This document shows positions 1-48,740 of a DNA stretch of 48,740 nucleotides, in pieces; the stretch's first letter is position 1; each line of letters opens with the position of its first letter. The stretch comes from a virus, in IMG/VR virus record IMGVR_UViG_3300006736_003596, positions 1 to 48,740 of that record. One strand, 5' to 3'. The notes below the pieces were generated by a model. The model saw only the letters and a program-made list of their open reading frames with translations. It had not been told where the DNA came from and did not search any database. A program made the translations under genes and the position numbers.

Positions 1-14
1 TCTAAAAAAGCCAT
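1..14 (-). CDS. Start of a further gene running off the left edge (partial)
   Basis: An ATG on the minus strand at 14 opens a frame reading Met-Ala-Phe-Leu before the window ends. It is preceded at good spacing by a strong Shine-Dalgarno sequence, AGGAG, at about 26-30, which is why I accept a start with only four codons visible. It follows the 899-residue virion protein gene after a 40-base gap and is probably another gene of the tail module. Nothing can be said about its function. Confidence 0.5.
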
Positions 15-54
15 TTAATTTCTCTCTCCTGTATAAATAGTTTGTAATTTTGGT

Positions 55-2754
55 TTAACCGCTCTCTAAATTATAAGTAATATTTAAATCAATTTTTTTA
101 CCAGTTTTCTTTGACGTTAAACGTATTTTGAAAGTTTTGCCCCAGATTGGGTCGATCAAATCCGAATCGCCTATTTGCAAATTTTCTAATTGGGTGGCCG
201 CGGGTCTGGCATACTTAACATCATCTGTAACTAGTTTCATATGTGAACTATTTGGTATTAATTGTATTAATTTCTTAAATGATTTAGAAGTTGTTGTGAT
301 CTGGCTGGTGGCCAGATCAGATTCAAATAGTGTTTCAAATTTTGCATATTTATAGCCGCCATCGTTAATTAATTCACATTCATAGATTTCAGAAAATTGA
401 CCAGGGTGCTGTAGTCTTGTTACACTACGAAAAACATAATAATATTTTTGATTTGTTAAAATTCTATCTTCGCACCTTGTTGTGGCAAGAGTTGACGATT
501 CGTCGGGGATACCAAGATTATATTTTTTTAGAAGATTCGCACTAAAACTATTGTAAGCACTTGGCTTTTCTTCAAGCCTGTAAGCCTCAATATAATTAAC
601 GGGCGCCTTCGCGTTGTTCGACACCGTGTCTGTCGGCAAAAGATCATAGGAGGTTTTATAATCATTAATATAATTATTTTCAGCAGTATTAAAAGCTTGT
701 GGCATATCCCTCTTAGCGAACGCCTCTCTGATTAGTTTAAATCCTATAGTATTAGAATCATCTAGTTTATAATAAGGAATCACATCAATTGTGGTAGATG
801 GGTGATCCAATACTCTAATTGTCTTAGAAACCAAAGGAACCTCAAGTATTTTTATTGTCGGCTCATAGCTAACATTTAAGTCTGCCATATATCGTGTTGC
901 ACCGGTGCTTTCATCAACTGTTGTTTGAGAATTGGTAGCAAATTCATTTTCATCTAAAAATTCATTATCATCAGCATCTACAAATAATTGACTAGTTGAG
1001 TTGCCGGCAGAATCGTTAAATTGCACTGTGATAATTCCAGTGTCATCGTCGACAGAAATTGCCTCGGCTACCGCTATATCAGAATATGTATAATTAATGC
1101 CATGTACAATTTTATAAGCGTAAACTTTATAGGTATATTCATCATTGTATTTTACTTGTGTGTCAGTTAGCGTAATCGACTCAAGGCCATCAACATTATA
1201 AATCCAATAGTTTGATACCAGCTGGCCGGCCAAATTAACTTTTTCAATACGATAAGCAATTGTTTCATAGTATTTTGTATCTTGCGCAAAATCATATATA
1301 TTCTGCAGTGCCTTTGAATCATCACTTCCTTCGACGTCGAATGGCGCAGTATCATTAATATAAAAGGATAGATCATTTACTAATTTCGTAATCCTTATAG
1401 ATTTCATAAATCGATGTGACAAAAGGTTGTTCAAAGCTGCTTTTCTTATGTTCGTTTCGCCACCAACAAAATGATAATCGACATTTTTTGAATCTGTTCT
1501 AAGATTCGAATTGGCCGCCCTTGTGGCCATCTTTAAAAGAGAGCGATATCTAAAATTATCAACACTTGTGATAGAAGTTTCAGAAATTGTGCTAGTGTCT
1601 AAAGAGCCGGAACTAAACGTTTTATTTATGTGATAACTCAAAGAACGAGACTGTTGGCCTCCTTCTGAGCCGAAATCAACAGCAAGTTGTGCTAGCAAAA
1701 TTTGTTCACAATCATTACCTGAAATAAGGGTCCTGAATATGTTGGTGGCGGGGAACTTACTTGTATCGACAGTATGCGTTGTTGGAATCTCTATATTCAC
1801 ATAACAAGGGAACAGGGCCCTTAGAGATATTATCTCTGAGGTGGGCTTTAAAAAGGTCTCAACTCCTTCTGTATCGAAAATAAAGTTTTTGCACCTGTTA
1901 ATGACGGCAGTGCTGGTTGAGGACGAAACGTTTAACGCAACAAAAGCGCCTGATAAATAATTTCTTAGATTTTTATTTCTATCATAAAAGGTGTCACTAG
2001 TTCCGTCAGAATCCGCATCTACACCATAATATAAAGATTCTTGTGGCGGCAGTGCATCAGAAGGCGACATTTCAGTTGCTGCAAGTAAATCTGCCACTGT
2101 TGCGTCTTCGCCAATTCCCATATAAGCTGCAAACTCCCCCTCTTTTGTAATATAATTGTGAGCATTTATATTTATTTGTTCTGGTTTATCATCGCTTTCC
2201 GCACTTGCAATCGATATAAAATCATAAATATTTGCTGACGCTCTCTGGTTTATGCTGTCGGTATAAGATTGATACGTTGGGAGAAAATAATTATATGACG
2301 GCTGCACTACAATCGATTCATAATCGCTCCCGTCAATGCTGTTCATGATTAATTTCTCAATATTAGTATAGGGGGCCTGCAGGCCAATGTGGTTATCAGA
2401 ATATATATCTGTAGAATAAATGCCCTGGAATGTTTTTGATATAGCTGTGCCACCATGTAAGAACGCCTTCCAGGTTTCGGTAGAGTCTATTTCCTCTCCG
2501 TCTCCATAAATTCTTATCGGAAAAGTATAAGAATTGATAATTGCTGAGCCGGTGTTGCTGCTAGCTAGGGCCAAATTAGACTCTATTTTTGATATATATA
2601 TGTTGTCTTCTTCGGCGGCACTACCATCAAACTCATAAACATTTCCGATATCTCCCTCAACAAATTCCCAAGATTTATTTAGGGCTGACCTAAGTCTGTC
2701 TGTTGAGCCAGATATTAGCGTTTCATCGATATACTCAAGTTCTATATTTGACAT
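55..2754 (-). CDS. Putative virion structural protein with Fn3-like segments (899 aa)
   Basis: I do not recognise a specific family. The protein is 899 residues long, acidic and rich in Ser, Thr, Asp and Tyr, as is usual for phage tail, fibre and baseplate proteins. Two stretches look like fibronectin type III or similar beta-sandwich domains: residues about 488-556, with the pattern YRIEKV, then YKVYAYKIV, and residues about 718-805, with a second YYYVFRSVT strand. I see no signal peptide or membrane span. ATG at 2754 lies 11 bases downstream of the 185-residue gene's stop, in a run of six virion genes following the baseplate genes. It is probably an exposed tail or baseplate-periphery component. 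The structural role is inferred from composition and position. Confidence 0.6.
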   Translation of the reverse strand: MSNIELEYIDETLISGSTDRLRSALNKSWEFVEGDIGNVYEFDGSAAEEDNIYISKIESNLALASSNTGSAIINSYTFPIRIYGDGEEIDSTETWKAFLHGGTAISKTFQGIYSTDIYSDNHIGLQAPYTNIEKLIMNSIDGSDYESIVVQPSYNYFLPTYQSYTDSINQRASANIYDFISIASAESDDKPEQININAHNYITKEGEFAAYMGIGEDATVADLLAATEMSPSDALPPQESLYYGVDADSDGTSDTFYDRNKNLRNYLSGAFVALNVSSSTSTAVINRCKNFIFDTEGVETFLKPTSEIISLRALFPCYVNIEIPTTHTVDTSKFPATNIFRTLISGNDCEQILLAQLAVDFGSEGGQQSRSLSYHINKTFSSGSLDTSTISETSITSVDNFRYRSLLKMATRAANSNLRTDSKNVDYHFVGGETNIRKAALNNLLSHRFMKSIRITKLVNDLSFYINDTAPFDVEGSDDSKALQNIYDFAQDTKYYETIAYRIEKVNLAGQLVSNYWIYNVDGLESITLTDTQVKYNDEYTYKVYAYKIVHGINYTYSDIAVAEAISVDDDTGIITVQFNDSAGNSTSQLFVDADDNEFLDENEFATNSQTTVDESTGATRYMADLNVSYEPTIKILEVPLVSKTIRVLDHPSTTIDVIPYYKLDDSNTIGFKLIREAFAKRDMPQAFNTAENNYINDYKTSYDLLPTDTVSNNAKAPVNYIEAYRLEEKPSAYNSFSANLLKKYNLGIPDESSTLATTRCEDRILTNQKYYYVFRSVTRLQHPGQFSEIYECELINDGGYKYAKFETLFESDLATSQITTTSKSFKKLIQLIPNSSHMKLVTDDVKYARPAATQLENLQIGDSDLIDPIWGKTFKIRLTSKKTGKKIDLNITYNLESG

Positions 2755-2765
2755 TAATAAATTTC

Positions 2766-3323
2766 CTAATATGTATATCTAATAGAGCCAGACGCTGCGA
2801 AATTAGCAGGAGTATCTATTGTGCCTTCTGATTCGGCGGCGGAATAAAGATCTTCCATAAAATCTGTTGGGGCACCTACTTTTTTAAAGCTAGCCTTTAC
2901 AGTAACCTCGGATACACGATTTTTTAAGACCAACTCTTCAATTGTGTCATCTATGAGCGACTGAACCACTGGTGGGCCGTCGACAATGTACGATGACCCC
3001 CCAGCGAGGGCCCAGCCAGTAAACTTATCATATAGCGCTGATTCTTCATCATCATCATAATACATAGTTATCATTGTTGTATAGCCTTCATAAAGTGATG
3101 AACCGAAGCCGGCTTTGCCATATGTGTTTGCATCTGTTATGGCAAAATATTGTTTTTCATTACCGCCATCATAAGTTGAATCATTTGTCATATAGCCCAA
3201 GCCAACTTGGCCGGTGCCTATAGTAGAAACGTTATAGTAGCTTTCGTTAGACGAATATCTACAAGTTATGCTAGAATATACACTAGGGGGTGTATCAAAA
3301 GCGTAGTAATAATATACAGTCAT
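2766..3323 (-). CDS. Hypothetical tail-module protein (185 aa)
   Basis: A 185-residue protein of unknown family. The N-terminus is strikingly Tyr-rich (Thr-Val followed by four Tyr), and the first 110 residues are rich in Tyr, Ser, Gly and Asp, suggesting beta structure. The C-terminal part (about 125-160) looks alpha/beta and more charged. ATG at 3323 is preceded by AGGA at suitable spacing. Its place between two large virion genes suggests a minor structural protein, fibre tip or chaperone, but no motif decides between these. Confidence 0.55.
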   Translation of the reverse strand: MTVYYYYAFDTPPSVYSSITCRYSSNESYYNVSTIGTGQVGLGYMTNDSTYDGGNEKQYFAITDANTYGKAGFGSSLYEGYTTMITMYYDDDEESALYDKFTGWALAGGSSYIVDGPPVVQSLIDDTIEELVLKNRVSEVTVKASFKKVGAPTDFMEDLYSAAESEGTIDTPANFAASGSIRYTY

Positions 3324-3349
3324 GTTATAATCCTATAATAAATATCTCA

Positions 3350-3895
3350 TTATTTAAATTGTTTTAATGTTGTTCCAGTGTTGGATAAATTAATATCAAT
3401 TATTGTTGCGGTTAAATCTTGAAGATCGATTATTTTAATTGTCGATGCTTGTTTTGCTTGTTGTGACAAAGTAGTCTCAGGCGATTCATCAAGAGTAAAA
3501 AACGGATCACTGGTATCATTTGAAAACTTATCAGTTGCTACAATATTCTCTCCAGCCATATCGCCTTTAAATAATGATGGGTCTAGTATATTTTCATTTT
3601 GTATCTCTTGTGTATCTGTTTGTTGCGACAACAATGTAAATTCTTTTGACTCTGTAGAGACAGAACACCCTAGGGTGCTAAGTAAATCCGCGGCAAAATC
3701 ATTATCTGAAACGTTTGAATTTAAATTATTTGTTATTCCTTTGCTAGATAAGTTTTTATAGCCTCGACCCATCTTTGCTAATGCGGAGTCAGATGATGTT
3801 TTCTGGCCCTTGACCATTCTAGTGTCCGCTCTACTAACCATGTCGCTCACAAGAGAAGGGCTTAACATAGTTGATGTTGAAAATTTAATTGGCAT
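3350..3895 (-). CDS. Hypothetical tail-module protein, Ser/Thr/Asn-rich (181 aa)
   Basis: A 181-residue protein with no recognisable domain. Most of it is low-complexity and probably flexible, rich in Ser, Thr, Asn, Asp and Gln. The last 35 residues alternate hydrophobic and polar positions (IKIIDLQDLTATIIDINLS) and may form beta strands. The start codon follows AAGGA. It sits 17 bases after the 990-residue virion gene. A linker or small tail component is possible; function is unknown. Confidence 0.55.
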   Translation of the reverse strand: MPIKFSTSTMLSPSLVSDMVSRADTRMVKGQKTSSDSALAKMGRGYKNLSSKGITNNLNSNVSDNDFAADLLSTLGCSVSTESKEFTLLSQQTDTQEIQNENILDPSLFKGDMAGENIVATDKFSNDTSDPFFTLDESPETTLSQQAKQASTIKIIDLQDLTATIIDINLSNTGTTLKQFK

Positions 3896-3912
3896 TTGTT
3901 GTTTTTTCCTTA

Positions 3913-6885
3913 CTACGTTCTATAATCATCGTCAACACTCAAAAAATCGTAAAAGTCAGTTATCTGTGATGACGTTCCGAACTCTGAACCACTATAATTT
4001 GCTGCGGGCCATATTCGTTTACCCATATAGTCATAAGTATTTTTAAATCCCCATTCATCTGCTTCCAGATCTGAAGAGCTAGTCACTCCAGAAGGCATGG
4101 TTAGCTCAGCGTCGAAGAACTTATACCATTCTTCATGCAGGGCACTCCAATGGTCATAGGCCGTGTCGAGTGCATAATCTATGAAGCTTTCAGATAGTGA
4201 GGGGGTCAACAAAGAGTAAAGCATGGCTCGGGCAGCTGCAGCATCACTAGTGCTAGTTGTATCCAAATAATCAATAAACCGTAAAATATATGGCAGTTTG
4301 AGATTAATTTCCGTTCGGATCCGTTCTCTCGAATAAAGAGTAGAAGTGTCATATGATGCCTCATCGATCGATGAGGCTATACTCCAGTCGGAATCTTCTA
4401 TTGGGTAGGCTAAAGCTGTTTCAATATCATCTAAGTACTCTGCTTCAGGCTCGCCGGCGTATATAATATCTGGGAGAATTGGAAATTCTTGATAGTATGT
4501 CTTCTCAATTGGCATATCAGCTACGAAGCCATATGCTTCCGTATAAGCATCAGCAAAAGCTTCCCATACAATACCAACACCCTCATTATAATAATTTGTA
4601 AAAAAATCGTTGTACCTTGTTCTAAAAGTTTCAAGTTGTTCAAGGTTGCCCGATTCAGGGGCGATATTCGCTGATATTTTCTGTGAGTCTTCTACGATAG
4701 CATCAAGATCGCCCTCAAAAGTATTAAGCAATAAATCGCGATGAATATTAAAAATCATCGGGGCTCGGAGCCACGGAGCATTGGACGTATCTTCTGAATA
4801 AAACTCACTAATTCCTTCGACAAAAAATTGATTAAAGAAGCCGGTTATATTATTATAGTTTCCCGTATCAACTGCATATCTATAATATTCATTTAAACTC
4901 CTTCCATCTGTCTGGAAGCCGTCTCTAAGGGTTTCATAAATTAAATAGCTATAATCAGTGCACGCAATTGAAAGCGTGTAATGTTCTTGACTATATTCTG
5001 TTGCGCCGCCCTCAGAGGCGGGAAGAACAGTGCCGTCAGAGGCCCCATCAATATTATAATAATCTTGAAAATAAAAGCATAGCATTCTGTATCCATCTCT
5101 TACTTCAGCCTTAGACTCATAATCTGAGGCTGGCATACCCACAACATTTCTAATACAAAGATAACTATAGTCGCTGCTTCCTCCCATTCCAACATCAACT
5201 TTGTCGTAATTCCACGATGGCCAGCTGCTGGAAGTTGTTGAATCGTGATCGCTTTTTAATCCGCAGTTATAAATCCTAAAAGAATCGCCATAGTTTGATG
5301 GCGTCGATATAAATTGAGCCACCATCTGTCTTACCTCTCGAAGCGTGTTGCTGGTGGCCGCTCTCTTGGTTAGTGTTGCTGTGTCTATCTTCAACGTTGC
5401 GTTCACCAAAGCGCTTCCAAAATAAGCCTCTAGTTTGTCAATGTTAAGCACGCTTGATATTACAGTGTCGTTTCTTAAAGCCTTTTCGTAATCAAACCAA
5501 AGATATCCATAATCGCATATTGTATCTTCAGGGTCCCATACAAAAGTTTCATCATCTTCTCCAGATGCAAGGGTTGACGAATAGGCATACCTTGTTATAA
5601 GGGCATCTCTTGTGTTGCTATAAATTCTATAATCATTGAGCGTTAAACCGTCTGTGGTACTCGGAGTCGGATCTGGCCGATCATAAGCCTCTATGGCTTC
5701 TTCGGCGCGCGAGTCTAAAACTTTAGGATTTCTGCTGATAACTTTAAAGACCGTCTCTTCTCGGCCGGCTTGTCTGTTTGTAGATACTAAGACATCTCTA
5801 AAAGAACGATATACTCCGCCTAAAGCTGTCGTAGAACTTTTATCAGGGAAAACCTTTCTATATTCATTTAACTCTTTTAACAAATTAGTTGAATCTGAAT
5901 AATTATCTAAAATATTGATTAAACTTTGAGAGGTGGCACTTGCATCTGCATCGTCAGATACCGGCGTTGTGGAGCCCGAAATGGATGCGATCAGCGAAGC
6001 TCTCTGTGGGAATTTTTTATATTCTCCTGCGACCGTATATATTGGTACGCCATCATACATTTTGCCTTCAGAGTCTACAAAAGATAATTCTTCGCCATCT
6101 GTCACAGTACCGTCATCGAAAACTACATCGTATGTAAGTTCGCCGGTCATAAAGTTTAACAACTCTGGCTTGTTGAGATAAATATTTTGTAGTTCGGACT
6201 CATCAAGACCAGAACTGCTGGCCTGGATCGTGAGCCAATCCAATGTAGAGCAAAAAACATAAACATTGATTTTTTTATAGTCTGCGCTTGTTATATCCAT
6301 TAAATCGTCTAAAGTATAAACAGCACTTGGCCATGGATTTATTGCTAAAGTTAATTCAATTGTAGCATTGTAAACAAAGTATCTTTGATTTGTATCTTCG
6401 TCATATATTCCCTCGCTATCCGCTAATGTAAACTCACTAAACTCAATTTGCTCGTAATTTCTTCTATTAATAATAACTGTTGCACCAGAGTCACTAGCAG
6501 TTTCACGCGTAAAGGTCTGAGTCTCCCTGGCGAACTCCACAAAGGTGGCGACGAAACCTTCAACACTAGTATCTGGATCATAGTTATACAAATGATTAAA
6601 AATATTTTCACCGGAGTTTAATATATCTTCATTTTCTTGTTCTCCAACAACATAAGCGCCGTAGACATTAAGATCGGCCAACATTGCCACGATAGCATCC
6701 GGAGGTTCTAAAGCATCATCATCAACGGCCGGAATATATATCGACAGTTCAAGCTCAAGACCATCAACGGTATCTCCATAAGAATTTGTTAGACCACTTT
6801 TTATATAAACCCTATTAATGTAGGGTACCGGAAGCTTCTCACCAAAAGCGGTGTCTAGGCTCTCGTCAAATGCAACTCTTAACAT
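3913..6885 (-). CDS. Large putative virion structural protein (990 aa)
   Basis: A 990-residue, strongly acidic protein poor in Lys and rich in Asp, Glu, Tyr, Ser and Thr. I recognise no catalytic motif or named domain. The first 270 residues look beta-rich and the central and C-terminal parts mostly helical with Tyr- and Trp-containing segments. There is no signal peptide or membrane span. ATG at 6885 overlaps the end of the 503-residue gene by 7 bases, implying coupled translation. Position downstream of gp25, gp6 and the giant LamG protein makes a baseplate, tail-fibre or fibre-connector role likely, by inference only. A T4 gp7- or gp10-like wedge role was considered, but I cannot support it from motifs. 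Confidence 0.65.
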   Translation of the reverse strand: MLRVAFDESLDTAFGEKLPVPYINRVYIKSGLTNSYGDTVDGLELELSIYIPAVDDDALEPPDAIVAMLADLNVYGAYVVGEQENEDILNSGENIFNHLYNYDPDTSVEGFVATFVEFARETQTFTRETASDSGATVIINRRNYEQIEFSEFTLADSEGIYDEDTNQRYFVYNATIELTLAINPWPSAVYTLDDLMDITSADYKKINVYVFCSTLDWLTIQASSSGLDESELQNIYLNKPELLNFMTGELTYDVVFDDGTVTDGEELSFVDSEGKMYDGVPIYTVAGEYKKFPQRASLIASISGSTTPVSDDADASATSQSLINILDNYSDSTNLLKELNEYRKVFPDKSSTTALGGVYRSFRDVLVSTNRQAGREETVFKVISRNPKVLDSRAEEAIEAYDRPDPTPSTTDGLTLNDYRIYSNTRDALITRYAYSSTLASGEDDETFVWDPEDTICDYGYLWFDYEKALRNDTVISSVLNIDKLEAYFGSALVNATLKIDTATLTKRAATSNTLREVRQMVAQFISTPSNYGDSFRIYNCGLKSDHDSTTSSSWPSWNYDKVDVGMGGSSDYSYLCIRNVVGMPASDYESKAEVRDGYRMLCFYFQDYYNIDGASDGTVLPASEGGATEYSQEHYTLSIACTDYSYLIYETLRDGFQTDGRSLNEYYRYAVDTGNYNNITGFFNQFFVEGISEFYSEDTSNAPWLRAPMIFNIHRDLLLNTFEGDLDAIVEDSQKISANIAPESGNLEQLETFRTRYNDFFTNYYNEGVGIVWEAFADAYTEAYGFVADMPIEKTYYQEFPILPDIIYAGEPEAEYLDDIETALAYPIEDSDWSIASSIDEASYDTSTLYSRERIRTEINLKLPYILRFIDYLDTTSTSDAAAARAMLYSLLTPSLSESFIDYALDTAYDHWSALHEEWYKFFDAELTMPSGVTSSSDLEADEWGFKNTYDYMGKRIWPAANYSGSEFGTSSQITDFYDFLSVDDDYRT

Positions 6886-8390
6886 ATTTCAGGCTCCGTA
6901 ACTCTTCCATAGATATCTATGAACTCAACCGGCTCTTTGTCGAAAGACTCACAATTAAAATCAAGATCTACATAATAAGACTCTTTGTTAAAAACAGAAG
7001 CACCCTTGCATGCCGTCTCTGGTAATATCTGATTATCCACTATAATATCTAAATAATATTCGACACTTGATGTTGTCAAAGATTGATTATACTTGATTTG
7101 TGGGTTGCTGTGCATCATCACACCATCAACAATTTGAGGTATTTCTTCTTTAAAGTATTTCTTCTCAAGCGTTTCTATTGCGTCTTTGCCGCCAGTAAAA
7201 ATGCCTCCAGTCCAAGGATCTATATCACTACTATCAGAAGTGGTGATTCGGGCGCCGCTAAATTGCGTATTAGTCAAAGACCCTCGAAGAGATTGGGGCC
7301 CAGCCTGCAGGTTCGTTATTGTAACTTCGGCTCCACTTGAGGAAGCGCTTACTTTAAGACTTGTGCTTGAATCTTCCACATAATTATTAATAACCGTAAC
7401 CAGTCTTTCTGCTAAAGTAGTTTTGCCATCAGCACCAGACACATCGCCGGCTTCAACATCTGTGCTTGCCGAAGCTCCGTTTTTAAAGGTAAATGTTACA
7501 GAAGTTGTGCCGTCATTAATCGTGACAGTAGAATCATAAATAGGAGTTCCTACTTCTAATATTTCAAATGGTGCGCTGGCATATTCTGACTCCGCTAATG
7601 TTCTATCAAACACTTCGATATCGAAGTTTTCAGTTAACAGTGTTGTGTTAACTTCATCAAGATATATGAGTCCGTGATCAGTTTTAAATTCGATTGAATC
7701 GCCGTCTATAAATGTTAAAGTTCGGTTGGTCATATCAGCAATATTTTCAGGATTTATATTTGTATAAGTACTAAAATTTGGGGGCAAGCTCAACGAAGAA
7801 TCTGTTCCATAATTAGCCTCTTTCGTATACTTTAAATCAATATTAACTTGCGGAATTTTACTTATCAAATTAACACTATCATGAACAGAAGAGGCTGATA
7901 TGTTCCCCTGTAAGCTTACTAATTTCCAAGCCGGCGCTGTGTGGGGGGCGCCTTCTAAAAATGCATCTCCAATTCCTTGATTTGATTTGAAAATATCAAT
8001 TCTTGGATTATTCATTGTAGGAGTTTCATCCGTTGAATAGGCTCCCAAAACAGATGTGCCGTCATCATCAACGTAAGTGTCTAGTTGGCCAATATTATTT
8101 TCTATTTCTTCAAACAAAACAAGACTTTCCAAATAGACAGTTTCTTCTTTAATCCTTTTATGAACTTCATTTTGATTTTCGCGCAACATCAAATTAACAT
8201 TTGATTTTTCTGGCGCTGGTCCTTCGAAGGCAGAGCCGGTGTACATGGCATATCTTTTGTCATAGATTACATTGTCATCGAAAAATTCATAATATGCGGG
8301 CTTAAACTTTCCAATCGAAAGCAAATAATTACCATAGCCCGTGAGCTTGATATCAAAAACTTGTTCTTTTTTGTTTAAAAATTTAGCCAT
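6879..8390 (-). CDS. Virion structural protein with an inserted beta module (503 aa)
   Basis: A 503-residue protein beginning MAKFLNKKEQVFDIKLTGYG. I recall similar openings from uncultured marine T4-like phages, where they are annotated only as structural; this is memory, not a search. Residues about 280-400 hold a beta module: the strand pattern TVTINDG and VTFTF, a helix ending VINNY, then VTITN and a closing FTGG. The same layout recurs in the tandem repeats of the neighbouring 3689-residue protein. The C-terminal 100 residues contain conserved-looking Cys and aromatic residues. The start forms a TAATG overlap with the giant gene's stop, so the two are probably translationally coupled and may assemble together. 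Confidence 0.65.
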   Translation of the reverse strand: MAKFLNKKEQVFDIKLTGYGNYLLSIGKFKPAYYEFFDDNVIYDKRYAMYTGSAFEGPAPEKSNVNLMLRENQNEVHKRIKEETVYLESLVLFEEIENNIGQLDTYVDDDGTSVLGAYSTDETPTMNNPRIDIFKSNQGIGDAFLEGAPHTAPAWKLVSLQGNISASSVHDSVNLISKIPQVNIDLKYTKEANYGTDSSLSLPPNFSTYTNINPENIADMTNRTLTFIDGDSIEFKTDHGLIYLDEVNTTLLTENFDIEVFDRTLAESEYASAPFEILEVGTPIYDSTVTINDGTTSVTFTFKNGASASTDVEAGDVSGADGKTTLAERLVTVINNYVEDSSTSLKVSASSSGAEVTITNLQAGPQSLRGSLTNTQFSGARITTSDSSDIDPWTGGIFTGGKDAIETLEKKYFKEEIPQIVDGVMMHSNPQIKYNQSLTTSSVEYYLDIIVDNQILPETACKGASVFNKESYYVDLDFNCESFDKEPVEFIDIYGRVTEPEIC

Positions 8391-11300
8391 TAGTAGCCAC
8401 CTCCGCCGCCAGAGCCGCCACCCCTACGGGAGGAAGGACGAGACATAATAGGTGTTCTTCTAGTTTTTTTGCCGGCCGAACCGGTTGTTTTTTCAAGAAT
8501 ACTTGGGTTGTGATATAAAACATCTACATCCATTTTAATCATCTCTACAAAGGATAAATAATCATAAGGCCAATTAAACCCGAGTTTATATCCTGCGGTT
8601 TCATCATCAAAGCTAAAAATATCTTTTGACGATTCTCCTGCTTGAGGAGTTATTAGATCATAGTAATTAGTTTGCGCTCTTTGTTTAACTTTAAACACCA
8701 TCCAGCGAAGATTTTCATTATTACTTAAACAGGTTTCTTGCAATAGCTCAGTGCTGATCAGTTCGTGAGAAATCGACTGATATTGTAGCTCTATTTTCTT
8801 AGAATTTCTTGGTGCGATATTTTGCCAAATATAAGATAAATCATCTTTATCAAATTTATACTCAAACTCAAACATATACATCACAATTGGTTCAACAGTT
8901 GTATCGCTCAAGAAATCGAATTGCGGAGGCAAAATATAGTTAGGCATTTTTTCTATCAGCTTTCTTATTGAGGTGCCGGCCGCGTCTAAAGAGTCGCCGG
9001 CTTTTGTTCCTTTGCTGGCTTTCAGTGCGGCATTAAATCTTTTTCTTGGTATTGAGATAAATTTCTTTCGTGTAGAAGTGAACTTGCTGGCCATTCTACT
9101 AATATTTTCAACGTCTTCAATAATATATGGGATAGCAACAACGGCTTCTTTAATTGTTCTAGATTCTGCTATCTCTCCCAGTCTCTTAGACGTAGAAGAT
9201 TTGCTAAACCCCACTATATCTGTCAAAGATTTCATTTTTTTATAAATGAGGCCGCCAGTATCAGCGTCATTATCATTATATACAGTATCGTTTATTATCA
9301 CATCATAATGATTCTTTAGCCAATCTGGTGGAATGTTGCCAATTTCCATAAATACGCCTTTATCTGGAGAATCCGGGATCACTCCGAACTGATGCCACAT
9401 ACCTCTCGGAACGGAACCAGACGCGAATGTCGGCAGAGTTAAATTGCCGGCGGCATTAGTGATCGGATGAACCCCCTTGTCATTAAAGTTTAACATTGGA
9501 GACTCCCATTTTGGTTGAATAACCCATCGCTTGCCGGCAGTAATGTTGGTGCCCTTAATCTTATTGCCGAAGCTATCTTCTTCCTGTTGTAACACTCTCT
9601 CAACACCGAGCAAGTTTAAGCTAGCGCTGATCTGCATTGCGTTAGCGTTTACGTTGTGTCCAGAATAGATGTAATTATCGGCGTTCGTAAAAGAAGCCGA
9701 ACCAAAAGATGAGATTAAAAGAGGATTGGCGCCGAGGTAATCAAAGCTTCCTGTACTGGGGCCCGGATCTGCTCTCCAATATACTTGCTCCATTTCAGTT
9801 AGGATCTGCTCCAAATCGTAACTCTTAGTGTGAGATGGCCTGAAGATCATATCCACCCAAGCTTCGCCATTCGCATAAGGTGGAGTAAACGACCAATTGA
9901 AGCCATAAAAACTATCCATTGGACTGGTTTTAGTAACAACGGCACCAACTGAGCCGGTGCCATCTGGCTGGCCGGCGACGGCTGGGCCGAAGGCTGAGGG
10001 TCTAGAATACATCGTAAAAGATTCTTTAAAGAGCTTTCCTTGTTTTGGATCTTGTGGCAGCGAGTAGGCGGCGATGCCAAAATTAGATCCATCATAAACA
10101 GCGCCTCCTTGTATGCTATATGCCGTGTTGTTGCCTAGGGAGCCAGAGTCGCCTCGATAATCTCGGGATCCCGATACCGATCTTTTTAGTTTAATTCTCG
10201 CACCATAAGCGGATCCCGAACTGAACCTTAAATCACTCGTAACTGTCTCGGAGGACAATTTAGTAAAATTGTTGTCTTTCAAAAAGAACGCGGCGACTTC
10301 TCCAAAGAAATTGCTGGCCATCATAGAGTAAATCTCATCGCCGGCAGTGCCCATAGAGGCCGTTGCATTCAAAGAAGCAGAAGGATGCGGCTCGACGTCT
10401 AAGAAATTTACTCCCGCTATATATTTTTCAGGGGCGAGGATAGCCTCAAACGGAATTTTAACATCCCAAAATTCTCCACCGCGATAGCCGGCTGCGGTAC
10501 TCGAAGGTGGTACCTGTGGTGTAATGGCCCAGTTATTGGAATCTTTCCCGTCATCAGCCCCATAATAAGATGCGCTAAGTTTAGTCGGATCCGTGATGGC
10601 GGGGTATTCTACTGCCATGCCGGCTTTAATAGAGTTGAACAATATCCCCGGGGCAAACAACGGCTGCAGCAGGGGCCTTAGCAGGCCTCCGTGATTTTGG
10701 ACTAAGTCTTGTCCGGAATATTTAAACGTCGAAGATGCTTTGATAGAGGCCTCAAAGCCAGCGCCGTATGAGCTTGAAAATTGAGACACTATATCGATTG
10801 TTCGCTGTGCAGGATAAAAGCCCTTATATGGATTAAATGATATCGCGGCGCTGCACACTAATCTGATTTCTTTCGCACCCAGGAGTGCGTCTTTTTTAAT
10901 TTTCAGAAAATCGTGAATAAATTCTGAATTAGAATAATCAATATAAAAGGAAGACGTGGAGCTGTTAAAGATCGTGCCCGGAATTTCAAAGGTGTCTGAT
11001 TTGTTTTTAGAATTTGTACCATATTTAATGTAGTCTTTTATGTGATTGCTGATTCGAAATTCTGGAATAATTGAGAAGTCGGGCGCAATCTTCTTAATAT
11101 CAGTCTTGAACCCCTGGTATGTATCAAACCACGGACTCGATGCAGAAGCCTCAAACGAAGGCGATGCATTAGAAATGGTTACGATTCCTGCTTGATCGCC
11201 GGCCTCCCAAAGGGCCTCTCCGCCGTATATATCAATTTGAATTCCTCGATTAAAGGGCATAAGGCCCTTTTCGATACTGCCTGTCTCTGCGATAAAGGGG

Positions 11301-14300
11301 CCGGTTGGAGCAACTACTGAACGCGGAGAAGAGATTAAATGTTTTCTTGAGTAAAGGGCGGCCGGCTTCATCACCTGGGGGGCTAACGGCGAGCCGATCG
11401 CAGCACCGCGGTGATAAGAAAAATAATTATTTTGTAATTCGCCGGCTGAGCCTATTTTTATTAATCCATGATCATCGCCAGAAGCTACCGTTGGCGCCGA
11501 TGATCTACTGAGAAAGTCCGCCTGGGCGTCGAGAGGCCAACAACTTTGTGAAACGGCTGGGCTGGTGGCACCGAAGGAGTTTGCTATAGAGTTACCAAGC
11601 TCAACTCTTTCATCCGTGCCGCCTCTCCAGAATTTATTATCATAATCAATTCTCTCGCGAGAAGAAGACAAAAACTCATTTTTTATTGACGGGAAAATAT
11701 TCTGAGAGTATAAAACCCAGTTTAAATGATACGTTGGAGTAGCGTTCACTGTACCTACGACTTGTTCGAAGGCAGTTGCAAACTCGGTATTTGGCAAACT
11801 TAGGCGATTATTTAAATCAGTATCATTAAAATAAATCTTTTCATTATTGTTGGTCATTTTTAAAGTTACATTGTCACCGTCTTGGTTATCATAATTAATA
11901 AGCATGGGCCGGCCCCTCATAGATACCGGAGGCAGATTGTATACAGTTATAGAGTCATCTTCTATTAGTGCTCGTGAAAGAGTTCCGCTTCGCTGTTCAT
12001 TTCTTAAAATTGGGTGATCTTGAATTCTCAATCGCTTCCAGTTCCACCCATAAGTACCGCCGCGCTTCGTCATCAATAGATTGAAATAATTTGCAGAAGT
12101 AGTTAAAAAGTTTTCTATTTGAGCCTTTGCAACCAATGTTTTGTTGATATATTCATCATTAGGAATCGTCGCCGGGAAGCCCAGCGTATTATTATCTGAT
12201 GCCGTAATTGGATCATAGGTTAAAATATTTAGCCTATTTACGGGTTGCCATAAACTTTGTGTAATTTCCGGCACAACTGAGCTAGCGCTAACAAAATCAA
12301 AATACGAAACATATCCATCAGCTGAGCTAGAAAAATATTCTGGGATATTTGAATTAGCAAATCCAAAAAATCTAATTCCTGAACCTGTTGTAGATTTGCT
12401 CAACCAAGAATATTGACGATCTGATCTGGGAATAGGATGTTGAACATAAAAGTTATCATACTTAGATTCGGATATTGTTGTAACGGTTTTAGGGCTGAAA
12501 TTGTCCCCATCATTTGAAATTTTAATTCTAATGAATCTGTTTCTATTAATTTTGTGAAACGAAGGTAGCTGATCATAAGAAGCTCCAGGCAAATCATTAG
12601 CAGAGGTAACAAACATAGAGTCGCGACCAAATCGAGCGCTGTGTCGCGACAAGTGTGAGCGTAAACCATAATCTTTACCATGAATATCAAAAACTCTTAT
12701 TCCGGCAGTACCAGAGCCTATTGGCTCCGAAAGAGATCCGGTAGATGCTTGAGATGGCTTGAGTACAGTTAGGTTTCTGTTTAGCAGGCAATTGTAGACT
12801 GAATATTCCGACGATCTATAATCAAGATAGCCGCGGCCCATAACCTCTATGCCGCCTGGGGCCGCAAACCTCGACACTATAACTGATTTATTTTCAGTAC
12901 CGGTCAAATATCCAGCATTATATTCGTCAACAAATTTAAAGTGACTACCTGAGTTTCTGCGCACATCTAATATTGTGCGCACATTTGTTGTGCTACTAGA
13001 ATGATCTAACTGAATTGTGCTCGGAAGTGATGGTTGCTCTTCTATAAATGCACGGGGATTTTCATAAGCACCCACAACATTTACCACTTCATAATTTCTT
13101 TGATAATTTCCTAGTGCCGATGCCGCGCCTGTGGTTATCTGTATGTTCCGAATATTTACCGGACGTTTTGCGACAAAATCTCTATATAACCAAGCTTTAT
13201 GAGAAGCGGTCATTGGATACGGAAGTATAGCGGGATCAGACCATTTCTCTTCATTGGCCTCGGGCCATGGATAATCTGGCGCTACCATGCCAATTGCACC
13301 AGTATAATCAGGCAAAAATGGATTACCGTCGACCGTGCCTAATAATAATTTCCATGCTTCAGGCCTGTTATACCACTGATCAGAGCCAGTATTAATGGCG
13401 ACATGTCTAGACTGATGTCCTCCAACCGCATAATCTGTAAAAGGGCCCTGCATTGGAACTTCGAAGGAATCTCCATAAACATCGTGATGTAAATTAACAA
13501 TCTCTATTCCACCAGTTACTCTATCGACAACAATCTTATTATATCCACTAACAACTGAAGAGCTAATAATATTAAAAGGAAAGGCAAACGCAGATTTAAC
13601 GTTAGTATATCCATTTCCGTCGTGCTCAAAACTCCTACCATGAAGGGCCTTTAGATATCTCTTAGTTAAGGGCTTCGCTAACTTATCAACTTGCCATTGA
13701 TGTGTTTCATGAAGCTCTACCAAGCTGTTGGCAAAACCCAAGATGACATTTTGAGGAATGAAAGTTATTCCACTGTTTTCAACCGGGCCTGCTGGTCGTA
13801 GGGCGTTATATGTAAAATCAATATTTTTGTTATCAGTAAAATTAACACCGCCTTTAATAACCGCTTCTTTATTTTTGGGATTACCAAACTGAATGTTGTA
13901 TAACTTCCCAAAGCTTCCGCTTGAAAATCCTCCTGCTGTATATGCAGTGCCGGCAGAAGTAAAGGAGAGGCGCGCGCTTTGACTTAAGGCGGGGGCCGAG
14001 TATATAACTCTTCTAAAAATGTTCCTTTGTACATCAATGTTAGCATTAACCACGGGAGAGTTAGTCGAACGGCTAGCTGATAATTCTGTAGCCGATCTTT
14101 CGGCTCTTTCATCCCAATATAATCTATTTTTTTTAGTAGAGCGAGGGGAGGCAGGTACAGTTGAGGAGCCGTCTTTCCACGAATATTGATTTTCACGGGC
14201 GGCCTTCATAGCGGCGTCCAGATCTGGCTCCTTAAATTCTATAGTTGGAAACTTAGACTGGTACTTATTTCTTTCAAGAACGTGACTCTCAATTGTATTC

Positions 14301-17300
14301 AAGAGATCGTTTTCAAAATCTGCGGAAGCAGGTATTAGCTGAGAGATGATTGTTGTAATTGCGTCATCAAACCACTTGTAATACCCAACAAATTTTTCTA
14401 CTTCTGTAACACTTTCAACCTTTCTAAAGAAAGCTTCCCTTAACTTTTCTAAGCCTTTGTAGCGATCTCTATATCTATTAACGGGGGCGCCGATAATATT
14501 ATTGAAATCAACAACCCCTGCAAAAAATTTAATCATTTCTTCAGAAATGGCATTGTACATACTCTTTTCTATTGTGTAATAATAGCTTGCAACATCATCA
14601 GGGCGGCCGAATACTTTATCGTCCTCGGATAAAATCTGTATCATGTCGGAGGAAACGACTCGCTCCGGATCTATAAATCTATAAGAATTTAATGCCTTTC
14701 TTTGAATTGTGTTTGTAGACGATGCCTTAAAGCCCTGGCCATATCCCGTATGTTGATATCCCACATAATTGCCGGCCCAACCATAATTATTTCTTAATTC
14801 AACCGAACCAGAACTCATATCAGTTATAAAAAAGTTGCCGTTTGAATCAGAGCCAGTTACATTTTCAAAATCCCAATATAGAGCCAACATATTATTATTG
14901 GTAATATCGTGACCAAAGCTGTTTAAATCTCTAGGAGAAGTGCTTTGATAGGATCCTGACAATCCTGCATTATTAAAATCATTTGCATGCTGTTCAAGAA
15001 TGCCATCATCAAGATATTTTGTCCAATATTTTATGTTGTTTACAAGAACATCTGTCTTAATGATAGTTGAGCCAGTTATGTTTTCTTTATAGGCTCCAGC
15101 ATATGTTCTTTTTGCTGCGTTTAAAAAGCTTGTTGCAACTGAGTGATTTAACGACGCAGTTAGCTTAAATGAATTTTGAATGTAACCATTTTCATTATTA
15201 AATCCACTAAAAACCAAATCATAATTATTAAACCCACTTTTGAAAGACTCAACAGAGCCGCTTACTATACCGGCAGGACCACGAGAACTAGTCAACGATG
15301 GAACAATCCTGACAGAAAGATTCCACTTACTATCGTTATAGACGCCCATAAAATTACTGCTTGTAAGTGTTGGAAGTGGAACTTTACCACCTAATCCTTC
15401 ATTGGAAGAAGAAAGCATAAATCTAACATTTTTAGAATTTTCGATATCTCTAATTGAAAATACTTGAAAGTTTGCCACATCGGGGCCCGAATCAATTCCT
15501 AAGCTTGTTATCCAAGATGTCTTAGCTCCTGATTTAATAGCCGCACTTCCTGTGGCCACCGTATAGAGGCCAAACAAAGATGCAGTTAAAAAGTTTCTTG
15601 TAAACTTGTCTCTTCTTGCATAGAATGTAGGAAACACAAAGCTTCCTTCTGCTGTAAATCCATACGGATCTTCTATGCCTCTAAATCCTCCTCCGCCTAG
15701 ACCGCCTAACGGCGCATTGAGCGCGCTATATCCGGCGCCGTGAGAACCAGAAATATACCCGCTCGTATCTCCAGATAGCACATTTGTCGGCGCAGGTTCA
15801 AACGCAGAACCAGTGTAACTCTTCTGATATACGACTGCTTCTGTATTATCTGCATCATTAAAGTTTAAAACGTTTTTGTTGATTAAAATCTGTTGAAGAT
15901 TGTTTTTTAATTCATAAGTTGAGTTATTTGCATATGCATTTAATCTGAATAGCTCTTCATCAATATTGAAACACCTGAAAACGTTTCTAATTGATTTCTC
16001 AGTACCCTTTGATTTGTAGATGTTTGTTAAATTATTATATAAATTGAGGTAAATTAAGTTTTTTGTTTCGTCTAAATCTCCATCAAACGATCCAGTGAGA
16101 TTTCTATTTAAAAAAGCCTCCATCACCGTTGAGTCGACAAAAAGAGACGGGGTTGCCAATCCAAGCGATTGTGGCAAATGTTGCGCAAACGGAATCGGCT
16201 TATGTGAGGCGCTTGTATAATTTTTGTGCTTTAAGCTGGGGAAGCTTTGAATTTGTAAATATATTTTATCAAAGTAAGTTCCAATAATATGGCTCATCTT
16301 TCGAAGATCTGAAGTGTCTTCATTGCCATTAGCTTCATCTTCTTCAATTATCCACGAAGGCACCATATTTAACATAGACGCATTATTTTGAGCATCATGA
16401 TATGATCCACTACTTAAAAGATCTGTCTTCAGAGTGCTAACATCGGGATGCGTTGAATAAATAATTGGATCTTTATATTCGTATGTGTGGGCGGATCCGC
16501 TGGCCAGCACAATCGCCGAGCCCGTTGCTCTTGAATTAGAGCCGTAACCAGTCCATACACCATTGCATATACGACCGCTATAGTCTAAAACGTACTGATC
16601 GGTGGCCGTTACGCCCGTTATACCCTCATTAAATTTATAATACACACCAAGAGCCGTATTAGAAATATCTGTGTTTACACCGCCTCTTGTTTGATCAAAC
16701 CAGTTTAAGCCAACTTCGCGCGCGGTCCTTGCGGTTTTCCAAAACCTAAACTCATCAAGAGAGCCAGAAAGCTTTCCGGCGCCGGCCAAGGATCCCGTTG
16801 CTGTTGTTTCTGAAGGCGCCGTCAAGAGGGCGCCCAATCTGCCCATCATATCTTTTGATGGTAGTTCTCCAATCGTTCCTGTGTGGGTTAAAGTATCGTC
16901 ATATTCTCCGTCAACAAAAAACTTAACCGCATGGCCACTACCGGTATTTTGCATTACAAATGCATAATGGTGCCATTTTGCAAGAGTATCAACGTCTATA
17001 TTAGCACCAATCGATTGTTGAAAAATACCAGGACTAGCATTTCCAGATTGTACGGTGATCATAAAAGGACTTTCAGGCCCACCACTAGTGAAATCGGTTT
17101 TTGATAGCCCTGTAGCACCGATTTCCGATATCGTGATTGCTGTGTTACCAGCAGGGCCCGGATCTGCTTGTGTGATTGTAGTCACGTTGGAAGATTTTAC
17201 CGCAGAAAACTTTGTATGATAGTTTATTGCTCTCATAATCTCGTCTGCTTGTGCTGTTGCGTGAAGGGTAGCATTGGCATAGCTGCCAGCGGATAAGGTT

Positions 17301-19459
17301 TTTGCAGTTAATGTTGTACCACTTGTTTCTGCGGAGGTTGTAGAACCATTCGAGCCACCGGAAAAGTTGGTTTTCGACATACCGGTAGCACCTAGTTCTG
17401 TTATCGTAATTGTCGTGTTCCCATCAGCCCCCGAGGTGGCTTGTGTCACCGTGATCACGTTTGAAGATTTTGTCGCAGAAAACTTTGTGTGGTAGTTAAT
17501 CGCCCTCATTATTTCATCTGCTTGCGCTGTTGCATGCAGGGCAGCGCTGCCGTAGCTGCCAGCAGATAAAGTCTTAGCGGTTAATGTTGTACCGCTTGTT
17601 TCAGATGAAGTTGTAGATCCGTTCGAACCACCAGTGAAATTGGCTTTCGACAAGCCAGTGGCACCTAATTCTGTTATCGTAATTGTTGTATTACCATCGT
17701 AGCCCGTAGTTGCCTGTGTTACAGTAATCACATCGTCAACACCACCAGTGAAATTGGTTTTCGACATACCGGTAGCACCTAGTTCTGTTATTGTAATCGT
17801 CGTATCACCATCTGCGCCATTTATTGCCTGTGTTACAGTAACAACATTTGCAGAGTTTGTTGCAGAAAACTTTGTGTGATGATTGATTGCTGTCTTGATT
17901 TCAACTGCTTGAGCAGTTGCATGCAGAGTACTATTAGCATAGCTGCCGGCAGATAAAGTCTTAGCGGTTAATGTTGTACCGCTTGTTTCTGCGGAGGTTG
18001 TAGATCCGCCCGTGCCCTGCATAGTAAGCGTCACTTCTGTTTCATCGGTAGCAATCAGCTTGATGGTGTCGCCTTCGCCAATAAAAGGTACTCCGGGTGG
18101 GGAACTAGAATCGATAACAGTGATGGTTGCAGTTGCAGCGGTAGGAGAAGCCTTCGTCGCAGAAAGCTTTGTGTGGTAGTTAATCGCCCTCATTATTTCA
18201 TCTGCTTGTGCTGTTGAATGCAGATTAGCATTAGCATAATTACCGGCAGCTAAGGTCTTAGCAGTAAGAGCATCTCCACTTGTCTCTGCAGAGGTTGTAG
18301 ACCCGGCCTGACCCTGCATGGTGAGTGTAACTGTTTGCGCGTCAGTAGAGATCAATTTGATGGTATCGCCTTCGCCAATATAGGCTACATCAGGAACGTT
18401 TATGGTAATGGTACCAGCCGCTGCAGCCTCTGTTTGGCCTTCAAGAGAAAGTGTGACGGTTGTCTCATCAGTAGAAATTAATTCAATGGTGTCTCCTTCA
18501 CCAATATTAGCTACATCCGTGGCACTTACAGTGATGGCTGCTGTTGCGGAGGCCTCTGTTTGGCCTTCAAGAGAAAGTGTGACGGTTGTTCCATCGGTAG
18601 AGGTTAATCCAATGGTGTCTCCTTCACCAATATTAGCTACATCCGTGGCACTTACAGTGATAGTGGCGGTAGAGGCGACGGAGCCGGAACCTAACTCAAT
18701 CGTTACGCGGCCATAATCATGTTCGGTATCAGCATTATTGTTCCACATATCAAAAACAACTTGCTGTGTTGTTTCGTTCCTCAAAGTTGTTAAAGGAATT
18801 GCGGAACCAGTTTTTAACCAAAACTCAACAGTAACACCATTATCAAAATCAGACTTTAAGTTTGACTCGCGAGAACCGGAGCCATATGTAGAAGGAAGGC
18901 CTTCGGTTGCGTATATGTTCTCGTCATAAATATTAGCATTTTGAAACTTACTATTATATTCATTTACCGAAAGCGCAGTTAAAGAACTATTAGACAACGA
19001 GCCAGTTCCAGGACCGCCTTTAAAAGTAATATATTCTTGCGTGCCAGGAATTCCATAGCCATCGCAATCATCCGGATCATTCGTAGAACCGCCCCAGCCA
19101 CCATTTTGATCATTAGCAAATGTAATAAAACCATTTGTGCGGGGATAAAGATTATCAAAAATATATCTTTCAATATCTAATAGTTGATTATAATATTCAT
19201 TCTTCTCAGCATCAGATCCATCATATGGATAATAGTCTTGGATCCACTCTATTGCAGATTTATAATAAAGATATGCAGAGCCATACTTGGCAAATCTTTC
19301 AGGCTTTTTAAAATCAACTGGCGGTTTAAAAGTTTTTTGCTTTTCGGTTAATGCTTCCACATTTCTATAAGACTCGACGTCGCCAAAAGCCTCTTTCTCG
19401 TTTTTTTGAGACGAATAATTTCTAGAACTTTCTGTATCAAAAAGTTTTTTAATGCTCAT
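8390..19459 (-). CDS. Giant LamG-domain virion protein, probable tail fibre or baseplate-periphery protein (3689 aa)
   Basis: At 3689 residues this is the largest protein in the window. Residues about 206-250 (VTVEFWLKTGS, then YGRVTIEL) and about 823-923 (WHHYAF, VKFFVDGEYDD, then LDEFRFWKTAR) are the two halves of a laminin-G/concanavalin-A-like lectin domain, a fold that often binds glycans. They are separated by about 540 residues of tandem beta repeats. The remaining 2,700 residues are rich in Ser, Gly, Asn and aromatic residues, without a named domain I can identify. The C-terminus ends in an Arg/Gly-rich tail (GGGSGGGGGY). I recall LamG proteins with a similar N-terminus from marine phage metagenomes. 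The likely role is host-surface recognition; a gp7-like wedge function is an alternative suggested by position after gp6. The overlap with the preceding gene is 11 bases. Confidence 0.75.
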   Translation of the reverse strand: MSIKKLFDTESSRNYSSQKNEKEAFGDVESYRNVEALTEKQKTFKPPVDFKKPERFAKYGSAYLYYKSAIEWIQDYYPYDGSDAEKNEYYNQLLDIERYIFDNLYPRTNGFITFANDQNGGWGGSTNDPDDCDGYGIPGTQEYITFKGGPGTGSLSNSSLTALSVNEYNSKFQNANIYDENIYATEGLPSTYGSGSRESNLKSDFDNGVTVEFWLKTGSAIPLTTLRNETTQQVVFDMWNNNADTEHDYGRVTIELGSGSVASTATITVSATDVANIGEGDTIGLTSTDGTTVTLSLEGQTEASATAAITVSATDVANIGEGDTIELISTDETTVTLSLEGQTEAAAAGTITINVPDVAYIGEGDTIKLISTDAQTVTLTMQGQAGSTTSAETSGDALTAKTLAAGNYANANLHSTAQADEIMRAINYHTKLSATKASPTAATATITVIDSSSPPGVPFIGEGDTIKLIATDETEVTLTMQGTGGSTTSAETSGTTLTAKTLSAGSYANSTLHATAQAVEIKTAINHHTKFSATNSANVVTVTQAINGADGDTTITITELGATGMSKTNFTGGVDDVITVTQATTGYDGNTTITITELGATGLSKANFTGGSNGSTTSSETSGTTLTAKTLSAGSYGSAALHATAQADEIMRAINYHTKFSATKSSNVITVTQATSGADGNTTITITELGATGMSKTNFSGGSNGSTTSAETSGTTLTAKTLSAGSYANATLHATAQADEIMRAINYHTKFSAVKSSNVTTITQADPGPAGNTAITISEIGATGLSKTDFTSGGPESPFMITVQSGNASPGIFQQSIGANIDVDTLAKWHHYAFVMQNTGSGHAVKFFVDGEYDDTLTHTGTIGELPSKDMMGRLGALLTAPSETTATGSLAGAGKLSGSLDEFRFWKTARTAREVGLNWFDQTRGGVNTDISNTALGVYYKFNEGITGVTATDQYVLDYSGRICNGVWTGYGSNSRATGSAIVLASGSAHTYEYKDPIIYSTHPDVSTLKTDLLSSGSYHDAQNNASMLNMVPSWIIEEDEANGNEDTSDLRKMSHIIGTYFDKIYLQIQSFPSLKHKNYTSASHKPIPFAQHLPQSLGLATPSLFVDSTVMEAFLNRNLTGSFDGDLDETKNLIYLNLYNNLTNIYKSKGTEKSIRNVFRCFNIDEELFRLNAYANNSTYELKNNLQQILINKNVLNFNDADNTEAVVYQKSYTGSAFEPAPTNVLSGDTSGYISGSHGAGYSALNAPLGGLGGGGFRGIEDPYGFTAEGSFVFPTFYARRDKFTRNFLTASLFGLYTVATGSAAIKSGAKTSWITSLGIDSGPDVANFQVFSIRDIENSKNVRFMLSSSNEGLGGKVPLPTLTSSNFMGVYNDSKWNLSVRIVPSLTSSRGPAGIVSGSVESFKSGFNNYDLVFSGFNNENGYIQNSFKLTASLNHSVATSFLNAAKRTYAGAYKENITGSTIIKTDVLVNNIKYWTKYLDDGILEQHANDFNNAGLSGSYQSTSPRDLNSFGHDITNNNMLALYWDFENVTGSDSNGNFFITDMSSGSVELRNNYGWAGNYVGYQHTGYGQGFKASSTNTIQRKALNSYRFIDPERVVSSDMIQILSEDDKVFGRPDDVASYYYTIEKSMYNAISEEMIKFFAGVVDFNNIIGAPVNRYRDRYKGLEKLREAFFRKVESVTEVEKFVGYYKWFDDAITTIISQLIPASADFENDLLNTIESHVLERNKYQSKFPTIEFKEPDLDAAMKAARENQYSWKDGSSTVPASPRSTKKNRLYWDERAERSATELSASRSTNSPVVNANIDVQRNIFRRVIYSAPALSQSARLSFTSAGTAYTAGGFSSGSFGKLYNIQFGNPKNKEAVIKGGVNFTDNKNIDFTYNALRPAGPVENSGITFIPQNVILGFANSLVELHETHQWQVDKLAKPLTKRYLKALHGRSFEHDGNGYTNVKSAFAFPFNIISSSVVSGYNKIVVDRVTGGIEIVNLHHDVYGDSFEVPMQGPFTDYAVGGHQSRHVAINTGSDQWYNRPEAWKLLLGTVDGNPFLPDYTGAIGMVAPDYPWPEANEEKWSDPAILPYPMTASHKAWLYRDFVAKRPVNIRNIQITTGAASALGNYQRNYEVVNVVGAYENPRAFIEEQPSLPSTIQLDHSSSTTNVRTILDVRRNSGSHFKFVDEYNAGYLTGTENKSVIVSRFAAPGGIEVMGRGYLDYRSSEYSVYNCLLNRNLTVLKPSQASTGSLSEPIGSGTAGIRVFDIHGKDYGLRSHLSRHSARFGRDSMFVTSANDLPGASYDQLPSFHKINRNRFIRIKISNDGDNFSPKTVTTISESKYDNFYVQHPIPRSDRQYSWLSKSTTGSGIRFFGFANSNIPEYFSSSADGYVSYFDFVSASSVVPEITQSLWQPVNRLNILTYDPITASDNNTLGFPATIPNDEYINKTLVAKAQIENFLTTSANYFNLLMTKRGGTYGWNWKRLRIQDHPILRNEQRSGTLSRALIEDDSITVYNLPPVSMRGRPMLINYDNQDGDNVTLKMTNNNEKIYFNDTDLNNRLSLPNTEFATAFEQVVGTVNATPTYHLNWVLYSQNIFPSIKNEFLSSSRERIDYDNKFWRGGTDERVELGNSIANSFGATSPAVSQSCWPLDAQADFLSRSSAPTVASGDDHGLIKIGSAGELQNNYFSYHRGAAIGSPLAPQVMKPAALYSRKHLISSPRSVVAPTGPFIAETGSIEKGLMPFNRGIQIDIYGGEALWEAGDQAGIVTISNASPSFEASASSPWFDTYQGFKTDIKKIAPDFSIIPEFRISNHIKDYIKYGTNSKNKSDTFEIPGTIFNSSTSSFYIDYSNSEFIHDFLKIKKDALLGAKEIRLVCSAAISFNPYKGFYPAQRTIDIVSQFSSSYGAGFEASIKASSTFKYSGQDLVQNHGGLLRPLLQPLFAPGILFNSIKAGMAVEYPAITDPTKLSASYYGADDGKDSNNWAITPQVPPSSTAAGYRGGEFWDVKIPFEAILAPEKYIAGVNFLDVEPHPSASLNATASMGTAGDEIYSMMASNFFGEVAAFFLKDNNFTKLSSETVTSDLRFSSGSAYGARIKLKRSVSGSRDYRGDSGSLGNNTAYSIQGGAVYDGSNFGIAAYSLPQDPKQGKLFKESFTMYSRPSAFGPAVAGQPDGTGSVGAVVTKTSPMDSFYGFNWSFTPPYANGEAWVDMIFRPSHTKSYDLEQILTEMEQVYWRADPGPSTGSFDYLGANPLLISSFGSASFTNADNYIYSGHNVNANAMQISASLNLLGVERVLQQEEDSFGNKIKGTNITAGKRWVIQPKWESPMLNFNDKGVHPITNAAGNLTLPTFASGSVPRGMWHQFGVIPDSPDKGVFMEIGNIPPDWLKNHYDVIINDTVYNDNDADTGGLIYKKMKSLTDIVGFSKSSTSKRLGEIAESRTIKEAVVAIPYIIEDVENISRMASKFTSTRKKFISIPRKRFNAALKASKGTKAGDSLDAAGTSIRKLIEKMPNYILPPQFDFLSDTTVEPIVMYMFEFEYKFDKDDLSYIWQNIAPRNSKKIELQYQSISHELISTELLQETCLSNNENLRWMVFKVKQRAQTNYYDLITPQAGESSKDIFSFDDETAGYKLGFNWPYDYLSFVEMIKMDVDVLYHNPSILEKTTGSAGKKTRRTPIMSRPSSRRGGGSGGGGGY
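17060..18310 (-). repeat. Tandem protein-coding repeat, about 273-base (91-residue) unit
   Basis: A longer unit encodes TTSAETSGTTLTAKTLSAG, a helix with the pattern ADEIMRAINYHTKFSA, then a strand with TITITELGATG and a closing FTGG or FSGG. A shared landmark for the TTLTAKTL segment lies at 17308, 17581, 17968 and 18265, giving spacings of 273, 387 and 297 bases. The 387-base interval contains an extra partial copy of the C-terminal third. All spacings are multiples of three, so the frame is kept. The repeats sit between the two halves of the LamG fold. Confidence 0.8.
18300..18690 (-). repeat. Tandem protein-coding repeat, 126-base (42-residue) unit
   Basis: Within the giant LamG gene, a unit encoding the pattern ITVSATDVANIGEGDTI followed by TTVTLSLEGQ occurs twice with a 126-base period (the same GCCTC landmark lies at 18426 and 18552). 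A more diverged third copy lies at about 18305-18420, and a fourth, lengthened copy at about 18010-18140, beyond the range given here. Nucleotide identity of the first two copies is high, implying recent duplication. Each unit probably forms a small beta hairpin or strand pair. Confidence 0.8.
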
Positions 19460-21125
19460 AGTTTTCTACTCTAAATTTAAAAACATTCTCTTGCTCTACC
19501 CAAGTTGATAACGAATCGTCATAAAAAGAAAATTTGAATGCATATTCATATCCGGGCTCTAAAAGGTTCATATTAAAATCAAAATAATTTCCTGATACAT
19601 CATGCGACAAGTAAGTGTGTTTGTCACTACCTGTCCCATACGGCACCGCGGCATAAGCATCTATTGCGCGGTAAACTCTATAAGATGCACTATAAATTGT
19701 TTTTATTTCAATGTTTGAATTTGCTTTTGTATAGATATTGGGGCTCCAATTTTTTTCTCTTACATATAAATTAAACCTAGCAGTTTCATCGCCCCTATAA
19801 GTGTTTCGCAAATTAGTAATACTTAGATAATTCCTGCTTGCCTGTATCGTGTTTGAGCTGTCCTGAAGTCTTGGCTTAATGGAGCCGGTGTGGAATCTTC
19901 TCTTTAAGTGCGTTCCATCCGCAAGACTTCCGCTAGACCAAACATCGTATAAAGTTAGAACGGGATCAAAGCCAGTGGCCAACTCAGAAGCCGTGATAGC
20001 CAACGAGGCAGAATATATTCCAGTTGATACCCAGCCGCCGGTTGCAAAATATTGCAATACAACGTTGGCGCCATCTGTTGTGCCGGGAGTGGACTGGCTA
20101 TTTATCAAAAGGGCCCCACTAGAGCCAGTGGGCGCGGTGTCATCTATATTTCCAGAAAACAAACTCACCATAACAGAGCCAGTTTTTTCAATACCAGCGA
20201 TATTTTTAAGCTGGCCTCTCACATAATTGTATAAATAAATTGTGTTTAGGTTATCTGCTGGAGAGGCCATTGAACTGCTGTAATAAAAATTGCCGCGGTC
20301 ATCACATAAAGAATCGTTCCAACGAGCCTCAATGTATGGTCTCTTAAAGAAATATTGACTTTTTCTTCCAAAAAATCTTTTAATATAGTATGAAGACTGG
20401 GAGCCGCTTGGGTTTTCTATATTGCCCTCGTCATCTGCTCTACCGGATACTTTGCCGGCCAGATAATCAACCGCGCCAGACGCTTCTTGGCTGGCTGTCA
20501 ACATTATGCCAATGCCATAATTTGAATATGTGCCTGCGATCCATTGCTCAATCCAAGGCGTAACATCTATCTCAATATCTTCTGTGCCATCTGCAAGTGT
20601 TTGATCAAAGATGTAAATCGAAGTGTCTACCTGTTCATTAGATCCAGCAGAATAAGTGTGATAAGAGCCGCCGGCCAAAAGAGTTCCGGCAACATCTGTC
20701 CAGTAATTACTATCAGATGCCGACATCCAATTGCTCCCTTCTTTTCCAAGAGTCAAATCAGTATAGCCTTCCATATCAAGACCAACGCCCTCTTGCCATG
20801 ATTGTGAAACCATTTGAAATACATATTTTGCATCTTTAGGAACAGTTCGAGAATGAGGCGCGTTAAACACACGCAGATAGAAGCTGACGCTACCGCTGGC
20901 CGGAATTGTATCGGCGGTCCGATCGGACGATATGTCAGTTACGGGAAATTTAAGCAACACTCGCGACAATTCTGCCGAACTAGTTGATTGTCTTCCGTAT
21001 ATCGAGAATACATCCAACACATCAGAGGCGCCCATATTGGCGCCAGTACCTCTTGTTTGAAGGTTTGGTTTATATGTATTTGCAATCGTTGTATCTGCGC
21101 TGGCTGTATATCTTCTTATGGCCAT
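19449..21125 (-). CDS. Virion structural protein with DNRLRE-like N-terminal domain (558 aa)
   Basis: The first 210 residues resemble the DNRLRE/carbohydrate-binding-like beta domain seen in many surface proteins: ADTTI near the start, an early asymmetric strand RVLLKFPV, a later FYLRVFNA strand, and a Trp-containing motif before the second half (VTPWIEQWIAGT). The second half is beta-rich; residues from about 430 (FNLYVREKNWSP) to the end look like one more sandwich domain. There is no membrane span or catalytic motif. ATG at 21125 shares one base with the gp6-like gene's stop, and its own end overlaps the giant LamG gene by 11 bases. This places it between wedge and fibre genes, so it may be an adaptor or baseplate-periphery protein (inferred). 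Confidence 0.65.
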   Translation of the reverse strand: MAIRRYTASADTTIANTYKPNLQTRGTGANMGASDVLDVFSIYGRQSTSSAELSRVLLKFPVTDISSDRTADTIPASGSVSFYLRVFNAPHSRTVPKDAKYVFQMVSQSWQEGVGLDMEGYTDLTLGKEGSNWMSASDSNYWTDVAGTLLAGGSYHTYSAGSNEQVDTSIYIFDQTLADGTEDIEIDVTPWIEQWIAGTYSNYGIGIMLTASQEASGAVDYLAGKVSGRADDEGNIENPSGSQSSYYIKRFFGRKSQYFFKRPYIEARWNDSLCDDRGNFYYSSSMASPADNLNTIYLYNYVRGQLKNIAGIEKTGSVMVSLFSGNIDDTAPTGSSGALLINSQSTPGTTDGANVVLQYFATGGWVSTGIYSASLAITASELATGFDPVLTLYDVWSSGSLADGTHLKRRFHTGSIKPRLQDSSNTIQASRNYLSITNLRNTYRGDETARFNLYVREKNWSPNIYTKANSNIEIKTIYSASYRVYRAIDAYAAVPYGTGSDKHTYLSHDVSGNYFDFNMNLLEPGYEYAFKFSFYDDSLSTWVEQENVFKFRVENYEH

Positions 21126-22924
21126 TATCTAACAACTCCTTTAATATCAACTTTTGGATATTTAATTTCAAAAACAGCATTACTTGGGCAGGCCAACATA
21201 CTGCCATCGCCGGAAAGATTCTGATTTATTTCTATGGTGTTTCCAGCATAATTTGCGCCGGTCATATTAACAATACTCACGCTTATAACGTCTAACACGC
21301 CGGGTGCTGACTTAAGTATTTGATATATATCACTTATACGAAGAGGCTCCCCAATATAAAATGTATCGACATAAAGAGAAGCCAAACGATTAGTCGCCTG
21401 CTGTAAAACGCTGTGCTTGCTGGCTGATGGATTAGTCTTGATAGAAAAATTAATTCCTAAGTTTATTATGTATGGATCCAGTATATCAATAGTATCATTA
21501 ATCATTCTGTGATTATTTAGCCAAGTCTTAATATTATTCTTTAAAACTTGATTGCTAAGTTCTAATTTGCTATCAGTCCCTTCCGAAATTACATACAAAT
21601 TTAAATTTCTTTTCATAGAGTTTGAGTCTTTTTGTACAGAACACCTCTTTATTGAGCCAAATTTTGCCGGCATTGTATATACCAAGCTCTCATAATCTGC
21701 CTGGGTTACGGCTCGATTTTGTGTTGGGAAGGTGTCATACACCCTTCTTTTTATATCGTCAACCGTTGGGTTAGAAACCGCTCCGATTATTGGGGTCTCG
21801 TTTGTGGCTTCTAACGACTGCCTAACTGTTGCGATTGTGTTCACCGATAATCTTTGAGGATTATCAAAATCAAAGAGCGCAGACGAAACTTTTTTGATAC
21901 CGCCGGATGGGACATTTGAGTTTGCAGGATTTGTCATCCTATAAGAAATTAGTAGTGTTGTGTTTTCTGGCACTATACCAAAATTTTCATTTTTCGAAAG
22001 TTTCGTTGGATCAAATGTTGTATCAGAAATATATTCCTTTCCGAACAAATCAACCGCCGTTTTTTGAGGATTTTTGACAACACTTTCATCTCCTGCCTTT
22101 CCGCTACCGAATTGAATATACGTAAAATTTCTATCTCTTTCAATAACAAATTTTCTAGAAACCAGAGTTGGCTTTAAAATTGAAGGTATTCGATCGTTCT
22201 TAAAGTTTTTGTTAGCAATTTCTTTATATATAAGATCTTGAGACAAATAGTCGACTTCAAAATATTCGTTTCCTTCGGTATCAACGATTCTCGTTATTTC
22301 TGAGATGTCAGGGTTATTAAGAATTACCTTTTTAAATCTTTCATACGGTCCAATTCTTATTCTTGTCGTAGAAAATGTGCCAGACACAACATTTCCATAA
22401 GCCTTAATGGCATAAAAGGTAGGGGCGCCGGTTGCATCGTTAACGCGGGCGACAACTTTTGGATGTCGAGGGTCTGCAAAATTTATATTTTCCGTCAAAA
22501 TAAATGCTAGACCGTTTTGGCTTGTAACAGTGGTGCCGCTTCTTAAAATCGGCGCATACCTCATATCAGGCCCAATACCCGTTGATGATGCCGGCAATAA
22601 TACAAAAAAGGCCACCTCTCCATATGTAGAGGCTCGGCCAGGGTATTTATAGCCCAAAACCTTTCCGAGTCTTAAAACATTTCTATACTGAGACGCAGTA
22701 TCTAAAAAGGACTCATTAACATTGTAATCCAAATAAAATGAAAGCTGATCTCCAACATAAGAGACGGCATCTAACATTAAGGCACCAAAGGAACCTTCGC
22801 TGAAATCTTGAAAACTATCTGGATAATATCTTTGTGCAATCTCCATCAAGTCTTTTCTAATAGTGGCAAATTGCCTATTAGTATAGTTAATTGGTATTAT
22901 TTTATCTTGTTGATTAGGCATCAA
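21125..22924 (-). CDS. Baseplate wedge protein, gp6/baseplate J-like (599 aa)
   Basis: This is a T4 gp6/baseplate J family protein. Such proteins form the inner baseplate ring that couples host contact to sheath contraction. Supporting features are the N-terminal FATIRKDLMEIAQRYYPDSF and the following DFSEGSFGALMLDAVSYVGD helix, the central segment with AVTQADYESLVYTMP (a typical J-family signature), and the C-terminal LRISDIYQILKSAPGV region, which in this family contacts neighbouring wedge subunits. The length of 599 residues is close to T4 gp6 at 660. It lies 11 bases after gp25, the same order as in many T4-like phages. I am confident in the family; the exact T4 orthology is inferred. Confidence 0.88.
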   Translation of the reverse strand: MMPNQQDKIIPINYTNRQFATIRKDLMEIAQRYYPDSFQDFSEGSFGALMLDAVSYVGDQLSFYLDYNVNESFLDTASQYRNVLRLGKVLGYKYPGRASTYGEVAFFVLLPASSTGIGPDMRYAPILRSGTTVTSQNGLAFILTENINFADPRHPKVVARVNDATGAPTFYAIKAYGNVVSGTFSTTRIRIGPYERFKKVILNNPDISEITRIVDTEGNEYFEVDYLSQDLIYKEIANKNFKNDRIPSILKPTLVSRKFVIERDRNFTYIQFGSGKAGDESVVKNPQKTAVDLFGKEYISDTTFDPTKLSKNENFGIVPENTTLLISYRMTNPANSNVPSGGIKKVSSALFDFDNPQRLSVNTIATVRQSLEATNETPIIGAVSNPTVDDIKRRVYDTFPTQNRAVTQADYESLVYTMPAKFGSIKRCSVQKDSNSMKRNLNLYVISEGTDSKLELSNQVLKNNIKTWLNNHRMINDTIDILDPYIINLGINFSIKTNPSASKHSVLQQATNRLASLYVDTFYIGEPLRISDIYQILKSAPGVLDVISVSIVNMTGANYAGNTIEINQNLSGDGSMLACPSNAVFEIKYPKVDIKGVVR

Positions 22925-22935
22925 AAACCCTCTTT

Positions 22936-23301
22936 TTAAATAGTAAATCTTAATAAATCTTTCATCTGAATTCCTGGGACTGAATAATTTATAGAAATAT
23001 TGAGCCTGCTTGTATCAAGATTATCTCTATTAATAATAATATCAAATATTGTAATGGCGGGCATATATTTTTTTACTTGTTCTCTTATTTTATGATCGAT
23101 CTGGGATGAAAGATGATCCCCAAAACTATCAAATAAATATTTTTTTAGACCAACGCCATAATCAGGAATCATCACTCTTTCGCCCGGGATCGTCAAAATT
23201 AACATTTTTAAATTTTGTCTTACGACAGAAAAAATGCTGTCATTAGTTTCAAAACCATTAGTTGAATTTTTGTTTAATGGAAGGGCTATACTTATAGACA
23301 T
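22936..23301 (-). CDS. Baseplate wedge protein gp25-like (121 aa)
   Basis: A small protein of the gp25/W-like baseplate family, which sits at the sheath-baseplate junction and starts sheath assembly. The signature lies at residues about 38-65: PGERVMIPDYGVGLKKYLF, including the conserved Glu-Arg pair of the EPR-type core. The helix that follows contains DHKIREQVKKYMP, and the C-terminal strand carries LNISINYSVPG. At 121 residues it is close to T4 gp25 (132). It precedes gp6 directly, as expected for the baseplate module. The start follows an AGGA-type Shine-Dalgarno sequence. Confidence 0.9.
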   Translation of the reverse strand: MSISIALPLNKNSTNGFETNDSIFSVVRQNLKMLILTIPGERVMIPDYGVGLKKYLFDSFGDHLSSQIDHKIREQVKKYMPAITIFDIIINRDNLDTSRLNISINYSVPGIQMKDLLRFTI

Positions 23302-23320
23302 ATTAGTTTCCTCTTAGTAA

Positions 23321-26300
23321 TTATTCCTTTTCACAAATATTTCCTTTTGAATCGAAAGGATTTGGTCTTAGTTTTCGTCTTTTCCACCACGGAAGGAGGT
23401 GTACGCCGGCTGTTGGGAACATATTTGACCTTAATCTTTCGAAAAATAATTCGCCCGGAGACGGTAGATTGGGAAAATCAAAGTTCCCAGGAGCAAAAGA
23501 CCATCCATGTTTATAATATGTTTTAAACATTCTTTTAATTCTATGCTTAGATCTTCTTAATATTACTTGGTCCCAATTGTCCCATTCTCTAACAAGCATG
23601 CCACTAAGAAGTCCAGGCATCCTATCGGCGGCAGAGGCCCACCCTAATGTGGAATCTTCCGTTATAGATTCTACTTCGCCCCCATCCATTTCAATATCTG
23701 CTCTCATTCCAGGCTTGTCTTTATATGCCGAAGATATTCCATATGCTTCGCCATCGGCTACCGTGACTTCTCCGATTGATGGAAAGAAGCCTAAATCATT
23801 ATAAATTGCAGCAATAGAAGTAATCTTGTTAAAGCTAAAAATATAATTTACAACTACATTAAACATCTCATGGTTTTTTAATAAACTCAATAAACAGACC
23901 AGCGTTTTGCTGTTCCCCTCAAAAGAAACAAATTCAGATATTTTAAGATCAAGCACATCAAGATTAACTTCAACCAAAGTATGTTTTTCGGAGTTAATCA
24001 CAACAGAAAATCTGAGGCCATATCTAACCCCCAGCTCCCCTGTTATGCCAATGGGAGAGGTTTCATCGGGAGAAAGAGCTAAAGTGCCGGGATAAACATC
24101 TGAAATATTTAATGTGGCGTCGTTTTCTTTTATAAGAGACAGCGCCTCGGAAGGTGTGTGATACTCATCGTCAATTTTTATATATTTCTCAATCACAAAC
24201 GGCTTTGTTGTGGCGGCCGACTCATCGATGATTAACCCAATGTCGGAAACATCACCGATCGGAATTATGACTTTGTTAGCATACGGAAGCAAGACATTAT
24301 GAGGAGCGTCGTGGTGCTCTTCGCTGGACATATATGCTATGTCTCCCGATTCGTTGGCGTACACGTGATAGTAGCCGTAATATTCGTCCCCAAAAGAAAA
24401 CAAAGAATCAGGCTCGTTAACCACATATACAGAAAGCTCCCCACCGTTAGTATAGTGACCATCACCAGAAGTTGGCAGCTCTTCTGATGTTTCAACAAAG
24501 TTATCCTCTTTTAATTCCAAGCTGCTTCCTTGTGTATAATTTTCAAGCACATAGTATGATATATCGGTTGTCTCTGGCTTAATATCCATCGTTTCTAGGC
24601 TTTTGGTGATTCTCTCGCCCATAGAATTTAATTCATCAACCACAAGTTGTCTTAAGATTTTTTTTGCCTTGTCTTTTGTTAAATAAATTTGATTAAAATT
24701 TAGATCCTCACGATAATTTTTTAAAGTTCTTATTCTTGGAACTTCGTCTATGTCTTTTGCGTCATCCAAATCTCTTTTTGAAGGATAGTGATAATCACCC
24801 TGCATATCATTTAATGCAAAGAGTGCACGCATTACATCACTTGGAGTGCCCAAAACGCCACCGTTATCGACTCTTCTTGCGTACATCTGGACAGCCTGTT
24901 CTAAAAATGCCATATAAAATTCTGAATCTTTAAACAAGCTAAATCGCTCTGCTTTCTCAGAGTCTGCTCCAGCCAAAGAACTTTCCATTGACTCAACAAT
25001 ATGCTGCGCGTATAAGGGCCCGAAAACATCGGGAAACGATGGTTTAAATTTTGAAAAGGTAGCAAGTGATTTTATCATATGAGTGCTAGCATATATTCTA
25101 ATTGCGGCGATAATAAGGCCTTCTAACGAAGCGGCCGAGGATCTGTCCAATATTCTGTTATAAGGAAGCTCAAGAACACAATCTTTTCCGCCAGCCTTAA
25201 GCCTTGAATCTTCTGGAATATAGTTGTATGCATCTCCTACTATATCATTAATTTGCTCAAAATTAACAAGATCGGCGCCCTCTTCATCAGTTCTGCAGGG
25301 GCCAAGTTCTGGGAACAAAGCTTCTGCGAGGCCCATCCACCCCGTATTCTTCTCTGGCTTAATATATATTGGCGGATTCATGTACGTACCGCCAAATGTG
25401 TTTGGATCCAAATAAAATACTCTATTTTTAGAAGAAGGCCCGGCATACTGGCCCGTTTCAAATTGATACTCCATTTGGCTCATTCCTATTATCATATCAT
25501 CATTTACAATACTCCGGTATTCTACATTCCCATCATCATCCTCGGATTTTATTTCTGCAGTACCATAAGGAAGGCCAGAGTCTCTATAGCCCGGGCCTAA
25601 AACATATTCAGTATCTTGTGTTGATAGTCCATCAAACTGCGCGCCATATTCAAATCCAACATCGTTGCTGGCTATTTCGCTAAATAAGTCTGACACAACA
25701 TTGGTCATTACAGAGTCGTGAAAAGTTTTAACATCGGCTGAGGAAATGTTTGTCATATCAGACAATAAGCTAATCTGCGGGGCATAGGCCGATTGCGTAA
25801 GAAAACAATTTTTAAATTTTGGATAGCTGTCGACATCGAACTGGTCTAAAATATCAGTTTCCACAAATATTTCATATCTTCTTTCTCCAATGCTGCCGGC
25901 AAAATTATTATTTTCCCCAAATGGTGGCGGATTAAAAGGCAATATTCCGCATAAAGGATTTTCTCTTTTGCTACCATCGTTAAGATAATCATTAACAACT
26001 AATCTAACATTATCAGTAGGCAAGTTATGAATTTTCTTATTCATATGTGAGCTTCTATCTGCCGGATCTATAAAATTTGGAGAGTATAAGGGCGTCATTT
26101 TTGCTAAATCAGAAAAATAACACTCAATATCAAAGCCATAAGAATATGCAGAATCTTTTGAGTTGTTGCCCTTCCTTAATCCTTTCGCATTGTCTTTAAA
26201 AGTAAGAGTTATATCGGGGGCCTTTTTTCTTCCTAGTTGTATGAAGTTAACCTTAGTGCGCGCATAGTCTGGTCTAATGTCAACATTATATCCTAGTTGG

Positions 26301-29300
26301 GGCAAATCAAAATATTTAATATCTTTGTCATTTAAGTTTAAGGCATCAAATGTTGCAGATGCAGTAACAGGGGGGCGCCAATCATTAGTTGATTGAAAAT
26401 TTAACGCGTTATGTAAATCAGTAGCTTCGTTACTACCAGCTAGTTGATATTGTAGCCATTCTGCTACTTTCGCCGGATATGCTCCCTTCTGAACTGCGAC
26501 AGGGGCCACATTACCATAGTCATCGGCGCCCGAGTCGGTATAGAAATCTACATACATGGGAGAAAATAAGGATCTTCTCGTATGGGCCGTAAAAGGATTT
26601 CCCATAGTATCGCTTAAAATTAAATTTATCATTCCCCACTGACTTTGAAAAGGTCCATCTCCAAGCATATCAGTTGTATAGGCAAGTTGTAAATTTTGAA
26701 AATCTCCCTTTATAGCATTCGTTGCAACAACTTTGGCGTCTTCTGTTTCAAAAGGAATCAGGCCGGGGGAGTCATCGCAACCGGGCGGTTGCATGATAGG
26801 GGGCATATTAGAATCTAAATAATTGGGAATTCCGCCTTGTAAGACGTCACTTAAATCCTCCAAGTCATCTTCCATTTGATCACGCAAATTATCACACATT
26901 TCGCGAATCTGTGCTGGCGATGCACGGCCGGCGAGGAGCTGTTGTCTATATTCACAAAAAGCATTCCAATCATCCTCGGTTAGACACAGTGATGGATTTA
27001 CGGGACGGTCTGGATCGCCGTGGGCCGGCGGGTTGTCAAGCGCGTCACCTATTGCGTCTCTTGCATCTGCCGGCAGCACATTTCCGACATTTTGAAAAAA
27101 GTTGCCTATTGCTTCTCTATTTGGAAAAATCTCTTCTAATTCAGGATATTCAAAAAGCCTTATATTTTCTGCAATTATTAAAAAATCGGGAAAGGCATTA
27201 CCCATAATAGCGGCCATCAACTCTGCCTGTGTTGAAGAAGCGGAAACATCTGTAATATAATTTTTTAAACTATCTTCGCTTGCTGTGGAGCCTGCATCTC
27301 CTCCCAATTGATTAAGCAGATCGTCAATCGTATCCTCAAGCTGACTATCGGTCGAGTCATCACCACACAAGTGATCCCTAATTGCATTTTTAAAGTTGTC
27401 TCTTGCGGTTACAGCTTCTGGGATGGCCGCGATGAGGCCTCCCGCGGTTTCTAAAGTTTTGCAAAGAGAGCCGCTGGCTATAGAACAAATCTTGATAACT
27501 AACTTAATAATAAGATTGACGATCAATTGTCTAATGGACTGTTTCATTAGTTCGATAAAAATACCCTTAAAATCCTGAGCCTCGGGTACCCAAGCAAATG
27601 GATTATTAATTCTTGGCATCGCAACCCGATCCATATTGCGACAAAATGGCAATTCAACATCTTTAATAAAGTCCATTATAGAAGGATCCATTATTGGATC
27701 TTGAGGACAGTCAAAGAATGCTAAAACATTTTTAATCATCTGGGCGCCTGGATATCTATTAAGTCTCTCTACTATATCAAGAACATTTTCCGAATAAACT
27801 TCTATAATGGCCGCGGCATACACTTGAATTATTGAGTTATTGTCAAGCGATGGGCCACTAGAGCCCGGATCTAGGGTTTGAGCCAAGGTCCGTCTTTCTG
27901 CAGCGGGGGCCGAGGATTGATTTTTAGTTCTAGCAAAAGACCCTAAGCCATCTTCCACTTCTGATTCTTTTTCTGCTATTTTATTTTCGTCGGTATTTAT
28001 TTCCGGAAGAGTAGGGGCGGTGGCGCCTGTGGCCATTGAGTTTGATATTTGCTGATTAAGAGAGCTGTTCTTAAACACGTCACCTGAAGATAATTTTGTC
28101 TGAACTAAATCGTTTATCTCCTGTTGTTTATCTGGAGGTAACCCGACAAATAAATCAGACAAATTATCTACCGACATTGCTTTTAAAGCAGATTTGGCGA
28201 TTGCTCCGACTGCCTGCTCGAAGGTCAGGCCTTTGATTAAGCAACTTATAGATTCGCTTAATAAATCAAACATTCCACAAAGCTTAATTTGTGACATATG
28301 GACCTTAAAAAGCTCATCCAGATTGAAACTTGAGTGCTCTTCCTCTCCAGACGCGTCGACAAGAGACTCGCACAGTTTAGTGAAAACGGCCTCGTCGGCC
28401 ACTAATTGTTTATAGGCTTGTTCTTTGGCCATAGCTATTATAGAACTGTTTTCTACCGCGTCTGGCGCATAGTCTAAGCCAAGCTCTATATCTTCTTCTT
28501 TTAGATCTTCTATCTCGTTCAAACAAACATTTTTTCTAAACGCATATACTAGGGCATCCCCAATACTAAAAGAATCGTCTAAAATATCTTGGCCAAGCTG
28601 TTTTCCTTCCTTTGCTAGTGCATCGGCAACACAACTTGTAGTTGGAGCCTCGGTTTGTCGATCAGCCGGAAAAGATGAATAAACTTCAGGGTAAGTATGT
28701 TCAATAACAAAATCAATCCACGGCTCGGGTTCGCGGGCAGACAGGGCTGTATCCATTTCATCTAGTTTGGAGAAATACGCGCAAGCTGTAGGATCATTCC
28801 AGCCCTTCTTCGAGTTCAATGATTTGAGCTTTTTCCTACCAAATATGAAGGGCTTTTCTGCACAACCAACAGAATAAACCCTTAGTTTAACTAATTTATA
28901 TTTGCCATTAAAATCAAATTCTATCTTCTGTACTCTGTCTGTAAAAAGTTTTGGAGAGCCAACATTAGGAATATTAAGCTTTCTTTTATTTAAAAAGCCA
29001 TCTAGACTAATAAGCATTGATCCCAATATGGATTTTGAAAAGCTTGTTGAAGAGCCATATGTCTCTAAATTAAAAACACTATTATCTTTTATTTTTAAAA
29101 TATTTCCTTGCTCGACAGCCCTAAAGACTTTAAGATATTTTGAATATAGCTTAATCGATCTAGAGACTTTTCTAATTTTAGGCTCCAGATCGTCAGCGAG
29201 ATAAGAGGTCGAAACACTGACTGAATCTTCAGAGCTTCCGTCTTCGTCTTCATCCTCCTCTTGATTGTCATCAGGCTCTTCTTGAAGAAGCGAAAAATCT

Positions 29301-29767
29301 TCGTATGGGACTGAATATAGAAGCTTTAAATATGATCCTTCTCTTGCTTCTAAATCATAATCAGTAAACTGAATTGATTTTTTAAGGGTATCAATGGCTT
29401 CGGGAGAGGTATCTTTCGAATAATTTAATAATAATGATTCTGCAGCGCTATCAATGTAACTTTCAAATCTTTCATCCATTGAGAGCACACCTGCCTCATC
29501 TACAGTGGCAACTTCGCTTAAAACCTCTTCATCCAATGTTGTTTTATAATTAGTAACAACACAGATTTGAAACAAGCACGTTTTTTCATTAAAGAATGGT
29601 TCGTCTTGCGTCTTAGATCTCCAATCAATAGTCAGAGCATAAGGGTTTGGAATGCATACCGGACAATCTACTTTTGGATCTTCTGCAACATCAATTATAT
29701 CATCGCAAACATCAGGAAACTTATCCCCATTAGGATCTTGATATTTTAAAAATTTAGACTCAGCCAT
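23321..29767 (-). CDS. Very large virion/baseplate-associated protein (2148 aa)
   Basis: A 2148-residue protein with no domain I can name. The N-terminal 100 residues contain several Cys (VDCPVCIPNPYAL) and look beta-rich. Residues about 162-185 are an acidic, low-complexity run of Asp, Glu and Gln. Residues about 400-780 are mainly helical, with a markedly hydrophobic segment at about 742-766 (LIVNLIIKLVIKICSIASG) that could be a membrane-interacting or core helix. The rest alternates alpha and beta, ending near the Trp-rich stretch at about 2080-2135. It lies between the spike-like genes and gp25, so a hub or central baseplate component is likely. A tape measure is less likely because coiled-coil repeats are absent. 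The start is 18 bases after the previous gene. Confidence 0.7.
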   Translation of the reverse strand: MAESKFLKYQDPNGDKFPDVCDDIIDVAEDPKVDCPVCIPNPYALTIDWRSKTQDEPFFNEKTCLFQICVVTNYKTTLDEEVLSEVATVDEAGVLSMDERFESYIDSAAESLLLNYSKDTSPEAIDTLKKSIQFTDYDLEAREGSYLKLLYSVPYEDFSLLQEEPDDNQEEDEDEDGSSEDSVSVSTSYLADDLEPKIRKVSRSIKLYSKYLKVFRAVEQGNILKIKDNSVFNLETYGSSTSFSKSILGSMLISLDGFLNKRKLNIPNVGSPKLFTDRVQKIEFDFNGKYKLVKLRVYSVGCAEKPFIFGRKKLKSLNSKKGWNDPTACAYFSKLDEMDTALSAREPEPWIDFVIEHTYPEVYSSFPADRQTEAPTTSCVADALAKEGKQLGQDILDDSFSIGDALVYAFRKNVCLNEIEDLKEEDIELGLDYAPDAVENSSIIAMAKEQAYKQLVADEAVFTKLCESLVDASGEEEHSSFNLDELFKVHMSQIKLCGMFDLLSESISCLIKGLTFEQAVGAIAKSALKAMSVDNLSDLFVGLPPDKQQEINDLVQTKLSSGDVFKNSSLNQQISNSMATGATAPTLPEINTDENKIAEKESEVEDGLGSFARTKNQSSAPAAERRTLAQTLDPGSSGPSLDNNSIIQVYAAAIIEVYSENVLDIVERLNRYPGAQMIKNVLAFFDCPQDPIMDPSIMDFIKDVELPFCRNMDRVAMPRINNPFAWVPEAQDFKGIFIELMKQSIRQLIVNLIIKLVIKICSIASGSLCKTLETAGGLIAAIPEAVTARDNFKNAIRDHLCGDDSTDSQLEDTIDDLLNQLGGDAGSTASEDSLKNYITDVSASSTQAELMAAIMGNAFPDFLIIAENIRLFEYPELEEIFPNREAIGNFFQNVGNVLPADARDAIGDALDNPPAHGDPDRPVNPSLCLTEDDWNAFCEYRQQLLAGRASPAQIREMCDNLRDQMEDDLEDLSDVLQGGIPNYLDSNMPPIMQPPGCDDSPGLIPFETEDAKVVATNAIKGDFQNLQLAYTTDMLGDGPFQSQWGMINLILSDTMGNPFTAHTRRSLFSPMYVDFYTDSGADDYGNVAPVAVQKGAYPAKVAEWLQYQLAGSNEATDLHNALNFQSTNDWRPPVTASATFDALNLNDKDIKYFDLPQLGYNVDIRPDYARTKVNFIQLGRKKAPDITLTFKDNAKGLRKGNNSKDSAYSYGFDIECYFSDLAKMTPLYSPNFIDPADRSSHMNKKIHNLPTDNVRLVVNDYLNDGSKRENPLCGILPFNPPPFGENNNFAGSIGERRYEIFVETDILDQFDVDSYPKFKNCFLTQSAYAPQISLLSDMTNISSADVKTFHDSVMTNVVSDLFSEIASNDVGFEYGAQFDGLSTQDTEYVLGPGYRDSGLPYGTAEIKSEDDDGNVEYRSIVNDDMIIGMSQMEYQFETGQYAGPSSKNRVFYLDPNTFGGTYMNPPIYIKPEKNTGWMGLAEALFPELGPCRTDEEGADLVNFEQINDIVGDAYNYIPEDSRLKAGGKDCVLELPYNRILDRSSAASLEGLIIAAIRIYASTHMIKSLATFSKFKPSFPDVFGPLYAQHIVESMESSLAGADSEKAERFSLFKDSEFYMAFLEQAVQMYARRVDNGGVLGTPSDVMRALFALNDMQGDYHYPSKRDLDDAKDIDEVPRIRTLKNYREDLNFNQIYLTKDKAKKILRQLVVDELNSMGERITKSLETMDIKPETTDISYYVLENYTQGSSLELKEDNFVETSEELPTSGDGHYTNGGELSVYVVNEPDSLFSFGDEYYGYYHVYANESGDIAYMSSEEHHDAPHNVLLPYANKVIIPIGDVSDIGLIIDESAATTKPFVIEKYIKIDDEYHTPSEALSLIKENDATLNISDVYPGTLALSPDETSPIGITGELGVRYGLRFSVVINSEKHTLVEVNLDVLDLKISEFVSFEGNSKTLVCLLSLLKNHEMFNVVVNYIFSFNKITSIAAIYNDLGFFPSIGEVTVADGEAYGISSAYKDKPGMRADIEMDGGEVESITEDSTLGWASAADRMPGLLSGMLVREWDNWDQVILRRSKHRIKRMFKTYYKHGWSFAPGNFDFPNLPSPGELFFERLRSNMFPTAGVHLLPWWKRRKLRPNPFDSKGNICEKE

Positions 29768-29785
29768 ATTTAATAATCCTCAAGC

Positions 29786-30760
29786 CTATGTGGCGCTGAC
29801 GTTTTGACTACATACATATTTATATCCCACCGGCGTGCAATAGTTTAGCGACCAGAAGGCAGCATTTACTCTCTGCATGTGAAGGTTTGCAATCACACTA
29901 GTCAAACTTTGAGCTGTTGCAACGACGCCGGCAGCGGGGTACCAAGGCAGCGGATTAACTGAAATAATTGCATTAAAACTAGTTTGAATAAATGCCAAGT
30001 TTTCGATCGCTGACAAGGCCTTCTCTAACATCTCGCCAAGCTCTACAAGGGCGTGCTCTAAATTTTCACCCCTCACAACAGGCTGGACATTATTAATTCG
30101 TTCCTTTTTTGTAAATATGCCGCCTCTAACGACCTGAAAACCATCGTTATTGCCGGCCAATAATTCAATCTTGGCGGCGGGAGAGCTTATTTTTCCTCTT
30201 CTGGAGTTCCTTTCGCCAAATTTACCAAAACCTTTTGCTTGGGCTTTTCCGGTGACAATCTTTATTCCCTCTCGGCCAATGATGCGAACCGTGTCGGATT
30301 TAATTCCAATACCAGATCTGCCTTTAACTTGCCCCGTTAATCCATCTGCAATTCCGAAGTTTTTATCTATGTTGGTCAACGAACTAATATAAATTCTTGA
30401 CGAGTCAGCAAAAAAGCTATTATTCATAATTTCTGGCTTTTTAGCTTCTGGTGGTAAGTTAAGGCCGCGGCCAACAACTATATCGATAGCATCACATTCT
30501 TTTGCTCCAATGCCGCCGAAACCTGAAGCCCTAGTAGAAGGGCGATCTTTTCCAAGCACAATAAAAGCATTTCTATTCCTAATAACGCGCTGACCCACTG
30601 CTGGAACAAAAGTTATAGGCTCTTCCGAAGAATCCGTTCCCATCAAGCCAGAATTTTCTGGTACCATGGTGATATTATTGCCTTGCTTCAATAGGTTTTC
30701 AACACTTATATCAGTTGTGTTGGGATCTCGTGGTGGCTGATTCAGTTTTTGTTTTTTCAT
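29786..30760 (-). CDS. Putative baseplate spike/hub-associated structural protein (324 aa)
   Basis: The middle third (residues about 90-215) has short repeated beta segments such as SRIYISSLTNIDKNFGI, TVRIIGREGIKIVTG and AKIELLAGN. These resemble the beta-helix or strand repeats of phage spike and VgrG-like proteins. The C-terminal third is helical and hydrophobic (ENLEHALVELGEMLEKALSA) and may be an oligomerisation segment. There is no enzymatic motif. It lies 3 bases downstream of the OB-fold/M15 peptidase gene, so the two may form a central spike with a lytic cap. I infer this from position and beta pattern only. Confidence 0.6.
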   Translation of the reverse strand: MKKQKLNQPPRDPNTTDISVENLLKQGNNITMVPENSGLMGTDSSEEPITFVPAVGQRVIRNRNAFIVLGKDRPSTRASGFGGIGAKECDAIDIVVGRGLNLPPEAKKPEIMNNSFFADSSRIYISSLTNIDKNFGIADGLTGQVKGRSGIGIKSDTVRIIGREGIKIVTGKAQAKGFGKFGERNSRRGKISSPAAKIELLAGNNDGFQVVRGGIFTKKERINNVQPVVRGENLEHALVELGEMLEKALSAIENLAFIQTSFNAIISVNPLPWYPAAGVVATAQSLTSVIANLHMQRVNAAFWSLNYCTPVGYKYVCSQNVSAT

Positions 30761-30763
30761 TTT

Positions 30764-32221
30764 TTAATGCCCATCAAAACTCCAGTGCCATGGCTCCCTA
30801 TCATAATTTGAGATAGAGGCGCCGGCGGAGCCAACGGTAATTGTTTCGGTGCAGTCCACACAGCCTTCATTATATTTAAAAGTAGCTTTTCCGTGGATAG
30901 TCTTCCTCATCCACTTATATAACAAAGAATTTCGTGCCGAAGAGCCATCAAGTTTAGCCGCCTTAGTCCCGCCATCGCCCCTATTGGTTAAAACACCACC
31001 AAAATCAACAGCTAGTCCCATCTCGTGTCTAGAAGACATTGGGGGAGCAGCCTGCACGATCTTACATTTTGATGAAGAGTTGGTCATTATGCCGTTATAA
31101 TCATCACCGCACTGGTTAATTATTCGCAAGTATATTTGTGTTTCTGTGGTTCGGCCGGCATTATTGATTTCCATAGTTTTTGGAGCGTCCGGATAAGTTG
31201 CGGACATATGTGCGATGGCGGCGTCATGTACTTTCTTGATCGATTCGCAAAAGTCTGGATGAAGAAGCGAGTCTCCTCCGCCAACTTTACATCGCACACA
31301 CTTTTGGCGTGGGTATAGCGATTTCCAAGCCTTAGACGATTTGGTGCCACAAACTGATAGCCCATAACTTAAGCCAGTAGAGTCAGTACCGGTCGCCGCG
31401 AGGACCGGCGGGGCATAACTTTGCAGGATGGTCGCGGCGCCGGTGGAGATCTCCCAGTCCCCGTCCGCGTTGAGGCCGTTGGCGGCGGAGACAGCTGCCT
31501 CGCGAGCAGTGTAGGTCGCGTTGGCACCGGTGAGGAGCGAGTCTCTTAGCTTTTTTAGAAATTCTTTGGCTAGCTTGCGCGCTTCAGTGTCATTAGCTGC
31601 GATGGCGGCCCCACCGGTTCCGAATCCGGCGCCGGCTGCGAATAAAGCGGCAGTTGCGCATTCAGAATCGATACTCTCTTCGGCCGCGGGGTTTGGATTT
31701 GTGGATGGTATACCTACACCATTACGATTATCGATAACTGCAATAAATTTACCAAATTGTAAATTATAAGAAAACAGATTTTTGGTTAATTCCACTTTGA
31801 CAACATCTCCCGTTTTAGGAACATAGCTTTCGCCCTTGGTATAGTCATCAGTTGATATAAACGTTGTGTGCAGATTTATAACTTGATTAATGTATTTCGC
31901 GTTGACCTTGTTGGTAAAAGTTGGATTACACGGATTAGGTAAAAATTGATGCGGTGTCGGCACTTCTGCTGTTAATATTCTCGCTTTAAAGGCAAATTTT
32001 GAGAGTTTATTAGTTTTGGGTCTAGAGCTAGCAAAAATTGGAGGGGGCGAGGAAAGATCTGCGTCCGCTAAGAATATCGGTTTTGTTAAAACAACCGCAT
32101 TGAATGTTGTTTTGTTGCCATAAACATCAAATTCAAAAGACTTTCGCAAAGAATTAGAATATAGGTCAATAGCAGAGTTTTTATCTGTGAAGGCGCTGCG
32201 ATCTAAGAATTCTTTTTGCAT
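30764..32221 (-). CDS. gp5-like spike protein with C-terminal M15 D-Ala-D-Ala-type peptidase (485 aa)
   Basis: The N-terminal part (residues about 75-165) has the strand pattern FKARILTAEVPTP, then GDVVKVEL and FGKFIAVID, typical of the OB-fold of T4 gp5/VgrG hub proteins. The C-terminal part is an M15 peptidase (VanY/VanX-like): SSRHEMGLAVDFG supplies zinc ligands His399 and Asp406, and EPWHW gives catalytic Glu476 and ligand His479. Such enzymes cut peptide stems of peptidoglycan. Residues about 190-280 between them are an Ala/Gly/Thr-rich linker encoded by unusually GC-rich DNA. In T4 the equivalent protein carries a lysozyme, so here a peptidase probably plays the cell-wall-opening role during injection. 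Two possible zinc-binding Cys pairs (308/311 and 454/457) flank the catalytic domain. Confidence 0.8.
   Translation of the reverse strand: MQKEFLDRSAFTDKNSAIDLYSNSLRKSFEFDVYGNKTTFNAVVLTKPIFLADADLSSPPPIFASSRPKTNKLSKFAFKARILTAEVPTPHQFLPNPCNPTFTNKVNAKYINQVINLHTTFISTDDYTKGESYVPKTGDVVKVELTKNLFSYNLQFGKFIAVIDNRNGVGIPSTNPNPAAEESIDSECATAALFAAGAGFGTGGAAIAANDTEARKLAKEFLKKLRDSLLTGANATYTAREAAVSAANGLNADGDWEISTGAATILQSYAPPVLAATGTDSTGLSYGLSVCGTKSSKAWKSLYPRQKCVRCKVGGGDSLLHPDFCESIKKVHDAAIAHMSATYPDAPKTMEINNAGRTTETQIYLRIINQCGDDYNGIMTNSSSKCKIVQAAPPMSSRHEMGLAVDFGGVLTNRGDGGTKAAKLDGSSARNSLLYKWMRKTIHGKATFKYNEGCVDCTETITVGSAGASISNYDREPWHWSFDGH
31391..31540. other. GC-rich island inside the M15 spike gene
   Basis: Hand counting gives about 105 G or C in these 150 bases (about 70%), against roughly 38-40% in the surrounding window. 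Raised GC extends more weakly to about 31690. It encodes residues about 228-277 of the spike protein, a Thr/Ala/Gly-rich linker between the OB-like and peptidase domains. The reading frame continues through it. The segment may have come from a GC-rich donor. Confidence 0.75.
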
Positions 32222-32222
32222 A

Positions 32223-32513
32223 TTATGAATCTCCTTGAATTAAATCAAACAGGCTATCTTTGTCCTCGGTCGAAAGGATCGAGGTGTCTTTCTTGCCCTT
32301 GTGTTGAATACTAATTAATTTAACTAGCTGCTCGTTTGATCTCTGAAGGGTTTCAATATGCTTCGCGGCAACAGGGCTTAAATATTTATTCTGCTCTGCG
32401 TCGGATGCTATTTGATTTGCGATCTCATTCAAAAACTCTCTTGCAATTTTTCTGTCATTCCTAATATTATCAAGAGCCTCGCCGATGAGGGATTCTAGAT
32501 CTTTTTTGCTCAT
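32223..32513 (-). CDS. Small helical protein downstream of the late sigma factor; possible transcription co-factor (96 aa)
   Basis: A 96-residue, mostly helical, charged protein of no family I can name. Its start overlaps the sigma factor's stop (ATGA), so the two are translationally coupled. The last residues, SLFDLIQGDS (87-96), combine hydrophobic and acidic residues in the manner of sliding-clamp-binding tails. In T4, gp33 and gp55 both reach the gp45 clamp through short hydrophobic/acidic C-termini to activate late promoters. A gp33-like co-activator is therefore a reasonable hypothesis, based on size, position and tail only. An unrelated virion or packaging protein remains possible. Confidence 0.6.
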   Translation of the reverse strand: MSKKDLESLIGEALDNIRNDRKIAREFLNEIANQIASDAEQNKYLSPVAAKHIETLQRSNEQLVKLISIQHKGKKDTSILSTEDKDSLFDLIQGDS

Positions 32514-33214
32514 AGTTCGCCATTTTCCCAGCCTTGTTTAAAGCTAATATACTTTTTACGAAACTTTTTTAATGAATTAACAATCTGCTTGGTATTCAAA
32601 CCGGTTATTTCGCGAAGGTATAAGTAAATAGCTTTTTTGTTAAAAATATCTATATCATCTTTTGATTCAAAAAGAATATTAATTGCCTTATATACTTTTA
32701 AATCATTTTCTTTCATCGTGGAGGCATCCCACGATTTTAATTCTTCATAAAAAGAGTTCCAAAACTCGTCTTCTTCTCTATTAGAAAGATATGATTCGTC
32801 GGTGGAAAGATATTCTTCTTCAAATCTCTTTGAAACATTATCAAAATCAATTTCTCGTTTATTTCGTTTTTGCTGGCGTTTTACTTTGTGAATAAACCAA
32901 TTCTTTGTAATAACCGAAAAGTAAGAAAAGGCTTTAGAGCCTTTACTTTGGTCATATTTATCAAGAATTGTCATTAACCATATCTTGCACTCATCTCTTA
33001 GTGAGTCACAATTTGGAAGATTGGTAAATTTATATGTAAAAACGATCTTATCGACCATTTCATTAAATGCCGGCTGAATCCATTTTACATATAATTCGGT
33101 TCTTTCTCTAATACAATTAGTTTGTGTATATCTTACTATTGCGTCTTCGTGCTCTTGAGTAAAATAATAATTTTTACGTTTCTTCTTCGGTTTCAGCGTC
33201 TTCGTCTTTGTCAT
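32510..33214 (-). CDS. T4 gp55-like late-transcription sigma factor (234 aa)
   Basis: This resembles the phage late sigma factor (T4 gp55), which directs host RNA polymerase to late promoters. The core at residues about 65-120 matches sigma region 2: LRDECKIWLMTILDKYDQSK, then AFSYFSVITKNWFIHKVKRQ, in which the aromatic residues correspond to the promoter-melting helix. The Lys-rich N-terminus (TLKPKKKRK) and an acidic middle (residues 130-155) are extras. At 234 residues it is longer than T4 gp55 (185). The helix-turn-helix-like end (REITGLNTKQIVNSLKKFRK) could bind DNA. The gene overlaps the upstream membrane-protein gene by 41 bases and lies directly upstream of the tail module it presumably activates. 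Confidence 0.82.
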   Translation of the reverse strand: MTKTKTLKPKKKRKNYYFTQEHEDAIVRYTQTNCIRERTELYVKWIQPAFNEMVDKIVFTYKFTNLPNCDSLRDECKIWLMTILDKYDQSKGSKAFSYFSVITKNWFIHKVKRQQKRNKREIDFDNVSKRFEEEYLSTDESYLSNREEDEFWNSFYEELKSWDASTMKENDLKVYKAINILFESKDDIDIFNKKAIYLYLREITGLNTKQIVNSLKKFRKKYISFKQGWENGEL

Positions 33215-33515
33215 CTGCGGGGGTACTTCCTTCTTCTGTTAATGAGAGAATATATTCAAACGTTTCAAGCTGTTCATTAAAAGATAAAGCGTGCTCTCTA
33301 AGAGCGCCGATTGTTTCGTCGCCATAAAACATCTCAAGCTGGTATATAGATTCTAAGTGGCTTGAGAACGAGGATGTCATTTGTTGTAAGTCGCCCAGCT
33401 CTTCGGAAACTGATAGCAATTGGGCAATTGCGTATCTAGCGTATATGAATAGTCCAATATTAAAAACAATTGATAACGTCATTATAGCGGATAAAATTAT
33501 TTCAAGGCGTGCCAT
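33174..33515 (-). CDS. Single-span membrane protein with acidic tail (113 aa)
   Basis: Residues about 5-33 form one clear transmembrane helix (IILSAIMTLSIVFNIGLFIY), followed by a helical region rich in Leu, Glu and Ser (about 34-92) and an acidic C-terminus ending in Asp/Glu repeats. I recall similar short membrane proteins close to the late sigma gene in T4-like cyanophages; that is memory, not a search. An i-spanin-like lysis role is possible but not shown, because no lipoprotein partner is visible nearby. Its end overlaps the sigma factor start by 41 bases, and its start overlaps the zinc-ribbon gene by 14. Confidence 0.65.
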   Translation of the reverse strand: MARLEIILSAIMTLSIVFNIGLFIYARYAIAQLLSVSEELGDLQQMTSSFSSHLESIYQLEMFYGDETIGALREHALSFNEQLETFEYILSLTEEGSTPADDKDEDAETEEET

Positions 33516-33759
33516 TCGGATCTCTTTTTAGCTTTTCTTCTTCTAAAATCTTGCGATTCATTTCAATATATTCTTTGGTTAGTTCTCCAACTTTTTTATT
33601 ATCTTTTCTGTTTTGTTTTTTTATAGTTGGAGTTGATAATATTTTTTCCATACACTGTTTGCTTCTACAAATTTCACAATCAACATAAGTCTCGTTAATC
33701 CTATGAAAAACGATAATTATCTCGGTGCACTCTGTACATTGGTATGAATATCTTGGCAT
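33502..33759 (-). CDS. FmdB-type zinc-ribbon protein (85 aa)
   Basis: The N-terminus has the FmdB/CxxC zinc-ribbon pattern: MPRYSYQCTECTEIIIVFHR, then DCEICRS, with Cys8, Cys11, Cys28 and Cys31 as the four zinc ligands. The C-terminal half is Lys/Glu-rich and helical. Proteins of this family are often regulatory or of unknown role and are common in T4-like phage genomes. It sits two bases after the 68-residue gene and overlaps the membrane-protein gene. A role in late gene regulation is suggested only by its neighbours. Confidence 0.75.
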   Translation of the reverse strand: MPRYSYQCTECTEIIIVFHRINETYVDCEICRSKQCMEKILSTPTIKKQNRKDNKKVGELTKEYIEMNRKILEEEKLKRDPNGTP

Positions 33760-33761
33760 TT

Positions 33762-33968
33762 TTATTGCTTAATTAGATTTAATAAATCTTGCTCGCTAAT
33801 TTCACTTTCGTCTGTAAATCTAACTGTAGGCGGATTTGTGACCATGAGTCCCTCATCGCCCTCTTTGAGTTCAAATCCTTTTAATATAGGAACAATGTCC
33901 AGCTGATTTAATAATGATTCTTGTAGGGCCATCATAATGGCCCCCAGTGCTTGATTTGATAGTTGCAT
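33762..33968 (-). CDS. Small conserved-looking hypothetical phage protein (68 aa)
   Basis: A 68-residue protein starting MQLSNQALGAIMMALQESLL, with the middle motif LKGFELKEGDEGLMVTNPP. I recall near-identical openings among hypothetical proteins of marine T4-like phages. The N-terminal helix is amphipathic and the centre probably forms a beta hairpin. The C-terminus (EISEQDLLNLIKQ) is short and helical. A clear Shine-Dalgarno (AAGGAG) precedes the ATG. Function is unknown. Confidence 0.65.
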   Translation of the reverse strand: MQLSNQALGAIMMALQESLLNQLDIVPILKGFELKEGDEGLMVTNPPTVRFTDESEISEQDLLNLIKQ

Positions 33969-33977
33969 TTTTTCTCC

Positions 33978-34928
33978 TTACCATTTAAAATTATTTTTAT
34001 AATATTCAACTATTGGTTTAATTTCTTTATCGAAATTCTTTTGTGGTGTCCATCCAAGGGCCCGTAATTTATCGTCGTTCAAAGCATAACGAATATCTTG
34101 ACCTTCTCTAACATACGAAAGATCAAGATATTCGTTCCACTCTCTTTTTTCTCCGAAATAACATTCTAAAACCTTAGAAACGGTTTCAATGTTTGCTTGC
34201 TCAAAACCGCCGGCTACATTGTAAATTCCATTCTTTATGCCGGATTCAATTAATGTTATAACAGCGGTGGCAGTATCGTCTGAATGTAGCCAGTTTCTAA
34301 CGGGGGTGCCCTTGTTGTGGAGCTTGATCTTCTTATTTCTCATTAAATTTTTGACCACTAATGGTATTAATTTTTCAGGATATTGACCAATTCCATAATT
34401 ATTAGTTGGTCTCAAAATTAAATAATTAATCCCATAAGTTCTTGCCCATGCGAGAACCAACATATCAGCGGCGGCCTTAGATGCAGAATATGGATTACTT
34501 GGCTTTAAAATATCGGTCTCTATATGCTCGCCCTCGACAATATCTCCATACACTTCATCCGTGCTAAAATGAAAGAATACTGGGCGGTCACTTACATTGT
34601 TTTGTTTATTTCTAATTAGGTCAAGTAGATTTTTGACACCGACAATATTTGACTCAATAAAGTCGGAGCTATCGACAATGCTATTTCCAACATGAGACTC
34701 AGCAGCAACATTAATAATATAATCACAATCAGGAAGATATTTTAATTTAGCTATGTCTTCTTTTATAAAATTGAAGTTATCATAAATCGAAAATCCACTT
34801 AATAGGTTTTTATTTGCTGCGTAAGTACAGCTGTCAATTCCATATACCATCCAGCCTTTGTCTAAGCACTCTTTCGTGACATGCGAGCCGATAAGGCCAA
34901 GACAGCCTGTAATTACAATTAGCTTCAT
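33978..34928 (-). CDS. dTDP-glucose 4,6-dehydratase-like NAD(P) enzyme (316 aa)
   Basis: An extended short-chain dehydrogenase/reductase of RmlB type, which turns a nucleotide-bound hexose into its 4-keto-6-deoxy form. The Rossmann motif TGCLGLIGS (Gly8, Gly11, Gly14) binds NAD. STDEVYG supplies Thr123, Asp124 and Glu125, the RmlB catalytic trio. YSASK supplies Tyr147 and Lys151. RPTNNYGIGQYPEKLIP is a substrate-binding signature of this family. At 316 residues it is slightly shorter than RmlB (about 360). It directly follows the cupin gene with no gap and is the last gene of the sugar island. The substrate could be dTDP- or UDP-linked; I cannot tell which. Confidence 0.85.
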   Translation of the reverse strand: MKLIVITGCLGLIGSHVTKECLDKGWMVYGIDSCTYAANKNLLSGFSIYDNFNFIKEDIAKLKYLPDCDYIINVAAESHVGNSIVDSSDFIESNIVGVKNLLDLIRNKQNNVSDRPVFFHFSTDEVYGDIVEGEHIETDILKPSNPYSASKAAADMLVLAWARTYGINYLILRPTNNYGIGQYPEKLIPLVVKNLMRNKKIKLHNKGTPVRNWLHSDDTATAVITLIESGIKNGIYNVAGGFEQANIETVSKVLECYFGEKREWNEYLDLSYVREGQDIRYALNDDKLRALGWTPQKNFDKEIKPIVEYYKNNFKW

Positions 34929-35288
34929 TTAATCACCTTTTAAAATTCTATGGCTGTCACTATCAAAGTGCTGAGTAGAAAACTCAAATAATTCTGAATC
35001 CTGTAGGGCTACCATCTGGTGTCGCAGACCTCGGTAAACATGAAAATTATCACCTGCATTTAATATTAATTGATTTGCGCTAGAGAGATTATCTTCTTCA
35101 GAATAATATATCATCATTTTGCCCGATTGCAAATAAAATACTTCATCTTTTAGTTTGTGATAGTGCCACGAACATCGCATGCTTTGTTTAAAGTATAACA
35201 ATTTGCCACAATATTCTTCACAATTTACAATCCAGCGTTCCCATCCCCATCCTTTTTCAACGTGTTTCATCGGTAAAGAAGTCTTCAT
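34929..35288 (-). CDS. Cupin, mannose-6-phosphate isomerase-like/sugar-related (119 aa)
   Basis: A single-domain cupin. Conserved elements are KGWGWERW near the start, WHYHKLKDEVFYLQSG (the His-x-His and Glu metal ligands of cupin motif 1) and GLRHQMVAL (the His of motif 2). Similar small cupins act on, or regulate, sugar phosphates and nucleotide sugars in polysaccharide clusters. An in-frame ATG at 35306 would give 125 residues, but the ATG at 35288 has AAGGGG seven bases upstream, so I prefer it; a third ATG at 35270 lacks one. The chosen start overlaps the HAD gene's end by 32 bases. Confidence 0.75.
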   Translation of the reverse strand: MKTSLPMKHVEKGWGWERWIVNCEEYCGKLLYFKQSMRCSWHYHKLKDEVFYLQSGKMMIYYSEEDNLSSANQLILNAGDNFHVYRGLRHQMVALQDSELFEFSTQHFDSDSHRILKGD

Positions 35289-35586
35289 CCTTGATCCCCT
35301 TATCATCTATATAAACATCGCCAGATGGCTTTCCCAGATATAAATTGTGATACTTAACCCCCCAACTTTCTAGCTGCTGCGCAGTATAACTATAGAACAA
35401 CGCGTATGCAGACAATTGATTATCGTTGGTTCTACCCATACCCCTGGCGGTTTGAAAAACAATTGTATGTCCTTGGTCATATAAATTATTTATTGTCCCT
35501 ATACGCTCTTCTATGGGCTCCGCATAATCATAGTTGCCATCAGAATTGGTACAAATAGTCCCATCAATATCAAAAACGTATGTCAC
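35257..35586 (-). CDS. Small HAD-family phosphatase (109 aa)
   Basis: The N-terminal FDIDGTIC contains the HAD catalytic pair Asp6 and Asp8. QTARGMG carries the motif-II Thr, and YIDDKG near residue 95 gives the motif-IV acids. At 109 residues it lacks a cap domain, like the small HAD proteins of capsule and LPS clusters. It starts with GTG and overlaps the nucleotidyltransferase gene by four bases. Next to a HldE-type kinase and nucleotidyltransferase it could supply the phosphatase step of an ADP- or GDP-heptose-like pathway, but it lacks the zinc loop of GmhB, so its substrate is uncertain. Confidence 0.8.
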   Translation of the reverse strand: MTYVFDIDGTICTNSDGNYDYAEPIEERIGTINNLYDQGHTIVFQTARGMGRTNDNQLSAYALFYSYTAQQLESWGVKYHNLYLGKPSGDVYIDDKGIKDEDFFTDETR

Positions 35587-35975
35587 TTATTGCTCTCCAA
35601 TATATTAGTGGTCGAATACCCATCTATTCTATCAAAAAATTTCAATTCTGTGCAATATTGCTCACCTACAACTTCTTTTCCTTTCCAATCTGAACCAACC
35701 ACCATGTAATCGGGCTCAAGTTGTCTTATTAAAAATTCTAGTTCGCCCTTTGATTCAAATATTAATACTTTATCAACATGACGAATTGACTCTAACGCGA
35801 ACTTACGATCCATATCATTATTAAATGGTCGATCGATTCCCTTATCTTTCTTTACTTTTTTATCTGAATCAATGCCCACCATCAAATAGGTGCCAAGAGA
35901 CTTGGCGTATTCCAACATTTCAAAATGTCCGCGATGCAAAATATCAAAACAACCATTCACCCAAACTATCTTCAC
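35583..35975 (-). CDS. HldE C-terminal-type sugar-phosphate nucleotidyltransferase (130 aa)
   Basis: A cytidylyltransferase-fold enzyme matching the nucleotidyltransferase half of HldE/RfaE. The catalytic HxGH motif is in NGCFDILHRGH (His14 and His17), and the terminal GYSTTNI (119-125) is the family's second nucleotide-binding signature. Family members join ATP, CTP or GTP to a sugar 1-phosphate or polyol phosphate. The start is GTG with a GTGA overlap to the Mpo1-like gene. In HldE the kinase half is fused upstream of this domain; here they are separate, with one gene between. Glycerol-phosphate cytidylyltransferase is an alternative. Confidence 0.86.
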   Translation of the reverse strand: MKIVWVNGCFDILHRGHFEMLEYAKSLGTYLMVGIDSDKKVKKDKGIDRPFNNDMDRKFALESIRHVDKVLIFESKGELEFLIRQLEPDYMVVGSDWKGKEVVGEQYCTELKFFDRIDGYSTTNILESNK

Positions 35976-36259
35976 TTTAATTTACCTGTAAAAATATCTT
36001 TAAGCATAATCCAATCACACGCCTTCGCCCAAATAGGGCGCGAGAATGCTGCGGGTGTGTTCTTTTCAAAAAAGAAATGACCACTCCAAGCAAACGGGTA
36101 GACCACCAAGGGCGCAAACAATAATAACCACCACATCTGTGTAGCTACTGCTGCGGCAACGTATCCTATAGTTGCAAATTGTCCTGCAACATGCAACCAC
36201 CTACACCACTTGTTTTGATGCAAGGATAGATAGTGTTGATAATATTCTTTAAATGTCAT
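35972..36259 (-). CDS. Mpo1/DUF962-like membrane protein (95 aa)
   Basis: This matches the DUF962/Mpo1-like pattern: YYQHYLSLHQNKWCRWLHVAG near the start (His14 and His23) and the central SGHFFFEKNTPAAF with His61. One or two membrane helices lie at about residues 27-56. Yeast Mpo1 is an iron-dependent dioxygenase acting on 2-hydroxy fatty acids, but most bacterial members are uncharacterised. It lies between the kinase and nucleotidyltransferase halves of a HldE-like pair, with four-base overlaps on both sides. A lipid- or membrane-linked role in glycan assembly is possible but unproven. Confidence 0.78.
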   Translation of the reverse strand: MTFKEYYQHYLSLHQNKWCRWLHVAGQFATIGYVAAAVATQMWWLLLFAPLVVYPFAWSGHFFFEKNTPAAFSRPIWAKACDWIMLKDIFTGKLK

Positions 36260-36993
36260 CGTATTGTATTAACCCCCTTTTGTTGTACAACTATTGTTGC
36301 ACATTCATTAGCAAATCTAATGGAATCTCCAATGTTCTTATTTTTAACATAATTATATACCAATCCCGCAAGGAAGGAGTCGCCGGCTCCTGTCAAATCT
36401 TTAATTTCAACTTGAAGAACTCGATAAATATTACCATTGTATATACAGCCGCTGGCGCCCATCGTAACAATCAACTTTTTGTCAAGCCACTCTTTATCTG
36501 CCAAAAGGTGTATAGTTCTTTCATATTCTTGTTCGTTAATTTTAATAAAATTTATATTCCTTGCCCAATCGCCTAAAAGCTTTTTTGTATCCAAAAATAC
36601 AAGCTCATGATTATCAGCAATAAATTGTATATCTTCTTCAAGCAAAAAGCCCTTATTATAATCAGAAATTATAACTGCGTCATATTGTTGTAGAGCTTCT
36701 ATGTTAATATCTTTGATTCTATCGATCTTTTCTTCATCGGAGTCAATGCGCACTATCATATGATTAGTCTTTTTTTCAACATAGCGAATCTTTATAATAT
36801 CGACTTTGTTAGAAACTATATCGCATTTTACCCCTAGAGATAATACATTTTCATAAACATTGCCGGCCATGCCTTTATTGCTTTTTCTGTATTTTTCAAC
36901 AAATACGGGTACCGGTGCCGCTGGAGCCAATCTGCTGCAGTCTCCGTAGACAAATACGTCTTTACAACTATCTCCAATAACAAGTATTTTCAT
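36256..36993 (-). CDS. PfkB-family sugar kinase, HldE N-terminal type, shortened (245 aa)
   Basis: A ribokinase/PfkB kinase resembling the kinase half of HldE, which phosphorylates heptose 7-phosphate at C1. The N-terminal GDSCKDVFVYGDCSRLAPAA matches HldE, including the APVPVF segment. KGMAGNVYENVLSLG is the substrate-site stretch, and DLTGAGDSFLAG carries the catalytic Asp205 and anion hole. HldE kinase domains are about 310 residues. Here the segment after CDIVSNK appears shortened by about 40-55 residues, in the lid/dimer region. It shares the TAATG overlap with the PLP-enzyme gene. The actual sugar substrate is unknown, since no GmhA-like isomerase is present in the window. Confidence 0.83.
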   Translation of the reverse strand: MKILVIGDSCKDVFVYGDCSRLAPAAPVPVFVEKYRKSNKGMAGNVYENVLSLGVKCDIVSNKVDIIKIRYVEKKTNHMIVRIDSDEEKIDRIKDINIEALQQYDAVIISDYNKGFLLEEDIQFIADNHELVFLDTKKLLGDWARNINFIKINEQEYERTIHLLADKEWLDKKLIVTMGASGCIYNGNIYRVLQVEIKDLTGAGDSFLAGLVYNYVKNKNIGDSIRFANECATIVVQQKGVNTIR

Positions 36994-38180
36994 TATTCAC
37001 CTTTAATAACTTGGCAAATAAAATCAATATTTTCGTTTGTTAGTTCGGGATAATTTGGAACAAAGAATCCGCATGAGTGAATCTTATTGCTCATTTCGTC
37101 ATCGAATTTGCCATATCGTTGCGTCCAAAAAGGATGTAGACCCAGATTACCGGCACTAAAAATTCTTGTCTCTACTTTGTTTTCTACGAGTCTTTCGACA
37201 ATTTCTTGTCGATGCTCTGTGTTGTTTGCTATTGCGCCAAAAGAAATCGATACAGGCTTATGATCTCTCCAATTTTGAAATTTTACATAACCTTTTAAAT
37301 TTTTCGCATATCTTTTATGATTCTCATATCGTCTTTGGGCAACCCATTCTGCTTTCCGCATCTGTCTTAAACCAAGAAATGCTTGCAGATCTGTTGATCG
37401 TAAATTAAAACCAGCAACAAAAAAAGTAAATGGTTTATGAAAATTATCAACTCCGTGTTCATCAATCATGTTGTCATAGGTTTCTTGATCTAAATCTTTA
37501 CCCCAGCCATGGCTTCTGAGCATTAACATAAGATTATAAAGCTCTTTGCTGTCGGTATTTACCATTCCGCCCTCAATTGATGACAGTTGATGACCAAAAT
37601 AAAAGGAAAAACTAGACATATTTCCTAACGTGCCGACCATAGTTCCATCAGAATATTCTGCTCCCAAAGCAGCACACGAATCCTCTAAAAGCATAAATCC
37701 ATATTTTTCTTGGAGATTTAAAATTCTTTCCTTATAATGAGGAACTCCCAAAACCTGAACAAAGATTACAGCACCAGGAGTATCTTCTTTACAAAGCTTT
37801 TCTAGTTGATCTAAGTCCATCCCAAATGTTTCTTTGTCTGCTCCCACCATAATTGGCTCTAAACCAAACTGCATCGCTGGAGCAATTGTAGTTACCCACC
37901 CAACAGAAGGTACGGCGATCTTTTTATTTTTCATTTTTCCGGATGCGTGTGCAGCATAAATCATCAGCAAATTTGCTGACGAGCCTGAGTTACAAAAAAC
38001 TGAATATTTTGTCCCAATATATGCTGCCCACTGGCTTTCAAACTCCGGAGTCAAGCTGCCTTTTGTAAGCCTAGGATAAGACTTGAGCCAATTACACAAA
38101 GCATCAATATCACTATTGTCGATTGTTTCCATAGCTAATGGAAATTTAATTTCTTTTTCTCTTTCTTTTTTAAATGTCAT
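36993..38180 (-). CDS. DegT-family PLP enzyme with His replacing catalytic Lys; ColD/RfbH-type 3-dehydratase-like (395 aa)
   Basis: A DegT/DnrJ/EryC1-fold PLP protein. The cofactor Asp is in LLEDSCAALGA (Asp167) and the substrate region includes FCNSGSSANL. At the position of the Schiff-base Lys (usual pattern SFxxxK, then EGG), the sequence is SFYFGHQLSSIEGG, so His197 stands where Lys is expected. This change is known in ColD (GDP-4-keto-6-deoxymannose 3-dehydratase) and RfbH, which deoxygenate C3 instead of aminating. RfbH's iron-sulfur Cys cluster is not evident, so ColD is the nearer model. Its start overlaps the GT gene by ATGA. The first 13 codons have a perfect 39-base copy upstream at 39512-39550. 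Confidence 0.85.
   Translation of the reverse strand: MTFKKEREKEIKFPLAMETIDNSDIDALCNWLKSYPRLTKGSLTPEFESQWAAYIGTKYSVFCNSGSSANLLMIYAAHASGKMKNKKIAVPSVGWVTTIAPAMQFGLEPIMVGADKETFGMDLDQLEKLCKEDTPGAVIFVQVLGVPHYKERILNLQEKYGFMLLEDSCAALGAEYSDGTMVGTLGNMSSFSFYFGHQLSSIEGGMVNTDSKELYNLMLMLRSHGWGKDLDQETYDNMIDEHGVDNFHKPFTFFVAGFNLRSTDLQAFLGLRQMRKAEWVAQRRYENHKRYAKNLKGYVKFQNWRDHKPVSISFGAIANNTEHRQEIVERLVENKVETRIFSAGNLGLHPFWTQRYGKFDDEMSNKIHSCGFFVPNYPELTNENIDFICQVIKGE
38141..38179 (-). repeat. 39-base direct repeat, copy 1
   Basis: This copy covers the start of the ColD-like gene, codons 1-13 (MTFKKEREKEIKF). It matches 39512-39550 exactly, with both flanking bases different. It also contains the stop codon of the upstream GT gene. 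Confidence 0.95.
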
Positions 38181-39472
38181 TGTGGCTTATTCTCCTGCAG
38201 TAATTCTAACATATCTTGTAACTTTTGTATTAAAGAATGCATTCTATTATTTAAGTTTTCCGCTTTTTGACGAGAACCTATTGTTCTATAAAGTTCATAA
38301 TCAAGGGGGCCCCTATAATCACATGAAGGATTTGGACAGGTTAATGGTTTTTTCGTCATATTGAAAGCGATGTCACAACCTTCAACACCACAATATGACC
38401 ATAAATCATAATCTTTACAATATTCATCACCATTTTTAGGAAAATAATCGAAGTGTATAGTGCTGCCGCCATGTGTTGGACATGGATCTGGATTAATAAA
38501 TCCAGCTGATGACTTGTATCCGTCAAATTTACATTTCGGACAAACGATAGCTATTTCTTTACTTAATTGGACAAACTTTTGATGGTCTTTGTCTAATAAT
38601 TCTATCTCGTTCTTTAAAGATGGCAAAGGGTCGGCTAATACTTCAAAACTAATTCGTGATGGAGCATATTTTCTAGGTCTATTATTTTCAATTAATAATC
38701 CCGCATATTTTAAAATAATATCTTCTTCTTTTTGATAGACAGCGCCAACCATATCACATTCAGAACTTATTTTTTCGCTGTTTTTGTTAGTAGAATCTTT
38801 TTCTCTTTTGTATTCTGAATTGTTATTGGCCCAACTCCAGTGAGCTACTTTGATTTCCGATAGAGACAATACCCTACCTGCACGTCTATAAATCTCTCCA
38901 AGGCCGTAATCTGCTCCCCAAAACTTCCATTCTTCTGGTACAAAAAAGTTTAACTTTTGAAATGCTTCGCGCGTTATGATAGGAAACGAGCAACGACAAA
39001 TAGAAAAATTCTCAAAGTCTCCGTCACTGCAGTCTATATTAATATAATAAGCTAACTCTTCTGGCTTCCAGTTATAAAAATGATTTGCTAGCGCTTCACC
39101 ATTTATAAGAGATTCAAATTTATTTATTTTATCCAGCAGTACTTGGTTCCAGTCATTTGTGAGAATTTCAACGTCATCAGCAACTCCCCAAATTAAATCA
39201 CCAGATGATTTTGACGCTCCAAAAGTCATATAATCTTTATTAAAAGATCTGCTTCTTTCTCTTGTTATTAGTTTTATTGTTTCGTAGTTTGATAAATTGT
39301 TGTTGAAAAAATCTTTCGTCTCATTATCGTCATTATCTGCAATGACGAGAAGCTCAAACGCATCAGGGTTTAGGAGGCTTTCTGTGCCCCTCTCATATAA
39401 ATTTTTAACAAACCTTTTTAACATACTGATGCGGTCTCTCGTAGGACATACCATTGATATCTTTTGTCTCAT
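38177..39472 (-). CDS. GT-A glycosyltransferase with C-terminal zinc-ribbon region (431 aa)
   Basis: The first 215 residues have the GT-A (GT2-like) fold: PTRDRISMLKRFVKNLYERG at the start, LLVIADNDDN, and WGVADDVEIL with Asp99, Asp100 and Glu102 in the metal/nucleotide position. Residues about 300-385 are a Cys-rich region (Cys311, 314, 331, 352, 361, 366, 379 and 384, plus His334). It has CPKC, CGVEGC and CPNPSC pairs that look like two zinc ribbons. The C-terminal 40 residues are helical and Leu-rich, probably a coiled coil. Such a glycosyltransferase/zinc-ribbon fusion is unusual. It sits between the two copies of the 39-base repeat. Confidence 0.78.
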   Translation of the reverse strand: MRQKISMVCPTRDRISMLKRFVKNLYERGTESLLNPDAFELLVIADNDDNETKDFFNNNLSNYETIKLITRERSRSFNKDYMTFGASKSSGDLIWGVADDVEILTNDWNQVLLDKINKFESLINGEALANHFYNWKPEELAYYINIDCSDGDFENFSICRCSFPIITREAFQKLNFFVPEEWKFWGADYGLGEIYRRAGRVLSLSEIKVAHWSWANNNSEYKREKDSTNKNSEKISSECDMVGAVYQKEEDIILKYAGLLIENNRPRKYAPSRISFEVLADPLPSLKNEIELLDKDHQKFVQLSKEIAIVCPKCKFDGYKSSAGFINPDPCPTHGGSTIHFDYFPKNGDEYCKDYDLWSYCGVEGCDIAFNMTKKPLTCPNPSCDYRGPLDYELYRTIGSRQKAENLNNRMHSLIQKLQDMLELLQENKPQ

Positions 39473-39551
39473 TTTTCGTTAGTTTCCGCTTTGTTTTCCT
39501 TGCCGCTTCGAGAAATTTAATTTCTTTTTCTCTTTCTTTTTTAAATGTCAC
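39405..39551 (-). pseudogene. Possible gene-start remnant in the ThDP-GT gap
   Basis: A GTG-started frame of 48 codons plus a stop, preceded by AAAGGA. Its first 13 residues equal the start of the ColD-like enzyme (MTFKKEREKEIKF if GTG is read as Met). It then diverges to a Lys/Arg-rich sequence and runs out of frame into the GT start region. It looks like a fossil of the original start of the ColD-like gene, or of a lost paralogue. The rest of the 39473-39595 gap shows nothing else I can name. A functional short peptide cannot be excluded. Confidence 0.4.
39512..39550 (-). repeat. 39-base direct repeat, copy 2
   Basis: This is identical to 38141-38179 and in the same orientation. Here the start codon would be GTG (39549-39551) with AAAGGA upstream. 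It lies in the 123-base gap between the ThDP-enzyme and GT genes. The two copies flank the 38177-39472 GT gene. Confidence 0.95.
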
Positions 39552-39595
39552 CTACCCGTCCTTTATAGGAATGCCAAGTGTTTTATATTTTATAA

Positions 39596-41428
39596 TTAAT
39601 CCTTTTTATTAAAAATACTTGGCATTGGAGGATCCTTAGAAATTTCTAATGGTTCAATCTCCATATTAGAATAGAACTCTTCTCGTGGAAGATAAGGATA
39701 CATATCTTCAATAGGCGTTGACCATCCAACAATTTTCGGCTCATATGTATGATATTCATGACAATTCACATCACAAATAACTGCAGAATCGTGATCTAAA
39801 AATTCACGAATTTGTCTTCTGACCTTTTCATAATCTGTGCCGTCTTCAATAACCATGTCATCAATACCATATGCTTTTGCAATTTTAATAAAATCTGGAG
39901 GATTATAGCCTTTTGGGCCGCAGGCTTCGCTTCGACCTTCAAAATTAACTTCTTGAAAAGCTTTTGTAATCCCGTAAATATGATTGTTTAATATGATAGT
40001 TTTTAGTTTAACTCCATAGTTTATTACGGTTTGGATCTCTTGAATGTTCATGTTCATTCCACCATCACCAATTACACACACAACATTCTGTGTATCATCT
40101 GCCACAAAACAAGCGCCCATCGCGCCGGCGAACGAAAAACCCATAGGAGAATTACCATTATTAGTAAAATAATGTTGTCCTACTTTTGTTTCAAACGAAT
40201 GGTTAATTGCAACAATATTGCCACCACAATCGCCGGCTAAAATATCATTAGAGCCCATCTCTTCAGAAAGAATTCTTAGAAATGCATATGGATGAATATA
40301 TTGAGCAGGCTCATACATCTCTTTTGTTACTGGATCATATTTAACTTTCCAGCCCATTACTCTTTCGTTCCATTCTGTATAATCTGGAACATCATAAGTC
40401 TTCAGCTTCTCGATCATCAACCCAATAAACAACTTAGCATCCGAAAGGATACACTCATCAAACGGTAATTGTTGCAGTTTTCTTTGCATAGCTGGGCCGT
40501 CAACATCTACCATATATTTTTTAGCCCCTCTTGCAAACAAGTGAGGTTCGCCACCAGTAATTCTACCAGAAATGCGACTTCCGATTGCTAACAACAAGTC
40601 GGAATTTTGGATTCCAAAGTTTCTGCCGGCGCCTCCATAAGTTCCAATGCGGCCACCATAATATTCAAAATCTGAAGCAATAATATCTAATGCGTTCCAT
40701 GTGGGGAAACACGGTATCTTTAAGATTTTTGCCAATTCAAGCATCTCTTTTTCGGCACCAGCCAAACGAACTCCTCCGCCAATCATTAAGCAGGGGCGTT
40801 TTGAATTCAATAAATCTTTCAGAAAACGACTTATCTGTTCCTCAATTCTATTATTATTATAGCAAACTTCTTGAAGCTCTTCATCAAAACCAATTAATTC
40901 TTCTGGATTAATATCTGCTTTTTGTACATCGATAGGGATGTCTAAAAATACTGGGCCGGGTCGACCATTCTTTGCAAGATAAATAGCCTTCTGTAATTCA
41001 TACTTAATGCTGCTTGGGTCTTCGATAAGTTTTGCATATTTTGTTAAAGGTTTCACAACACTTATAATGTCTGTTTCTTGAAAACCAATCTGGCGAATGG
41101 ACGCGTCTGGACGCATATACTTTGTCTTAATCTGTCCTGTGATAAAAAGACAGGGGACAGAATCATAAAAACAATTACCCACAGACGTTACAAAATTCAT
41201 TCCACCAGGGCCGCTGGTGGCGATCGCTACGCCAATATTCTTTGATACTTTAGCATATCCTTCTGCCGCAAATCCTGCCCCTTGCTCGTGCATGGTGGCA
41301 ACATATCTAATATCGTCATTTCTCGTAAATGCATCAATAAGGCTACCGTTGGCGGCACCATATACAACAAATACTTCGTTTACTCCAATATCTGCAAGGT
41401 AATTAATAATATAATCAGCTAATTTCAT
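39596..41428 (-). CDS. ThDP-dependent enzyme of the acetolactate synthase family (610 aa)
   Basis: A full-length thiamine-diphosphate enzyme. The N-terminal domain carries the catalytic Glu48 (MHEQGAGFAAEGYA), the middle domain follows a GGGVRLAG nucleotide-type loop, and the C-terminal domain has the ThDP-binding GDGG at 454-457 and NN at 481-482. Members include acetolactate synthase and YerE, which transfers a two-carbon acetaldehyde unit from pyruvate to a 4-keto-3,6-dideoxy sugar. Its neighbours, including a ColD-like dehydratase, fit a sugar-modifying role better than amino-acid synthesis, and no regulatory subunit is present. A classic ALS activity feeding PanB remains possible. FAD is usual for this family but not directly visible. 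Confidence 0.85.
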   Translation of the reverse strand: MKLADYIINYLADIGVNEVFVVYGAANGSLIDAFTRNDDIRYVATMHEQGAGFAAEGYAKVSKNIGVAIATSGPGGMNFVTSVGNCFYDSVPCLFITGQIKTKYMRPDASIRQIGFQETDIISVVKPLTKYAKLIEDPSSIKYELQKAIYLAKNGRPGPVFLDIPIDVQKADINPEELIGFDEELQEVCYNNNRIEEQISRFLKDLLNSKRPCLMIGGGVRLAGAEKEMLELAKILKIPCFPTWNALDIIASDFEYYGGRIGTYGGAGRNFGIQNSDLLLAIGSRISGRITGGEPHLFARGAKKYMVDVDGPAMQRKLQQLPFDECILSDAKLFIGLMIEKLKTYDVPDYTEWNERVMGWKVKYDPVTKEMYEPAQYIHPYAFLRILSEEMGSNDILAGDCGGNIVAINHSFETKVGQHYFTNNGNSPMGFSFAGAMGACFVADDTQNVVCVIGDGGMNMNIQEIQTVINYGVKLKTIILNNHIYGITKAFQEVNFEGRSEACGPKGYNPPDFIKIAKAYGIDDMVIEDGTDYEKVRRQIREFLDHDSAVICDVNCHEYHTYEPKIVGWSTPIEDMYPYLPREEFYSNMEIEPLEISKDPPMPSIFNKKD

Positions 41429-41438
41429 TTAGTTCTCT

Positions 41439-41501
41439 TTATTGTATTGACCAAGGTTCTTTAAAAATTTCTATAAATTCTTGCCTTAGTTCATCAGTCA
41501 T
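41439..41501 (-). CDS. Possible 20-residue peptide between panB and the ThDP gene
   Basis: A frame of 20 codons plus a stop (MTDELRQEFIEIFKEPWSIQ) lies in the 75-base gap between panB and the ThDP enzyme gene. There is no good Shine-Dalgarno sequence upstream. It may be a leftover gene end, an upstream regulatory peptide, or chance. It is listed because it fills the gap. Confidence 0.2.
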   Translation of the reverse strand: MTDELRQEFIEIFKEPWSIQ

Positions 41502-41503
41502 AA

Positions 41504-42442
41504 CTATTTTTTTTTATAAGGATCTTCTTTTAGTGTAACGGTATTTGGAGTTACACTATGGTTTGTGGGAAAACCCTGTTCTGTTTCATACTTCCACTTT
41601 GGGTCTCCGAGAAGCTTTTCAAGCTCTTCTTCCTTAATGGCATAAAAGTTTTCTTTTGCCGGAAAGGATCCTTCTCTAACTTCCTGAGCGTATTCTTCTA
41701 AAGCAGACTGCATTAGCTGGCCGGCTTCACAATATCTCTTAACAAACTTAGACTTAAATTCCCAGAATAGTCCCGTTAGGTCGTGAAAAATTACAAGCTG
41801 GCCATCAACCATATCACCACCGCCAATGCCATAAACAGGAATTCTTAAACTTCTTGTAATCATTGCGGCAGATTCTCTTGGCATGCCTTCTAAAAGCAAG
41901 AACGAACACCCAGCTTCTTGTAGCTTTAATGCTTGCTCTAAAATAATTTCTGCTTGCTTTGCTGTTTTTCCCTGTACTCGATATCCGCCGAGCTTCGCGC
42001 GGGTGTGAGGAGTAAGTCCTAAATGACTCATTACCAGAATTCCAGAATCAGCGATCGCCTTGATTCTTTCAGTTTGGGCGCCCTCAACTTTAACACAATC
42101 CATACCAGCGCAAATAAATCTACCAGCATTTCTAACTGCCTCTTCGTTTGATATCTGATAAGACATATAAGGCATATCTCCAATTAGAAATGCTCGCTTA
42201 GAGCCACGAGAAACCGCCTCACAATGTAAGATCATATCATCCATAGTAACTGGAAGAGTTGTTTTATGCCCAAGCGTAGTCATCCCGAGCGAATCACCAA
42301 CTAGAATAGCATCTACGCCGGCGTTATCAGCAATGCGTGATTGTGGATAATCATACGCCGTAACTAATACTGTCTTGGTTCCTTGTCTTTTCTGTCGTCT
42401 TAATTTTAAAACAGTAACTTTGTTTTTATCATCTGCGGCCAT
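41504..42442 (-). CDS. panB: Ketopantoate hydroxymethyltransferase-like protein (PanB family, 312 aa)
   Basis: A PanB TIM-barrel enzyme, which adds a hydroxymethyl group from methylene-tetrahydrofolate to alpha-ketoisovalerate in pantothenate synthesis. Metal ligands appear at Asp50 (VGDSLG) and Asp89 (IGDMPYMSY), the substrate Lys-Glu segment in CVKVEGA (118-121), HLGLTPH at 140-146 and the catalytic Glu185 (LLEGMP). Its length (312) exceeds E. coli PanB (264), mainly because of extra residues at the C-terminus. It follows a B12-radical SAM gene and precedes the ThDP enzyme. No panC or panE is in the window, so a role in pantothenate synthesis or in building an unusual sugar branch are both open. 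The active site is intact. Confidence 0.88.
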   Translation of the reverse strand: MAADDKNKVTVLKLRRQKRQGTKTVLVTAYDYPQSRIADNAGVDAILVGDSLGMTTLGHKTTLPVTMDDMILHCEAVSRGSKRAFLIGDMPYMSYQISNEEAVRNAGRFICAGMDCVKVEGAQTERIKAIADSGILVMSHLGLTPHTRAKLGGYRVQGKTAKQAEIILEQALKLQEAGCSFLLLEGMPRESAAMITRSLRIPVYGIGGGDMVDGQLVIFHDLTGLFWEFKSKFVKRYCEAGQLMQSALEEYAQEVREGSFPAKENFYAIKEEELEKLLGDPKWKYETEQGFPTNHSVTPNTVTLKEDPYKKK

Positions 42443-42448
42443 GTTATT

Positions 42449-43987
42449 TTAATCTCCTAATAATTTTCTTTTTAATTTAATTTTTGTTGTGGCTTCTATA
42501 TTTTGACGAGCCACGCTGCCAAATTTTGTTTCTAATAATTTCAAATATTCTGGACTAGTGTGATACTTCATCCAGGCTTTATCTCTAAACGCCAATATTT
42601 GTTTTGATGTCAAGCTTGAATTAGATAAATTTAGTGTATCATAAGAATGTTGGCTATAGCCAGAATAAGTTTGTGGAAGTGCCCAACCTTCTTTCTTTGC
42701 TGTTAAGTGTAAAGGGCTTCCGGGATATGCCATGGCACAATATAAATTAACCATTTCTGACATATTTTCCATAGCAAAATCAAGGGTATCCTGCATGCTG
42801 TCCTCTGTGTCCATTGGTAAGCCAAAAATGTAATTCGCTGCTACGTTTATACCAGCGTTTCTCATACTATCCATAATATCAGCAATCTTTACTTCTTTGT
42901 AGTTGTCTTTGTGTATTTGCTGTCTTAGGGTTTGATTGGGATTTTCAATACCAAGCCCAAGCCAATTTACACCAGCTTTCTTTAGCGTTTCTAAATACTT
43001 GGGCTTGCAAGTATCAATTCTAGAATATGCCCAAATATTAAATCCATAATCTCTCTCAATTAATAAATCACAAACTTTTATAAAATGTCGTGGGTTTAAC
43101 ACAAACAGTTCATCAGCAATCTTAACATTTTTAATTCCCATCTTCGCAATTTCATCAAATTGTCCAATAATAAATTCTGGCTCCCACCATCTAAATACAT
43201 TACTGTCAGCGCTAGCAATATTAGGGCCAGAATTGGTTCGATTAATAATATTAATCATACAAAATGAACACTGGTAAGGGCAACCTAGGCTTGTATACAG
43301 AGCAGCAAATGGCTCTTTTTCAGTATTGTTTGTCCAAGAGTGCCACCCTGCAGTCCTATATTTACCCATATCAGGTAAGAGATCCCATGCCATTCCCGGC
43401 AAATCATATGATAAATTTTTCTTTTCGACAATAGATTCCGTTTTATTTAAAACAGGGTTTCCAGATTCATCTCTATATCCCAATCCACGAATCTTGCTTG
43501 GATCAAAATTAGAACTTTGGAGGCCGGCTAATAAATTACTAATAGTATAAACACCTTCATTCTGGCAAATATAATCAATAGATGATTCATTGCGCAAAAC
43601 TTCTCTCGGCAGTGCTGATACGTGGCCACCGACGAATAGAACAGGAATGGAAGGATTTATCTTCTTTAATACATTCGCAGTATCTATGGCGCCCTGCATA
43701 TTTTGTGTAGATGCGCTAGGTTGTTGACCATACACCACAAAACAAGCCACTTTAGGATTCATTTCATTAATCAGGTTGGCTGAGGTTTCATCGTTTAGAC
43801 GTTCTGCCTCACAATCTAAAATATTTGCTCCAAAACCATTGGCTCGACAATGATTAGCCAACATAGCCGCCCAGATGGGGGGTTCAATGGCTGAATGATC
43901 TTTCGCTAAATCTTGATATATCTTTTTTGATGCATTTGTGTGCACAAATAAGATATCTAATCTTCTTGTTTCCAACTTATTTCCCAA
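42449..43987 (-). CDS. B12-binding-domain radical SAM protein (512 aa)
   Basis: Residues about 10-150 resemble a cobalamin-binding Rossmann domain (LDILFVHTN, then VLFVGGHVSALP), without the classic DxHxxG motif. The radical SAM cluster motif CPYQCSFC, with Cys at about 236, 240 and 243, lies in the TIM-barrel domain. Later signatures include LGLGIENPN and AANYIFGLPMDTEDS. The family includes C-methyltransferases and ring-forming enzymes acting on unactivated carbons. The frame opens with TTG at 43987, overlapping the upstream gene by 31 bases. Another TTG at 43975 follows GGGA at better spacing and may be the true start. Position next to PanB and the ThDP enzyme suggests carbon-skeleton editing of a sugar. 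Confidence 0.85.
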   Translation of the reverse strand: MGNKLETRRLDILFVHTNASKKIYQDLAKDHSAIEPPIWAAMLANHCRANGFGANILDCEAERLNDETSANLINEMNPKVACFVVYGQQPSASTQNMQGAIDTANVLKKINPSIPVLFVGGHVSALPREVLRNESSIDYICQNEGVYTISNLLAGLQSSNFDPSKIRGLGYRDESGNPVLNKTESIVEKKNLSYDLPGMAWDLLPDMGKYRTAGWHSWTNNTEKEPFAALYTSLGCPYQCSFCMINIINRTNSGPNIASADSNVFRWWEPEFIIGQFDEIAKMGIKNVKIADELFVLNPRHFIKVCDLLIERDYGFNIWAYSRIDTCKPKYLETLKKAGVNWLGLGIENPNQTLRQQIHKDNYKEVKIADIMDSMRNAGINVAANYIFGLPMDTEDSMQDTLDFAMENMSEMVNLYCAMAYPGSPLHLTAKKEGWALPQTYSGYSQHSYDTLNLSNSSLTSKQILAFRDKAWMKYHTSPEYLKLLETKFGSVARQNIEATTKIKLKRKLLGD

Positions 43988-44370
43988 TCTTTAAAATCTG
44001 CTGCGAGGCAGTCAATCTTATAGTCTTTTCTACCACCAGCAAGTTCTTGTATCTTGTTTTTAGCAGTGTTACGAATACCATTTAAACCGTGTGTAAGCTC
44101 TAAATTGTTGCCGTCTTTGATACCTTTGCGATAATTCGACTCATTATGCCAAATATGTAAATTCATCTGAGACAAAACAACAATCGCCCTAACAGCGTCA
44201 GCATCTAATATAACCTCTTTTTCTTTTAAAGTCAAGTCAATATCATGAAGAATGTCCGAAATTTCTTGAGCATATTCATATTTGTGCTCTGTTATAAATA
44301 CTTCTTTTAGTTGTGCAATTGATAGTCGATCGATCAATTCAGAAAGCGTTGGTAAATATTTTCTAGTCAT
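43957..44370 (-). CDS. Hypothetical protein in the sugar island (137 aa)
   Basis: A 137-residue, mainly helical protein starting MTRKYLPTLSELIDRLSIAQ. It contains VLSQMNLHIWHNESNYRKG and a basic C-terminal part. I recall similar short proteins near sugar-biosynthesis genes of marine phages and bacteria, without assigned function. There is no membrane span or catalytic motif I can see. It abuts the GT-B gene with no gap. It may be an accessory subunit, but that is speculation. Confidence 0.65.
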   Translation of the reverse strand: MTRKYLPTLSELIDRLSIAQLKEVFITEHKYEYAQEISDILHDIDLTLKEKEVILDADAVRAIVVLSQMNLHIWHNESNYRKGIKDGNNLELTHGLNGIRNTAKNKIQELAGGRKDYKIDCLAADFKDWEISWKQED

Positions 44371-45396
44371 TTATTCTCCACTAAATTTTTTGAAAAGCTT
44401 TTGCGCTGTATAATTTTCAATTGCCTTGTTATAAGCGTTTTCTACAATGTGTTCATATTCAGACCAATTGCCTGCTATTTTATTTATAATTTCGGGTAGT
44501 TCTTCGTTGTTTTCATAATAAACAAAATCTTTTCCTGGCTCAAACCAATTTTCAACCACATTCCACGGATCTTTCTTAACAAGTGAAAGAGTCTTGTTAA
44601 ACGCAGCTTCTACAACTCTTGTTTTCATTTGGGGCGCGATCACGTGATCCACATGAGAGAAGGCTTTGTTAAGTTTGTAAGACGGGATTGCTTTAATATT
44701 ATTAGTGTGATCTTCTGAAAGGTACAGAAGGTTCGTAACCACAAAAATTTTTGTTTTTCTTAAAACTTCCCACATTTCTGTTCTAGGGGCGCTAATTTTG
44801 GTGACTTGTTCGCAATATCGAGGAGGAATATACCGAGCATAAGCTTTACCAGATGGGTGTTTCTCCCCATGATCATAAGGGCCCCCAGGAGCAAACGCCG
44901 GGGCAGACCAATGAGCCGGGTGCACAGTAAACAGATTAGATTTAAACGATTGCATTGTATCCATTATTGCGATATGATCTTCTGAATGAATATTACCCCA
45001 ATATATTACATCAAATTCTTTCTCATATTCTTCTTTAGGAATGTCGTTTATATTATATGGAATTATGGCTGATTCAAACTTTTCTTTACCGTGTACTCTG
45101 TTTAACCATTCGGCGGTATATGGACAAATGGTATAAATCTTATCAAAATAATCGTCCTTATCCGCACTCAAATCTACTATTTCTTGCCGTCCTGACAAAA
45201 ATGCACAGGGTTGCTCTCCAGTAACAGCTATCTTTCTATCATAATGTTTATATTTTTCTTTTAATCCGTCATTATTTATCGCATTATATCCAAAAAACAT
45301 TATATTAGTTTCGCTATCATCACCCATTTCGTGATATTTCAAATAATGATCAATGTCGTCTGGATATCCACCTGCTAAATCATATACAACTTTCAT
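44371..45396 (-). CDS. GT-B-type glycosyltransferase-like protein (341 aa)
   Basis: The C-terminal half resembles glycosyltransferase family 1-like domains: AIPSYKLNKAFSHVDHVIAP, then VENWFEPGKDFVYYENNEEL, in which the Glu and the loop bind the nucleotide-sugar diphosphate. The N-terminal Rossmann half includes VVYDLAGGYPDD and FDKIYTICPYT. There is no membrane helix, so it is probably cytosolic or peripheral. Donor and acceptor are unknown. It lies between the 137-residue gene and the GMER-like gene, with zero-base gaps, in the sugar operon. Confidence 0.78.
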   Translation of the reverse strand: MKVVYDLAGGYPDDIDHYLKYHEMGDDSETNIMFFGYNAINNDGLKEKYKHYDRKIAVTGEQPCAFLSGRQEIVDLSADKDDYFDKIYTICPYTAEWLNRVHGKEKFESAIIPYNINDIPKEEYEKEFDVIYWGNIHSEDHIAIMDTMQSFKSNLFTVHPAHWSAPAFAPGGPYDHGEKHPSGKAYARYIPPRYCEQVTKISAPRTEMWEVLRKTKIFVVTNLLYLSEDHTNNIKAIPSYKLNKAFSHVDHVIAPQMKTRVVEAAFNKTLSLVKKDPWNVVENWFEPGKDFVYYENNEELPEIINKIAGNWSEYEHIVENAYNKAIENYTAQKLFKKFSGE

Positions 45397-46347
45397 TTAT
45401 AGCCTTTTTTTGTCTGTTGAGTTTAAGTACCAATCGATTGTCTTTTGTAAGCCTTCTCTCAAAGACGTACTCGGAACGTAGCCCATGTGTTTTCTAAATC
45501 TCTCCATGCAATAAAATCTTCGTGGTTGACCATCTGGGCGATCTGCGTTCCACACAATCTCTCCTTCATAACCGACTAAATCAACAATTGTTTCAACCAA
45601 TTCTTTAACTGATGTTTCGGTACCGGTTCCAAGGTTTAGCGGGCCACTCTGATTGAACTTTTCAGCCACATCAAGTATGGCCTGAGCAGTGTCTTCTACA
45701 TATAAAAATTCTCTCGTTGCATTTCCGGTTCCCCACACCTCTACCGATGGTAGCTGGTTTTGTTTAGCGTCTAAGAACTTTCTTATTAGTGCCGGCACCA
45801 CGTGGCTCTTTTCTAGATCAAAATTATCATTAGGGCCGTAGAGATTGGCGGGAAGCAAAATAGAAGAATCAAACCCATATTGGGCACGGTAAGTCCAAGA
45901 TTGGACTATTAACATTTTCTTGGCCATTGAATATCCCATAGATTCTTCTTGCGGCAATCCGCTCCAAAAATCACTTTCAGTATATGGAACCTCTAAATCA
46001 AGCGGATACCCACACCCAGCGGCGAGGGCGACCGTTTTTTGTACATTATAGCGGCGGGCGTATTCTAATACTAGAGTCCCCATCATAATATTATCATAAA
46101 AAAATGTTCCAGGCTCTGATTTATTCGCAGCGATGCCGCCTACTTTGCCGGCAAGATGTATAACGATATCTGGCCTTAAGTGACTAAACATCAGATCTAC
46201 ATCGCGCTCAATAGTGAGATTGTAATCATATTTTGATGGATGGTGCACCGTTGTGCCTTCTTTTTCCTTTAGCATCTTTACTACATGCGTACCAACAAAT
46301 CCGTGGGCGCCTGTTACCAATACTGTCTTATCTTTCCAAAATGTCAT
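45397..46347 (-). CDS. GDP-L-fucose synthase (GMER/ColC)-like epimerase-reductase with Ser-to-Ala change (316 aa)
   Basis: An SDR enzyme closest to GDP-fucose synthase, which epimerises C3 and C5 of GDP-4-keto-6-deoxymannose and then reduces it, and to ColC, which acts on the 3-deoxy analogue. The NADP motif is TGAHGFVG. HLAGKVGGI is the family signature, YSMAK gives Tyr139 and Lys143, and SHVVPAL provides the conserved His. The catalytic Ser of SSCIYP is replaced by Ala110 (AAGCGYP), while the following Cys112 is kept. This may indicate altered chemistry. Together with the ColD-like and GT11-like genes this fits a GDP-linked deoxysugar pathway. GDP-mannose 4,6-dehydratase is not in the window. 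Confidence 0.84.
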   Translation of the reverse strand: MTFWKDKTVLVTGAHGFVGTHVVKMLKEKEGTTVHHPSKYDYNLTIERDVDLMFSHLRPDIVIHLAGKVGGIAANKSEPGTFFYDNIMMGTLVLEYARRYNVQKTVALAAGCGYPLDLEVPYTESDFWSGLPQEESMGYSMAKKMLIVQSWTYRAQYGFDSSILLPANLYGPNDNFDLEKSHVVPALIRKFLDAKQNQLPSVEVWGTGNATREFLYVEDTAQAILDVAEKFNQSGPLNLGTGTETSVKELVETIVDLVGYEGEIVWNADRPDGQPRRFYCMERFRKHMGYVPSTSLREGLQKTIDWYLNSTDKKRL

Positions 46348-46356
46348 TTTTAGTTC

Positions 46357-47286
46357 CTAATAATTCGCATACCAAGGGGCCTCAATAATGCTGTATGCTT
46401 TAATAAGCTGACGAATGCCATCGTCCAAATCATATTTGCACTCAAACCCCTTATCATAAAATTTCTGACTACTAACAATATAATCGCGCGTATCAGGATC
46501 AGAAGTAAATTCTGCCTTAATGATTTCAAGCGGAAGATGCTCCTTAATCTTTTCTGCCAGCTGGAGTTTATTCATATTAATGGCATCGTTACCTACGTTG
46601 TAGGTTTCATTTTTACAGCTGTCCCAATTATCGATCACAAACATAAATGCGCGGCACACATCTTGAAGGTGCACATAATTTCTCATAAATTCACACTCGT
46701 ACAGAACCAGCACACGATCGCGTAAGGCTTTAAGTACAAAGTTGTTTACCAATAAATCGGTTCTCATTCTAGAGCCAGGACCAAATACAGTTGCTAGTCT
46801 AAAAGTTACGTGATTTTCAACGTTCTTATATTCAGCTTCGGCGGCGACTTTTGTTTGTCCATACAAGGTAATTGGATTCAGAGGCGATTCCTCCGTACAT
46901 ACAGAGCCGTCGATACTAACTCCATATCCTGAATTCGTACAAGGGTAAATTACCTTTTGTTCGGGAGTTTTGTTCTTGGCAATCCAAGCGTTTGCTCCAT
47001 GATTAATTTCGACGGCGCCGCGTTTATCTTTCTCACAGAGAGGAAATCCAACAAGGGCAGCTAAAGGAATAATAATATCTGCTTTAACCAGCTCTTTCTT
47101 TAAGATTTCTAAATTAGTAATATCGCCCTTTATAAAATTAAAGTTAGGTTCTATTGCATATCTTAGCAAAGATGTGGCCTCATACATCAAATTATCGATC
47201 ACGACCACCTTGTGGTCTGAGCGAAGCAAATGTTCAGTAAGTTCGCTGCCGATATAGCCGGCGCCGCCAGTTATCAAAACGTTCAT
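46357..47286 (-). CDS. NAD-dependent nucleotide-sugar epimerase/dehydratase (309 aa)
   Basis: An extended SDR with Rossmann motif GGAGYIG (7-13), an active-site stretch YPCTNSGYG (Asn118, Ser119), and YGQTK (Tyr142, Lys146). The fold and length match UDP-glucose 4-epimerase-like enzymes, although I do not see a decisive substrate signature. The start overlaps the next gene by four bases. Within a run of three SDR enzymes, it could epimerise or dehydrate a hexose. Which nucleotide it uses is uncertain. Confidence 0.82.
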   Translation of the reverse strand: MNVLITGGAGYIGSELTEHLLRSDHKVVVIDNLMYEATSLLRYAIEPNFNFIKGDITNLEILKKELVKADIIIPLAALVGFPLCEKDKRGAVEINHGANAWIAKNKTPEQKVIYPCTNSGYGVSIDGSVCTEESPLNPITLYGQTKVAAEAEYKNVENHVTFRLATVFGPGSRMRTDLLVNNFVLKALRDRVLVLYECEFMRNYVHLQDVCRAFMFVIDNWDSCKNETYNVGNDAINMNKLQLAEKIKEHLPLEIIKAEFTSDPDTRDYIVSSQKFYDKGFECKYDLDDGIRQLIKAYSIIEAPWYANY

Positions 47287-48275
47287 TTCATCCTTCCTTG
47301 TATATCATTATAAACTCTTTTTAAGCCTTCTTGTAGGCTCGTCTTGGCTTCAAAACCAATTTCTTCTTTTGCTTTTGAACAATCACACCACTGTCCCCAT
47401 ATCAAAGTATCTTTTGTCAAATCATATTCAATATTTATCTCTTTCCCCGACACCTCTACAACTGCTTTCGCTAAATCTCCGATAGAAATTCTTTCCTGTA
47501 GGCCCACATTATAAGGCCCGACCTGTTCAAGCTCTTCCATTTTTTCAATCATAAGTTTGGTGCACTCGACAGCATCGTCAATGAAACAATAAGAGCGAGT
47601 TTCTTTTCCGGTGCCCCAAATTCTAAACGGAATGTCAGGATAATTTATAGCACGATTAGTGAATACAGGAATACAGGAGCCAGTAGCTAAATCATAGTCT
47701 TGGTTTTCTCCATAAATTCCAATATATCTGGCGATTGCCACGCGAAGATCTGGGTTTTCTACGCGAGCATACTCGATCTCTTTCTCTGATATCAATTTTG
47801 CCCAACCATAAGCCAGCTCAGACTCTGCGGGGTATGCCTGTTCTTCTATAATTGCTGGAGAATCTGGTGTTCCTTGCAATTCTTTTGGGTATATGTGAGC
47901 ACTGCTAGCATAAAAATACTTTTTAATGTTATTTTGCAAGACCGCCTTTAAAACATTTGAGTCCATAAGTATGTTTTCGCTCATAACGGTATAGGGCTTG
48001 GAAGTATAAAGGCCAATTCCTCCAACTTTCGAGGCCATATGGATAACAATATCTACATTTTTGAGATTATTTAAACAAAAATCCAGATTCTTTAAGTCAC
48101 CTTCGATCAATTCAATTGAATCTATGATCTCTAAAATATATTCTTTCTTGCCTCTCTCAAAATTATCCACAATTGTAACATATGCGCCTTCATATACTAA
48201 ATCTTTACAAAGATTTGAGCCGATAAAGCCGGCTCCACCGGTTACAAGAACGCTTTTATCTTGCCAATAGCTCAT
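47283..48275 (-). CDS. GDP-mannose 3,5-epimerase-like SDR enzyme (330 aa)
   Basis: An SDR epimerase with GGAGFIG at 13-19, HMASKVGGIGLY in the substrate loop, SSAHIYP at 124-130, and YGWAK (Tyr156, Lys160). These closely follow plant and bacterial GDP-mannose 3,5-epimerase, which inverts C3 and C5 of GDP-mannose. The length of 330 fits. The C-terminal region binds the sugar nucleotide. It is the second gene of the visible island and overlaps the GT11-like gene by four bases. The exact product (GDP-galactose, GDP-gulose or a 4-keto form) is not determined. Confidence 0.84.
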   Translation of the reverse strand: MSYWQDKSVLVTGGAGFIGSNLCKDLVYEGAYVTIVDNFERGKKEYILEIIDSIELIEGDLKNLDFCLNNLKNVDIVIHMASKVGGIGLYTSKPYTVMSENILMDSNVLKAVLQNNIKKYFYASSAHIYPKELQGTPDSPAIIEEQAYPAESELAYGWAKLISEKEIEYARVENPDLRVAIARYIGIYGENQDYDLATGSCIPVFTNRAINYPDIPFRIWGTGKETRSYCFIDDAVECTKLMIEKMEELEQVGPYNVGLQERISIGDLAKAVVEVSGKEINIEYDLTKDTLIWGQWCDCSKAKEEIGFEAKTSLQEGLKRVYNDIQGRMK

Positions 48276-48740
48276 ACTAGTGTCCAGTTTTCTGGATAAA
48301 AGCCTTTTCTGTGCGTATATTCGGGCATATCTGGATGATATCTCTCCGGAGCAATCACACTTTTATCAGGATTTTGATTTAAATAAGCTGCCCACCAGCC
48401 AAATGAACTAATATGGCTAATAATATTGTGATCGCAAGACATTATTAATGAAAAATCGTTCATCGTTGTGTTCCCTTTAGAAAAAATAAAGTCTTTTCCT
48501 TTGAAATTTCGCTTGCACCAGTCAATATCTGACTCATTATCATCACCAGAAAATCTTAAACCACCAGAAAAAACCAAATATTTTACCTTTTTTCCGTCAA
48601 ATTGTTGTAACGCTGACGTCAAATACTTTCCATAAAAGCTATTTTTATCAAGTTTCTCTGTTTTTCCATACATTTCATTAAGTTCTTTGCTGGGGTTAGA
48701 GCCGTTTGTGTTATCTCCTCTTCTTAGGTGAAGAGAAACA
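48272..48740 (-). CDS. GT11 alpha-1,2-fucosyltransferase-like enzyme, 5' end beyond the window (partial)
   Basis: Translating to the right edge adds 22 residues upstream of the internal Met, and the added part carries SLHLRRGD, the GDP-binding HxRRGD motif of GT11. The rest has DFSLIMSCDHNIISHISSFG and WWAAYLNQNP, the family's C-terminal signature, plus KYLVFSGG. GT11 enzymes transfer L-fucose, or colitose in WbgN, from GDP donors. The gene begins beyond 48740, so the N-terminus is missing. Its end overlaps the GDP-mannose-epimerase-like gene, consistent with one pathway using GDP sugars. Confidence 0.86.
   Translation of the reverse strand, partial: VSLHLRRGDNTNGSNPSKELNEMYGKTEKLDKNSFYGKYLTSALQQFDGKKVKYLVFSGGLRFSGDDNESDIDWCKRNFKGKDFIFSKGNTTMNDFSLIMSCDHNIISHISSFGWWAAYLNQNPDKSVIAPERYHPDMPEYTHRKGFYPENWTLV

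Follow-up and report, generated by a model that had tools for sequence, protein, structure and literature searches.

A beta-sandwich module probably nested within itself inside the LamG domain of a giant viral tail-region protein

Results

We analysed a stretch of 48,740 bases (the window), the IMG/VR record of an uncultured bacterial virus, probably marine. A giant protein encoded there carries a LamG domain (Pfam Laminin_G_3) that breaks off at aa ~257 and resumes at ~797. The interruption is probably the work of a roaming module that entered a LamG hairpin and was then repeatedly inserted into itself, in the order LamG > A > B > C > D.

The giant gene and its neighbourhood

The gene is located on the minus strand, downstream of the baseplate wedge genes, and an IMG/VR scan with the conserved stretch downstream of LamG as the query confirmed at least 574 relatives of its product. 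The genes concerned are the following.

8390..19459, minus strand: giant tail-region protein gene, a single ORF of 3,689 aa from a family with hundreds of IMG/VR relatives
19449..21125, minus strand: neighbouring gene, 558 aa
21125..22924, minus strand: baseplate wedge protein, gp6-like (phrog_6, phrog_219, phrog_10646)
22936..23301, minus strand: baseplate wedge gp25 (PF04965, E=2.6e-14)

Profile searches returned no sheath match for the giant LamG protein. Neither the giant protein nor its single modules found a match among annotated phages, which is weak evidence of absence because the low-complexity filter may mask Thr/Gly/Ala-rich sequence; the cellular genomes searched gave zero confirmed matches. 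Elsewhere in the window, the next gene downstream (6879-8390, minus strand) matches the module described below weakly at aa ~303-377, and a sugar-modification cassette at 33978-39472 (minus strand) comprises a nucleotide-sugar epimerase (phrog_540), an aminotransferase (phrog_3139) and a glycosyltransferase (phrog_14945).

A LamG domain interrupted at one beta hairpin

The sequence-only reading had proposed two LamG halves, at aa 206-250 and 823-923 (window 18844-18710 and 16993-16691), held apart by a large insert of beta repeats in a loop of a single LamG domain. Matches to PF13385 support these halves. The right half alone matched with E=1e-9 and 39.2 bits (cut-off 27.6), and joining the halves raised the match to E=2.6e-12 and 47.5 bits, covering profile positions 16-150 of 151, so that the window protein exceeds the Pfam gathering score for the family. 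Uninterrupted relatives matched in a single stretch from profile position 8 or 14 to 151 (E 3e-9 to 5e-12, 37-48 bits). Despite the insert, the two halves may form one LamG domain, as the uninterrupted homologues suggest, and this part of the protein is a putative sugar-binding-type domain. An AlphaFold2 model of aa 1-1000 including the insert, built from eight sequences, reached a pLDDT of 35.

18689..18844, minus strand: LamG left part, aa 206-257, with YGRVTIEL as its final strand
17078..18673, minus strand: whole nested insert, aa 263-794, 532 aa; the site is empty in L169 and L171
16691..17068, minus strand: LamG right part, aa 798-923, starting SPFMITVQSG

On alignment, the insertion point coincides exactly with one beta hairpin, between YGRVTIEL and SPFMITVQSG, where L003, L006, L007, L009, L011-L014 and L018 show no break. 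In the nearest LamG sequences, L169 and L171, whose left-flank DNA is 72-74% identical, the site is empty, as in TIELLGTSSTSPFMVTV. The length of LamG could be measured in 62 relatives, most of which lack an insert and keep the hairpin intact: in 52 of them LamG is uninterrupted, with 131-196 residues separating the landmarks, and the other 10 have inserts. Among these ten is L168, which is the L002 contig and belongs to the phage of the window. Inspection of the LamG junction by eye revealed no obvious target-site duplication.

A second LamG loop, the one after YV(D/N)G..ND, is also used. It holds a second LamG domain in L013, L170, L172 and L238, and single module-like stretches in L009, L182, L187 and L193. 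The inner LamG of L013 and L170 itself seems to contain a module-like stretch.

Seven pieces of one module tile the insert

The insert had been described as about 540 residues made of two repeat families, with units of 126 and about 273 bases. It is present, with an insert proper of 532 residues, and Tandem Repeats Finder (TRF) recovered both periods (273, 114 and 126 in this region); judged from the sequence, however, the two "families" represent opposite ends of a single module of ~128 residues. An HMM built from the module copies of the window and its relatives matched the window at module positions 1-44, 1-41, 1-92, 1-128, 93-128, 38-128 and 38-128, giving seven pieces.

18548..18673, minus strand: module A left (A_L), aa 263-304, 42 aa, 126 bp, module positions 1-42
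18422..18547, minus strand: module B left (B_L), aa 305-346, 42 aa, 126 bp, module positions 1-42
18143..18421, minus strand: module C left (C_L), aa 347-439, 93 aa, module positions 1-93
17741..18136, minus strand: module D, the complete innermost copy, aa 442-573, 132 aa, subtype W1
17627..17740, minus strand: module C right (C_R), aa 574-611, 38 aa, module positions 94-end
17354..17626, minus strand: module B right (B_R), aa 612-702, 91 aa, 273 bp, module positions 38-end
17078..17353, minus strand: module A right (A_R), aa 703-794, 92 aa, module positions 38-end

These pieces tile aa 263-794 almost without linkers, as the balanced brackets A(B(C(D))). At all six internal junctions an interrupted position meets a true module end, and the left and right break points agree.

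Predicted fold of the module

Structure prediction for module D (33 sequences; pLDDT 90.5, pTM 0.88) suggests that the module is a beta-sandwich of ~128 residues, with strands at 2-7, 24-28, 34-42 and 55-60, a helix at 69-84 and further strands at 90-95, 98-103, 114-117 and 124-126. On this model the break in A and B (~42) falls in the loop after strand 34-42 and the break in C (~95) in the hairpin turn 95-98, while a third break seen in a relative, L096 (~16), lies in the loop ahead of strand 24-28. A permutation test on loop classes gave p ~7e-4, but the classes were assigned by hand and related loci were counted, and we do not lean on this value.

The nearest solved folds were an additional domain of a tail sheath (8kee; Z 9.6, rmsd 2.1, 85 aligned) and a T7-like nozzle protein (8i4m; Z 9.2), followed by the sheath domains of Milano, PhiTE and Mu (Z 7-8.5) and the outer domains of FliC and FliD (4nx9, 5fhy; Z 5-7.7 by VIA-align), where a Z below 8 may mean nothing beyond a common arrangement. 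Foldseek matched the module to 8fop (Milano gp20) with E 0.0098, and the top profile match, to the same protein, had E=0.035 or 0.17. Searches of Pfam and PHROG gave no credible family match for the module. Scattered Pfam hits to FliMN_C, NifU and Phage_attach on the repeats were judged to be chance, FliMN_C passing the cut-off on one fragment.

The module roams among related viruses

The module was found in 101 ORFs, which fall into 24 groups once module sequence is masked; the first count may be inflated by repeated contigs and the second by short fragments. The unrelated host proteins number ~20, and within the giant family the module occupies ~11 different places (L003 coordinates). At the LamG hairpin of the window, the states seen are empty (L169, L171, L003), one module of other subfamilies (L041, L066) and four modules (the window). 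The homologue of the neighbouring gene 19449-21125 in L022 and L029 is an 810-aa ORF with two in-frame single modules, which the window copy is without. Since related viruses bear this roaming domain in many other places, the piling of one domain into another seems to be a way in which virus surfaces are remodelled.

Changes of other kinds were also seen. In another module-bearing protein, the related versions from L051 and L058 have five and four module copies, respectively, partly in plain tandem, a difference between lineages. A block inside the giant gene spans ~215 residues in contig L074 (6181-6830) and ~33 in contig L077 (6181-6281), with 99% identity between the two contigs on either side of it. 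This block is a recent domain gain or loss, and such change in the giant family can be recent.

Occurrence in so many unrelated proteins and sites, together with the fact that most relatives manage without the module, would also suit a selfish or neutral passenger that hairpin turns tolerate and from which the phage gains nothing. Pairwise comparison of the window copies gave dN of 0.05-0.4 and dS mostly from 0.5 to saturation. Near-saturated dS with low dN indicates that the copies are old and under purifying selection, a pattern that points to constraint and speaks against quick expansion, though the need to fold would, by itself, also constrain the sequence. We consider mere baggage unlikely. 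Rather improbable, in our judgement, is the bolder idea of a self-propagating protein-level element that prefers hairpin turns, including its own, spreads by dedicated or sequence-guided recombination and changes host contact through ever deeper stacks.

Nesting rather than tandem duplication

The same order of pieces could be produced by partial tandem duplications, in which one initial module in the LamG loop had its first 42 and last 91 residues repeated, leaving a linear array of half-modules. A_L and B_L are indeed adjacent and 88% identical in DNA, and exact repeats of 50-59 bp and 40-49 bp occur inside the insert (window 17483/18167 and 18484/18610) in otherwise diverged copies. However, all six junctions use true module ends and pair at matching loops, whereas a linear array would consist of half-sandwiches with strands missing. 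Subtype assignment argues in the same direction. Module D scores +67 bits for subtype W1 (copies of L017 and L018) over W2 (copies of L022), while all six partial pieces favour W2 by 8-33 bits, and trees of the module halves agree with this split (bootstrap 93 and 97). As D is W1 and its flanks W2, D is not a product of flank duplication.

Relatives provide further cases. A T-type module lies inside X-type halves in L083, a W-type module inside X-type halves in L017, and L096 has three levels, X>T>X, in which the very short middle-left piece barely discriminates. These inner modules of a foreign subfamily rule out simple tandem duplication for those proteins. In L035 and the L042 group the break is at the same hairpin as in C of the window, and in L050 a complete module is flanked by two left and two right halves, as with A and B. 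For A, B and C, all of subtype W2, it is geometry alone that argues for nesting. Between A_L and B_L dS is 0.33, against ~1.2-1.35 between A_R and B_R, and this requires that duplication or gene conversion among the copies took place later; the perfect repeats of 40-59 bp also suggest gene conversion between modules. Taken as an account of the whole insert, tandem duplication is distinctly improbable, and an order in which the halves of one domain enclose another is borne out by the tiling, subtype and subfamily tests.

Copy number is constant in the within-species sets compared

It had further been suggested that gain and loss of repeats could alter the reach of a tail fibre in the manner of phase variation, and a comparison of copy number across relatives had been proposed. 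Between lineages the number does vary (0, 1 or 4), and perfect repeats of 40-59 bp could recombine. Within species, however, it is fixed in all the sets checked. Aligned over 17,603 bp, the window and L002 (3300025082) show 5 mismatches, no gap and an insert identical in layout, and copy number was identical across six contigs of the L042 nest and across four L018-group contigs (with as many as 54 SNPs in 7.5 kb). No difference was found in any set of near-identical contigs checked (these three and others). Phase variation is therefore unsupported; the copies are old and diverged at synonymous sites, and losing one left or right piece would wreck a domain. Since left and right halves must stay paired, a length change by slippage would break nested modules. 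The identical patches suggest that copies sometimes recombine, so that rare length change may occur, but copy-number switching as a device is highly improbable. The time of insertion could not be read from the flanks, which are saturated against L169 and L171 (dS 1.5-2.3).

An assembly artefact, with chimeric or collapsed repeats in a repetitive region of an uncultured virus, is hardly credible. The insert recurs in a second contig, L002, which shows 5 mismatches and not one gap against the window over 17.6 kb; the frame stays open from end to end, and, at under 60 bp, even the longest of the exact repeats is shorter than an ordinary read.

Discussion

In the explanation that we favour, a beta-sandwich module of ~128 residues would have entered a LamG beta hairpin at its turn, in frame, in a giant, baseplate-proximal virion protein, and would then have served as a landing site three more times: A received B in one of its loops, B received C in the corresponding loop, and D went into a hairpin of C. 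If the module ends are close to each other, which hairpin insertion demands, the host domain would stay foldable after each insertion. The confident model is that of the unsplit module; the left and right pieces of A, B and C presumably pair in three dimensions, and the insertions may have arisen via recombination between phages. The sequences themselves show one module family, exact tiling, empty sites, many sites and proteins, foreign inner modules, fixed copy number within species and purifying selection.

The stack would project outward from the lectin domain. By analogy with phage Ig-like domains, it could be an ornament or spacer that adds weak binding to hosts or particles and extends reach; near the baseplate it would likely extend or modulate weak contacts with host surfaces or particles, or stabilise the virion. 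Very large phage tail proteins may thus have a route of growth through hairpin insertions, beyond end-to-end repeats, with the nest here reaching four levels inside a lectin domain. Because one site occurs empty, singly occupied and nested in a family of hundreds, the rules of tolerated insertion can be read from nature and tested. There is a warning here too: what looks like "two repeat families" in a protein of this kind may be split copies of one domain.

Several known systems share parts of this arrangement. In flagellin and FliD, the outer domains interrupt a conserved core and differ from strain to strain. Those in 4nx9 and 5fhy have a fold similar to the module, but no relation at the level of sequence family was seen, and they belong to bacterial filament proteins, not to a phage tail. 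The additional domains of tail sheaths (Milano gp20, 8fop; cyanophage A-1(L), 8kee; Mu, 9ki1) share the predicted fold (Z 7-9.6 over ~85-96 residues). They are beta-sandwiches that supplement a conserved core, itself composed of N- and C-terminal parts, much as the module supplements its host domain, and a role in adhesion or virion stability has been proposed for them (Evseev et al. 2022, PMC9230969). Unlike in these, the host protein in the window is not a sheath, and the modules enter each other and roam among many proteins.

Weak binding has been suggested for the Ig-like domains on phage virions, an idea available to us as cited in PMC9230969. As far as this second-hand account goes, they too are beta-sandwich ornaments spread between unrelated phage proteins, although of a different family, and self-nesting is undescribed for them in the open-access literature searched. 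The BACON domains of crAssphage, whose tandem repeats are called evolutionary hotspots (PMC6949934), are likewise repeated beta domains in a phage protein, but are described as a tandem array, whereas those in the window are split and nested. Domain shuffling in phages is already known (PMC10684548). We found no phage protein described in the open-access literature searched in which one module is repeatedly nested in itself, although this does not establish priority. Deep nesting is shared with the SI3 insertions of the cyanobacterial RNA polymerase beta' subunit, which reach up to six levels (PMC13114784); that stack is confined to one conserved polymerase, whereas the phage module nests in itself and roams many sites. 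Nested domain insertion is known, and the window appears to present a self-nested, roaming version of it in a phage protein.
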